Source: Granulosicoccus sp.
Lineage (GTDB): Bacteria > Pseudomonadota > Gammaproteobacteria > Granulosicoccales > Granulosicoccaceae
Assembly: GCA_023301795.1 (NCBI GenBank)
Contig: JALZVU010000274.1
Coordinates: 1-43,579, forward strand
Length of the DNA: 43,579 nucleotides
Direction: 5' to 3'
Positions within the stretch are counted from its first letter, which is position 1; each line of letters begins with the position of its first letter. This document shows positions 1-43,579 of the stretch, piece after piece. The position numbers were made by a program, and so were the translations under genes. The notes beneath the pieces are model-generated. The model saw only the letters and a list, made by a program, of their open reading frames with translations, ran no database searches and was not told the origin of the DNA.

Positions 1-58
1 AGTGGTGGCAGACAATACACACGTAAGCCACCTCAACGTTCGTCATTCTAGCGCATGC

Positions 59-1861
59 TTAAGCCGCACGGCGCAACAGCGATTCCAGCTCATTGAGCAT
101 TGCCGGGCCCAACTGCCGGGCATCAAACACACTGAGCGCCTGCGAGTAGAACCGCGAGACATCATGCCCGATGCCAATCGCCAGTAATTCCACAACACCT
201 GCAGACTCGATATCTTCAACAACCGAGTGCAGGTGCCTGGCCAGATAATCACCGGCATTAGCACCCAGCGTGCTGGTATCCACCGGCGCACCGTCGGAGA
301 TCATCATCAGGATCCGTCGCTGTTCAGGTCGTTTCATCAATCGCTGATTGGCCCATAATAATGCCTCGCCATCGATGTTCTGCTTGAGAATATCGCGATC
401 GAGCATTAACCCCAAGTGACGTCGAGCATTGCGATAGGGGGTGTCTGCTGATTTGTAGACAATATGCCGCAGATCATTGAGCCTGCCCGGATTATCAGGC
501 TTGCCCAAGGCCTCCCAGGCCGCCGTCGAACGGCCCCCATGCAAATGCACAGTGGTAAATCCAAGTATCTCGACACTCACGCCGCAGCGCTCCAGAGTGC
601 GTGCAAGGATATCGGTGGCTGCAGCAGCAATCATGATAGGACGACCCAGCATAGAGCGAGAGTTGTCGATAAGCAGTGTGATGGTCGTGTCTCGCATTGG
701 CGCCTCACTCTCAGTCTTGAAACTCAGAGGCACTAACGGCTGGGTAACAATCCGCGACAACCGGGCGGAATCGAGCTGCCCCTCCTCCATATCAAACTGC
801 CACTGTCGTCGCTGACGGGCCAGCAAGACGCGCTGTAATCTGGATGCCAGACGACGCACCAGCCTGGCATGCACCTCTATATGCGCATCAAGCTCTTCAC
901 GCCACACCTTCAATGCTTGTTGATCAGCAAAGTCCGCAGCATGACTCAGCTCGTCAAATTCTTTGGTAAACGCTTTGTAGGCGGCCGTCTCGCCACTGAC
1001 CTCAATGACAGGATCCGGACCTGCAATAGGCGCTTCATCAACCAGCTGATCGGCCACAGTCTCGCTTTGATCCGATTCGCCGTCTGCATCAGCCGAAGCC
1101 TGCTCACCATCATCTGATGCAGACTGAGCATCACCCGTGTCCTCTTCAGTATCCGTTGACGCATCGTCGTCTTGTTCATCCATCTCAGCGTCAGATTCAG
1201 AGCTCTCGGATTCGGTATCAGCCTGATCAACAGCCCCGGCAAGCTCAGGCCCTTCGGCTTGTGCACTCGCACTGCCCTGGCCCCACCGTTCCAGCAACAC
1301 ACCCACCTCGATTCCAAACGCTTGCTGATCATCAAGCAAAGCGTTCAGATGTTCGAGATGCTCGACAAAAACCTCATTGAGGGACGCATACTCGGTGGAG
1401 GGTGTTGTGGGCACTCCTGCAAACTGACGACGAAACGCTGATCGGCTGATGTAGCGGGCAGCATCCTGCAAGCGTACAACTACCCACTCGGCTTCGCTCG
1501 AGGGTGCTCTGGACTCACCGTTGGAGCTCCGAGAATCAAGATTTACGCCCACACCGACAAAATCGTTGCTACCAATAGACTCATAGCGTTCCTGCTCAAA
1601 CACCTCGAACAGCGCCCTTGTTAACGGCTGAGTTGGCAATAGCTGCCGGTGTAACGCCTCGTCATGATGAGCATGCCGAAGCGCTAGTGCATCAAGTTCA
1701 CCACGCTGAATTCGTTGTTGATCGACGGCAAGGTGCGAATTATCAACAAGTAACTGCATAGCAGACACTGCATTAACATCGACGCTTGCATCCCCGGCTA
1801 ACGATCTGACACAGGCTTCAGATAGTGCAACGGGGTGATTATCCTGTACTTTGTTTGCCAC
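59..1861 (-). CDS. cobT: CobT-like cobaltochelatase/VWA-domain protein
   Basis: The 600-residue protein has the CobT plan: an N-terminal helical region (about 1-200, with an [11 protein letters not shown] stretch and an EQERYESIG stretch typical of CobT), a strongly acidic Asp/Glu/Ser linker (about 210-275), and a C-terminal von Willebrand A domain. The metal-binding MIDAS motif is intact: D399, S401 and S403 in LLIDNSRSM, with D523 in ISDGAP. In aerobic B12 synthesis CobT works with the AAA+ ATPase CobS and CobN to insert cobalt into hydrogenobyrinic acid diamide. No cobS or cobN is visible here, so a related MoxR/VWA chaperone role is also possible. The start is GTG, 96 bases from the divergent GTPase gene, with no clear Shine-Dalgarno. 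The family call is firm; the pathway is inferred. Confidence 0.85.
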
Positions 1862-1957
1862 TCTGCGTGTACCAATATCCTGATAAAATTAAACCTATCG
1901 AACCAACAAGCGTTGTGAGACGCCAACCCAACACCTTCACGGCTACCCACACCTTTC
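1862..1957. promoter_or_regulatory. Short divergent intergenic region, cobT-like / GTPase
   Basis: These 96 bases separate two divergently read genes and must hold the start signals of both unless they are read from elsewhere. An AT-rich patch around 1880-1895 (GATAAAATTAAAC) is the only promoter-like segment I see. I could not pair it with a convincing -35 on either strand, so no defined promoter is claimed. Confidence 0.35.
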
Positions 1958-3676
1958 ATGTCACAGCTACCCACGGCACAAAAAGAACGACTTGAAGCAT
2001 GGGCCACACGCGCCAGCAAGCTTGGATGGCTCCCTCACAATTCAAGCCAGAACCTGATCGCAGGCACCGAAGCCAACCCTGGCCAATTATTCGAGCAAGC
2101 AAATCGTCCACTGGTTGCCGGGTTATTCGGCGGAACAGGCGTGGGTAAAAGCACGTTACTCAACCGTTTGGCAGGCGAGACAATCGCAAGAGCCAGTGCC
2201 GAACGCCCAACATCACGCAACGTTACCGTATACGTACACCGGTCCGTAACGGTCGACAAGCTGCCAGAAAACTTGCCCATGCAGCGTATGCGCACTGCAC
2301 TGCATTCCAACGATGACTACCGGCAGGTGATGTTCATTGATATGCCGGACTTTGACAGTGTAGAGCAGTCCAACAGACAGCTGGTCGACATATGGCTGCC
2401 GCATCTTGATGTGGTGATGTATGTGGTCAGTCCTGAGCGCTATCGTGATGATCTGGGTTGGCAACTATTACATCAACACGCATCAAGACATGCTTGGCTG
2501 TTCATCATTAATCAGTGGGATCGTGGCAGCGGGGAGCAGTTTGGCGACTTTACCGCGCAACTGGAATCACAAGGGATGTCAGATCCTATGGTGTTTCGGA
2601 CAGATTGTGCCAACCCTGCACATGCACCAGGCACCGCCCTTTCAAACGCAAAAGACGATTTTGCCCAGCTACACGACACGCTATCTGAACTATCGAATGG
2701 ACAGATCATCGTGCAATTGCAAGAACGCGGCGTCCTGACACGATTGCAAAGCCTCAAATCGATTAGCGATCAGTGGTTACAGCAATTGCCCGACGAACAT
2801 CAAATACAAGCTCTGACATCTTTGTGGGAGGTGCATTGTCAAAAGCACCATGCTCCCGTCATCGAGGCGCTCCAATGGCCTGTGGCGCAACTTGCACAAC
2901 AATACGCGGACAACACCGTATTCTGGAAACGACTATTGGGCCACAAAGCGATTGCCACTCGCACGGATGCAGCGGCATTTGACGCACTCAATCAAACGTT
3001 AAATGAGCGATTAACGCTGGTGCTAGAGCACTTCCTGAATGAGCAGGCGCATCAACAGGGTATTCCACTACCAGCCTTGCGGATGACCATAGAACCGGTA
3101 CACAACAACGGCCTTTCTACTAACAAACAGATTCTTGAAAACGCGCTGAATCGATCGCTTCTGCACCCTGGAGGCCGTTGGCGGCGCATACTCTACACAC
3201 TGAGTCACGCACTATGCATTATTTTGCCTATCACGGCTCTGGGCTGGATCAGCTTTCGCGTGGTCGGTGGGTTTGCCAGTGGTAGCAGCAATCCCGACGC
3301 CTACCTGGGAACCAATTTTGCAATCAACAGCGTTCTGTTGCTGGGTGTCAGCTGGTTGCTGCCCACGCTTGTGTACAAAAAAATCACACCATCACGCGAA
3401 GAGGCAGCGACCGCGGGATTGCAGGAGGGAATCACAAACGTTGTCGAGCAGATCAGAGCTGAGGTGGGCGATGTGCTGAAATCGCTGGCCGATACCGCTA
3501 CCCAGCTGCGCGCCGACTATCACCACCTGTGGGAGGAACTGCCAGATGATGCCAATGCTAATCTGCCAGAGTCAGTGAGACGGTTGCTCAGCTCACAGGT
3601 TACTCAGCGCACCGAACGTAAACTGGATGTACGAGCCAACACCCACAGCTCCACCGACTCGGCACCGCTGTCGTAG
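1958..3676 (+). CDS. Membrane-associated P-loop GTPase (YfjP/dynamin-like)
   Basis: This 572-residue protein is a TRAFAC-class GTPase. It has a P-loop GGTGVGKST (58-66), a switch I threonine near T85, G3 as DMPD (128-131) and G4 as NQWD (185-188). A long helical region follows, then two hydrophobic segments (about 411-434 and 453-474) that should form a membrane hairpin, and a charged C-terminal tail. The arrangement matches bacterial GTPases related to YfjP/YeeP or dynamin-like proteins, which bind or remodel membranes; the actual role is unknown. Its last 73 bases overlap the 3' end of comF on the opposite strand, so the extreme C-terminus (about residues 549-572) is antisense to another coding region. 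No good Shine-Dalgarno precedes the ATG. Confidence 0.8.
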   Translation: MSQLPTAQKERLEAWATRASKLGWLPHNSSQNLIAGTEANPGQLFEQANRPLVAGLFGGTGVGKSTLLNRLAGETIARASAERPTSRNVTVYVHRSVTVDKLPENLPMQRMRTALHSNDDYRQVMFIDMPDFDSVEQSNRQLVDIWLPHLDVVMYVVSPERYRDDLGWQLLHQHASRHAWLFIINQWDRGSGEQFGDFTAQLESQGMSDPMVFRTDCANPAHAPGTALSNAKDDFAQLHDTLSELSNGQIIVQLQERGVLTRLQSLKSISDQWLQQLPDEHQIQALTSLWEVHCQKHHAPVIEALQWPVAQLAQQYADNTVFWKRLLGHKAIATRTDAAAFDALNQTLNERLTLVLEHFLNEQAHQQGIPLPALRMTIEPVHNNGLSTNKQILENALNRSLLHPGGRWRRILYTLSHALCIILPITALGWISFRVVGGFASGSSNPDAYLGTNFAINSVLLLGVSWLLPTLVYKKITPSREEAATAGLQEGITNVVEQIRAEVGDVLKSLADTATQLRADYHHLWEELPDDANANLPESVRRLLSSQVTQRTERKLDVRANTHSSTDSAPLS

Positions 3677-4461
3677 ATCTCGCGCGCCAGCTCGCGTGCA
3701 CTGGCGCCCGTCGTTAGCACGTCATCGACGATGGCAATTCGTCGCCCACAAAGAGCATCTTCAGCTCGAAAGGCCCCCAATATCCGGTGCTGGCGCTCTT
3801 GCCGATTGAGCCCCGCCAAAGATTGTGTATCGACCACACGGCTGACACTCCTTGTTTCCAGTGGTACCTGCAACCGCTTAGCTGCCCAATACGCAATGTC
3901 TTGCGCCTGATTGAAACCTCGCAGCCTTTGTCTTGCCGGGTAAAGCGGCATCGGCACTATGATGTCAGGCAAAGCAGAACTGACGCGGGACGTGACCGCC
4001 TCTGCAAGCAACTCCCCCAAAACCCTTGCAAGCTGACGCTCGTGACGGTATTTGAGCCGTTTTATTAACCCATCAATAGGGTGCGCGTACCGGTAAGGGG
4101 CAACTATGTCACTCAACAAGCGCTCAGCAGCTACATCCGTGACACAGTCACAGCTCCTTTCGGTAACCACCTCTTGACCGCGTATAACGGAGTCCAACGC
4201 GACCCGCACCGACAGTGCAGCCTGCGTCTTAGCATCCTCCACCGCATGCAGAACAGTTTCTTCTCCACAGTAAGCGCATAGTTGCGTGGAAAGACCGGAT
4301 CGATCCACGTGACGTGCCATGGTAAGTAGCCCGGCGCATGCAGCACACAGATCCCTGTCTCCTGCCGTTTTCCGAGCACAAAGGCTGCAATAGCAGCCAA
4401 TATTCAGGCACTTTACAACCTGTTTTGCCCAATCTTGACATCGGGACGGATAAATACGCAT
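3604..4461 (-). CDS. comF: ComF/GntX family phosphoribosyltransferase-like protein
   Basis: This is a ComF-family protein of 285 residues. The N-terminal part carries several CxxC pairs (CSLC, CAAC, CAYC) expected to bind zinc. The C-terminal half is a type I phosphoribosyltransferase fold with the PRPP-binding loop IVDDVLTTGAS near residues 243-253 and a conserved LRGFNQAQ segment. ComF proteins aid DNA uptake in competent bacteria and are linked to recombination or iron-sulfur use elsewhere (GntX). The longest frame starts at 4491, but a strong AAGGAG sits 7 bases before the ATG at 4461, which I take as the start. The gene is convergent with the GTPase and overlaps it by 73 bases. Confidence 0.88.
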   Translation of the reverse strand: MRIYPSRCQDWAKQVVKCLNIGCYCSLCARKTAGDRDLCAACAGLLTMARHVDRSGLSTQLCAYCGEETVLHAVEDAKTQAALSVRVALDSVIRGQEVVTERSCDCVTDVAAERLLSDIVAPYRYAHPIDGLIKRLKYRHERQLARVLGELLAEAVTSRVSSALPDIIVPMPLYPARQRLRGFNQAQDIAYWAAKRLQVPLETRSVSRVVDTQSLAGLNRQERQHRILGAFRAEDALCGRRIAIVDDVLTTGASARELAREIYDSGAESVELWVLARTSSLRSVR

Positions 4462-4791
4462 TGGCAAGCTCCTTTTGCCTATGAATTGCATTGTATAGCC
4501 TACACTTATTTCACCAACCCGAAGGCACCAGCCGCTTGGTTGTTGTTTTTTTCACACATTAAAAACGACTAATAAGTTTACAATGACACGCTTTGGCGCT
4601 ATATAAGACAAAAATACAACAAAATTACTCGTGGTTCGCTTTATCGGCCCCTGATAATCATTGTTATCAGAGCCACTCAGGCGTGGGTGAATTTAATGGA
4701 AATGCCAAGGTCAACGCTTTTGCCAACAAACGTGTTGGCTTTTCCAGTAACCAGACGTGTCAACTATCAATGTCAACTAGTGGGAGCTAGC
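4462..4791. promoter_or_regulatory. 330-base intergenic region between comF and the first ompA-like gene
   Basis: This AT-rich region separates divergent genes. It contains the sigma-70-type promoter listed separately and, after it, about 180 bases of apparent 5' leader before the OmpA-like start at 4792. An open frame runs through the leader from 4687 but is not supported as coding, because the signal peptide and a GGGAG ribosome site lie at 4792. On the minus strand GGCTATACAAT just upstream of comF could be a -10 element. The long leader could hold post-transcriptional control, but I could not define a structure. Confidence 0.45.
4577..4605 (+). promoter_or_regulatory. Sigma-70-type promoter of the first ompA-like gene
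   Basis: TTTACA (4577-4582) and TATATA (4600-4605) are separated by exactly 17 bases, a good sigma-70 match. Transcription would start near 4612 and leave a leader of about 180 bases before the ATG at 4792. Confidence 0.6.
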
Positions 4792-5466
4792 ATGAATAAA
4801 AAAATCAGCACACTCAGTTCAATAGCAGCCTTGCTACTAGGCAGCAGTATCGTTAACGCTCAAGGCATTGCATTGCCAGGCACTATCGAGATTCCATCCG
4901 GCAGCAGTAGCTATCCCAATGCTGGCGGTCTCGCCATCCGCACAGGTTTGGGCGATTGCCTGAGACTGGGTGGATTCGATGATGAAAACCAAGTGAATGC
5001 TTGTGAAGGCATCGAAGATGAAGTGGTAGAAGCTGTGGTAGAAGCTGAGCCAGCTCCAGAGCCGGCACCTGCGCCCGCACCAGAGCCTGTCGAGAAAGCA
5101 CCAACCGTTACGCCTGTTTCAGTTTCTGGCGAGACGCTATTTGATACCAACTCTGCCAAGCTGAACGCTACCAGCGAGCAGACCCTTGGTAACCTGGTCG
5201 CAGAGCTGTTAGAGCTCCAGGAAATCTCGTCTATCGTTGTTGTCGGTCACACTGACGCTACGGGTGATGAAGACTACAACCAGGCGTTATCAGAGCGACG
5301 TGCCGCATCTGTGGAAGCTTACTTTCAGGCAGCGTTTCCCGAAGCTGAAGTCAGCAGTAGCGGCATGGGCGAATCCAGCCCTGTGGCCACTAACTCTACA
5401 AGAGAAGGTCGCTCGCAAAACCGTCGTGTAGAGTTGCAAGTAACAGCCAAAAGCATTACCGAGTAA
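4792..5466 (+). CDS. OmpA-family periplasmic/outer-membrane protein (copy 1)
   Basis: The 224-residue protein starts with a clean signal peptide (MNKKISTLSS... cut near VNAQG). A small domain follows with two cysteines and the phrase RTGLGDCLRLGG, then a Glu/Pro/Ala linker rich in AP repeats, and a C-terminal OmpA peptidoglycan-binding domain. The OmpA domain has VVGHTDATG and the YNQALSERRA helix; its Asp and Arg are the usual ligands of meso-diaminopimelate. It probably tethers the envelope to peptidoglycan; no eight-strand barrel is present. GGGAG lies 5 bases before the chosen ATG, and an upstream ATG in frame at 4687 lacks both features. A close paralogue follows at 5609. A Rho-independent terminator lies between them, so the two are probably separate units. 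Confidence 0.88.
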   Translation: MNKKISTLSSIAALLLGSSIVNAQGIALPGTIEIPSGSSSYPNAGGLAIRTGLGDCLRLGGFDDENQVNACEGIEDEVVEAVVEAEPAPEPAPAPAPEPVEKAPTVTPVSVSGETLFDTNSAKLNATSEQTLGNLVAELLELQEISSIVVVGHTDATGDEDYNQALSERRAASVEAYFQAAFPEAEVSSSGMGESSPVATNSTREGRSQNRRVELQVTAKSITE

Positions 5467-5479
5467 ACATGTGACAACG

Positions 5480-5532
5480 CAGAGCGGTTTGAGGCATCAA
5501 AATACTCGGTGCCTTGAATCGCTCTGTTTTTT
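5480..5532 (+). terminator. Rho-independent terminator after ompA-like copy 1
   Basis: CAGAGCG (5480-5486) pairs with CGCTCTG (5520-5526); an inner GAGGCA/TGCCTT pairing extends the stem imperfectly. Six T residues follow directly (5527-5532). Confidence 0.75.
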
Positions 5533-5608
5533 CATATCAACAAAAACTGTAGTACGCTGGCTCAACTCGATCCACTGCTAAACAGCTCACTTTCCAAGGA
5601 GAAAAACT

Positions 5609-6289
5609 ATGAACACACGTACCGCTCTCACGCTGGGTGCATGCCTGACACTGGTGTCACTTGGCGTCTCTGCTCAAACTGTAGTCGAAGGCTCTGTAGA
5701 GTCATCTGGCGACGGCTATGTTGATGCTGGCGGCATGGTGCTAAAAACTGGTTTAGGCGAATGCCTCCAGACTAGTGATCTGGATGACAGCAACGTCATC
5801 AACAAGTGCGCCGGAATCGAAGATGTTGTAGCTGAGGTAGAAGAAGAAGTAGCTGAAGTAGAAGAAGCAGTCGAGCAAGCAGCAGTCGAAGAAGCACCTG
5901 CTGCGCCAGTTGCTCCAGCGGCCACTATCGATACTCGTGAGTTCAGCGAGATGGCACTGTTTGACACAGGATCAGCAACATTGAATGCTGACGGTGCTCA
6001 AATGATGAGCAGCCTGTTTACTGCGCTTGCAGAATACAAAGGAATCACAGCTCTGAGCATTGTTGGCCACACAGACAGCAGCGGCAGTGATGCATTCAAT
6101 CAAGCTCTATCCGAGCAGCGCGCCGCAACAGTGGCTGCCGAGATCGGCACACAATACCCTGACGTTACGATGCAGGTTACTGGCATGGGCGAAACATCAC
6201 CGATTGCCAGCAACGACACGGCAGAAGGACGCCAGCAAAATCGTCGCGTAGATATCAACATCACGGCGACTCGTATGGTTTTCAACTAA
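5609..6289 (+). CDS. OmpA-family periplasmic/outer-membrane protein (copy 2)
   Basis: This 226-residue protein has the same plan as its neighbour at 4792: signal peptide (cut near VSAQT), short domain with KTGLGECLQT and a second cysteine, then a linker and an OmpA domain (IVGHTDSSG, FNQALSEQRA). The linker is very acidic, built from EVEE-type repeats, where the first copy has AP repeats. AAGGAG precedes the ATG by 6 bases. The two genes are a tandem duplication that has diverged mainly in the linker. A cell-wall-anchoring envelope role is inferred from the domain; nothing in the sequence tells the two apart by function. It is followed by a hairpin at 6304-6333 and a strong terminator at 6371-6416. 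Confidence 0.88.
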   Translation: MNTRTALTLGACLTLVSLGVSAQTVVEGSVESSGDGYVDAGGMVLKTGLGECLQTSDLDDSNVINKCAGIEDVVAEVEEEVAEVEEAVEQAAVEEAPAAPVAPAATIDTREFSEMALFDTGSATLNADGAQMMSSLFTALAEYKGITALSIVGHTDSSGSDAFNQALSEQRAATVAAEIGTQYPDVTMQVTGMGETSPIASNDTAEGRQQNRRVDINITATRMVFN

Positions 6290-6303
6290 AACCGTTTTAG
6301 AAA

Positions 6304-6333
6304 AGCACCGCTGATCTTAATATCAGCGGTGCT
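6304..6333 (+). other. Stem-loop after ompA-like copy 2
   Basis: AGCACCGCTGAT pairs with ATCAGCGGTGCT around a loop of about 6 bases, giving a perfect 12-bp stem. No T run follows, so it looks more like an mRNA 3'-end stabiliser than a terminator; the true terminator lies 38 bases further on. Confidence 0.6.
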
Positions 6334-6370
6334 AGATGAGCGCAACTGAAAAACAGCAGCCCATCAAATA

Positions 6371-6416
6371 GCAGACACAAAAAAGCCAGCGTCAAAGCTG
6401 GCTTTTTTGTGTCTGC
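6371..6416. terminator. Bidirectional terminator between ompA-like copy 2 and the fasciclin gene
   Basis: A perfect 20-bp inverted repeat (6371-6390 and 6397-6416) surrounds the 6-base loop GTCAAA. The stem has a GC-rich core (GCCAGC/GCTGGC) next to the loop and runs of six A and six T, so it can terminate transcription from both sides. It serves the convergent genes ending at 6289 (+) and 6432 (-). Confidence 0.85.
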
Positions 6417-6431
6417 TATCAACCCAGTTGC

Positions 6432-7052
6432 TTACTGCGCCTGAAGCACGACATCAACAAAATGAATGGTACCGTTATTGAAATTGCGGTCTCGGGCAAC
6501 AACCCTTGCCCCTCCGATAGTCGTGTCGCCATCGGGGCTTTGCACAACCTCTACCACCCCTTCTGTCATTACCAATGGACCAGGTGAAAGCTCACTGAAC
6601 GGGAGTCTGCCCGAAAAAAGGTGATTGCCCAACACAGTGACCATTTCCGCACGGCTTAATCCCTCAAAAGCATCATTAGAAAACGCTCTGTCAGATGGTG
6701 CGAATAATGTCCAGCCAACACCGCCATTGTCGTTCTGTAGAGCTTCTGCCAAATCGGCATCCTCTATCAAGTTGAGCAACGTTCCGTATTCCACGTCACC
6801 AAAAATCCTGTCAGCAATGCTCTCACCCATTGGCTCAGGCACGACTTCATTAGGGTTTATAACAGGCATCATCGGAGTGATGGGGCTCCCATCAGCAGAA
6901 CCGTCTCCAGAGCTGCTATCAGAGCAGGCAGATACCAAGAATAATGACCCGACAACTAATAGCGCGGTAACTGATTTTCTACTAAAAATGTTTCTGTTGT
7001 CCAGACTGATATAGCTCATTCGTTTATCCATGAAAGTTACTGTGTCATCCAT
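6432..7052 (-). CDS. Fasciclin (FAS1) domain lipoprotein
   Basis: The 206-residue protein has a lipoprotein signal ending in LFLVSAC, so the cysteine should be lipidated. A Ser/Gly/Asp- and Pro-rich spacer follows, then one FAS1 domain (about 80-206) with the family phrases TLFAPSDRAF, LGNHLFSGRL and a final NNGTIHFVDVVL. FAS1 domains mediate adhesion or bind small ligands; the partner is unknown. The ATG at 7052 follows the stop of the upstream gene by 3 bases and has AAGG about 7 bases before it, so the two are translated as an operon. Later ATGs at 7031 and 7019 would shorten a rather long n-region and are possible. The signal ends SVTALLVVGSLFLVSAC. Confidence 0.85.
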   Translation of the reverse strand: MDDTVTFMDKRMSYISLDNRNIFSRKSVTALLVVGSLFLVSACSDSSSGDGSADGSPITPMMPVINPNEVVPEPMGESIADRIFGDVEYGTLLNLIEDADLAEALQNDNGGVGWTLFAPSDRAFSNDAFEGLSRAEMVTVLGNHLFSGRLPFSELSPGPLVMTEGVVEVVQSPDGDTTIGGARVVARDRNFNNGTIHFVDVVLQAQ

Positions 7053-7055
7053 TTG

Positions 7056-7601
7056 TTACCTTGCATCTGGCTCTGGCAAATTTATTGTTCTCAATTGACC
7101 CTCTCTCTGGAGAACCACCCACTCGTTGGTGACACCCGCCAGTACCGTCTGATCATCAATCTGAGCACCCACATCAATTCGCCGCTCGTTTTCTGTAATG
7201 ACATACAACGGCTCCGATGCAGAAACAAACACCAAAGGACTGCCAAAAACATTGTCTATATTCAAAATTTCTTCCGCAGCAGCTACAAGCTCAGCGGGTT
7301 CTGTCAGGACGGGTTCAACAACGTCAACGACGTCAACAACAGGCTCATCGACTGTAGGAACAGTCTGTGAAGCGACTGGTTCCGCAAGTTGAACGACTTG
7401 CTCATCCGGCAATACAACCTGAGGTTGCTCCGTCTGAGCAACGTCGGGCAAGTCGTCTGCCTCGAACATAGCAATCATACGGTCGGTTATTATCAAACCA
7501 AACGCTATAACCCCGATGCCTATTAACGCCTTGTTCAGCTTCCGAGGCCAGGTAGCTTCGCCTTCAGCGCCATTCGCAGACGATGATTTCTTGTCATTCA
7601 T
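7056..7601 (-). CDS. Single-pass membrane protein with SctD/GspB-like C-terminal domain
   Basis: I cannot name this 181-residue protein with certainty. It has a short cytoplasmic N-terminus, one membrane helix (about 25-43, ALIGIGVIAFGLIITDRMIA), an acidic Val/Pro/Glu-rich periplasmic spacer, and a C-terminal module of about 60 residues (LYVITENERRIDVGAQIDD, then WVVLQREGQLRTI). That short beta module resembles ones near the C-termini of type III SctD/HrpQ inner-ring proteins and of the type II factor GspB. It sits between a secretin-N-domain-like gene and a FAS1 lipoprotein on the same strand, so the four products may form an envelope-spanning complex. Similarity is by eye; function is inferred. 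Confidence 0.55.
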   Translation of the reverse strand: MNDKKSSSANGAEGEATWPRKLNKALIGIGVIAFGLIITDRMIAMFEADDLPDVAQTEQPQVVLPDEQVVQLAEPVASQTVPTVDEPVVDVVDVVEPVLTEPAELVAAAEEILNIDNVFGSPLVFVSASEPLYVITENERRIDVGAQIDDQTVLAGVTNEWVVLQREGQLRTINLPEPDAR

Positions 7602-7666
7602 GTATTACCCCAAGCAGAATGCAGTGGTTTTTTTCCTGACGCATCAGGTATGGACACAATACAACA

Positions 7667-8332
7667 CTAGAACGTGTGGAACCCGGGAATATCTGTCACC
7701 GACAGTATTGGCTTCGCAGACCCATCCGTGGAGGCTGTTTCTGAGCGTGTCTCTGGAGCTAGCTCTTCGCTGACCATGACGGATGCAGCGGCGTCGACAA
7801 CCACTTGTGGCTCGTTAGCAGTCTGATCATCAGCAATCAGCAGCCCCTGAGTCAACTTCGCTCCCATTCGCTCGACAAAAGACGGATGACCGCTAATCAT
7901 TACCTCGGTTTCCCCGATATCAACAACGTTGCCAGCAAGCCCGTCAGCCAGTATATTCTGCCGCAACTCATCGTCCATGGGGCCGTTCAACGCGAATGCC
8001 AATTGAGTTCGTGCCACATCCGGGACTGCAGAAAGTGTTGAATCCTGCAAATCGAAAAGCACACCGTGCTGGGCTTCGATCGAGCTCAGCGTGTCAGCAA
8101 TCGACCCGTCAAACGTTCCGGACACCACACCGACAAGATCACCATCGATGCTCGCTTCTCGACCAGTGACGCTGGCCAACTGAGCAACAAACAACTCAAG
8201 CGGTGCGTTGTTGACCCACAGGTTTATAGCGTCATCACTTTGCGACTTCGGTGGCACTGCATCATCTGCCATTGCATGACCAAAGCACACGGCCGTCAAC
8301 AACAGTATTGCTGGTACACAGTTAAATGGCAT
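7667..8332 (-). CDS. Periplasmic protein resembling secretin N0/N1 domains (SctC-like, no secretin barrel)
   Basis: Starting at the ATG at 8332 gives 221 residues with a signal peptide (cut near AMADD). The mature N-terminus looks like the N0 domain of type III secretins (SctC/YscC/HrcC): NAPLELFVAQLASVTGREAS, then VVSGTFDGSIADTLSSIE and a LFDLQDSTLSAVP strand. A second segment (VVDIGETEVMISGHPSFVERMG) resembles the adjacent N1 domain (typically VSGPPxYVE). No outer-membrane secretin domain follows; the protein ends in a disordered-looking tail. It may be a stand-alone ring or scaffold. The frame is open to a GTG at 8374 and an ATG at 8371, neither with a ribosome site. The 8332 start has only a weak GAG. 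Confidence 0.6.
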   Translation of the reverse strand: MPFNCVPAILLLTAVCFGHAMADDAVPPKSQSDDAINLWVNNAPLELFVAQLASVTGREASIDGDLVGVVSGTFDGSIADTLSSIEAQHGVLFDLQDSTLSAVPDVARTQLAFALNGPMDDELRQNILADGLAGNVVDIGETEVMISGHPSFVERMGAKLTQGLLIADDQTANEPQVVVDAAASVMVSEELAPETRSETASTDGSAKPILSVTDIPGFHTF

Positions 8333-8456
8333 GCTCAAATTATTCACAAGATTAGGTCCTGTCCAGGTCATCACGCGATGAGATTACAGTGCTGTCGTTG
8401 CTAACATGGCGAACCCTGAGTAGCACTTGGCCGGTAGTACTGCGCATTCAGATCAA

Positions 8457-9473
8457 TCAGGAATTGACACGCCTTTTAAGCGTCAATACCACACCACGAT
8501 TCGGCATGGCATCGAAGGCTTCAGGTGCCCAACAACCTTCATCCAGTACCTGGTCATGCTCAACCCCTGAAAATAGCAGTGCCTCTTTCACGCGATGTGC
8601 ACGACCCAGTGCCAACACTGAGTTGCCGTTGTTGATATCTGTTTGCCCGTGACTGCAGCCAATTACCGAGAGGATATCCGTTGCCGGATCCATCATCTCC
8701 ACGTACTGCTCAATGATAAGTTTGTTGGTATCGCCTAACGAGAGTGAATCGTTGGGAAACACCAAGATGCTCTGTTCCAGATCCTCATACCCAGTAAACA
8801 CATCGACATAGTTGGACTCAAGGTTCTCCCTGTCGTACATATTTCGCTTCACTGGGGTCTGGCTTTTCGAGGACACTTGACCGCTTGACTCACCCACCGT
8901 TGGGGCTAAGGCCTTAGGCTGTGCTGCAGTTACCACGGGCACATCATCGGCCTTGAAAACTACGTTGGTGAGTGTCGCATCAACGCCTTCAAAAGCACTG
9001 TCGTCCACATTCACAGCACGAGCCTGAGCACCTCGAATAACCAGCTCGCTAGTGGGCGTAACGTTGCCATCAACCTGAGCGTAATGACGCTCAGCGGTAA
9101 GATCACCGACGCTAAGTGTATATAACGATGAATTAACATCGTCTATATCAGCAGCACCAATCGAGGCGCTGACGATGTTAGCAGCATCATCGCCACCATC
9201 ACGCTCTAGCTTGTAACCCAGATCAGTCAAGTCTTTTTGTACTTGACGTTCAAAAGCGTTGTCGGGATCAGCTACCTGAACAGTAGCCAGTCGCGGATCT
9301 AGCTCAGGGTACTGAGCAACAGCATCAATAAGGTTTTGTGATATCAGCGTGTAGTCAGTGGAAGAAGAATCACTCCACGGTGCCTTCGAGCCGGTGGAGC
9401 TGCACGATGACAGACCCAGCGCCAGTATCGCGACCGATAACGCTCTGAATTGCACTGCAAATGATGTCTTCAT
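8457..9473 (-). CDS. Lipoprotein with a degenerate OmpA-like C-terminal domain
   Basis: About 338 residues from the ATG at 9473, which starts a lipoprotein signal (LSVAILALGLSSC). An in-frame ATG at 9488 is an alternative; neither has a clear ribosome site. The middle (about 30-180) contains a region like lipoproteins that interact with envelope machines, with many Asp/Ala/Val. The C-terminus (about 230-338) matches the OmpA/MotB fold: ILVFPNDSLSLGD, ILSVIGCSHGQTD, then SVLALGRAHRVKEALL and a final GVVLTLKRRV. The usual GHTD is GCSHGQTD, so peptidoglycan binding is uncertain. It is the first gene of the minus-strand set running to 6432 and probably the outer-membrane anchor of that set. Confidence 0.65.
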   Translation of the reverse strand: MKTSFAVQFRALSVAILALGLSSCSSTGSKAPWSDSSSTDYTLISQNLIDAVAQYPELDPRLATVQVADPDNAFERQVQKDLTDLGYKLERDGGDDAANIVSASIGAADIDDVNSSLYTLSVGDLTAERHYAQVDGNVTPTSELVIRGAQARAVNVDDSAFEGVDATLTNVVFKADDVPVVTAAQPKALAPTVGESSGQVSSKSQTPVKRNMYDRENLESNYVDVFTGYEDLEQSILVFPNDSLSLGDTNKLIIEQYVEMMDPATDILSVIGCSHGQTDINNGNSVLALGRAHRVKEALLFSGVEHDQVLDEGCWAPEAFDAMPNRGVVLTLKRRVNS

Positions 9474-9714
9474 AGATGTAATAACCATGACTATCTGGTA
9501 CGTGAGTTGGTAAAACGCAAGGTCAAGACTACGCTCTAGCGGCGCGCTCTACGACGTGGCAAACCGCTACGATAGCGTTTTATTAGTTCTAGTGGACAAC
9601 CAGTGCGCTGATACGATTCATGCAGCGTATCATTTTTCAAATTTGTAATGTTACATGCAATTTTGCGACAAAATAACGTCACCCACGTACCAGAACACCG
9701 AACATTAGAATCCT
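9474..9714. promoter_or_regulatory. 241-base gap between cyclase/FHA gene and OmpA-like lipoprotein
   Basis: Both flanking genes read on the minus strand, so this gap holds the end of the cyclase unit and probably the promoter of the lipoprotein unit. It is AT-rich around 9630-9680. An 11-bp inverted repeat lies near its ends: TCTGGTACGTG (9494-9504) and CACGTACCAGA (9684-9694). No T-run terminator and no good sigma-70 pair was found. Confidence 0.4.
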
Positions 9715-10593
9715 TTAGTCCAGCTCCGTACAGTAGGTAATTACGTGCGCTGAATCATCTTCGGGATTAAACCCTAAACCGATGCTGCCTGAACGATCAA
9801 GCGCAATGGATTCTCTTCTGACAAATTCGGCCGGTGCGCCAGGCTTGAGAACGTAAGTGCCGTTGGTGCTTGAGTCGTGCAGCACGTACCGCCCTCTGAG
9901 CAACTCTATCGATGCATGATTGCGTGATGCCAGGGCAGAGTCGACGACCACATCGTTGTCCTCGGAACGTCCAAAGCTTACGTTGGGACGCTCGGAATTT
10001 ACGACCAGCCGCCGGCTGTCAATGGTTAGCTTGAGCACACCGGCATGCTGATATCGCTCGTGTTCGGGCACCCCGGTAATAATCACAGTATGTGCACTGT
10101 CGGTTTTCCAATTGACACGGTACACCGGCATCGGAGCCGAGACTCCCTTGAACGCCACATTGTCCAGATAGTGCGTGTTTGTGCGGTGCTTTAACGACAA
10201 TCTGGCGATCGCCTCTTCAGTGGTACAAATTTCATCAGCTTCGGCAAATGCGGCCACTCTGGCCGCAAGATTTACAGCGTTGCCATACACATCACCAGCG
10301 TCGGGAATAACCTCGCCAAAGTGGAAGCCGATGCGCACCGACAAGGGCAACGTCGCGTGTCCCAGCTGAATGTCCACCGCCGCCGCACAGGCTGCATCGC
10401 AGTCGTTAAAACTAGCCAATGAGGAATCTCCGACGGTTCGCAGTAATGCGCCCCCGTGAGCTTCTATCGCCGATTTCATGCAGAGCAACGACTGGCTGAT
10501 GCTTTTATGCGCGCTGATATCGCCGTGGGTCTGATAAAGCCGCGTGCTTTCCGTCACATCGGCAAAGAGAACCGCTAAAAATTGAGGTTTCAT
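9715..10593 (-). CDS. Class III adenylate/guanylate cyclase fused to an FHA domain
   Basis: In this 292-residue soluble protein, residues 1-160 form a class III nucleotidyl cyclase catalytic domain and about 185-285 an FHA domain. The metal-binding aspartates are D12 (LFADVTEST) and D56 (TVGDSSLASF). The base-contacting Asp is D101 (DVYGNAVN), the transition-state Asn/Arg are N108 and R112, and K149 (FKG) is kept. The purine-selecting Lys before the VGD loop is Arg here (R52), so the substrate or activity is uncertain. The FHA part has the phosphothreonine-binding residues: GRS (208-210), SRNH (223-226) and TNG (243-245). It likely couples Ser/Thr phosphorylation to cyclic nucleotide synthesis. 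It lies upstream of the SctC/SctD-like set on the same strand. Confidence 0.85.
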   Translation of the reverse strand: MKPQFLAVLFADVTESTRLYQTHGDISAHKSISQSLLCMKSAIEAHGGALLRTVGDSSLASFNDCDAACAAAVDIQLGHATLPLSVRIGFHFGEVIPDAGDVYGNAVNLAARVAAFAEADEICTTEEAIARLSLKHRTNTHYLDNVAFKGVSAPMPVYRVNWKTDSAHTVIITGVPEHERYQHAGVLKLTIDSRRLVVNSERPNVSFGRSEDNDVVVDSALASRNHASIELLRGRYVLHDSSTNGTYVLKPGAPAEFVRRESIALDRSGSIGLGFNPEDDSAHVITYCTELD

Positions 10594-10716
10594 CGTACAC
10601 TCGGTACCCGGTTATGCGACGCAAGAGTACCTTTCCACACGCATCTTTACCAGTTTAGCAGCATCGCACATACCAGTCCGCTAATATGCGGAGCTTCAAA
10701 CAATTGAGTGCCTGTC
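10594..10716. promoter_or_regulatory. Divergent region, cyclase/FHA and alpha/beta hydrolase
   Basis: These 123 bases lie between divergent genes. I found no clear -35/-10 pair. GAG precedes the ATG at 10717 by a suitable distance and favours it over the in-frame GTG at 10708. Confidence 0.3.
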
Positions 10717-11706
10717 ATGAGTGAACCTGTTCCTATCGAGCAAAGCGTGGAGCTGGACATTGCCAAAGATCCTTTTCACGCCACCCTGACCCTTCCCGAA
10801 GGCACTGATTCAAGCCAGCCATGGAGCCAACAGAGTGCAGTAAAAGCGGCTGTGCTGCTGTTACCAGACAGCGGTCCACTGGACAGAAACCAGAACTCGG
10901 TTCAGGTACAACTGAACATCTCTAACGATATTGCCAACTATCTGGCTGCGCACGGCATCGCCAGCTTACGATTTGATAAACGCGGTTGTGGGCTGAGTAA
11001 AGGCAGCTTTGACAAAGCAGGGCACTCTGATCTGGTCGCGGATGCTCAGGTCTGGCTTGAGTACTTGCACAAGAGCTCGCCAGTTGCTGGAGCGCCTGCG
11101 TTCATTCTAGGCCATGGTGAAGGCAGCATTATCGCACCACAGCTCTGTACCGCCAACCCATTCGTACAGGGCCAGATTTTACTCACGCCGTTTATTGAAG
11201 ACTTTGAAAATATCATTCGCCGACAGGCCGAAAACGGTTTGCGAGAGATCGCCGAACTTGAAGGCTTCAAGGGCAAGCTCATTCGCTTTTTTCTTCTCCT
11301 GAGCGGAGATCAGATAAAAAAGCAAAAAAAGCTTGTTCAGAAAATCAGAAAATCCCGCCGCGACACGCTCAAAATTCGTAAACAGGTCATCAATGCAAAA
11401 TGGATCCGCGAGATGGTCAACCTTGATGCCGGTGCAATTCACAGCGCAGTCAACGTACCGACGCTGATTATCGGCGCTCAGAAGGATCTTCAGTGCCTAC
11501 CTGGAGATGTCGAAAAGATTGCCGCACTCATAACAAGTCCTGTAGAAACTCATATGTTGAGCGATCTGACTCACATCCTGCGACCAGATCCAGACAAGGC
11601 CTCTATACAGCACTACCTCAAGCTTTCAATAGAAGAGGTGGATAGACGGGTTGTAGACCTGGTGCATCGCTGGCTTGATGATCAAATCGCTGCTCGACCG
11701 CACTAA
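10717..11706 (+). CDS. Alpha/beta-hydrolase-fold protein lacking the nucleophile serine
   Basis: The 329-residue protein has an alpha/beta hydrolase core: an early strand with LLLPDSGPLDRNQN (oxyanion region), FDKRGCGLS, a nucleophile-elbow region and a lid-like helical insert rich in Lys/Arg (about 185-225). The expected acid is in IIGAQKDLQ and the His in LTHILRPD. The elbow reads GHGEGS where active relatives have GHSEGG, so the catalytic Ser is replaced by Gly. The protein may be an inactive binding protein, or may use the nearby Ser in a shifted geometry. No signal peptide or membrane helix is seen, so it is cytoplasmic. It stands alone between a divergent cyclase gene and the caspase locus. 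Confidence 0.75.
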   Translation: MSEPVPIEQSVELDIAKDPFHATLTLPEGTDSSQPWSQQSAVKAAVLLLPDSGPLDRNQNSVQVQLNISNDIANYLAAHGIASLRFDKRGCGLSKGSFDKAGHSDLVADAQVWLEYLHKSSPVAGAPAFILGHGEGSIIAPQLCTANPFVQGQILLTPFIEDFENIIRRQAENGLREIAELEGFKGKLIRFFLLLSGDQIKKQKKLVQKIRKSRRDTLKIRKQVINAKWIREMVNLDAGAIHSAVNVPTLIIGAQKDLQCLPGDVEKIAALITSPVETHMLSDLTHILRPDPDKASIQHYLKLSIEEVDRRVVDLVHRWLDDQIAARPH

Positions 11707-11847
11707 CAGGCACACGATCAACTGACGAGGTGCACAACTTTACGTATTTGGTCAAAATTAAATATCCAGTGCGTTAATCTACAAGTACCACGCGAGCAAT
11801 GGTTTGCTGCAACGAACGTGGCCAAATACAACGTCACCACCAGGGAT

Positions 11848-13947
11848 ATGATCAAGACGCCTTACAACATCCTGTGTTTTTTGCTGCTAATGCTGCTGCC
11901 AGGCCTCCTGATGGCTCAGGAGCACAAGCTGGCACTGGTCATTGGCAACGGGCAGTATGCCGATTCCCCACTAAGCAACCCGATTAACGATGCTGCTGAC
12001 ATGGCCGATGTGCTTGAGAATCTGGGCTTCACGGTCATGTTGCACACCGATGCCAACCGACGGGAAATGGGTAGCGCCATCCGCGAATTTGGTCGCGAAC
12101 TGAAACGCCAGCGCGGCGTTGGCCTGTTCTACTACGCTGGTCACGGCATGCAGATCGACGGCGCTAATTATCTGATCCCGACCGACACGCCCATGAACGA
12201 AGAGGACGAGGTGCCCTACGAGTCAGTCGATGTGCGCAGCGTGTTGGCAAAGATGGAATCGGCAGGCAACGCGCTAAATCTTGTCATACTCGATGCCTGT
12301 CGCAATAACCCTTTCCCAAGTCGATTTCGAAGTGCTAACCGAGGCTTGGCACGCGTCGAGGCACCCATCGGCTCTCTGGTGGTGTACGCGACTGCACCCG
12401 GCTCAGTGGCGGCAGATGGTGACGGCAGAAACGGCGTGTTCACCGGAGCACTGCTAGAGCAGCTTCGCACCAAAGGTCTGAGCCTGACTGAGACCATACG
12501 GCGCACACGTGCAGCTGTTGTAAAACTCACGCAGGGCAAGCAAGTACCCTGGGAGAGCAGCTCGTTGCTGAAAGATTATTATTTTTCACCCAAACCTGAC
12601 ACCGCCCCCCAGCTGGCCACTCGCAGCGCTGTGAATAATCTGGCTGTGCCGGCAGCGCCTACACCTGAGGTGCCCGCGCCTGTTCAGCCGGCAGCGCAAG
12701 AGAGTCGCTCGGAGCGATTACTCGAAAACGAGCCCCTTGCCATGCTCGACACAACGAACGTTACCAGGCTTTCCAAGCGGCCTTTAGACACTGAAAACGC
12801 GCGCGCTGATAACCGCTCAGACGCCATACTCGAACAGGACAATAGCCCACCCACACGCCGTGCTCCCCGCAACGTAGCCAAAGCCACATTGACCGTCAAC
12901 GTCGACCCGCCTGATGCCCGAATTCGCATCATGAACATCGTCGAAAAATATCAGGCAGGTATCGCTCTGGACAAGGCTCGATCATACGATCTGTATGTCA
13001 CTCGACCAGGCTATGCGCCTTACCGTCAGAACATCCTGCTCGACAAGGATGCCACCGACATCGACATCGTGCTGAAGAATCAATCGATAACTGAACCACA
13101 AATGACGACCATCACGGGCGGACGCTACACCATGGGCTGTACCAAAACAGATGACGCTTGCGCGGCCTTTGAAAAACCTCGGCACAGCGTTACTGTCTCC
13201 ACATTCTCGATGTCGCTGACCGAAGTCACCGTCGCTCAGTTCGACGAGTTCGTCACTGGCACCGGTTACACAACCGATGCTGAAAAAAATGCGGGAAACA
13301 ATTCTGGCTGCTTCGTCTGGAGCGATAGCGGCGGCATCAGCCGTTCTGCGGCACGTTGGAAATGGGATAAGACGAAAAGCTGGAAAAACCCTGGATACTC
13401 ACAAACACCAGAGCATCCGGTGAGCTGTATAAGCTGGAACGATGCTAACAACTATACGCAGTGGCTAGCGCAACAAACCGGGCGCCCTTATGCCTTGCCC
13501 AGCGAGTCCGAATGGGAGTTTGCGGCACGTGGCAATTCTCAAGGCGTCTTCGGCCACGCGGCATCGGCCAGCAGGCTCTGCACCATTGCGAATGTAGCAG
13601 ACAACACCAAATCACCCTCAGGCTCTAAATGGTCAAATCGAATTAATTGCAATGACAGATATTGGTTTAGCGCACCCACTGCCTCGTTTGTGGCGAACGA
13701 CTTTGGTTTGTTCGACATGCAAGGCAACCTTTGGGAGTGGGTAGCCGACGTCTGGGCGGATGACCTGTCAGGCACACCACGAGACGGCAACGCCAACACA
13801 AAAGGCTCTGGGGACACACGTGTATTACGAGGAGGCGGATGGGATAGCGCTGCTAATCGTGCCAGACTTAGCAGCCGTAGCCGAAGCGACATTACCAATC
13901 GTGCTTCAATGACAGGATTCAGACTGGTGTTGCGCAAGTCTCAATAA
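11848..13947 (+). CDS. Secreted caspase-like protease with PEGA and SUMF1/FGE-type domains
   Basis: The 699-residue protein (ATG at 11848) starts with a strong signal peptide (MIKTPYNILCFLLLMLL..., cut near LLMAQ). A caspase/peptidase C14 domain follows (about 25-250) with catalytic H99 in YYAGHGMQ and C151 in LDACRNNP. After a disordered linker comes a PEGA-like beta domain (about 355-415; LTVNVDPPDARIRI). Last is a formylglycine-generating-enzyme-type (SUMF1, C-type-lectin-like) domain (about 420-699; GGRYTMGC, LPSESEWEFAARG, MQGNLWEWVADVW, RVLRGGGW, GFRLVLR). The two catalytic cysteines of true FGE, after RGGSW, are absent, so this domain probably binds a ligand. The frame runs back to a GTG at 11818, but that start adds residues before the signal peptide. 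A periplasmic or surface protease sensor is inferred. Confidence 0.88.
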   Translation: MIKTPYNILCFLLLMLLPGLLMAQEHKLALVIGNGQYADSPLSNPINDAADMADVLENLGFTVMLHTDANRREMGSAIREFGRELKRQRGVGLFYYAGHGMQIDGANYLIPTDTPMNEEDEVPYESVDVRSVLAKMESAGNALNLVILDACRNNPFPSRFRSANRGLARVEAPIGSLVVYATAPGSVAADGDGRNGVFTGALLEQLRTKGLSLTETIRRTRAAVVKLTQGKQVPWESSSLLKDYYFSPKPDTAPQLATRSAVNNLAVPAAPTPEVPAPVQPAAQESRSERLLENEPLAMLDTTNVTRLSKRPLDTENARADNRSDAILEQDNSPPTRRAPRNVAKATLTVNVDPPDARIRIMNIVEKYQAGIALDKARSYDLYVTRPGYAPYRQNILLDKDATDIDIVLKNQSITEPQMTTITGGRYTMGCTKTDDACAAFEKPRHSVTVSTFSMSLTEVTVAQFDEFVTGTGYTTDAEKNAGNNSGCFVWSDSGGISRSAARWKWDKTKSWKNPGYSQTPEHPVSCISWNDANNYTQWLAQQTGRPYALPSESEWEFAARGNSQGVFGHAASASRLCTIANVADNTKSPSGSKWSNRINCNDRYWFSAPTASFVANDFGLFDMQGNLWEWVADVWADDLSGTPRDGNANTKGSGDTRVLRGGGWDSAANRARLSSRSRSDITNRASMTGFRLVLRKSQ

Positions 13948-14023
13948 ATCGATAACGAAGCGATAATCGATAACGCGGGTATCTTCACAACCCTTGCCTG
14001 TTTTCAAGAACGTTGTGGCAGCA
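13948..14023. repeat. Short CGATAA-repeat segment between convergent genes
   Basis: Between the convergent stops the sequence holds three near copies of CGATAACG/CGATAATCG within about 30 bases (about 13948-13977). They give overlapping imperfect inverted and direct repeats. No T-run terminator is evident, and the function is unknown. Confidence 0.4.
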
Positions 14024-14728
14024 CTACCAGGTATACCGAAGCCCGACACCATAAAATTCGTCGTCCCCTGTTAGCTCATTGCCAGACAACGCGATATCCA
14101 ACGCCTCACCAACCCGATAAACAAGCCTTATATCTGCGGTAGTCTCACTAAACAGGTCTGATCTAAACCGGTTGATAGTGGCTTCACCCTCAAGCTTCGG
14201 TGTAAACGTGCGACGTAGTCCTATATAGAACTCCTGAAAATTGAAGTCTAGAGTTTCACGCGACACGAACGGTAAAAAGTCAGGATCCAGTTGAATTCTG
14301 TACTCGATAGAGACATCAACTTCGCCGTACATGGCACCTGCAATCCAGTCTGTCTGGTCAAAGGCTGCCAAAGACCGGTAGTAAAGAATCCCTGCAGATA
14401 TCCAGCGAGATTCAACCTCGGCTTCTACATTCACCGTGCCTGGGTCAATACCCAGCTCCAGTAACTGCTGGTCCAGACCCAGATCTTCGGAGGCGTCGCC
14501 AAAGTCCTGATTCCGAAATTCAGCCTTGAACGACCAACCCTCCGTCAAATCTACCAGCAGCGTGGCCAACACAGGCGGGCTTGCCTCAGTGTCAAGCAGA
14601 TACTGCACTTCCAGGTAGCTGTAGCTGTGCTCGGCCGAATTGGTTGAGCTGAAAAGATCCTGAGCACTGGCGGACCCACCCGTGGCAAGTGCTGTGCAAA
14701 TGATGACGGAACGGGCTATTCGAAACAT
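14024..14728 (-). CDS. Small outer-membrane beta-barrel protein
   Basis: From the ATG at 14728 the protein has 234 residues and begins with a signal peptide (MFRIARSVIICTALATGG, cut near ASAQD); GGAAG lies about 11 bases upstream. The mature part alternates polar and hydrophobic residues in many short strands (for example SYLEVQYLL, WISAGILYYRSL, EFYIGLRRTF). It ends in an aromatic residue (YGVGLRYTW), as expected for a substrate of the BAM outer-membrane insertion machine. No specific family is recognised. The frame is open to 14854, but those extra residues precede the signal peptide. It is the only minus-strand gene inside the caspase locus and diverges from the trypsin gene by 209 bases. 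Confidence 0.7.
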   Translation of the reverse strand: MFRIARSVIICTALATGGSASAQDLFSSTNSAEHSYSYLEVQYLLDTEASPPVLATLLVDLTEGWSFKAEFRNQDFGDASEDLGLDQQLLELGIDPGTVNVEAEVESRWISAGILYYRSLAAFDQTDWIAGAMYGEVDVSIEYRIQLDPDFLPFVSRETLDFNFQEFYIGLRRTFTPKLEGEATINRFRSDLFSETTADIRLVYRVGEALDIALSGNELTGDDEFYGVGLRYTW

Positions 14729-14937
14729 GTGCAAATGTCTTCCGTGGTAGGGCGTGTGTACGAACGTCGCTGGATGGGCTTCCTGCCAGCAATAATACAC
14801 GGCGCATCGGATTCTCTCGTCTACACGTGATCTATTTTTTGTTTTTGCAAGCACTTTGTTAAAAAATAGTGACAGGTGCGTTTATCACAGTACTGGGCAT
14901 ACCCACCCACATTGGATAAACACGGAACTGAAGCTAC
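14729..14937. promoter_or_regulatory. Divergent region, beta-barrel protein / trypsin-like protease
   Basis: This 209-base region separates divergent genes. It contains an AT-rich perfect 9-bp inverted repeat, CTATTTTTT (14832-14840) and AAAAAATAG (14861-14869), around a 20-base loop. The repeat could be an operator or a promoter-proximal hairpin. No convincing -35/-10 pair was found. Confidence 0.4.
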
Positions 14938-16032
14938 ATGAAAACATGGACCAACCAACTGGCGCTTGCCATCACACTTGTCATTGCTACAAACACAGCA
15001 GATGCACAGGAGGCGATTGATACTCCAGCACAAACCCGCATTGTTGGTGGCATTAATGTTGATATTCGCACCGCACCCGCCACCGTTGCACTGATAAGCA
15101 ATGACTTACTCGCGCAAACCGGATCCTACTTTCAGGCCCAGTTTTGTGGCGGCACAGTCATCAGCGCTCGCTGGGTGGTCACCGCGGCCCACTGTATTAG
15201 TCAGAACGGCCAGCTCATACCCACCCATGAAATCAGCGTATTGATGGGAACAACTGACCTGGAAGCTCCAGTCAATCAACCGATAGGAATCACTCGTGTC
15301 ATCGCGCACCCAGACTACAACGATAGCGATACGCGTAATGATATCGCCTTGCTGCAGCTCGAATACGATGCGCTTGTGGAACCCGCTAGCATTAACACGG
15401 TACCCATCGCATTTAATGACGAAGCGCTGATTACGGGCTGGGGCGCCTTGAATGAAGGCAGTGAATTCCAATCTCAATTCTTCACCAGCGTCTTGCAAGC
15501 TGCTGTTGTCAACATGGTTCCAGGAGATCAATGCGGAACAATGTTCCCCGTGTATTCCGGACAGGTGGACTCACGCAACCTATGCGCAGGAACTCGTGAT
15601 GGCGGTGTGGACTCGTGTCAGGGAGATTCAGGTGGACCGCTCTATCGCTTTGATCCAGCTCTCACCACCAATGTACTTACCGGCGTTGTCAGCTGGGGAT
15701 TTGGATGTGCGAACGCGCAGGCACCCGGTGTCTATACCCGAGTTGCAGCCTTTTCCGACTGGCTTCGAAGCACAACAGGATCCGCGCTTGAAGGCCCTGA
15801 CAGTCCGCCTACCGGAAAACCTGTTCCCGCCAATGACTCAGCGACTGGTCCCGTGGTGAGCGAATCCTCAGGCACCGAAGAAACCACGAACTTACTGGTG
15901 GCAGGCTCTAGCGGCTTTATGATGTTACTACTGATGCTCACACTGGCAATCTGGCGACAGGCGCTATTGCACAGACAGCCTTTACCCACGGACTCAAAGC
16001 ATGGCCTGCATAACAACAACACCCCTGCATAA
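14938..16032 (+). CDS. Secreted trypsin-like serine protease (S1A) with C-terminal membrane anchor
   Basis: The 364-residue protein has a signal peptide (cut near ADAQE) and a short propeptide ending at Arg34 before the new N-terminus IVGG (35-38). The S1A catalytic domain carries H85 in TAAHC, D135 in NDIALL and S231 in GDSGGP. D225, six residues before the serine, marks the base of the S1 pocket and predicts cutting after Arg or Lys. Paired cysteines as in trypsins are present. After the domain (about residue 278) comes a Pro/Ser/Thr spacer. A hydrophobic helix (about 318-340, SSGFMMLLLMLTLAIW) and a basic tail then suggest membrane anchoring or a GlyGly-CTERM-like sorting signal. The zymogen form implies activation by a trypsin-like cut. 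It lies between the two caspase genes. Confidence 0.9.
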   Translation: MKTWTNQLALAITLVIATNTADAQEAIDTPAQTRIVGGINVDIRTAPATVALISNDLLAQTGSYFQAQFCGGTVISARWVVTAAHCISQNGQLIPTHEISVLMGTTDLEAPVNQPIGITRVIAHPDYNDSDTRNDIALLQLEYDALVEPASINTVPIAFNDEALITGWGALNEGSEFQSQFFTSVLQAAVVNMVPGDQCGTMFPVYSGQVDSRNLCAGTRDGGVDSCQGDSGGPLYRFDPALTTNVLTGVVSWGFGCANAQAPGVYTRVAAFSDWLRSTTGSALEGPDSPPTGKPVPANDSATGPVVSESSGTEETTNLLVAGSSGFMMLLLMLTLAIWRQALLHRQPLPTDSKHGLHNNNTPA

Positions 16033-16110
16033 ACGCCAGCAACTCAGTAGTATTGACCCCATCACTATTGTTTTGTGATTGACTCGAAAACGACTACGAA
16101 TCTGCCAATC

Positions 16111-17907
16111 ATGTTTCTGCGCATACGCACCTTGCTTCGCTTTGCCCTATTACTGTTTCCAGTGTGCAGTTTGGCGGGGCAACACGCACTGCTTATCGGT
16201 GTATCCGACTATTCAGACTCACGTATTCCTGATCTGGAGGGCCCTGTCCATGATGTGGCTGCGCTGCGCGATGTATTAGTCAAGCAATGGGGGTTCAACG
16301 AATCTGATATCACATCGCTGCTGGATGCCCAAGCAACCGAACGTGCCATTCTGCAGGCTATTGATGCACTTGAGTCGAACACATCCGAAGGCGACGATAT
16401 CGTGATTTATTATTCAGGGCATGGCACCAGCGCAAGTGATCAAGACCTGGGCGCACGACTGAATCTGCCTGATGGGAGCGGTGCCATTGTTGGCAGCGAT
16501 TTCAACCCCGACAAACTCAACAGAGAGTCCTTGTCTGACTCTGTGCAGGATGGCCTTATCGTGGGACGCTACGACATCAAGCCTAGACTTGAAGCACTGG
16601 ACGAGCATCGCAACGTTCTGGTCATTTTTGATGCCTGCTTTTCCGGCAATGCTGCCCGCGATGCGAATGCTGTCTACCGCCCTGCAGCCAGACGCCAGAT
16701 TGACTTGAGCTTATGGCTACCCGCTTCGCCTGAGAAAGCCGGAGGTGATGCATCTGCCCCTGCAAATGCTGCAACAATCTCGCGCAGCCGTTCGCTCCAA
16801 AGTACTGATGACAACAATTTTACCTATAAAAATACTGTCTTCTTTGGAGCAGCAGCTGAAGATCAGTACGCTGTTGATTTTTCAGCAGCCGACATTGCAG
16901 CTGGTAATGTCACCAGTATCGATGGCAAGCCTCACGGGGGATTTACTGACTCACTCCTACGAGCGCTATGGTTACCACAAAGCGAATTCGATGGCCTGAG
17001 TTTCAATACCTTGTTCAACCGCACTGTTAATCAGTTCAATGTCTGGTGCAAGGTTTGTGGACACACGCCTGTATCCCTGCCTGCCAGAAGCGATACCAAC
17101 AACCAACTCATGGCCAGAACCATTCTCAATGTACCGCAATTGCTGGCCGTGGATCATCGCTACAATGCTGCGAACGAGCCAGCATTCACAGACGCACTCA
17201 TCGTGGATACCGAGTCACTCAACGACACCGAACTAGCGCTTAAAGCACTACTGCCAAACGGCGTTCTAGCGCATCAATCAGTGGAACAGGCAACATCACC
17301 AGACGTGTATTTTGCAAAAGACGCCTTGTCCATGGTCAATGCCTATGGCTCAGACGGACAACTGATCACCGCACTACCAGAACAGATTGCGGACGGCGAG
17401 TTGTCGCAATGGTTATCAGGTCGCCAGTGGCTCAAGAGACGAATGCACCAAGATCTGATTAATGAACAAGGCGCTCTTCAAGTCAGCTTTCGACATCCGA
17501 TGGCTGGTAATTCAGTCACACAGGGCGAATACATCTACTTTACTATTGCCAACAAGACACCGGCAAGCCTTGTGATGCTACTTCTGGATGCCCAAAGCCA
17601 ATTGTCACTGCTTTATCCTGTGAGCGAACAGGAACAACAATTTGTCTTACCTGCACTGAAAACACTTCGTATCCCCAGTGAAAGCGAACAGCCTCTGCAG
17701 GTGACCCCTCCCTGGGGAACCGACACAGTATTACTCTATACACTTGCACCAGACCATAACTTGGGGCCCGCGCTGAGACAACTGGCTAGTCTGGACACTA
17801 TTGCTTTTGATCATCCTTCGCTAGCGAACCTCGTCGACACACTGGACAACAACGAGTTAACGTACAGTGCAGCCACAATACGTATTGTTTCGACTCCTGC
17901 CCAATAG
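16111..17907 (+). CDS. Secreted caspase-like protease with DUF4384-type C-terminal region
   Basis: From the ATG at 16111 the protein has 598 residues and opens with a signal peptide (MFLRIRTLLRFALLLFPVCSLAG). A GTG at 16075 would extend the n-region by 12 residues; neither start has a clear ribosome site. The caspase/C14 domain (about 25-330) has H104 in IYYSGHGT and C176 in IFDACFSGNA, with the HALLIGVSDY strand that opens such domains. The C-terminal third (about 450-598) has a beta-rich module (EYIYFTIANKTPASLVMLLLDAQ, LYPVSEQE) like the DUF4384 domains found after bacterial caspases. Caspase-like proteases of this kind cut after basic or acidic residues; the target is unknown. The next gene, an anti-sigma-like protein, starts 14 bases after its stop, suggesting co-transcription. 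Confidence 0.85.
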   Translation: MFLRIRTLLRFALLLFPVCSLAGQHALLIGVSDYSDSRIPDLEGPVHDVAALRDVLVKQWGFNESDITSLLDAQATERAILQAIDALESNTSEGDDIVIYYSGHGTSASDQDLGARLNLPDGSGAIVGSDFNPDKLNRESLSDSVQDGLIVGRYDIKPRLEALDEHRNVLVIFDACFSGNAARDANAVYRPAARRQIDLSLWLPASPEKAGGDASAPANAATISRSRSLQSTDDNNFTYKNTVFFGAAAEDQYAVDFSAADIAAGNVTSIDGKPHGGFTDSLLRALWLPQSEFDGLSFNTLFNRTVNQFNVWCKVCGHTPVSLPARSDTNNQLMARTILNVPQLLAVDHRYNAANEPAFTDALIVDTESLNDTELALKALLPNGVLAHQSVEQATSPDVYFAKDALSMVNAYGSDGQLITALPEQIADGELSQWLSGRQWLKRRMHQDLINEQGALQVSFRHPMAGNSVTQGEYIYFTIANKTPASLVMLLLDAQSQLSLLYPVSEQEQQFVLPALKTLRIPSESEQPLQVTPPWGTDTVLLYTLAPDHNLGPALRQLASLDTIAFDHPSLANLVDTLDNNELTYSAATIRIVSTPAQ

Positions 17908-17921
17908 ATCAAACGATAATC

Positions 17922-18971
17922 ATGAACACTGACGAACCGGACGACAATCTGGACGACAATGGACTGGCCTATGCGGCAATCAGCCTGTGCGGCAATCAAC
18001 CGCATGGCGAGGCACCGCAGTGGCATGAGCTAACGGCCTGGCATGAAGGCACACTTGCACCGCTGCGCTCGGAACAAGTGCTCAGTCATATTGCCAATGA
18101 TCCTGCCTGTTTTCAGCAATGGCTGGATGTCGTTGAAGCTCAAAGCTGGGTTGAAGAGGAAGCCCTTTTAGCCAATACAGCAACGACCCCTGATGACGCG
18201 GCTCAGTCAACAACCAATACCGATAAGGCAAGTCCCTACTCCTCGCCCCCTGTGCGCCCGGCAACACCATCCAACGACTCGATGGTCTCAAAGATTCGTT
18301 CACTACTGGCAGGATTATTCCAGCAACCACTGCCTGTATACGGTGGTGCGTTTGCCGCCATCTTAGTGGCGGTGTTGGTGGTGCCGCTACTGAACACGGG
18401 ACAGGCACCCACGTTGCAACAACAGATGGATCGCAGCATGGATACCTATATACAATCACGCAGTTCTCTGACAGGTTCTCCACCGGCTGCCCGCAGCACC
18501 CGAGGTCTTGGTGGACTGTTTGATGAGCTATCTGTCAATGATGTGGAACGTGGTTACCTGCAATCGGGCATGCTGCAGTTCAACCAGCAACTGGTACGTG
18601 ACAATGATACCGGCCAAAGTACCAGTGAAGCATGGCAAGCCCTATTGTCTGAATTATCCGATGAACCCGTGAATTGCGATCAGGCCATTGATTCAGAACA
18701 TTGTGTGGCGGTTGCCGAGGAATTTACGCAATTAGGTCAATGGGCAATAATGAATGTGGCAGCCTGTCAAACAGTGGCTTCAACGGCGACGGATTCGCCC
18801 CTATTCGATGACGAATTCTGGTCTGACCAATATGCGCTCTATCAAAGCCTGATAGGACAGACAACGATTGCTAATAGCCAACTACTGGGTCAAAGCCTAA
18901 GCGTGTTGAGCGTGCAATCAACTGAGGCGTTGTGTAACATCGCCTCAACCGTGATTTCGGCAAGTCAATAG
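17922..18971 (+). CDS. Transmembrane anti-sigma-like protein with degenerate zinc finger
   Basis: The 349-residue protein has one membrane helix (about 139-157, PVYGGAFAAILVAVLVVPLL), giving a cytoplasmic N-terminus of about 138 residues and a periplasmic C-terminus. The N-terminus (WHELTAWHEGTL ... LSHIANDPACFQQW, H56 and C63) follows the spacing of anti-sigma zinc fingers (HLxxCxxC), but the first cysteine is Asp. The periplasmic part has several cysteines and no known domain. Directly after it, 18 bases on, comes the sigma-like gene, the usual layout for a regulator pair though in reverse order. I infer that it holds that sigma factor at the membrane and could be released by a nearby protease. 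No experimental family match is claimed. Confidence 0.6.
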   Translation: MNTDEPDDNLDDNGLAYAAISLCGNQPHGEAPQWHELTAWHEGTLAPLRSEQVLSHIANDPACFQQWLDVVEAQSWVEEEALLANTATTPDDAAQSTTNTDKASPYSSPPVRPATPSNDSMVSKIRSLLAGLFQQPLPVYGGAFAAILVAVLVVPLLNTGQAPTLQQQMDRSMDTYIQSRSSLTGSPPAARSTRGLGGLFDELSVNDVERGYLQSGMLQFNQQLVRDNDTGQSTSEAWQALLSELSDEPVNCDQAIDSEHCVAVAEEFTQLGQWAIMNVAACQTVASTATDSPLFDDEFWSDQYALYQSLIGQTTIANSQLLGQSLSVLSVQSTEALCNIASTVISASQ

Positions 18972-18989
18972 GGACGGCATTTTCAAGCC

Positions 18990-19862
18990 ATGGAAGTACT
19001 GCGCGAAAACCTGCTGCAACAATTATATTCTGATCGCTGGATCAGTCGTCTAAGAGCATTTGTCGCCCGCCGTTACAGAGATTTCGGTGATTGGGAAGGC
19101 TGGTTTGAAGAAGCCCATCAGAATCTTGCGCTAAAGATCAACGCCATTCCAGCGGAACAAAGCGTCAACGATGCCATGATTTTCGCTATTTTTAAAAATG
19201 AGCTGATTAGCGTCAAACGCAATCGCCTGGGCTATCCGCGACCACGCGCCTGGCTGCGTGAATTCAGTGAATTGGGTCAGGATCTGTTCGAGTGGATGTG
19301 TTTGCAAAAATTGCCACGCGACAAAATCATTGCAATGGCCACCCGAAAGTCAGCAGAAAAATCTTACAGCGATACCCTGCCCGGTAGCGATGCAAGCCAC
19401 TCAATCCCTCACGCTAAACTGCTCGTTGAGCTAACGGACACCATGATCAAGAAAAAAGAGTGCGATGGTACCCGTCCGAGCGTCACCACCGATGTGCACG
19501 ACGAGTCACTGGTTCAAATTGCGAACGATGCGCCCAGCGTTGAAGACGAGACTGACCACGCACAGCTTGAACTGATGTTGTCAATGATACTGGGGGCAGA
19601 CAATGTCACTGCTGCGGTGCGCAACAAGGCTGTCGACAGACTGCAAACTCTAAGGACCAGCCTAGACACCGAACCACTGCTCAATGATTCGGACATACTG
19701 ATACTGCGTTGTTATTACTTTCAGGGTATGTCGCAAAATGATATTGCCAAGATTGTAAAACAACCCCTCCAGCGTGTCGTCAGACAGCGTGAAGCTGCTA
19801 TAAAACGCATACGCTCATTTATGGAATCCAACGGTCTGACGCGCGAGACCTTTGATCTATAG
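18990..19862 (+). CDS. Divergent sigma-70-like RNA polymerase sigma factor
   Basis: This 290-residue soluble protein has a sigma-like plan. An N-terminal helical region (about 15-115) contains DWEGWFEEAHQNLALKI and FAIFKNELISVKRNR, resembling sigma region 2. After a variable middle part, a C-terminal region 4-like helix-turn-helix (about 232-280) reads DILILRCYYFQGMSQNDIAKIV and then QRVVRQREAAIKRI. It is longer than ECF sigma factors (about 180-200 residues) because of the insert of about 110 residues between regions 2 and 4. It follows the anti-sigma-like gene by 18 bases and is the last gene of the caspase locus. Target promoters are unknown; it may activate its own locus. Confidence 0.65.
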   Translation: MEVLRENLLQQLYSDRWISRLRAFVARRYRDFGDWEGWFEEAHQNLALKINAIPAEQSVNDAMIFAIFKNELISVKRNRLGYPRPRAWLREFSELGQDLFEWMCLQKLPRDKIIAMATRKSAEKSYSDTLPGSDASHSIPHAKLLVELTDTMIKKKECDGTRPSVTTDVHDESLVQIANDAPSVEDETDHAQLELMLSMILGADNVTAAVRNKAVDRLQTLRTSLDTEPLLNDSDILILRCYYFQGMSQNDIAKIVKQPLQRVVRQREAAIKRIRSFMESNGLTRETFDL

Positions 19863-19988
19863 ACGAATGCCACTGTTTTTGAGTTGACCGGCATCGCATT
19901 ACTCGGCAATCCCGATATATTTGGACTATCACGTTGCGCGTAAATACGTTACAACTGTTAGGTCATTCAACAGGAGATACGCATTTTC
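19863..19988 (+). promoter_or_regulatory. Upstream region of the glutamate/aspartate transporter operon
   Basis: In these 126 bases TTGACC (19882-19887) is a fair -35, but no good -10 follows at 16-18 bases. AGGAG lies about 11 bases before the gltI ATG, a longer spacing than usual. A promoter here is expected from the strand change of function, not proven. Confidence 0.35.
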
Positions 19989-20849
19989 ATGAAACGCTTA
20001 TTACTCACAGCAGCAATCGCACTCGGTATGGGTGCTGGTGCAGCACACGCTCAGGATCAGACCGGCACATTGGCTAAAATTGCCGAGAGCGGCGAAATCG
20101 TTATTGGTCATCGTGAATCATCAGTACCTTTCGCCTATCTTGACGAAAACCAGCAGCCCATCGGCTACTCGATGGATCTGTGCATGAAGATCGTCGATGC
20201 AGTATCCGAAGAACTGGGCAAGGAATTGTCAGTCAAATACGTACCCGTAAATCCCAAGACGCGTATCGCGCTCATGGCTAACGGTACTATCGATCTGGAA
20301 TGCGGTTCCACCACCAATAACCTCACCCGTCAACAACAAGTGGAATACCTGCCCACCACTTTTATCACAGGCACCAAGATCCTTACGCGTAAAGACAGTG
20401 GCATCACGTCGGTCAATGATCTTGACGGCAAAGCCGTTGCATTGGCACAAGGCACCACCAACGAGCGCGCCGTCAAGGCCGCTGTGGAAGCTGCGGGAAT
20501 TGATGTAAAAATTCTCCCGGTTCGTGATCATGCCGAAGGCATGCTGTCACTGGAAACCGATCGCGTTGATGCGTATTCCACCGATCACATCTTGTTGTTT
20601 GGCCTTATCTCAAAGAGTAAATCTCCTGACGACTACACCGTCGTTGGTGACTTCCTGTCGTTTGACCCGTACGCCATCATGGTGCGAAGAGACGACAGTG
20701 CCTTTGAGCTTGTCGGCAAAAAAGCTATTGCATCGTTGATGCGCTCGGGCGAAATTCTGGATATCTACAGCAAGTGGTTCGATCCGTTGGGTGTACCTGC
20801 AGACGACACTCTGAAGACAGCCTTTATGCTGGGCGGCCTACCTGAGTAG
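19989..20849 (+). CDS. gltI: Glutamate/aspartate ABC transporter, periplasmic binding protein
   Basis: The 286-residue protein has a signal peptide cut near AHAQD and the SBP-bac-3 fold. GltI-like features include IVIGHRESSVPFAYLDENQQ, the phrase IDLECGSTTNN, and LDGKAVALAQGTTNERAV in the second lobe. It binds an acidic amino acid in the periplasm and hands it to the permease pair coded next. Length matches the family. An intercistronic stem-loop at 20865-20904 separates it from gltJ, an arrangement that usually gives the binding protein higher expression than the membrane parts. The choice of glutamate/aspartate over other polar amino acids is inferred from sequence resemblance. Confidence 0.88.
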   Translation: MKRLLLTAAIALGMGAGAAHAQDQTGTLAKIAESGEIVIGHRESSVPFAYLDENQQPIGYSMDLCMKIVDAVSEELGKELSVKYVPVNPKTRIALMANGTIDLECGSTTNNLTRQQQVEYLPTTFITGTKILTRKDSGITSVNDLDGKAVALAQGTTNERAVKAAVEAAGIDVKILPVRDHAEGMLSLETDRVDAYSTDHILLFGLISKSKSPDDYTVVGDFLSFDPYAIMVRRDDSAFELVGKKAIASLMRSGEILDIYSKWFDPLGVPADDTLKTAFMLGGLPE

Positions 20850-20864
20850 AGTTACAATAACAGT

Positions 20865-20904
20865 AACCTTGCCCATTCGAATCATTCACGAGTCGGGCAG
20901 GGTT
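20865..20904 (+). other. Intercistronic stem-loop between gltI and gltJ
   Basis: AACCTTGCCC (20865-20874) pairs with GGGCAGGGTT (20895-20904) over 10 bp with one G-U pair. No T run follows. Such hairpins stabilise the upstream binding-protein mRNA or attenuate read-through into the permease genes. Confidence 0.6.
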
Positions 20905-20932
20905 ATCGTGTGACAACAGGCGACTTAGCACA

Positions 20933-21652
20933 ATGAACTACAACTGGAACTGGGCAGTTTTGCTTGAGGAGGAGTATCTCCAATGGCTTATCAGCGGCCT
21001 TGGCTGGACGGTATCGGTAGCACTATGTGGCTGGGTCATTGCCATGACTGTTGGTTGTCTGGTGGGGGTTGGCCGCACAGTACCCAATCGATGGATTCGA
21101 CTAGTCTGCACTTGCTATGTAGAGTTATTTCGTAACATTCCACTTCTGGTTCAGATGTTTATCTGGTACTTTGCCATACCAGAGCTTGTTCCCGACGACA
21201 TTGGGCGATGGATGAAACGCGATATGCCCAACCCCGAGTTTGTTACCGCGGTTGTCGCTCTGGGTTTGTACACAGCATCCCGTGTTGCTGAGCAGGTTCG
21301 AGCTGGAATAGAGACAGTCCCGGTGGGTTTGAAATCTGCCGCTACCGCCCACGGACTTAGCACCTACCAGTCCTATCGCTATATTCAGCTACCCATATCC
21401 TTTCGATTGATTGTTCCACCCATGACGTCAGAATTTCTGACTGTCTTCAAGAATTCATCACTGGCCTTGACCATTGGCTTGCTGGAACTTACTGCACAAA
21501 GCCAGCAGATTGCCGAATACACATTTCAAGGGTTTGAGGCATTCACAGCAGCAACCATCATTTATGTTTTTATTGCTTTAATCGTAACCGCACTTATGCA
21601 TTTGCTGGAACGACATACCGCCATCCCTGGGTTTGTCGGGAAGGATTCCTGA
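20933..21652 (+). CDS. gltJ: Glutamate/aspartate ABC transporter, permease (GltJ-like)
   Basis: This 239-residue inner-membrane protein of the HisM/GltJ family has about five membrane helices. The cytoplasmic EAA-type loop (SAATAHGLSTYQSYRYIQLPISFR, about residues 137-160) docks on the ATPase. The conserved VELFRNIPLLVQMFIWYF segment is present. It forms a heterodimeric channel with the product of the next gene. The stop is 1 base before the next ATG, so translation is coupled. Assignment as J rather than K rests on gene order and length (the first permease is usually the longer). Confidence 0.88.
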   Translation: MNYNWNWAVLLEEEYLQWLISGLGWTVSVALCGWVIAMTVGCLVGVGRTVPNRWIRLVCTCYVELFRNIPLLVQMFIWYFAIPELVPDDIGRWMKRDMPNPEFVTAVVALGLYTASRVAEQVRAGIETVPVGLKSAATAHGLSTYQSYRYIQLPISFRLIVPPMTSEFLTVFKNSSLALTIGLLELTAQSQQIAEYTFQGFEAFTAATIIYVFIALIVTALMHLLERHTAIPGFVGKDS

Positions 21653-21653
21653 C

Positions 21654-22310
21654 ATGGGTGAATTTGATTTCAGTGTTATCACGAATTCACTTCCCTTTCT
21701 TGGCCAAGGGTTGATGCTGAGCTTGTGGCTTACGCTTCTATCAATCATTGGCGGCATTGTTCTGGGCACCCTTCTGGCGCTGGCCCGTCTGTCAGGCTTT
21801 GCGCCGTTGTCACTGACCGCTGCAGCCTATGTCAATCTGATCCGCTCGGTACCATTGATCTTGGTTATATTCTGGTTCTACTTTCTAGTCCCACTGGCGC
21901 TTGGGCGGCCCATCGGCAGCTTCTATTCAGCCCTGATTGCTTTTGTTCTTTTTGAAGCAGCCTATTATTCAGAGATCATGCGAGCGGGCATTCAAAGTGT
22001 ACGCAAAGGACAAGTGCATGCTGGACAATCCACAGGATTAAACTACTGGCAGATTCAGCGCTATGTTGTTCTGCCACAAGCATTTCGCAACATGATTCCT
22101 ATTCTGGTGACGCAAGGGATCATTCTCTTTCAGGATACATCTCTGGTGTTTGTTGTCAGCTTGCGCGATTTTATGACAGCCTCCAGCATTGTTGCTCGAA
22201 CAGAGGGGCGTCTGGTTGAAATGTATCTCTTTGCAGCGCTTGTGTATTTTGTGATTTGCTTTTCAGGATCACTCTACGTTAGACGCCTCAACAAACGGAT
22301 GGCCACGTGA
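21654..22310 (+). CDS. gltK: Glutamate/aspartate ABC transporter, permease (GltK-like)
   Basis: The second permease subunit has 218 residues from the ATG at 21654. AAGGA lies 8 bases upstream inside gltJ, which favours this start over an in-frame GTG at 21633. It shows the family signature [18 protein letters not shown] and the EAA-type loop ([20 protein letters not shown]), with about five membrane helices. It should pair with GltJ to make the pore. Its stop overlaps the GTG start of the ATPase gene by the four bases GTGA. Confidence 0.88.
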
Positions 22311-23035
22311 TAGCACTGCAAAACATCAGTAAATGGTACGGCGATTTTCAAGTACTTAAAGATTGCTCAGCAACCGTTGACAAGGGTCAGGTGGTGGTTG
22401 TGTGTGGACCATCAGGTTCTGGCAAGTCCACGTTAATCAAATGCGTTAACGGCCTTGAGGCTGTGCAACAAGGTCAGATACAAGTGGACGGTCAAGAGGT
22501 AACGTCTAAAAAAACCAACCTGACAGCACTGCGCTCGCGCATTGGCATGGTGTTCCAACACTTCGAGCTGTATCCGCACATGACCGTATTGGAAAACTTA
22601 TGCCTGGCTCAAGAAAAAGTACTCAAGCGCAGTCGTGACGAGGCGGTCAGCAAGGCCGAGATGTTGATAAAACGCGTGGGTATTTCCGAACACATCAACA
22701 AGCATCCCAGTCAGTTATCCGGAGGCCAACAACAACGCGTTGCTATTGCACGATCGCTGGCCATGGATCCTATCGCCATGCTATTCGATGAACCCACCTC
22801 AGCACTTGATCCGGAAATGATCAATGAAGTGCTGGATGTCATGGTTGAACTGGCCAAAGAAGGCATGACGATGATGGTAGTCACCCATGAAATGGGGTTT
22901 GCCAAGAAGGTGGCTGATCGCGTGGTGTTTATGGATGAAGGGGCGATTGTAGAAAACCGGCCTACGGATGATTTCTTTGGTAACCCGGAAAGCGATAGAG
23001 CACGTGATTTCCTGTCGAAGATATTGAATCACTAG
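22307..23035 (+). CDS. gltL: Glutamate/aspartate ABC transporter, ATP-binding subunit
   Basis: The 242-residue ATPase powers the GltIJK importer. Motifs: Walker [10 protein letters not shown] (34-42), Q-loop in [10 protein letters not shown] (83-91), ABC signature LSGGQQQR (137-144), Walker [12 protein letters not shown] (158-168) and the switch H194 in VVTHEMGFA. It is of normal length for GlnQ/GltL. The start is GTG and overlaps the gltK stop (GTGA). No clear terminator follows on the plus strand within the next 80 bases; the hairpin at 23114-23137 is oriented to serve the opposite strand. Confidence 0.9.
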
Positions 23036-23113
23036 GATGTTTCATGACTAGTCATCGCGGATGCTAGAGGATGATCCTGAGCACGCATGACTTGATGCGA
23101 GTATCAACGCCGT

Positions 23114-23137
23114 AAAAAAGGGTGCATCCTTGCACCC
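23114..23137 (-). terminator. Rho-independent terminator of the orphan lipoprotein gene
   Basis: Read on the minus strand, GGGTGCA pairs with TGCACCC around a 4-base loop and is followed by six T residues. It lies 38 bases beyond the stop at 23175. The plus-strand side has no T run. Confidence 0.7.
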
Positions 23138-23174
23138 TCGACCTAACACGGTATGAATTGCTCCGGGTACTCCC

Positions 23175-23762
23175 TTAACCCTCATCCTCGCTTAACCCAC
23201 AGGCAAGAGTACCTGTATCACCAAACGCGGAAATGTACGTCATATCCAGCGTTCCAGCGGGGCGATTGATCGATACATTGTCAAACTGAGCCAGATAAGT
23301 TCCCTCTGAGAAAATTTCAAGATAAGCACCTGAGCTTTGCCAGTTGATAGGAAAAAGGTCAACATCATCTCCAGCAATTCCGCTGCCATCGGAATAAAAG
23401 GCAAACAACGCCAACTCGTCAGCAAATCCGACGGATGAATCTATGCAAACCCACAGGGAGTCAGTTTGCGCCTCAGAGACTCCGTTGAAGAGTGCACTAG
23501 TATCGAGACCACCAGTGGTCGGAGGAATGAACGGTGGCTGTGTCTCAGGTATTTCTGTTGTCTCAGCAGTCTCTGTTGTCTCAGGCAAAAAAGGTGGGTC
23601 ATTGGGAACTTCCTGAGGCTCACTGGTTAGTGGTGCAAAAGGATTGTCAGTGGAATTCTGCTGCAAGACACCATTTTGCTGCGTGTCAGTGGAGGACTCT
23701 TGCTCTAGACAACCTGTTAACGCAAGCGATGACAGAACGAGCAGTGCGGGCAATTTATACAT
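23175..23762 (-). CDS. Orphan lipoprotein of unknown function
   Basis: The 195-residue product has a lipoprotein signal (LVLSSLALTGC, lipidated Cys18). About 80 residues of low-complexity sequence follow, rich in Thr, Glu and Pro with TET/TAETTE-like repeats, and look like an extended stalk. The C-terminal part (about 85-190) has two cysteines (WVCID and LACGL) and beta-strand-like segments (YLEIFSEGTYLAQF). It could be a small disulfide-linked beta domain displayed at the outer membrane. I do not recognise a family. It is a single-gene unit with its own terminator, between the Glt operon and the pigment cluster. Confidence 0.7.
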   Translation of the reverse strand: MYKLPALLVLSSLALTGCLEQESSTDTQQNGVLQQNSTDNPFAPLTSEPQEVPNDPPFLPETTETAETTEIPETQPPFIPPTTGGLDTSALFNGVSEAQTDSLWVCIDSSVGFADELALFAFYSDGSGIAGDDVDLFPINWQSSGAYLEIFSEGTYLAQFDNVSINRPAGTLDMTYISAFGDTGTLACGLSEDEG

Positions 23763-24003
23763 TACGATATCCTTGTTACCAGATTAGCTTTGAACAGGCC
23801 TGTATGGCTTGTATCGACATACACAGCTAAACGAACGAGGCTCAATTTCTTGACAACTTTCATCAATAAAAACGAAACATTTTTCTCACAGCACCCAGAA
23901 TTGCCCAGCAAAGCTCGTCTTGAGTGCCATGCGCATTAAATCTTGGTTGACTTGAAAGGATGATCAGGGCATAAACAAGCGCTTGTAACAACAGGATCAC
24001 CGT
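23763..24003. promoter_or_regulatory. Divergent region at the left edge of the pigment cluster
   Basis: This 241-base AT-rich gap separates the orphan lipoprotein (-) from the first pigment-cluster gene (+). The best plus-strand promoter is TTGACT (23947-23952), a 17-base spacer and CATAAA (23970-23975). A TTGACA at about 23850 lacks a matching -10. I see nothing coding. Confidence 0.45.
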
Positions 24004-24561
24004 GTGTTTCGTTTGCTGGCCATCGCTCTTGCGCTGTCATACCCGTTTGTCATCTACTTTGGCACGGCGCACATATCACCCGCTTTTCTAGCAGGCTTTC
24101 TTGCCGCTATTGTATTGCTGCGGGTCTTTACCAGTGAGCTTGCACGTCATTGGAAACTGGGTGCGCTATCAGGCGTTATCGTGCTTGGCCTACTCCAGTG
24201 GAGCTTGCGCGGGGGCACCCAAAGCCTTATGTTTTACCCAGTATTGCTGAACACAGCGCTTTTGATCGTGTTTGGTCAGAGCCTGTTCAGGGAACAATCA
24301 CTCATTGAAACCATTGCACGCAAACGCAATATGGATGTCGGCCCCCATAACCTTGGGTATTTGCGCGTGTTGACAGCCGTATGGACTGGCTTCTTTGTCA
24401 TCAGTGTCATCATCTCAACCCTGACCGCCGTCTCGGGGAACATGAGCATCTGGCTACTCTACAATGGACTGGTGTCATACCTGTTAATGGGCGTACTCAT
24501 AGTCGGGGAATTAATCGTCAGGTATTTTTTCAAACGACGTCTTGCTCATCAACAACCATAA
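24004..24561 (+). CDS. COG4648-type inner-membrane protein of the aryl-polyene cluster
   Basis: The 185-residue protein is nearly all membrane helices (about six), with a conserved-looking LMFYPVLLNTALLIVFG stretch and a basic tail FFKRRLAHQQ. Proteins of this type are found repeatedly in aryl-polyene gene clusters, but their job is not established; a role in lipid-linked intermediate handling or export is plausible. The start is GTG, with AGGA about 9 bases upstream. Its 3' end overlaps the convergent PPTase gene by 13 bases. It is the leftmost gene of the pigment region. Confidence 0.65.
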   Translation: MFRLLAIALALSYPFVIYFGTAHISPAFLAGFLAAIVLLRVFTSELARHWKLGALSGVIVLGLLQWSLRGGTQSLMFYPVLLNTALLIVFGQSLFREQSLIETIARKRNMDVGPHNLGYLRVLTAVWTGFFVISVIISTLTAVSGNMSIWLLYNGLVSYLLMGVLIVGELIVRYFFKRRLAHQQP

Positions 24562-25307
24562 ACCTCATTTTGCATTGTATGGAGTTGCGAGCGCATTCTA
24601 TTGGCACTCAAGGTCAAAGCACCAACATACCCCGGGGGTGTTGGCAGAGTGTGCATCTGCCAATCTTTGCAATGGTGCGTCTGACCATCCACCCAGAGTA
24701 GTTTTGCACGGGCCTGTGGTTCGACACTTACAGCAAAACCATTCAAAGGCATCTGCAACCCGCAGCCAGTAGCCTTTATGAAAGACTCTTTTCTACACCA
24801 ACACGTGTAGAAAGCTGCCTCTTGTTCTGCATGAGGCAATGCTCGAATCGCGCAGCTTTCTGATGACGAAAAAAAGTGATCAACAATACCCAGAAAATCC
24901 CTCCCGGGTTTTATCATCTCGATATCCACACCAATATCCACGTCGCGACCGATAGCAACAACAGCAAACGAACCGGAGTGCGATATATTGAAAGTGATCC
25001 CTGATCCAGCGGCTTCGCCCGCTAACAATGGTTTACCAAACTCCCCTTTGCTAAAGACCATGTCAGCGGCGTCCAGGCCGGTTCTCTCAGCCAGCAATCT
25101 TCGTAATAACGCATGACACTGAACATAACGATGACGACGAGCAGGGGTACGACATTTCGCAGCGCGATCGGTCTCTGAGCGGCTCAGTATCCGTTGTGCA
25201 TCAGACGGTGCAATAACATCCTTTGATACGTCGGCCAGTACCACTGCACAAGCCTCACCAACGTCAGGAATAGCAATGAGCGTTTTAGAGAATGGCAGGT
25301 TCAGCAC
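24549..25307 (-). CDS. Sfp-type 4'-phosphopantetheinyl transferase
   Basis: The 252-residue enzyme transfers phosphopantetheine from coenzyme A to carrier-protein serines. Motifs: GKPLL (91-95), FNISHSG (106-112), Mg-binding GVDIE (126-130; D128, E130) and WCRKESFIKATG (170-181), the family WxxKExxxKA signature. The two ACPs of the cluster (S44 at 31292-31558 and S41 at 32775-33035) are the natural substrates. It overlaps the end of the ketoreductase gene by 7 bases and is probably co-transcribed with it. Confidence 0.88.
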   Translation of the reverse strand: MLNLPFSKTLIAIPDVGEACAVVLADVSKDVIAPSDAQRILSRSETDRAAKCRTPARRHRYVQCHALLRRLLAERTGLDAADMVFSKGEFGKPLLAGEAAGSGITFNISHSGSFAVVAIGRDVDIGVDIEMIKPGRDFLGIVDHFFSSSESCAIRALPHAEQEAAFYTCWCRKESFIKATGCGLQMPLNGFAVSVEPQARAKLLWVDGQTHHCKDWQMHTLPTPPGYVGALTLSANRMRSQLHTMQNEVYGC

Positions 25308-26044
25308 AGACCGCCATTAACGGCAATCACCTGACGCGTCACGTAGGAGGCATCTGATGACATCAAAAACCGGACTACTGCCGCCACCTCTTCGGGTTTA
25401 CCCGCACGACCAGCCGGTATGGCCTGAAGCATTTGCTCCATGGGTAGGTCTTTCACCATGTCGGTTTCTATCAGTCCAGGTGCCACACAGTTCACAGTAA
25501 TCTTGCGAGAGGCAAGCTCTGTGGCCAGTGCTTTTGTTGCGCCAATGATGCCGGCTTTTGCAGCACTGTAATTCACCTGCCCGCGATTACCAATAATGCC
25601 TGACACTGAAGCTATCGTGACAATGCGTCGAGCTTTGCGCGATTTGATCAACGGCATGACCAGTGGATGCAGCACATTGTAGAAGGAATCCAGATTTGTG
25701 TGAATGACACTGTCCCACTCCTCACCCCCTAACATGGGAAAAATCCCGTCTGCCGTGATACCTGCGTTGCACACCACACCGTAGTAAACGCCATGATCTT
25801 TTATATCCTGCTCCAACACGGTGCGTGTTGCCTCCCGGTCAGAAACGTCAAACTGCAGTAGTCGAGCAGGCATACCAAGATCGGCAATCTCCCGGGTTAC
25901 CTCAAGCGCCCGTTCTTTGCTGTGAACGTAGTGCACGACTATCCCATAGCCGGCAGCCGCCAGAGCCAGCGCGATACTTTTGCCAATTCCCCGGCTCGAT
26001 CCTGTGACGAGCACCCAGTTTTCAACATCCTTAGTAGTACTCAT
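25301..26044 (-). CDS. 3-ketoacyl-ACP reductase (FabG/ApeQ-like)
   Basis: The 247-residue short-chain dehydrogenase has the NADP-binding TGSSRGIG near the start, NAGIT, the catalytic serine in IASVSG, and the Tyr/Lys pair in YSAAKAG. The closing phrase VNGGLC is as in FabG. In the pigment pathway it reduces the beta-keto group after each extension, before dehydration. The ATG at 26044 is preferred to an in-frame TTG at 26053 because it gives a usual FabG N-terminus; the ribosome site is weak in either case. It heads a two-gene minus unit with the PPTase and diverges from the KS/CLF/halogenase operon. Confidence 0.9.
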   Translation of the reverse strand: MSTTKDVENWVLVTGSSRGIGKSIALALAAAGYGIVVHYVHSKERALEVTREIADLGMPARLLQFDVSDREATRTVLEQDIKDHGVYYGVVCNAGITADGIFPMLGGEEWDSVIHTNLDSFYNVLHPLVMPLIKSRKARRIVTIASVSGIIGNRGQVNYSAAKAGIIGATKALATELASRKITVNCVAPGLIETDMVKDLPMEQMLQAIPAGRAGKPEEVAAVVRFLMSSDASYVTRQVIAVNGGLC

Positions 26045-26213
26045 GACGCTCAAGTCTCATTTAGTGGGGTTGTTGGACAAATAAGGTAGTTCGGCAGGCA
26101 TGCTGATCTGTCATTTGACACCTATCGTAATTCATACCGGTATCAAATGGATTCGTATCAGGAATCGCCGCCGGATTATACTAGCCGCTCCAAGCACCTC
26201 AGGACAATCACAA
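26045..26213. promoter_or_regulatory. Divergent control region, ketoreductase / KS-CLF operons
   Basis: This 169-base region must drive two pigment operons. A perfect 10-bp palindrome, ATACCGGTAT (26134-26143), lies inside a larger inverted repeat, CATTTGA (26112-26118) with TCAAATG (26143-26149). TTGACA (26115-26120) has no good -10 at 16-18 bases. TATACT (26177-26182) is a candidate plus-strand -10 for the KS gene. The palindromes look like operator sites, though no regulator is coded nearby. Confidence 0.45.
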
Positions 26214-27410
26214 ATGGACGTCAGGATTGCAAGCTATACCCTAACCAGTGCTTGCGGCATGGGACTGCATCCGCTCACTCAGTCTCTTCAGAAAAGAACA
26301 TCGGGCCTGCAACGAAATAACTACGCCGACTCCCACCTGGACACATGGATCGGACGCGTGGGCGCCATTGAGGGTCACACGTTACCCAGCGCCCTCCAAC
26401 ATCTGGATAGCCGCAACAATCGTTTATCGGACCTTGCTCTTGTACAAGATGGTTTTGCGGACGCTGTATACGGCTGCGTAGAGCGCTTCGGACCAACACG
26501 TGTTGGCATTGTTCTGGGCACCAGCACCTCATCGGTAGGCAAAACCGAGTCGGGCTACGCACAACTGGACGAACTCGACCACATGCCGGCTCTCTACCAA
26601 CAAGCCGATGTGCATAATCCGCATGCTCCGGGACACTACGTGGCCCAGCGTCTGGGTATCAGCGGACCATCAATGACTATCAGCACTGCCTGTTCATCAA
26701 GTAGCAAAGTATTTGCCGCGGCCAGTCGCTGGCTTGGTTGCGGCTTGGTCGATGCCGTTGTGGTCGGAGGCGTCGATTCACTGTGCCTTAGCATCCTGCA
26801 CGGATTTGCATCGCTCGAGCTGATTTCACCCGAACAATGCAAACCGTTTGACCGACACCGCTGCGGAATTAATATTGGCGAAGCTGCAGGCTTTGCATTG
26901 CTGGTCAGACCCGAAGATGCCAGCGCTGAACACGATGGCTCAATGGCACTCACCGGCATCGGCGAATCATCCGATGCTTTCCACATGGCCCAGCCCCATC
27001 CGGACGGGCAAGGTGCGGCCTCCGCCATGTATGCAGCACTTGGCACGAGCGGGCTAGCACCTGATGATATCGGCTACGTTAGTTTGCACGGCACAGCAAC
27101 ACCTGCAAATGATCTGGCAGAGACCAGAGCGCTAGCTTCTTTGTTCAACCCCGAGACGCTAGTCTCATCAACAAAAGGCTGGACCGGACATACATTGGGT
27201 GCCGCTGGCATCGCAGGCGCTATTGTCGCTTTGCAATCCTTAAAGGAAGGATTTGTGCCCGGTACTCTTAACCTGGAAGAGCCGGATGACGCACTAGCCT
27301 TTCCAATACTCAAAAACAACATCGAACAGCACTACGATCACGCAATGGTTAACTCTTTTGGATTTGGTGGAAACAACTGCTCATTGGTATTTAGCCGGGT
27401 GATGCACTGA
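26214..27410 (+). CDS. Beta-ketoacyl-ACP synthase, active (APE KS)
   Basis: The 398-residue thiolase-fold condensing enzyme has the full catalytic triad: C160 in STACSSSS, H292 in LHGTATPAND and H326 in KGWTGHTLGAAG. It should carry out malonyl-ACP extension of the aryl starter. The gene directly after codes a chain-length-factor-like protein, so it is likely one half of a KS:CLF heterodimer (ApeO:ApeC in the Xenorhabdus APE naming, as I recall it). The ATG at 26214 is chosen: AGGAC precedes it by about 8 bases, while the frame extends to 26100 without support. Its stop overlaps the next ATG by one base (TGATG). Confidence 0.88.
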   Translation: MDVRIASYTLTSACGMGLHPLTQSLQKRTSGLQRNNYADSHLDTWIGRVGAIEGHTLPSALQHLDSRNNRLSDLALVQDGFADAVYGCVERFGPTRVGIVLGTSTSSVGKTESGYAQLDELDHMPALYQQADVHNPHAPGHYVAQRLGISGPSMTISTACSSSSKVFAAASRWLGCGLVDAVVVGGVDSLCLSILHGFASLELISPEQCKPFDRHRCGINIGEAAGFALLVRPEDASAEHDGSMALTGIGESSDAFHMAQPHPDGQGAASAMYAALGTSGLAPDDIGYVSLHGTATPANDLAETRALASLFNPETLVSSTKGWTGHTLGAAGIAGAIVALQSLKEGFVPGTLNLEEPDDALAFPILKNNIEQHYDHAMVNSFGFGGNNCSLVFSRVMH

Positions 27411-28249
27411 TGCGCGCAACTTTGGCAGGTGTCGGGATGTGGGGCCCGGGGTTTTCAAACATGGCAGAATTCCAGGCATTGCTGAGCTCTGCAGAGCTGC
27501 CGGCGGCCGACGATGTATTGCCCAAACCCGAACGTATTCCCCCACGTGAACGTCGTCGTGCGCCGCTCATGGTAAAACTTGCTGTCGAGGTTGCGGATCA
27601 GGCCTGCCGCATGGCAAACATAGACCCTGCGAGCGCACAGTCCGTATTCACATCCGGCATTGGCGATGCCGACATCACAGACTACATGTGCAGAGTTCTG
27701 GCAGGGCCTGACAAAATGTTGTCACCCACAAAATTTCACAACTCGGTTCACAACGCCGCTGCCGGCTACTGGTCTATTAGTACGGCCTGCAAAAAGCCTG
27801 CAACCTTCATATCCAGCATGCACAACAGTTTCTCACTGGCACTGGTGGAAACCCTTGTGCAAGTGAACACTGAAAACGTACCCGTACTACTGGTGGTATC
27901 CGATCTGGCGATGCCTGAACCCATGCGCGCAATGCATCCTATCGAGAGAATGCTGGGGGCAGCCTTGCTCTTTGTTCCTGAAACAGCAGCACCCGCAGCA
28001 GACTGGGAACGACCCGTTTCGCTGTGCCTGGAACCTGCTCCCTCAGACAATGTTCCGTGGCCGACACTAGGCTTTGAGCACCTTGAATCGCTGTATGGCA
28101 CCAGCCCTGCGGCACGAAGTTTGTGCTTTCTCAAGGCAATTTGCGAGCAGACTCAATGGCACGCTCATCTGCCAGTATCTGAAGCACTAGTAGCGGACCT
28201 GACGCTCGAAGTAGCGAAGAGTCCTTCACTCGCAGCCTCTGGAGGCTGA
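27410..28249 (+). CDS. Chain-length-factor-like ketosynthase partner (APE CLF)
   Basis: The 279-residue protein belongs to the short ketoacyl-synthase-like family found in aryl-polyene clusters. It has the thiolase-like N-terminal half (LSPTKFHNSVHNAAAGYWSI) but no catalytic Cys-His-His triad, and is about 120 residues shorter than a full KS. It should dimerise with the KS coded just upstream and shape the pocket that limits polyene length. The two genes overlap by one base. GGAGG at the end of this gene serves the next gene. Confidence 0.8.
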   Translation: MRATLAGVGMWGPGFSNMAEFQALLSSAELPAADDVLPKPERIPPRERRRAPLMVKLAVEVADQACRMANIDPASAQSVFTSGIGDADITDYMCRVLAGPDKMLSPTKFHNSVHNAAAGYWSISTACKKPATFISSMHNSFSLALVETLVQVNTENVPVLLVVSDLAMPEPMRAMHPIERMLGAALLFVPETAAPAADWERPVSLCLEPAPSDNVPWPTLGFEHLESLYGTSPAARSLCFLKAICEQTQWHAHLPVSEALVADLTLEVAKSPSLAASGG

Positions 28250-28252
28250 CCA

Positions 28253-29836
28253 ATGAACCACTACGACGTCGTCATTCTGGGTGGCGGTCTGGCAGGGCTC
28301 TGTCTGGCACGACAACTTCATATCGAAACAACAGGGCTTAAGGTCGCGGTCATAGAATCTGGCAGCCATCCTGTACCGGTGGCAGCCCATAAGGTTGGCG
28401 AGTCAACCGTCGAGATAGGCGCACACTATCTGGCTGACACCCTCGCGCTCAGACCCTACCTGGATGCACATCACCTCAAGAAATTCGGCTTGCGCTGTTA
28501 TTTTGGTGATAACACTGACATAGCCAATGCTGATGAACTAGGCGCCAGCACCTCTTTACCAGTCTCCAGCTATCAGCTCGATCGTGGCCTGCTGGAGAAT
28601 CATCTGGCCAGTGTGCTTGAAGACACTGACATCGTAATCCACACCGGCTCCAGAATAAGGAACGTTTCATTTAACGACGATGGGACCGGCAGCGTGTTGT
28701 ACCAACACAATGACCAGGATCATCACATTGAATCACGATGGGTGGTCGATGCCACAGGGCGACGAGGCCTGTTGCGCAAGCAAATGAACCTGAAAACCGA
28801 CAATGGCCTGCACGGCAATGCTGCCTGGTTTCGTGTAGATCAACGTATCTGTGTTGACGACTGGAGCGACAACGCCGAATGGCAGGAACGTATCTGCCGA
28901 GGAGAACGCTGGCTCAGTACCAATCACTTCATGGGTCAAGGATATTGGGTTTGGTTAATACCGCTGTCTTCTGGTGCCACAAGTGTCGGCATTGTTGCCG
29001 ATGCTGATGCGCATCCGGTTAAACATTTCAACTCGTTTGATCGAGTACAACGTTGGCTCAAAGATAAACAGCCACAGCTGGCAGACGCTATCAGCACAGC
29101 CCTTGACGGCAAGCAACCAATGGATTTTTCTTGGTTGCGAAATTATTCCTACGGCTGCTCCGAATTGTTTTCCAGGCGCAAGAGCAATCAGCAGTGGGCA
29201 CTCACGGGAGAAGCCGGACTCTTCCTTGATCCGTTCTATTCGCCCGGAATGGACTTCATAGCGTACTCAAACACGTTTATCACCGATCTGATCCGCCGCC
29301 AAAGTGCGGGTGAAAACATCCAGACACGACAGCTGGTATATCAGCAAACCTACCTGTCTATCTATGAAAGTTCATTGCATCTGTACAAAGATCAATACAA
29401 CGGCTTTGGTAATTTCAAATTGATGTCATTGAAAACCGTGTGGGACTATTGCTACTACTGGGGCGTTCTGGGGTTTTTGTTTTTCAATAAAGCCATTACA
29501 GATACGGATTTACTGGCAAGCCGTGGTGAATCCCTGGCCTCTATCCGGCAAGTACATAAAGAGTTGCAACACAGGTTTCAACAGCTTGCGCTGGATGAAC
29601 CTGTTAACAAACCCAATGCGGCATTTTTTGACCATGCAGCCCTATCCTTGTTACAACGCCTGAACGGGGAGCTGACCGACAAGCTCGGCCCTGATGAGCT
29701 TGGACCAAGGCTGGATGCCAACCTTGCCTGTCTGCATCAGTTAGCGAACGAGCTTTTGATGAATCTTGACGGGCAGCAAGCACGTTCAGAATCGCAGTCA
29801 TTGCTTCCCGAGTTGCAAGAGCGTCTGGCTAGCTAG
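28253..29836 (+). CDS. FAD-dependent halogenase-like oxidoreductase
   Basis: The 527-residue flavoprotein starts with the FAD-binding GGGLAG (10-15) and E35 for ribose. It has the GES motif of the halogenase family (49-51), the family signature WxWxIP (W232, W234, P237) and LDPFYSPGMDF in the second FAD region. A lysine pair near K76/K77 (LKKFGLRCYF) aligns by eye with the catalytic Lys of flavin halogenases. Xanthomonadins, the related pigments of Xanthomonas, are brominated and their cluster codes such an enzyme, so a halogenated aryl polyene is likely. A hydroxylase or dehydrogenase role is the alternative. GGAGG sits 7 bases before the ATG. It ends the KS-CLF operon. Confidence 0.78.
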   Translation: MNHYDVVILGGGLAGLCLARQLHIETTGLKVAVIESGSHPVPVAAHKVGESTVEIGAHYLADTLALRPYLDAHHLKKFGLRCYFGDNTDIANADELGASTSLPVSSYQLDRGLLENHLASVLEDTDIVIHTGSRIRNVSFNDDGTGSVLYQHNDQDHHIESRWVVDATGRRGLLRKQMNLKTDNGLHGNAAWFRVDQRICVDDWSDNAEWQERICRGERWLSTNHFMGQGYWVWLIPLSSGATSVGIVADADAHPVKHFNSFDRVQRWLKDKQPQLADAISTALDGKQPMDFSWLRNYSYGCSELFSRRKSNQQWALTGEAGLFLDPFYSPGMDFIAYSNTFITDLIRRQSAGENIQTRQLVYQQTYLSIYESSLHLYKDQYNGFGNFKLMSLKTVWDYCYYWGVLGFLFFNKAITDTDLLASRGESLASIRQVHKELQHRFQQLALDEPVNKPNAAFFDHAALSLLQRLNGELTDKLGPDELGPRLDANLACLHQLANELLMNLDGQQARSESQSLLPELQERLAS

Positions 29837-29861
29837 CTGAAAGTCCAACGCGCTACAAACG

Positions 29862-29917
29862 GGCTGAAAAATACGGCTATCGCAGCACGGCTGCGGCCTG
29901 TGGCAGCCTTTTCAGCC
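29862..29917. terminator. Hairpin between convergent halogenase-like and AMP-ligase genes
   Basis: GGCTGAAAA (29862-29870) pairs with TTTTCAGCC (29909-29917) over 9 bp, with an inner GGCTGC/GCAGCC pairing. The A and T runs lie inside the stem, so it could act in both directions. Confidence 0.5.
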
Positions 29918-29937
29918 AGTAAAGTCAGCCAGTAAAA
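29912..29937. repeat. 13-base tandem repeat, two copies
   Basis: TCAGCCAGTAAAG (29912-29924) is followed directly by TCAGCCAGTAAAA (29925-29937). It overlaps the right arm of the intergenic hairpin and is probably a slippage duplication without function. Confidence 0.7.
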
Positions 29938-29946
29938 CAAGCCTCG

Positions 29947-31362
29947 CTAACGCGCCTCGTTGAACAACGCCAACAGCTCAGGCCTGGACAGTTTGCCCGT
30001 TTCATTTCGTGGCAGACTGTCAACAAACACAATTGGTCGTGGTAGAAAAACAGGGTCCAGATTTTCTCTGAGGCCTGCAAGCAGACGCTGCTTATCCAGA
30101 TCTTTTGCAACCACAAGCGCTGCCAATCGCTTCGGCTTATCGTTTTCAGGCTCTACATCCGGATCAAAAACAACGCCATCGTCCACACCGGGAATAGCCA
30201 GTAGGCAGTGATTAATCTGGTTTAACGATCCGCGCTTTCCAGCAATATTGATTTGATCAGAGAGCCTTCCGTGCAAACTGAATGTGCCGTCAGGCTGGAC
30301 TACAACGTTGTCCTGTAGAACATATTCTTCATTAATATGATCCGCTTTGACGCTTGCCACATCATCGACACCTTGGATGTGCATGGCAGAGAAAGGTGTC
30401 CAGTTCTCATCAGTGGTTGTACGGCGTCTTGCAATCGAACCTACTTCACTACACCCGTATATTTCAATCAATTGTGTAGAAAAACACTGTTCAATCCTGC
30501 CAGCCAACGCTTTGTCGAGCGGCGCTGTCGCGCTGAATATTCTTTCTAGCCTGGGGAAATCAAGCCCACTACCTAACAGCACTTTTAAGTGCTGTGGCGT
30601 GCTAACCAGACAACGAGGCTCTGGCATCTGCAGAAGGGCCTGCTGCACATCAAACGCAAACAGCGGCTGGCCTGAGTGAACGCAGACATCAGCACCCATG
30701 GGCAACAACACCGACAGTTCCAACCCGTACATGTGTTGTGGAGGTACCGTTGCCAACATCTGCAGTCCGGGTGGCGCACCGATCAGCATATTCTCGCTGT
30801 TGATCTGGTTGCCGAGTCGCAACATGCCCCACGTCTTGTTATTGGGTTTGGATTTACCCGTGGAGCCGGAAGTGAATGAGACCGCTGCCAGCTGCGCATC
30901 ATCGATCAACGGGGATATCGGCGATAGCTTACGGTCTGCGGACAGCGAGGCGCTCAGCTGCCTGAAATCGAGCACATGATGATAATCAGGCACCTCGGTG
31001 TCGTCCGCATCGTGAATGACGTAGGAGTCCGGATAGTCCTTCAGCAACGTGCCAATGGTGGCGCTCTGCCGGTTAGGCGGCAACAGATTACATTGACCAG
31101 CAGCAATAACTGCCGCCATAGAGCGTTGAAAATTGTACCGCTCCCTGCAAATATTAATGGCATAGCGATAATCAGGCAGGGCTTCTTTAAGCCCATTGAT
31201 CTGCCGACAATACTCATCCGCAGATACCATCTGGCCTTTATCGCAAGCAAGCAGTGATCCTGATGCTCGGCAGATAAGCGCCGTACCGCTGCTACGCACG
31301 ATGCGTCTGTATAAATTCTGACAGGGTCCGAAGCGAGTAGAAAGCCGCTTTGGAGGTTTCAT
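29947..31362 (-). CDS. AMP-dependent aryl-acid ligase of the aryl-polyene cluster
   Basis: The 471-residue adenylate-forming enzyme has the P-loop FTSGSTGKS (163-171), the YGCSEVGS motif and the C-terminal LPRNETGKL with catalytic lysine K457. It should activate an aromatic acid such as 4-hydroxybenzoate or a coumarate-type starter and load it on the ACP coded beside it (ApeH/XanA2 role). AAGG lies 6 bases before the ATG at 31362, inside the ACP gene, so the two overlap by 71 bases. A GTG at 31299 that just overlaps the ACP stop is an alternative start. The gene is convergent with the halogenase-like gene. Confidence 0.85.
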   Translation of the reverse strand: MKPPKRLSTRFGPCQNLYRRIVRSSGTALICRASGSLLACDKGQMVSADEYCRQINGLKEALPDYRYAINICRERYNFQRSMAAVIAAGQCNLLPPNRQSATIGTLLKDYPDSYVIHDADDTEVPDYHHVLDFRQLSASLSADRKLSPISPLIDDAQLAAVSFTSGSTGKSKPNNKTWGMLRLGNQINSENMLIGAPPGLQMLATVPPQHMYGLELSVLLPMGADVCVHSGQPLFAFDVQQALLQMPEPRCLVSTPQHLKVLLGSGLDFPRLERIFSATAPLDKALAGRIEQCFSTQLIEIYGCSEVGSIARRRTTTDENWTPFSAMHIQGVDDVASVKADHINEEYVLQDNVVVQPDGTFSLHGRLSDQINIAGKRGSLNQINHCLLAIPGVDDGVVFDPDVEPENDKPKRLAALVVAKDLDKQRLLAGLRENLDPVFLPRPIVFVDSLPRNETGKLSRPELLALFNEAR

Positions 31363-31558
31363 TGTCAGCCTTTAGCTGCACGCCATACTGTTGAGATATC
31401 GCAAGCGCCAACTCCAGTGCATCTACAGAATCCAACGCCAGCTCGCCATCAAACATCCCCTCTTCGGGGGCAATATCGGCAGGCGCGATGTCTTCAAGAT
31501 TCAGCGTTTCCACCAACATCGTGGCTATTTCAACTTCAAAAGGGGTTTGAGTGCTCAC
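31292..31558 (-). CDS. Acyl carrier protein (first APE ACP)
   Basis: An acidic four-helix carrier of 88 residues with the phosphopantetheine site S44 in LALDSVDALEL. It probably carries the aryl starter, as it precedes the AMP ligase in one operon and overlaps it by 71 bases. The start is GTG with no clear ribosome site. A later ATG (about codon 14) would cut off the first helix, so GTG is preferred. A TATAAT -10 lies about 37 bases upstream. Confidence 0.88.
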   Translation of the reverse strand: MSTQTPFEVEIATMLVETLNLEDIAPADIAPEEGMFDGELALDSVDALELALAISQQYGVQLKADNETSKAAFYSLRTLSEFIQTHRA

Positions 31559-31887
31559 GGATAAACCAATAGTTAAGTGTTAATCTGGTTGGCGATTATA
31601 CGAGCCTTTCGACACATTGCCGCTGATAGTGGGAAGTTTAAACCGTTATCGCCATCGCGGCGACCTCTGTTGCACAAACAAAGCAGTAAGTGGGACGTAG
31701 TGGTAAAAAACCCCAGCTTCGAACGCTCATCGCGACCACCAATGCCGGTGAACCTACCAGCATTCATTACGCGTAAACCCTGACGGGCACGCCAAAAGGC
31801 AATCAGCCAGTGTGCTACCATTAATTTTAGATTTAGCCCCATCGTCAGGCCCCCAACTTTGCGGCCTGTCAAGCGCCAGCGTACCCC
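31559..31887. promoter_or_regulatory. 329-base divergent control region of two APE operons
   Basis: No gene is supported here. Small open frames on both strands lack ribosome sites and family features. The region lies between the ACP/AMP-ligase operon (-) and the acyltransferase-to-MMPL operon (+). A minus-strand TATAAT at 31595-31600 is the clearest promoter element. On the plus strand no good pair was found; the AT-rich stretch near 31820-31840 (TTAATTTTAGATTTAG) is a candidate. Confidence 0.5.
31595..31600 (-). promoter_or_regulatory. -10 element for the ACP/AMP-ligase operon
   Basis: The minus strand reads CGTATAATCG, a perfect -10 hexamer about 37 bases before the GTG at 31558, implying a leader of roughly 30 bases. 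No recognisable -35 lies 16-18 bases upstream, so an activator may be needed. Confidence 0.55.
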
Positions 31888-32712
31888 ATGAACAAGCGTG
31901 TGAACAAATTTTGGCGATGGATCGCAACAGGCATCGGAACAGTTGTTTTCGGTGTTGGGATCTGCACGCTAACCCTTATATTTGTACTACCTGTCAGATT
32001 GCTGCCCGTAGCAAAAAGTGTGAAGCATCGCTGGCTAATGGCGTCAATTTCCCATCTTTGCGCATTCTATGTCAAAGCGGTGGAAGTGATGGGGCTCATG
32101 GTCTACACCCGCGAAGGTCCAAAATTGTCCTGCTTTCGGGGGCACCTGATTGTTGCAAATCACATAACACTTGTCGATGCGCTGTTTATTCTGGCTGAGA
32201 GCCCGTATATCTGCTGCATTGTGAAGGTCGAGCTTCTGACAAACCCCTTCACCCGCTACATCGTGAAACTTGCCGGGTATATCCCGAATAGCTCGGAGAC
32301 GCTCTTGAGCGATGCAGCTGAAGCACTGGCTGCCGGTAAAAACCTGTTGATATTCCCTGAAGGCACACGCAATTCCTATGACGAGCAGCTGGATTTCAAA
32401 CGTGGCGCAGCCAATATTGCCCTGAGTACCGGCTGTCCTATTGTCCCTGTAGTCTTAAGTATTCAGCCAAGAACCTTACAAAAAGGTGAAAAATGGCGTG
32501 TAATTCCAGACTCCGTCGTAAAAGTTGACATCTCAAGCTACCGCCCATTAGTCAGTCCTGATATCGTGCAAGCCGACAGTCCAGTCACCTTGCAAGCACG
32601 CCAGCTGACCTCAGCACTGGTAGCCTTTTACAGACAGGAAATTGGCGTCATCAAAACTCGGCAGCTCCACCCGGAACAAACAATCCAGGTTGAACGTCAA
32701 CGGGCCAGCTAG
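31888..32712 (+). CDS. 1-acylglycerol-3-phosphate acyltransferase-like protein (PlsC family, APE)
   Basis: The 274-residue protein has an N-terminal membrane helix (about 10-35), the acyltransferase motif NHITLVD (91-97) and FPEGTRN (156-162). PlsC-family enzymes occur in nearly all aryl-polyene clusters and are thought to attach the polyene acyl chain to a lipid or glycerol-phosphate carrier. It opens the plus-strand operon that continues with an ACP, thioesterase, LolA-like protein and MMPL exporter. The ATG gives a normal family N-terminus; no strong ribosome site is seen. Confidence 0.85.
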   Translation: MNKRVNKFWRWIATGIGTVVFGVGICTLTLIFVLPVRLLPVAKSVKHRWLMASISHLCAFYVKAVEVMGLMVYTREGPKLSCFRGHLIVANHITLVDALFILAESPYICCIVKVELLTNPFTRYIVKLAGYIPNSSETLLSDAAEALAAGKNLLIFPEGTRNSYDEQLDFKRGAANIALSTGCPIVPVVLSIQPRTLQKGEKWRVIPDSVVKVDISSYRPLVSPDIVQADSPVTLQARQLTSALVAFYRQEIGVIKTRQLHPEQTIQVERQRAS

Positions 32713-32774
32713 ACTGGCTATCAGGCAAGGGACACGGGTTCCGTAGCCGAATTCAACGACAAATCTATAGTTCA

Positions 32775-33035
32775 ATGGCCTACACCGAAGACGATATTTA
32801 TCAACAGCTCAAAGAGACGGCTGACAAACTATTCGAGCTTGATGCCTCAGCGATCGTCCCAGAGGCACGCTTGTACGAAGATCTCGATATCGATAGCATT
32901 GATGCGGTCAACATGATTATCGAGCTGCGAAACAAGACCGGCAAACCCATACCGGCAGAGAAATTCAGAGAGGCGAGAACGATCGAGGATGTGGTTCTTG
33001 TGACTCTGAGTGTCCTGAATGACAGCACAAGCTGA
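32775..33035 (+). CDS. Acyl carrier protein (second APE ACP)
   Basis: An 86-residue acidic carrier with S41 in DIDSIDAVNM as phosphopantetheine site. It is distinct from the first ACP (DSVD type). Two ACPs are usual in APE clusters, one for loading and one for extension; which is which cannot be told here. It lies 62 bases after the acyltransferase and 12 bases before the thioesterase in one operon. Confidence 0.88.
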   Translation: MAYTEDDIYQQLKETADKLFELDASAIVPEARLYEDLDIDSIDAVNMIIELRNKTGKPIPAEKFREARTIEDVVLVTLSVLNDSTS

Positions 33036-33047
33036 GCTGACGATCTA

Positions 33048-33467
33048 ATGCTCGAATCCAGAACAGCCATGCAGATTCCGTTTCAGGATGTCGATATGTT
33101 CCGGATAGTCTGGCATGGAAACTACCCTCGATATCTGGAGGTCGCTCGGTGCCAGTTGCTTGACATAATTGGCTACAACTATAAGGCCATGGAGGCTTCA
33201 GGATTCTTTTTTCCTGTAGTGGATATGAAGCTGCGCTACGTACGCCCGATAGAATTCGAACAGCAGATTATTGTCGTTTCACGATTGAAGGAATGGCAAA
33301 ACTGGCTGAAGATACAGTACGACATTATTGATGCAAGTACCGGTGTGCGCCTGACCAAAGCGGTTACGCGTCAGGTGGCTGTCTCGCTCTCATCACGCAC
33401 AATGCTCGATGAGAGCCCACAAATTCTAATAGACAAAGTTGAAGATGCTCTGGCAGCTAATCGTTAA
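33048..33467 (+). CDS. Hotdog-fold acyl-ACP/CoA thioesterase (YbgC/4HBT-like, APE)
   Basis: The 139-residue hotdog protein has the 4-hydroxybenzoyl-CoA thioesterase signature: D16 in FQDVDMFRIVWHGNY, followed by the helix RYLEVARCQLLDIIGY. In APE clusters this enzyme may release or edit chains on the ACP, or release an aryl product. The next gene's ATG at 33445 lies inside its 3' end (23-base overlap). Confidence 0.85.
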   Translation: MLESRTAMQIPFQDVDMFRIVWHGNYPRYLEVARCQLLDIIGYNYKAMEASGFFFPVVDMKLRYVRPIEFEQQIIVVSRLKEWQNWLKIQYDIIDASTGVRLTKAVTRQVAVSLSSRTMLDESPQILIDKVEDALAANR

Positions 33468-34158
33468 GCCACGTCAAGGGATCGTCGCCATATTGATGTT
33501 GGCAAGTGTAGATATCATGGCCGCAGGGTTGGTATTGCCGCCCCTGAATGTGGACCCAGAAAATACTAACGACGAAGATTCCCGGCCATGCCAATACACC
33601 GGTGACTTTAAACAGGAACGTCACCTGCAGGAACTGGAAAATCCTCTGGTATCAACCGGTAGCTTCCTGTTTTCCTGCAACAGGGGCTTGTTATGGGAAG
33701 TACGCAAACCGATTGCCGACTCACGAGTGTATACATCGCAGAAACTGAACTTCCGTGTTCGTAGTAATGCCCGAGTCACCCAGCTTCACGGCATTGCAGA
33801 CTCACGAACAGCCACCTTGTTACTCAATTTTCTCAGCGGCGACACAACCGCTTTGGCTAAAGATTTTGATCTGATCAGTGACGCTGAGTCGCCCGGCAAG
33901 CTGATCTTACTGCCCAAGAATCGTTCGGTGAAAAAAAGACTGACACAACTGATTGTGCAACAAGAGCTTGATACCGTTCGTATCACCATACAAGCCCCTT
34001 CCATGGGCGACGTTGTTATATCAATTGACAATATTGCACCCTTCACAACCAGTGATCTCAGCACCTGTCGGCAATTCAGCCAGCAGCCTCAGCCCAACTG
34101 TTCGATACTGATACAACCGACCAATTACGTGGCAACACCACTAGATCGCGACCGGTGA
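33445..34158 (+). CDS. LolA-like periplasmic carrier protein (APE)
   Basis: The protein has 237 residues from the ATG at 33445 and a signal sequence (about 1-27, GIVAILMLASVDIMAAG). The mature part follows the LolA pattern: GDFKQERHLQELENPLVSTGSF, LLWEVRKPI, and later GKLILLPKN. LolA-type proteins ferry lipoproteins; here the cargo is likely the lipid-linked polyene moving across the periplasm with the MMPL exporter coded next. Two cysteines (CQYTG, SCNRG) may form a disulfide. The frame extends to a TTG at 33439; an ATG at 33496 would damage the signal peptide. It overlaps the MMPL gene by GTGA. Confidence 0.82.
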   Translation: MLWQLIVKPRQGIVAILMLASVDIMAAGLVLPPLNVDPENTNDEDSRPCQYTGDFKQERHLQELENPLVSTGSFLFSCNRGLLWEVRKPIADSRVYTSQKLNFRVRSNARVTQLHGIADSRTATLLLNFLSGDTTALAKDFDLISDAESPGKLILLPKNRSVKKRLTQLIVQQELDTVRITIQAPSMGDVVISIDNIAPFTTSDLSTCRQFSQQPQPNCSILIQPTNYVATPLDRDR

Positions 34159-36533
34159 AAAGCACGCTCTATACAGTACTGATATCACGGGCGTTGCTGT
34201 GTGTGATTATCGGATTTATCACACTCAACGCATTTCAGACATTCGCAGATAAAGGGTTTACCGTCGCAACCAGTCTATCCGAGCTGGTGCCTTCTTCATC
34301 GACTACACAAGCTCATCAGCAAGCCTTACGGGCAGCACAAGGCGCTGCCGAACAAGGCGTGGTTCTGGTACTCGAATCTGAAACACAAAGCTCTGTGCAG
34401 CAAGCGCTAGATCTGCTAGACGAAAAACTGGCAGGCGTTCCTGCGTTGTTACACAGACAGAATTCGACTGATGCTATTGATCAGATAGTCGGCAATCTAT
34501 CAGCGTTTCGATTTCACCTCTTAAGTGCTCAGGACAAAGCGTTATTGCACTCAGGTGATGTTGACTTGATGATTGAGCAGGCACTCGGGGATCTGTACTC
34601 CCCTAGCGGTGGGCTAAAACTCTTGCCTTTAAATCAGGACCCCTTTAATTTTTTCAGTCGCTTCATCGAAGCTGGGATTGCTACGGCAGGTATCGGTGCA
34701 GACGTATCCCAGGGATTGGACACTACAGATACAGATGACCTGAACGTGTCAATGTTTCAGGAGGTTGTTAACCTGCGATTACGCGAACCCTTGCAGGAAG
34801 GCGCAAACGTTCCATCTCTGATTGATTTCTTCAGCGACCTGGATGAATCGATAGCAACCCGTTATCCAGACGTCAGAATATTGCGTAGTGGCGTACTGTT
34901 CTTCTCGAATGAGGCTTCAAATTCTGCGAAAAAGGATATCAACCTGATATCTGCGGGATCAATTATCGGCATTTCAGTATTGATGCTGATGGTATTCAGA
35001 TCGATACGCCCATTGCTCACCGCAAGCGTGTCTATAGTGGTAGGTGTCGGGTTTGCATTTTCCGTTGTTCATGCGGTTTATGGCCATATTCACGTGTTTA
35101 CTCTATTGTTTGGCGCTAGCTTGATCGGCATCGTTATCGATTACTCCATTCACTATTATTATCATATTGCAACAGTGCGCTCCAGCTCTGGCATCGCTAA
35201 GGACACAGACCGGAAGCGCCTGCATCGGGCACTGCTTATCAGTCTGGTGACATCAATAGCAGGCTTCAGCGCTTTGCTATTTTCCAGCGTGCTTGTACTG
35301 AAAACCATCGCAGTTTTCTCAATATGCGGTATAGCAGTTGCGTGGTTGACCGTACTGGCACTATCGCCCAGCCAGACATCTGAGCTGAACAAGGTACGTC
35401 AGCATCTGGTCAATCCCGTAGCCTCCATCATAGGCAATGTCGGTAGCTATCTCATCAATCGCCTTAACGTACCTCTGACGTTATTGGGCCTTGGAGCCAT
35501 CGTGGGCTACGTTTTATTAATTGGACAAGGCCAAGACGACCCCCGCCGGTTTGTGAATCTCTCTACAGAGCTGCTACAACAAAGCGCACAAATCCAGAAC
35601 ATCACCAACGAGATTGAGCCGGGTAAGTTTTTCATTGTCGAGGCGAACAACGAGCAGGCCCTGTTTGATCGTCTGGCTCAGCTGTACAGACTCTCCGAGA
35701 ACCGAGCTCGACTGGTCAGTGTTTTTGACTGGTTGCCATCACCCTCTCAGCAACAACTCAACTATCAACTGCAAGCACCGCTCTACAAAGATGCAGGCGC
35801 TGCCAGTGACCTTTTTCAAGCCACCGGTGGACCACCAGAGTGGCTCACATCGTTACAGCAAGATTATCTTAATGCCGCAACACAACCACTAGGCTCTGTC
35901 GAGTTTTTCCAGCTGCTAGAGGCGCAAATGTCCCCCATGGTACTCACAGCTATCAGCCCAGATTCCTCGGCAGCCTCGTACGCAGCCTTTGTGCTTCTGG
36001 GCAGTGGTGCCGATCTTGGAGACATGGCCAGCATTGCTGTGGATATCGATGGCGTCAGTTTCATCGATTCCATAGCCGACAGCACCGAACAACTGCAATC
36101 ACAGCGACAATCATCAGTCTGGCTTCTGATCATTGCCTATGCAGCCATTGCCACCCTGATGTGGTTGTTGTACCGCGATCGACGCGCACTGGTGATGACC
36201 TCGGTACCCGCAGTGTCCACCTTACTCACACTCGGTGTGTTGGTCTTGATGGGTCAACCACTCACGCTGTTCCATACGATGTCCTTATTTCTGATTCTCG
36301 GACTGGGTATGGACTACGTGGTGTTTCTTGTAGAGATGACAGACGATAGCAGTACCACACAGCAAGCTATTGTCTTGTCTGGATTAACAAGCATGTTGTC
36401 CTTTGGCCTTTTGGCTCTGAGCAGCGTGCCGGTAGCGCAGGCATTCGGACTTACCATCCTCATCGGAAACGGCTTTAATCTGGTAGCCACGCTCGGCTTG
36501 TCCAGAACCACTCGTTGGCAAACCCCGGGTTAG
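34155..36533 (+). CDS. MMPL/RND-family exporter (APE)
   Basis: The 792-residue inner-membrane exporter has the duplicated plan of MMPL proteins. After a first helix comes a large periplasmic loop (about 30-245), then a bundle of five helices with IGISVLMLMVFRSIRPLL and the proton-relay region GIVIDYSIHYYYH (the Asp in VIDYS). A second periplasmic loop (about 440-650) and a second bundle (VFLVEMTDDS preceded by GLGMDYV) follow. It probably moves the finished polyene lipid out of the inner membrane, partnered by the LolA-like protein. The start is GTG in a 4-base overlap with the preceding stop. It converges with the second KS gene, 9 bases away. Confidence 0.88.
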   Translation: MKSTLYTVLISRALLCVIIGFITLNAFQTFADKGFTVATSLSELVPSSSTTQAHQQALRAAQGAAEQGVVLVLESETQSSVQQALDLLDEKLAGVPALLHRQNSTDAIDQIVGNLSAFRFHLLSAQDKALLHSGDVDLMIEQALGDLYSPSGGLKLLPLNQDPFNFFSRFIEAGIATAGIGADVSQGLDTTDTDDLNVSMFQEVVNLRLREPLQEGANVPSLIDFFSDLDESIATRYPDVRILRSGVLFFSNEASNSAKKDINLISAGSIIGISVLMLMVFRSIRPLLTASVSIVVGVGFAFSVVHAVYGHIHVFTLLFGASLIGIVIDYSIHYYYHIATVRSSSGIAKDTDRKRLHRALLISLVTSIAGFSALLFSSVLVLKTIAVFSICGIAVAWLTVLALSPSQTSELNKVRQHLVNPVASIIGNVGSYLINRLNVPLTLLGLGAIVGYVLLIGQGQDDPRRFVNLSTELLQQSAQIQNITNEIEPGKFFIVEANNEQALFDRLAQLYRLSENRARLVSVFDWLPSPSQQQLNYQLQAPLYKDAGAASDLFQATGGPPEWLTSLQQDYLNAATQPLGSVEFFQLLEAQMSPMVLTAISPDSSAASYAAFVLLGSGADLGDMASIAVDIDGVSFIDSIADSTEQLQSQRQSSVWLLIIAYAAIATLMWLLYRDRRALVMTSVPAVSTLLTLGVLVLMGQPLTLFHTMSLFLILGLGMDYVVFLVEMTDDSSTTQQAIVLSGLTSMLSFGLLALSSVPVAQAFGLTILIGNGFNLVATLGLSRTTRWQTPG

Positions 36534-36542
36534 GGGCGTTAG

Positions 36543-37769
36543 CTAAAAACGCCGGAACAGTAAAGATGAGTTAATACCGCCAAACGCAAAATTATTACTC
36601 ATCACAACATCAACGTCCAGATGACGCACGTCTGTGTGGATAAAATCCAGCTCCCCACAGGCTGGATCAACAGCGCGCAGATTCAACGTCGGCGCAAACC
36701 AGCCTTCGTTCATCATCATGATGGAGGTCCACGCTTCAAACGCACCACAAGCTCCTAAGGAATGACCCATATAGCTTTTTATCGAACTGACCGGCACATT
36801 GGATCCAAGGACCTGATGCGTCGCCTGGCCTTCTGCTACATCACCGTACTGAGTCGCGGTTGCATGGGCGCTGAGATAACCGATATCTTCTTTGGCAATG
36901 CCAGCGTCAGCAATCGCCAGATGCATCACCTCTTTCATGGTGTCTACTTGCGGGCGTACCAGATGGGCTCCATCTGAATTAGTCCCGAATCCGATCACCT
37001 CAGCCAGTATCGTGGCGTTACGGGCAAGCGCATGATCCAGGCTCTCGAGTATCAATGTGCATGCACCTTCACCCAGCACGAGCCCGTCACGATCTGTATC
37101 AAACGGGGCAGGCACGTTTTTAGGGTTGTCGTTATCAACACACGCTGCCAGCACCACATCGAAAACAGCAGCTTGCGTGGGGCACAGCTCTTCTGCACCA
37201 CCTGTCAGCATCACAGTTTGTGCGCCACTACGAATCGCCTCATAGGCATACCCGATACCCTGGCTACCCGCTGTACACGCGCTGCTGGTGGTATAGATAC
37301 GACCTGTAGTTCCGAAAAACACCTCCAGATTGACCGCTGCGGTGTGACTCATCATGCGTAAATAAGTCGTTGGATTTATGCGTTCCATGGACTGGTTTTC
37401 CAACAGACTGAAAAACTCCACGGCAGCTTCACTGCTACCGGTTGCCGAGCCATAAGCAATGCCGGTCCTGCCACTCTTGATAATCGGGTGTTCTACCAAA
37501 CCTGCAGCTTCAAGGGCCAGCTCTGTGGCACGCACGGCCATTTGCGCCACCCGCCCCATGCTGCGAGTCTGTTTTTTTCGATAGTGTGACGGCACCTCGA
37601 AGTCATCTACCGGGGAGGCAAGCCGCGTACGAAGATCCGGATACACATCCCACTCAGACATGTAGCGAACGCGATTTTCCAAACCAGTCAGGCTGTTTTT
37701 TACAGAAGACCAATCACTGCCCAGTGACGATATCGCCCCAGCACCTGTCACCACCACGCGTGTACTCAC
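36543..37769 (-). CDS. Beta-ketoacyl-ACP synthase, active (second APE KS)
   Basis: This 408-residue FabF-like condensing enzyme has a complete triad: C165 in TSSACTAGS, H302 in SAHATATQYGD and H336 in KSYMGHSLGACG. Together with the KS at 26214 and its CLF-like partner, the cluster codes two active KS enzymes and one inactive one, as in described APE systems (the ApeR type). It may make the first condensation or the fatty-acid-like part. The GTG start overlaps the dehydratase stop by GTGA. It is last in the five-gene minus operon from 40354. Confidence 0.88.
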   Translation of the reverse strand: MSTRVVVTGAGAISSLGSDWSSVKNSLTGLENRVRYMSEWDVYPDLRTRLASPVDDFEVPSHYRKKQTRSMGRVAQMAVRATELALEAAGLVEHPIIKSGRTGIAYGSATGSSEAAVEFFSLLENQSMERINPTTYLRMMSHTAAVNLEVFFGTTGRIYTTSSACTAGSQGIGYAYEAIRSGAQTVMLTGGAEELCPTQAAVFDVVLAACVDNDNPKNVPAPFDTDRDGLVLGEGACTLILESLDHALARNATILAEVIGFGTNSDGAHLVRPQVDTMKEVMHLAIADAGIAKEDIGYLSAHATATQYGDVAEGQATHQVLGSNVPVSSIKSYMGHSLGACGAFEAWTSIMMMNEGWFAPTLNLRAVDPACGELDFIHTDVRHLDVDVVMSNNFAFGGINSSLLFRRF

Positions 37770-38233
37770 AAGGTAGGCTCTGCGTTATTTGGAGGTGTGG
37801 CCGGTTGGCGGAATACAGACAGAATAGCCGTCGCTATGGGCGCATCATCAGAACCGTTGTGAAGATAAATTTGTGCATCGAAATTTGCCAATGTGTCTCC
37901 CACCAATGCACTTTGCTCGCACTGTATACGAAGCGTTGTACCAGCGCTAAACATGGGGAGCGTTGAACTGAACTGACGACTACCAAGCAGAAACCCTGTG
38001 TGATCATCCAGATCTCCAGCCTGCTGTTGAAACCCGCCAATCAATGCCGCAGTTTGCCCCATGTATTCCAAGCCTACCCATGCTGGCACACCCACACCTG
38101 GGATATAGAAAGTGGACTGCTCCGTGATACACACTAATGCAACGCCTGATGTTGCATTGACATGCACAGGCTCATCCAGTAGCAGCATGGGCGAGCGATG
38201 TGGCAAGAGGCTTAAGAGCTGAGGATGGGTCAC
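37766..38233 (-). CDS. Hotdog dehydratase, Glu-only half (ApeP-like)
   Basis: The 155-residue protein resembles FabZ at the N-terminus (LLPHRSPMLLLDE). In the active-site helix it reads FYIPGVGVPAWVGLEYMGQ: the catalytic Glu (E56) is kept, but the His of the FabZ GHFPG motif is Tyr. The gene at 39935 codes the opposite half. Its role is removal of water from the 3-hydroxyacyl-ACP to build the conjugated chain, most likely as a heterodimer. It overlaps the neighbouring genes by 4 bases on each side. Confidence 0.83.
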   Translation of the reverse strand: MTHPQLLSLLPHRSPMLLLDEPVHVNATSGVALVCITEQSTFYIPGVGVPAWVGLEYMGQTAALIGGFQQQAGDLDDHTGFLLGSRQFSSTLPMFSAGTTLRIQCEQSALVGDTLANFDAQIYLHNGSDDAPIATAILSVFRQPATPPNNAEPTL

Positions 38234-39204
38234 TGTTGGTCAGACGCTTTAGTAGGTGACTCTTCAGGCTGCGCCCAGAAGTCATAGAAATTGAACCACT
38301 GGTACGGCACAGCTTCGCACTGCTGTTGCAACTCGGTGGCAAAGCGCTGTGCGAACTGTTGTATTTGCTCGTTGCGATTTTTACGGGTCAGAATCAGACG
38401 ATCTGTAAAGGCTACAAGATCCACGGTTATTTTTTGCTTCTGCCGATAGGCAAACATCAACTTAACCGGGCAGCCCAATGTGTTGGCCAGTAGATAAGGC
38501 CCCATGGGCAAGGCCGTCACACGGTCCATGAAATTCACGTTTACCGTTCGCAGATGGCCGTCCACAGGAATACGGTCTCCCGCAATGAACAACCACTCAC
38601 CGTCATCGATTCTGGCTTTCAACGTCAGGATCATCGAGACGTCCATTTCATCCACCTGATAGATATTCAGACGAGAGGCAGGATTAAGAGACTCCATGCC
38701 TCGCGCAAAATTTGCCGAGTGACGGTCGTAGGTGAGGATATTGATAACCTTGTTGTTGTTATCACGCATAAACCCGCGGCAATATTCAAGATTACCCAGA
38801 TGCGTTCCAATAATCAGCTGTCCACGTTCATCGCTGAGGATATCGTCTATCGCGCCTCGATCAACAACATGGAATATGTCTTCACCTACTGAAGAACTCC
38901 AGGCCAATGCCTTATCCATAGTGGCTTCACCAAAAGCCCTGAAATGATTAAAGGTGCTTGCCAAACCCGGCGGTTGTGACCATTGATGGGGGAAAAAAGC
39001 AAAATGCGTGTTTAGATAGTCACGCGATGAACGTCGATACTCCGCGCGAGTTAGCACGAAATAGGCACTGACGAAACACAGTATGAACGTGAAGACTCGT
39101 CGGCCAAACATCTGATTCAGGCGATACAGAATTCGCATCCCAAACAACGTTCCGGACTCACGCATACGAGCCCAGTGTTCAGTATCGACCGCTACCTGAT
39201 TCAT
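38230..39204 (-). CDS. LpxL/HtrB-type acyltransferase (APE)
   Basis: The 324-residue lauroyl/myristoyl-acyltransferase-like protein has the HxxxxE motif HLGNLE (135-140), FIAGDRIPV, and one membrane helix near residues 38-52 (FTFILCFVSAYFVLTRA). In APE clusters this family is thought to attach the polyene chain to a sugar-lipid head group. It stands directly after the GT2 gene and overlaps it by 4 bases. The terminus is rich in Gln/Glu and lacks other domains. Confidence 0.83.
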   Translation of the reverse strand: MNQVAVDTEHWARMRESGTLFGMRILYRLNQMFGRRVFTFILCFVSAYFVLTRAEYRRSSRDYLNTHFAFFPHQWSQPPGLASTFNHFRAFGEATMDKALAWSSSVGEDIFHVVDRGAIDDILSDERGQLIIGTHLGNLEYCRGFMRDNNNKVINILTYDRHSANFARGMESLNPASRLNIYQVDEMDVSMILTLKARIDDGEWLFIAGDRIPVDGHLRTVNVNFMDRVTALPMGPYLLANTLGCPVKLMFAYRQKQKITVDLVAFTDRLILTRKNRNEQIQQFAQRFATELQQQCEAVPYQWFNFYDFWAQPEESPTKASDQQ

Positions 39205-39938
39205 CGTTGAAAACGCCTCAACAGCGAACCTGGCAACACAATCGCTGATTGCAAAACCAGGCTGGCGTGTAGCTTGATCAGGATAAGGTTATCGCGCCAG
39301 TAATGGAAATGCGAGGTGCCTCCATCAACATATTTCACCTTGGTGTCGATATATTTAATCGGTACATTGTCCCATACAGCTTTCACTAAAATCTCCGTAT
39401 CAAAATCCATCTTGACGCCAAGCTTAAATCGATCAGTAAGCTGCTCAACGGTATCCAGCGGATACACGCGATATCCGCACAACGCATCCTTGATCTGCAA
39501 CGAAGCCGTTTCAAGCATGACCCAGAAGGTGGTAATTCGGCGCCCGTATTTTCTCACCTTAGGCACCGAGTCATCAAAAATGGGGTAGCCAGAAATCAGC
39601 GCCGCAGGGTTCGCCTGACTGGCAGCGATAAATCGCTTCTCGTCGGCAGGTTCGTGTTGGCCATCAGCATCGATCAGAACGACGTGCGTAAAACCTTGTG
39701 ATCGCGCATGATCACAACCCGTCAGCACAGCAGCACCCTTGCCCTGATTTTCTTCGTACTGAACCAGGGTAATCAAATCATGATCAGCTATGGCAGTTTT
39801 CAGTTGCTCAAGATTCAAGGCATCACTGCCATCATCAATAATGAAACAAGGCAGACTGGAGCTTGCAAGCCGCGGCAACAAAAACCTGCAAAAGTCGTTG
39901 GCATGATTGTAGTGAGGAATTAACCAACAGTATTTCAT
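39201..39938 (-). CDS. Family 2 glycosyltransferase (APE)
   Basis: The 245-residue GT-A enzyme has CFIIDDGSD, the nucleotide-sugar/metal motif DADGQHEP and a conserved ALCGYRVYP. It resembles dolichyl-phosphate-mannose-type GT2 enzymes. It likely adds a sugar to the lipid or aryl head group on the cytoplasmic face. It overlaps both neighbours by 4 bases, so the product is made with the acyltransferase and dehydratase. Confidence 0.85.
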   Translation of the reverse strand: MKYCWLIPHYNHANDFCRFLLPRLASSSLPCFIIDDGSDALNLEQLKTAIADHDLITLVQYEENQGKGAAVLTGCDHARSQGFTHVVLIDADGQHEPADEKRFIAASQANPAALISGYPIFDDSVPKVRKYGRRITTFWVMLETASLQIKDALCGYRVYPLDTVEQLTDRFKLGVKMDFDTEILVKAVWDNVPIKYIDTKVKYVDGGTSHFHYWRDNLILIKLHASLVLQSAIVLPGSLLRRFQR

Positions 39939-40354
39939 GTGGCTGTGTGACCAAAGTGCACCGTGCCAGTGGAAAAAACGGTATCCCCCTCGTGGTAGCG
40001 ATAGTTGACACGGCTACGCTCAGAGCTGTAAGTGAGCTCGAGTGTGACGCTTTGTCCCGGTAACACCGGCGTTTTAAATTTGAGCCTGGTCAGTGTTGAA
40101 AACTCTGTAGCCAGATCGAACACCGTCGCTGCGAGCAAACAAGCCCAGTGCGTCTGCGCAACGCCTGGCAACACCGGCTGTCCTGGAAAGTGACCATCAA
40201 ACCAGCACAGATCAGGCAACATGTTCATCTGAACAGTTGCTGATTCGGCATCAAGTCTGGCAGAACAGATCTGCGGCCAGTGATTGGCCGGCACCGCTGC
40301 CAGACGGTCGCAGTTGCACAGGGTTTTCAGTTGATCAAGCGGGTCGCTATTCAT
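39935..40354 (-). CDS. Hotdog dehydratase, His-only half (ApeI-like)
   Basis: From the ATG at 40354 the protein has 139 residues. It contains the FabZ-type WFDGHFPGQPVLPGVAQTHW; H55 is the catalytic His. The Glu that FabZ has four residues after the PGV valine is His here (H69), so alone it lacks half of the active site. Its partner is probably the Glu-bearing protein at 37766-38233. In-frame starts at 40363 (ATG) and 40375 (TTG) overlap a TATAAT sequence and lack ribosome sites. It is the first gene of the minus APE operon. Confidence 0.83.
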   Translation of the reverse strand: MNSDPLDQLKTLCNCDRLAAVPANHWPQICSARLDAESATVQMNMLPDLCWFDGHFPGQPVLPGVAQTHWACLLAATVFDLATEFSTLTRLKFKTPVLPGQSVTLELTYSSERSRVNYRYHEGDTVFSTGTVHFGHTAT

Positions 40355-40361
40355 GGCAGGC

Positions 40362-40420
40362 ATTATACCGCGCAAGCTGATGAATACCTGCTATAGCAGC
40401 CTTGACGTGACAGAAGTCAC
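40362..40420 (-). promoter_or_regulatory. Promoter and candidate operators of the five-gene minus APE operon
   Basis: A minus-strand TATAAT lies at 40362-40367. A perfect palindrome CTGCTATAGCAG (40388-40399) covers the place of a -35. A second inverted repeat, GTGAC-AGAA-GTCAC (40407-40420), lies just upstream. This is the pattern of a regulated promoter. If the TATAAT is used, the mRNA would begin at or very near the ATG at 40354, that is, nearly leaderless. Confidence 0.5.
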
Positions 40421-40509
40421 AGCTAGTGAAGCTTTTGAGTTTTAAGGCTGCTCTGACAAGCAAAATATATCCGACTCACTAGACACAATAGACCACGGAT
40501 AGGCCTTGA
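40421..40509. other. Spacer between APE operon and sugar-acid cassette
   Basis: This 89-base AT-rich stretch shows no terminator with a T run and no coding features. Confidence 0.3.
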
Positions 40510-41361
40510 TCAGCGTACCAGGCGGTACTGCCTGGCCTTGTTTCTCAGAAATGGCAAACCCTTATCCATCACCTCCTGGTAGCTCTCTGCCACAGGTCTC
40601 CATACGGATAGACCATAAGCGATCTCCGGCGGCATGTTGATAAAGCTTTCCATGGCCAGACCACCCTTGAAATTGATAGCAGCGAGTGTGGCGAAAATTT
40701 CGTCCCAGTCACAACAACCCTCACCCGGTGTGCCGCGATCACTCTCCGACAGGTGGATGTATTTCAAATGCTCACGCGCATCGAGAATGCCGTTACCAGC
40801 CCCTTTCTCTTCAATATTCATGTGGTAGGTATCGAGGTGCACAAAGATATTGTCTGCACCCACCCGCTCAATCATCTGAACCGCCTGCCAGCCGGTATTT
40901 ATTAGATGGTTTTCATAGCGATTAACAGGCTCAATGCCAAAAAGCAGATTCTTCTGTTTGGCGTACGCAGCGGCGGCCTCCAGCACACGAGCAACGTTCT
41001 CAAGTTCCTTTTCAGTTGGCGGGTGTCCGCTGCGCTCTCCAATACCACCAAAAGTCACGCCTGATAATCCCTCAGAACCGATCTCACTGGTTTTATCCAG
41101 CGCTATTTTCAAATACTCGATGGCAGCGGTTGGGTGTTTGGATGCCCATGCCTGCTCGGGGAGCCCCAGTGAACACATGGCGCGCATCTGATACTTTTCC
41201 AATAACGCTCTGGTATGCGGGGCATCAATAGCCGATGGATTGAGCATCGGGATTTCAACAAAATCCATTTTATACTCTGCGGCACTTTTCACAGCCGTCT
41301 CGGCACCTTCACGATCCCAGTTCATCGTCCACATGCTGGTATGCACACCAAAACCTTCCAT
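40510..41361 (-). CDS. Sugar epimerase/isomerase-like TIM-barrel protein
   Basis: The 283-residue AP-endonuclease-2/xylose-isomerase-like TIM barrel resembles D-tagatose/D-psicose 3-epimerases and related enzymes. Likely metal ligands are the Glu in GIEPVNRYE, Asp and His in HLDTYHMN and YIHLSESD, and the Glu in AMESF. AAGGAG precedes the ATG at 41361 by about 7 bases. It follows the dehydrogenase gene by 51 bases in the same direction, suggesting that the pair catabolises a keto-sugar or sugar acid. The exact substrate cannot be read from the sequence. No transporter for it is in the window. Confidence 0.8.
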   Translation of the reverse strand: MEGFGVHTSMWTMNWDREGAETAVKSAAEYKMDFVEIPMLNPSAIDAPHTRALLEKYQMRAMCSLGLPEQAWASKHPTAAIEYLKIALDKTSEIGSEGLSGVTFGGIGERSGHPPTEKELENVARVLEAAAAYAKQKNLLFGIEPVNRYENHLINTGWQAVQMIERVGADNIFVHLDTYHMNIEEKGAGNGILDAREHLKYIHLSESDRGTPGEGCCDWDEIFATLAAINFKGGLAMESFINMPPEIAYGLSVWRPVAESYQEVMDKGLPFLRNKARQYRLVR

Positions 41362-41412
41362 CAACTTCTCCTTCTTTTTTGGCTACTTTTGAATGTCCAT
41401 AACTTTTATACC

Positions 41413-42432
41413 CTAGTTCTGCACAACAGGTTTTGATTGCATACGACTGACGGTTTCACGTTCAGCGCGCTTGCAGCGCATCGGCGGAAGACCTTTATCC
41501 ATAAGCTCCATATCTTCCAGAACCATATTGCCCATTTGCTTGAATGCAACATCCAGCGCACCTGCCCGGTGTGAGGAACGAATAAAGTTTGGCAACGTCC
41601 TAGCTCGATGGTTTGCCGCTAGTGGCTCCTCCGGAAACACATCACTGGCAACCAGCACCTGCCCTGATTGAGCAGCATCCATCAGCGCATCGAAATCCAC
41701 CACCTCAGCCCGCGATAGTAAAATAAACCGTGTATTAGGTTGCATGGCAGAAAATGCCTCAGCGCCAAGAAAATGATGGTTTTCCGATGTCACCGCAGCC
41801 ACAACGAATAAAAAATCAGAAGTTGAAATAACCTCATCCAGCGTTGCAGGTATCACCCTGTTTTCAACCAGCACCGAAGGCGGAAGCCAAGGGTCATACA
41901 CTTTAATATTACAATTAAAACCCGCCAGAACTTTGTTCAGAGCGCGCCCCAGATCGCCGTATCCGATGATGCCAACATCAGAGTTTGTCAGGAGGCGGGC
42001 ATTGGCATTACCGTCCCCTCCCCATTGCTCGCCACCTTGCTTGAATGCACCATCTGTATCGGTAATCCCGCGGGCAAGATCGAGCGCCAAACCTAACCCT
42101 AATTCAGCCACCGGTACCGCAAAAACTGCTCCCGTGGTCAGCACATGAATGCCGCGTTCGAAGACACTCTGATAGGGCATGTTGTTCAGCAGGTTCGATT
42201 CAACATTCAGTACGGCGCGTAAATTATTAAGTTTGGTCAGGGTTTGCTCAGATATCGGAGGCTGACCGACAATGTAGCGAGCCGAATTCAGCTGTTCCAA
42301 AGGCAAGTGCGCCAACGCCTCGTCAGAGGTTTCAATCACATTGTATTTCTCATGGAGAAGCGCGCGCTTATCGGGGGTAAAGATAAGCTCAAGGCTGCGT
42401 GGTGCCGGCGCTGACAACACAACTGGTTTCAT
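41413..42432 (-). CDS. D-isomer-specific 2-hydroxyacid dehydrogenase family protein
   Basis: The 339-residue protein (ATG at 42432, GGAG 7 bases before it) is a 2-hydroxyacid dehydrogenase. The NAD-binding GYGDLG (157-162) is preceded by VGIIG. The catalytic Arg lies in LLSRAEVVD, the Glu in FPEEPL and the His in SSHRAGA. Such enzymes reduce or oxidise glycerate, hydroxypyruvate or related acids. The longest frame starts at 42486, with another ATG at 42438, but only 42432 has a well-placed ribosome site. It is first in the two-gene unit with the epimerase. Confidence 0.83.
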   Translation of the reverse strand: MKPVVLSAPAPRSLELIFTPDKRALLHEKYNVIETSDEALAHLPLEQLNSARYIVGQPPISEQTLTKLNNLRAVLNVESNLLNNMPYQSVFERGIHVLTTGAVFAVPVAELGLGLALDLARGITDTDGAFKQGGEQWGGDGNANARLLTNSDVGIIGYGDLGRALNKVLAGFNCNIKVYDPWLPPSVLVENRVIPATLDEVISTSDFLFVVAAVTSENHHFLGAEAFSAMQPNTRFILLSRAEVVDFDALMDAAQSGQVLVASDVFPEEPLAANHRARTLPNFIRSSHRAGALDVAFKQMGNMVLEDMELMDKGLPPMRCKRAERETVSRMQSKPVVQN

Positions 42433-42608
42433 GAACATACTCCTTTCGAAAAAACAAACTGCAATCTCTTTCAGAACTATACCCAAATCAACTGACTTAA
42501 CAAACCAGCGGCACCGCCCTTACCGATCAAGTGTGCAATAAATGGGGAAATTGTCTCTAAATTCCGATGGTAGAGAGCCTCTTGGCACGGATTGGGGTAT
42601 AAATTCTT
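42433..42608. promoter_or_regulatory. Divergent region, dehydrogenase cassette / sensor kinase
   Basis: This 176-base gap separates divergent genes. GGGGTATAAATTC just before 42609 is AT-rich and promoter-like, but no clear -35/-10 pair could be set. No coding signal is seen. Confidence 0.3.
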
Positions 42609-43579
42609 ATGCGCTTGAAATATCAACTCTTAATTACTCTACTGGTCTCCAATGGTGTGCTTATCGCCACCCTCTACGCCTATAACAACTGGAGCTTTAA
42701 TCGAGGTTTTCTCAACTATATCAACGACTCGGAAATTGAGTCCTTACAGCCTCTTGTTGCTAATCTGAGTAGCGGTTATGCAGAACCTGAAAACTGGGAA
42801 TGGTTGACACAGAACAGAGAATTGTGGGCGAGGTTTGTGAGTGACTCCATGGGTAACACCAGAGGACGCCCTCGCAACAACCGGGACCCACGCCAGCCCC
42901 CACCATCGAACCGCGCACGCCGGTTAGTGTTGGCCGATGCCAATCGCCAGGTGCTGGTGGGCCGTGTTGATGATGAGCATTCAGTGAAGTGGCTGCCCAT
43001 CAAGCACCTAGACTCAATTGTCGGGTACGTGGGCTTCAGAACCTCACGCCAGTTATCCGGTCAGCTTGACAACGTGTTTGCTGCCCAACAAAAACGCAGC
43101 TTCGCCATTGCCTCCTTGATAATGATAGCGTTGTCGGCCTTGTTGGCGGCAATCTTGTCATCACGCCTCGTCAGGCCCGTGCTCAGCGTCAGCGATGCTG
43201 TTAGCAAAATCAGCAAAGGCAAGTATGACCACCGCGTCAAGTCAGATAGAAAAGATGAGCTAGGGGACCTGTCCCGTGACATTAATCAGCTGGCCTATGC
43301 CCTGGAACATAGTCGCACGGCACGCCGGGAGTGGATTGCAGAACTGTCTCACGAACTACGAACACCCGTTGCGGTTCTGCAAAGTGAAGTCGAAGCTATT
43401 GAAGATGGCATTCGCCCTTTGAATATGCTGGCTATAAATTCACTGCACTCTGAAACGTTGAGGCTCAGTCATCTCATCAATGACTTGCACATACTATCGC
43501 TATCAGATATCGGAGCACTGGAATACAACATGGCTCCATTGAATCTGCTATTGCTGATTGAAGAGCGCACCAATGCAGT
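42609..43579 (+). CDS. BaeS-like sensor histidine kinase (5' part, cut by window end)
   Basis: The frame from the ATG at 42609 stays open to the window edge, about 323 residues. It starts with a membrane helix (about 7-25, LLITLLVSNGVLIATLYAY). A periplasmic sensor with an Arg/Asn/Pro-rich stretch (GRPRNNRDPRQPPPSNR) follows, then a second helix (about 158-180, IASLIMIALSALLAAILSS). After that come a HAMP domain (SRLVRPV ... VSKISKGKYDHRV) and the HisKA domain with phospho-accepting H248 in LSHELRTPVAV. The ATPase domain is missing because the window ends. Sequence after the His (VLQSEVEAIEDGI) is very BaeS-like, so an envelope-stress two-component system is likely; the response regulator would be outside. 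Confidence 0.85.
   Translation, partial: MRLKYQLLITLLVSNGVLIATLYAYNNWSFNRGFLNYINDSEIESLQPLVANLSSGYAEPENWEWLTQNRELWARFVSDSMGNTRGRPRNNRDPRQPPPSNRARRLVLADANRQVLVGRVDDEHSVKWLPIKHLDSIVGYVGFRTSRQLSGQLDNVFAAQQKRSFAIASLIMIALSALLAAILSSRLVRPVLSVSDAVSKISKGKYDHRVKSDRKDELGDLSRDINQLAYALEHSRTARREWIAELSHELRTPVAVLQSEVEAIEDGIRPLNMLAINSLHSETLRLSHLINDLHILSLSDIGALEYNMAPLNLLLLIEERTNA

Follow-up and report, generated by a model that had tools for sequence, protein, structure and literature searches.

A conserved sigma/anti-sigma locus with putatively exported caspases in Granulosicoccaceae: a possible caspase-activated envelope switch

The window analyzed here is a 43,579-nucleotide stretch of Granulosicoccus sp. 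DNA (contig JALZVU010000274.1). Open reading frames and family searches identify five genes: a caspase with an FGE domain, a trypsin, a caspase with a DUF4384 domain, an anti-sigma factor, and a sigma factor (Table 1). These are the genes and families listed in an initial annotation made from the sequence, and re-reading confirms the spacing of 14 and 18 bases that it gave between caspase 2, the anti-sigma gene, and the sigma gene. That list omitted a gene on the opposite strand between caspase 1 and the trypsin. The omitted gene is an optional part of the locus, since a counterpart is seen in locus L007 only. The caspase 1 frame is already open from a GTG at 11818, and caspase 2 has a second in-frame start 12 codons downstream of the first (16111), which matches the residue numbering used previously.

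Table 1. Coordinates of genes, protein segments, and candidate promoters in the window
Feature	Coordinates	Strand	Basis
Caspase 1, with C-terminal FGE/SUMF1-type domain, putatively exported	11848..13947	+	ORF, Pfam, dyad; counterparts in L007, L074
Beta-barrel-like (by eye) protein, putatively exported	14024..14854	-	Family search: none
Trypsin (S1 family), putatively exported, zymogen site, Asp pocket, C-terminal hydrophobic tail	14938..16032	+	Pfam, residues
Caspase 2, with DUF4384, putatively exported	16075..17907	+	Pfam, residues
Transmembrane anti-sigma factor, 349 aa	17922..18971	+	Profile/profile alignment, sequence
Single hydrophobic (TM) segment of anti-sigma, residues about 139-158	18336..18395	+	Read from sequence
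R191-S-T-R194 codons, conserved R-x-T-R in periplasmic linker, candidate cleavage site	18492..18503	+	Ortholog alignment
Divergent sigma-70 family factor, 290 aa	18990..19862	+	Region 4 by sequence; remainder by fold model
Lipoprotein, lipobox LTGC by eye, candidate further sigma target	23175..23762	-	No Pfam family
Candidate promoter of locus sigma, TGGTCAA-N13-GTGCGTTA, upstream of caspase 1	11749..11776	+	Motif
Candidate promoter of trypsin-caspase-anti-sigma-sigma operon, TTGTTAA-N13-GTGCGTTT	14856..14883	+	Motif
Candidate promoter, TTGTCAA-N13-GTTCGTTT, 66 bases before lipoprotein	23829..23856	-	Motif

Both caspases score above the cut-off for the peptidase C14 caspase domain (146.8 and 57.7 bits versus 21.4). 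Specifically, Pfam assigns PF00656 (E = 1e-42) and an FGE/SUMF1 domain (6.2e-54) to caspase 1, and a caspase domain (1.9e-15) and DUF4384 (2.5e-9) to caspase 2. Counted from the first in-frame starts, the His/Cys dyads are H109/C161 and H116/C188, the same residues that were earlier called intact as H99/C151 and H104/C176 from later starts. The dyad is kept in 12 of the 13 caspases inspected in the window and its relatives; the linked caspase of genome G424 appears to lack the dyad His (HFSGMEY). The trypsin matches PF00089 (2.3e-47, 162.1 bits), with the His, Asp, and Ser of an S1 domain in place. Its Arg/Lys-type pocket and zymogen N-terminus, both proposed previously, are present: the zymogen site reads TR/IVGG, and D225 occupies the S1-pocket position alongside H85, D135, and S231, residues whose roles we presume from general features of S1 proteases. 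The triad, the pocket Asp, and the zymogen Arg are intact in the trypsin copies of the window, L007, and L074. The L009 copy has lost all three features, including the catalytic Ser (GDYGGP), so in one of the three relatives the trypsin is apparently without catalytic activity. The export signals of the proteases were read by eye.

The last gene of the locus encodes a divergent sigma factor. Its only Pfam match is sigma region 4, PF04545 (5.6e-4; 19.8 bits, below the 24.1 cut-off). The L007 ortholog passes this cut-off at 26.8 bits, and those of L008 and L009 fall below it (21.6 and 20.2). In a PDB search, a seven-member sigma profile matches FliA (6.6e-5) and SigL (2.3e-4). The sigma half (residues 351-646) of a template-free model matches mostly sigma factors, the best being SigL region 4 (3hug_A, Z 9.4, 79 residues, 2.8 Å). 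The L007 score and the SigL match identify region 4, which recognizes the -35 element. The region 2 family (core binding and -10 recognition) has no match in the window sigma or its three orthologs, and from residue 351 onward the model can be superposed on whole sigma factors, but only at an rmsd of 9 Å or more across both domains. We call the protein only "ECF-like," because TIGR02937 (sigma70-ECF) stays below its cut-off of 42.9 (21.0-26.8 bits across all four orthologs, 21.3 in the window copy). Alignment of the sigma profile with an RpoE by hhalign gives only 18% across 40 columns of region 4.

The anti-sigma factor belongs to a seven-member profile, A8, none of whose members has a Pfam family above cut-off. 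The profile matches a genuine, PF03872-positive RseA that sits between RpoE and RseB in genome G307 (E = 9.1e-4), and residues 31-78 of the anti-sigma align with the RseA N-terminus (hhalign 81%, E = 1.2e-5 for this single comparison). Modeled alone, the anti-sigma matches no fold (best E = 1.2), and the fused anti-sigma/sigma complex model is poor (pLDDT 57.9, pTM 0.31) and of low quality for any interface reading. The HxxxCxxC motif of zinc anti-sigma factors is absent from the seven A8 members and present in the G424 homolog only. The L007 PF04545 score, the PDB profile matches, the fold match, and the RseA alignment bear out the sigma and anti-sigma identities first proposed, and we regard the two as very probably a genuine pair.

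The periplasmic part of the anti-sigma, named at the outset as the place to look for basic cut sites, carries four conserved Cys and a conserved R-x-T-R. R191 and R194 are the sole all-Arg columns there among four orthologs; a third column, 210, holds R or K. In shuffled sequences, one all-basic column arises at 0.1%, and two within four columns arise in 0 of 20,000. Position 194 is basic in all seven anti-sigma members. Genomes G006 and G012 lack the first Arg, and their alignment at this point runs only across gaps.

All four genomes with this sigma (the window's and three further Granulosicoccaceae) share the order trypsin, caspase-DUF4384, anti-sigma, sigma, which in G039 spans a contig break. 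The caspase-FGE gene precedes this block in two of the three relatives. In a survey of 48 genomes from the order, the same four carry full-length caspase 2 together with strong matches to the anti-sigma and to the sigma (for a single such gene pair, Fisher p = 5e-6). Distant homologs show other arrangements: sigma, anti-sigma, trypsin, caspase; three caspases, sigma, anti-sigma, OmpA, caspase; and anti-sigma, caspase. Caspases adjoin these homologs in G236, G006, and G424. In G236, all four caspases of the genome lie inside the cluster, as does OmpA. The caspase beside the G081 homologs is a fragment, and that of G012 opens another contig, consistent with the order in G006. A caspase lies within about 4 kb in nine of nine loci whose downstream side is visible or inferable. 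Given that each of ten genomes has only two to four caspases, chance linkage is unlikely. Neither outcome that the initial annotation named as fatal, an unconserved gene order or sigma and anti-sigma products from unrelated families, materialized, and caspase linkage holds in distant relatives even where the order has changed.

A new element of this analysis is a promoter motif. The ECF-like sequence GTYAA-N13-GTKCGTT precedes the caspase-FGE gene, the trypsin operon, and a lipoprotein gene in the window, and it recurs in relatives. The exact pattern has three matches in the window versus 0.02 expected; a spacer one base longer gives none. With a matrix trained on three trypsin promoters from other genomes, the site before caspase 1 is the second-best in the window, and the three caspase-1 promoters are each the first or second untrained match of their loci. 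Sites of at least 21 bits precede four of four trypsin orthologs versus zero of six related trypsin loci of sigma-less genomes; 1 in 3000 random 640-bp stretches reaches this score. Because the motif precedes the proteases and is missing before the six related trypsins of sigma-less genomes, the proteases are probably targets of the locus sigma. G006, G012, and G236 have no exact match, just weak matrix matches. In the 1.98 Mb of G029 that were scanned, 17 of 25 matches of at least 15 bits are not upstream of an open reading frame, and one wrong spacer (21) equals the right one at 20 bits or more (four matches each). Thus, a lone site away from the cluster may have arisen by chance. Four of the six new motif-bearing open reading frames in this part of G029 are lipoproteins.

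We propose, with a little less than even confidence, that the best reading of the locus is a self-amplifying envelope switch activated by a caspase. Gene pairing and the RseA-like N-terminus suggest that the divergent sigma would be held inactive by its single-pass anti-sigma. Upon an envelope signal, an exported caspase would cut the periplasmic linker of the anti-sigma, most likely at the R-x-T-R just outside the membrane, and further proteolysis would release the sigma. Judging from the motif, freed sigma would transcribe from GTYAA-N13-GTKCGTT promoters, raising the levels of the trypsin and the two exported caspases as well as expression of its own operon and of some lipoproteins. The trypsin would be an accessory output or an amplifier, not an obligatory step. 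The RpoE-RseA system, opened by DegS and RseP, exemplifies regulated intramembrane proteolysis, in which release is expected to proceed through a site-1 cut in the periplasm. The present locus resembles it in having a membrane anti-sigma whose N-terminus appears RseA-like; it differs in a sigma outside the curated ECF model, in the four conserved periplasmic Cys, and in the caspases and trypsin of the operon. Tentatively, we assign the activating role to the caspase. We favor it over the trypsin because the dyad is intact in 12 of 12 compared caspases, whereas the trypsin of L009, a locus that retains R-x-T-R, is without its Ser. More tentative still is the full proposal that an exported caspase acts as site-1 protease at R-x-T-R in an extracytoplasmic, self-amplifying system that occurs in several proteobacterial lineages and controls surface lipoproteins. 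The analysis suggests that some bacteria switch genes on through caspase relatives outside the cytoplasm. To our knowledge, few functions have been assigned to bacterial caspase homologs, and next to none to those that are exported. The locus gives them a likely partner in the membrane anti-sigma and a likely substrate site in R-x-T-R, together with candidate targets and a promoter whose activity would serve as a readout of the switch.

Other readings must be weighed against this one. The proteases could be output only: an ordinary envelope-stress pair would be opened by housekeeping DegS/RseP-type proteases, with caspases, trypsin, and lipoproteins as its regulon. Motif sites ahead of caspase 1, of the trypsin operon, and of lipoproteins fit this possible, if doubtful, account, as do the RseA-like N-terminus and the usual habit of ECF sigmas to activate themselves and neighboring target genes. 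However, caspases stay linked to the pair even in loci with different caspases and a shuffled order, and the conserved R-x-T-R would go unexplained. In G424, moreover, the match is confined to the periplasmic portion (profile 166-306) and the N-terminus is of the zinc type, yet a caspase gene comes next; the G307 RseA, matched over 27-149, has no caspase flagged by motif search in its 17 kb. The initial annotation suggested, as one of two options, a proteolytic cascade that cuts the anti-sigma. The sigma/anti-sigma identity, gene order, and linkage behind it stand, but the proteases are probable outputs too, and a trypsin apparently dead in one relative makes an obligatory caspase-trypsin cascade unlikely. 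That same L009 locus, with intact caspase dyad and R-x-T-R beside its defective trypsin, weighs against a reading in which an Arg-specific trypsin that cuts R-x-T-R is the activating site-1 protease and the caspases are effectors. Visual inspection likewise recognizes no trypsin next to the pair in G236 or within the 3.4 kb of sequence from G424. We consider this version unlikely, despite the intact trypsin residues in the window, L007, and L074, a trypsin-like protease after the anti-sigma in G006 (PF13365, PF00089), and a trypsin-like gene that begins, by eye, at a contig end in G012.

A cell-suicide or antiphage circuit, also raised initially, with caspases as executioners under sigma control, lacks direct support and seems quite improbable. 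Both caspases match the PADLOC caspase profile, the trypsin weakly matches LmuA and Avs1b, and bacterial conflict systems include caspase, trypsin, and FGE domains, as described in PMC8195603. Nonetheless, export signals, as judged by eye, set the proteases apart from cytoplasmic executioners; PADLOC matches neither the anti-sigma nor the sigma; a family search of ten window proteins scores no nuclease or NTPase switch; and most of the new motif-bearing frames in the scanned part of G029 encode lipoproteins. Least probable, and disfavored, is that secreted caspases and trypsin merely neighbor an independent pair. Such loci may be co-inherited, they differ in the barrel gene and in the FGE caspase, and the G210 pair has no caspase in its visible part (the downstream side is cut off), but the scarcity of caspases in ten genomes, their proximity in nine of nine loci, linkage that survives shuffling, and shared promoters all argue otherwise.

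The statement that this is not a described system was too strong: caspase-sigma operons and the Csx29-Csx30-CASP-sigma relay are prior art. Operons of metacaspases and sigma-70 factors were reported in Myxococcus xanthus, Anaeromyxobacter, Haliangium, Sorangium, Ralstonia, and Fibrobacter (Asplund-Samuelsson 2012, PMC3501461). Like the present locus, these place caspase homologs and a sigma in one operon, and OmpA is named as a partner, as in G236; N-terminal TM helices or signal peptides are noted in some metacaspases. Compared by description, the main text of that report does not use "anti-sigma," "periplasm," or "trypsin," and its section 13 offers neither promoter nor mechanism. In type III-E CRISPR systems, the accounts of Csx29-Csx30-CASP-sigma (Strecker 2022, PMC10028731) describe a caspase-like (CHAT) protease that cuts an inhibitor holding an ECF sigma whose binding motifs lie inside its own locus, likewise here as candidates. 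That relay is RNA-triggered and CRISPR-linked, whereas here the caspases are putatively exported and the inhibitor spans the membrane; by eye, no type III-E effector is recognized among the open reading frames of the window's first 23 kb or L007-L009. If correct, our favored reading would add an envelope counterpart to that relay and a new route for opening membrane anti-sigma factors. EACC2-caspase neighborhoods with an ECF sigma gene (Kaur 2021, PMC8195603) also join caspase and sigma, and trypsin and FGE domains appear in the described network. Those neighborhoods have their own EACC2, a DUF1822 TPR protein, and partly TRADD-N, none of which scores in the family search of ten window proteins.

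Finally, the trypsin was annotated as membrane-anchored. The C-terminal hydrophobic helix is present, but it resembles a GlyGly-CTERM sorting tail, not a plain anchor. TIGR03501 (cut-off 15.5) is passed by the L008 ortholog (18.7), L007 falls below (12.9), and the window trypsin and L009 give no match. Rhombosortase scores above cut-off in seven of the eight genomes searched, the window's included; the exception is G029, the genome of L007. GlyGly-CTERM serine proteases, such as Vibrio VesB, are described as processed by rhombosortase (PMC6219818), and an exported trypsin with a Gly/Ser-hydrophobic-basic tail is likewise found in L008 and, by eye, in L007. Here, the window tail fails to score, and the protease lies in an operon with a sigma switch.

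All five genes that the initial annotation named in the window are present, and domain scans bear out its family names for the proteases (caspase with FGE, trypsin, caspase with DUF4384). The same scans leave the anti-sigma without any family and give the sigma a weak region 4. Both caspase dyads, noted as intact at the outset, proved so on a residue check, as did the trypsin triad. The trypsin, caspase 2, anti-sigma, and sigma genes are spaced by 42, 14, and 18 bases, the last two gaps having been given correctly from the outset, and these four genes probably form one operon. Caspase 1, the caspase-FGE gene, lies ahead of the operon, with an opposite-strand gene in between, and amino-acid ABC transporter genes come after the cluster; their binding protein was recognized in domain scans. 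Between 11600 and 20100, predicted sigma-70-type promoters (7 versus 7.1) and terminators (6 versus 8.0) are at chance level. Upstream of the cluster lies a gene for an adenylate-cyclase and FHA domain protein, and elsewhere in the window two OmpA-like exported proteins stand in tandem, as judged by eye.

Coordinates of the cluster, its neighbors, and features of related loci
Feature	Locus	Position	Strand
OmpA-like exported proteins (two)	window	4687-6289	+
Adenylate-cyclase + FHA protein	window	9715-10593	-
Caspase 1 (caspase-FGE)	window	11848-13947	
Trypsin	window	14938-16032	
Caspase 2 (caspase-DUF4384)	window	16075-17907	
Anti-sigma	window	17922-18971	
Sigma	window	18990-19862	+
ABC transporter binding protein	window	19989-20849	
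Gln-codon run, G039 trypsin linker	L074	6724-7756	
Gln-codon run, G039 trypsin linker	L008	20-382	
Trypsin ortholog	L009	6070-7131	+
G236 caspase cluster	L058	5631-14715	-
G081 cluster	L069	about 5800-10700	-
G424 caspase-domain protein	L081	2-1465	-
G424 anti-sigma	L081	1477-2460	-
G210 sigma	L066	247-1119	-

Among 48 genomes of the order that were searched, the sigma has strong matches (E 1.4e-83 or better) in four and weak ones in two more. The same four genomes, the window genome and three Granulosicoccaceae relatives, carry full-length caspase 2 (7.2e-286 or better; next-best match 4.4e-16, with some match in 22 of the 48) and the anti-sigma (5.2e-137 or better; weak matches in five more). 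Related trypsins are widespread, with 44 of the 48 genomes having one at 1e-20. Three of the four loci carry copies that rise clearly above these (1.6e-169 or better); in the fourth locus, a contig end interrupts the gene. All four sigma-bearing genomes keep the trypsin, caspase 2, anti-sigma, sigma order. The caspase-FGE gene precedes the operon in the window, in the relative's locus L007, and in genome G039 (contig end L074); it is not in front in L009, the locus of the remaining relative. The break in G039 falls within a poly-Gln stretch of the trypsin that is visible at both contig ends; the run is followed by a GlyGly-CTERM tail scoring over the TIGR03501 cut-off. In the L009 trypsin, the catalytic Ser is replaced by Tyr, and the pocket Asp and zymogen Arg are gone, making it apparently a pseudoprotease retained in the operon.

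Profile searches reached farther. The sigma profile found two of 369 genomes of the class at 1e-4, its own and G236. The profile of seven anti-sigma members, A8, found 6 of 48 genomes in the order; at 1e-3 it picked up 6 of the 369 class genomes and at 1e-4 2 of the 398 phylum genomes, its own genome included each time; in the order to which G236 belongs, it found one of four genomes and added nothing. Around these distant homologs, the gene order is shuffled and caspases recur. G236 has three caspases, sigma, anti-sigma, OmpA, and a further caspase, a cluster that holds all four caspases of that genome; one of them has a CHAT match. In G006, the order is sigma, anti-sigma, trypsin-like protease, caspase. 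By eye, G012 shows sigma, anti-sigma, and the beginning of a trypsin-like frame at a contig end, and a second contig starts within a caspase whose C-terminal tail is the same and which is followed by a shared gene. The single-contig genome G081 has sigma, anti-sigma, and caspase fragments in one direction, either a decayed copy of an accessory, losable locus or the product of read or assembly errors. In G424, the anti-sigma is of the zinc type but similar in its periplasmic part, and 11 bases downstream of it comes a caspase-domain protein (PF00656, 36.5 bits) whose dyad His is seemingly lost.

Caspases do not accompany every match. None was flagged around the RseA of G307, and 12 kb of G340 yielded no sigma by eye and no caspase by motif search. 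G210 encodes a divergent sigma of the same odd type, similar in length and layout; no caspase was flagged in its 5.4 kb, where the neighboring anti-sigma is cut by a contig end and the downstream side is missing. The G424 match, adjoined by a caspase, is limited to the periplasmic part (profile positions 166-306), whereas the G307 match, where no caspase was flagged, is limited to the part up to position 149. This contrast, of two cases, suggests that caspase linkage goes with the periplasmic part. Caspases are rare (two to four per genome in ten genomes counted), so the expected chance that any one gene has a caspase 4 kb away or closer is below 1% (4 x 8 kb / 3.6 Mb = 0.9% at most), a figure to be read with the caveat that loci possibly sharing descent are not independent draws.

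What kind of regulators are these? In the class search, A8 reached a genuine RseA, that of G307 (E 9.1e-4), which is flanked by RpoE and RseB, matches PF03872 at 2.7e-11, and is alignable with the profile over its first 50 residues. A family scan of the window anti-sigma returned no family. The zinc motif HxxxCxxC occurs in the G424 homolog and is absent from the others; in all seven members of A8, the periplasmic part has four invariant Cys, the only Cys there. The anti-sigma structure model (pLDDT 60.3) gave no usable Foldseek match (best E 1.2), and the complex with sigma (pTM 0.31) scored too low for reading an interface. Against PDB, the anti-sigma N-terminus drew one weak match and two designed repeat proteins, neither with a stretch passing by itself, and a four-member anti-sigma profile drew a single methyltransferase (0.19).

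The window sigma scores 21.3 bits with TIGR02937, far from the cut-off of 42.9 of this curated ECF model; its L007 ortholog passes the PF04545 cut-off. A seven-member sigma profile found FliA and SigL in PDB; its top-ranked hit, 8vd6_A (8.9e-6), has no stretch passing alone and looks like bias. An earlier four-member profile also found sigma factors, but at E of only 0.12 and 0.17. Aligned by hhalign with an RpoE, the sigma profile covers region 4 alone (18%). Going by titles and chain letters among the best 50 matches, the second half of the structure model resembles for the most part sigma factors (for this sigma half, best Foldseek E 0.01 and best VIA Z 9.4). Region 2 is predicted from the fold only. 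A long insert (residues about 85-190) separates regions 2 and 4, and its Cys, C158, is invariant across eight aligned rows.

Comparison of upstream regions turned up a common two-block element, GTYAA-N13-GTKCGTT. The window has three exact matches versus 0.02 expected, a count reached in none of 100 shuffles, and none with N14. These sites lie 41 bases upstream of caspase 1 (counted from GTG 11818), 54 upstream of the trypsin, and 66 upstream of a lipoprotein gene. In L009, the motif also precedes a lipoprotein gene divergent to the trypsin; the window and L009 lipoproteins resemble each other only weakly (pairwise E 0.006). The G039 caspase-1 site is one base off the exact pattern. Of 201 loci examined, 15 have the exact motif, and all of these belong to the four genomes with the sigma; the same genomes account for most of the bases in the 201 loci. 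Six trypsin loci from genomes without the sigma have no site that reaches 21 bits; their highest score, 16.2, falls within the L049 gene and is the sole match of 15 or more across the 98,348 bases of locus sequence from such genomes. For two of these controls, L047 and L049, whose gene is on the minus strand, the applicable whole-locus minus-strand scores are 6.5 and 16.2; the comparison leaves aside the window genome's own paralog (G000 C39) and other related trypsins. Seven sites were first spotted by eye and the three-site training test was designed afterwards, so that test is partial, not fully blind. The G006, G012, and G236 loci have no convincing promoter site.

Across 1,978,967 bases of the L007 genome, G029, spacer 13 gives 10 matches of at least 18 bits versus 1-6 for 17 other spacers, and four of at least 20 bits, which spacer 21 equals. 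Eight matches lie ahead of an ORF, two of them already known; with a distance window, 15-bit cut-off, and lipobox rule of the analyst's choosing, four of the six new ORFs encode lipoproteins (background 99/1831, binomial 1.2e-4; 4/38 for other spacers, Fisher 0.007). L096 is a fifth lipoprotein by eye that the rule misses, and a stricter lipobox rule counts two of the eight. A scan of 287,718 bases from the window genome gave one further strong site, ahead of a 249-aa protein that by eye looks like an FkbM-type methyltransferase.

This candidate promoter probably puts all the proteases under the control of one sigma, for which the factor encoded alongside them is the simplest choice; the outcome would be a positive loop. 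The trigger, we speculate, could be read by DUF4384, FGE, or the lipoproteins. As the candidate protease that would open the anti-sigma, the caspase is favored by its linkage with the anti-sigma, by the conservation of a candidate cleavage site, R-x-T-R (R191, R194), in a periplasmic region where few residues are basic (the window protein has 6 in 190), by a dyad intact in all 12 caspases of the residue check, and by the cleavage of orthocaspases after positively charged residues (PMC6426788); the damaged dyad of G424 counts against it. The trypsin is disfavored in this role by the apparently dead L009 copy. That copy also speaks against the proteolytic cascade initially proposed, insofar as it meant an obligatory caspase-trypsin step, and we dropped that step. 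An antiphage assignment was likewise rejected: PADLOC matched a generic caspase profile only, plus the trypsin weakly.

Parts of this arrangement have precedents. A 2012 paper lists operons that pair a metacaspase with a sigma factor (PMC3501461), caspase neighborhoods described by Kaur in 2021 contain ECF sigma genes (PMC8195603), and a review mentions ECF54 with CHAT neighbors (PMC8999054). In a CRISPR system, a caspase-like protease was shown in 2022 to free a sigma from its inhibitor (PMC10028731). Among the papers listed by our literature searches, none was noticed that describes a locus combining exported caspase, trypsin, membrane anti-sigma, and sigma. New here are exported caspases together with a membrane anti-sigma, a linkage that persists under shuffled gene order, and the promoter motif and candidate cut site.
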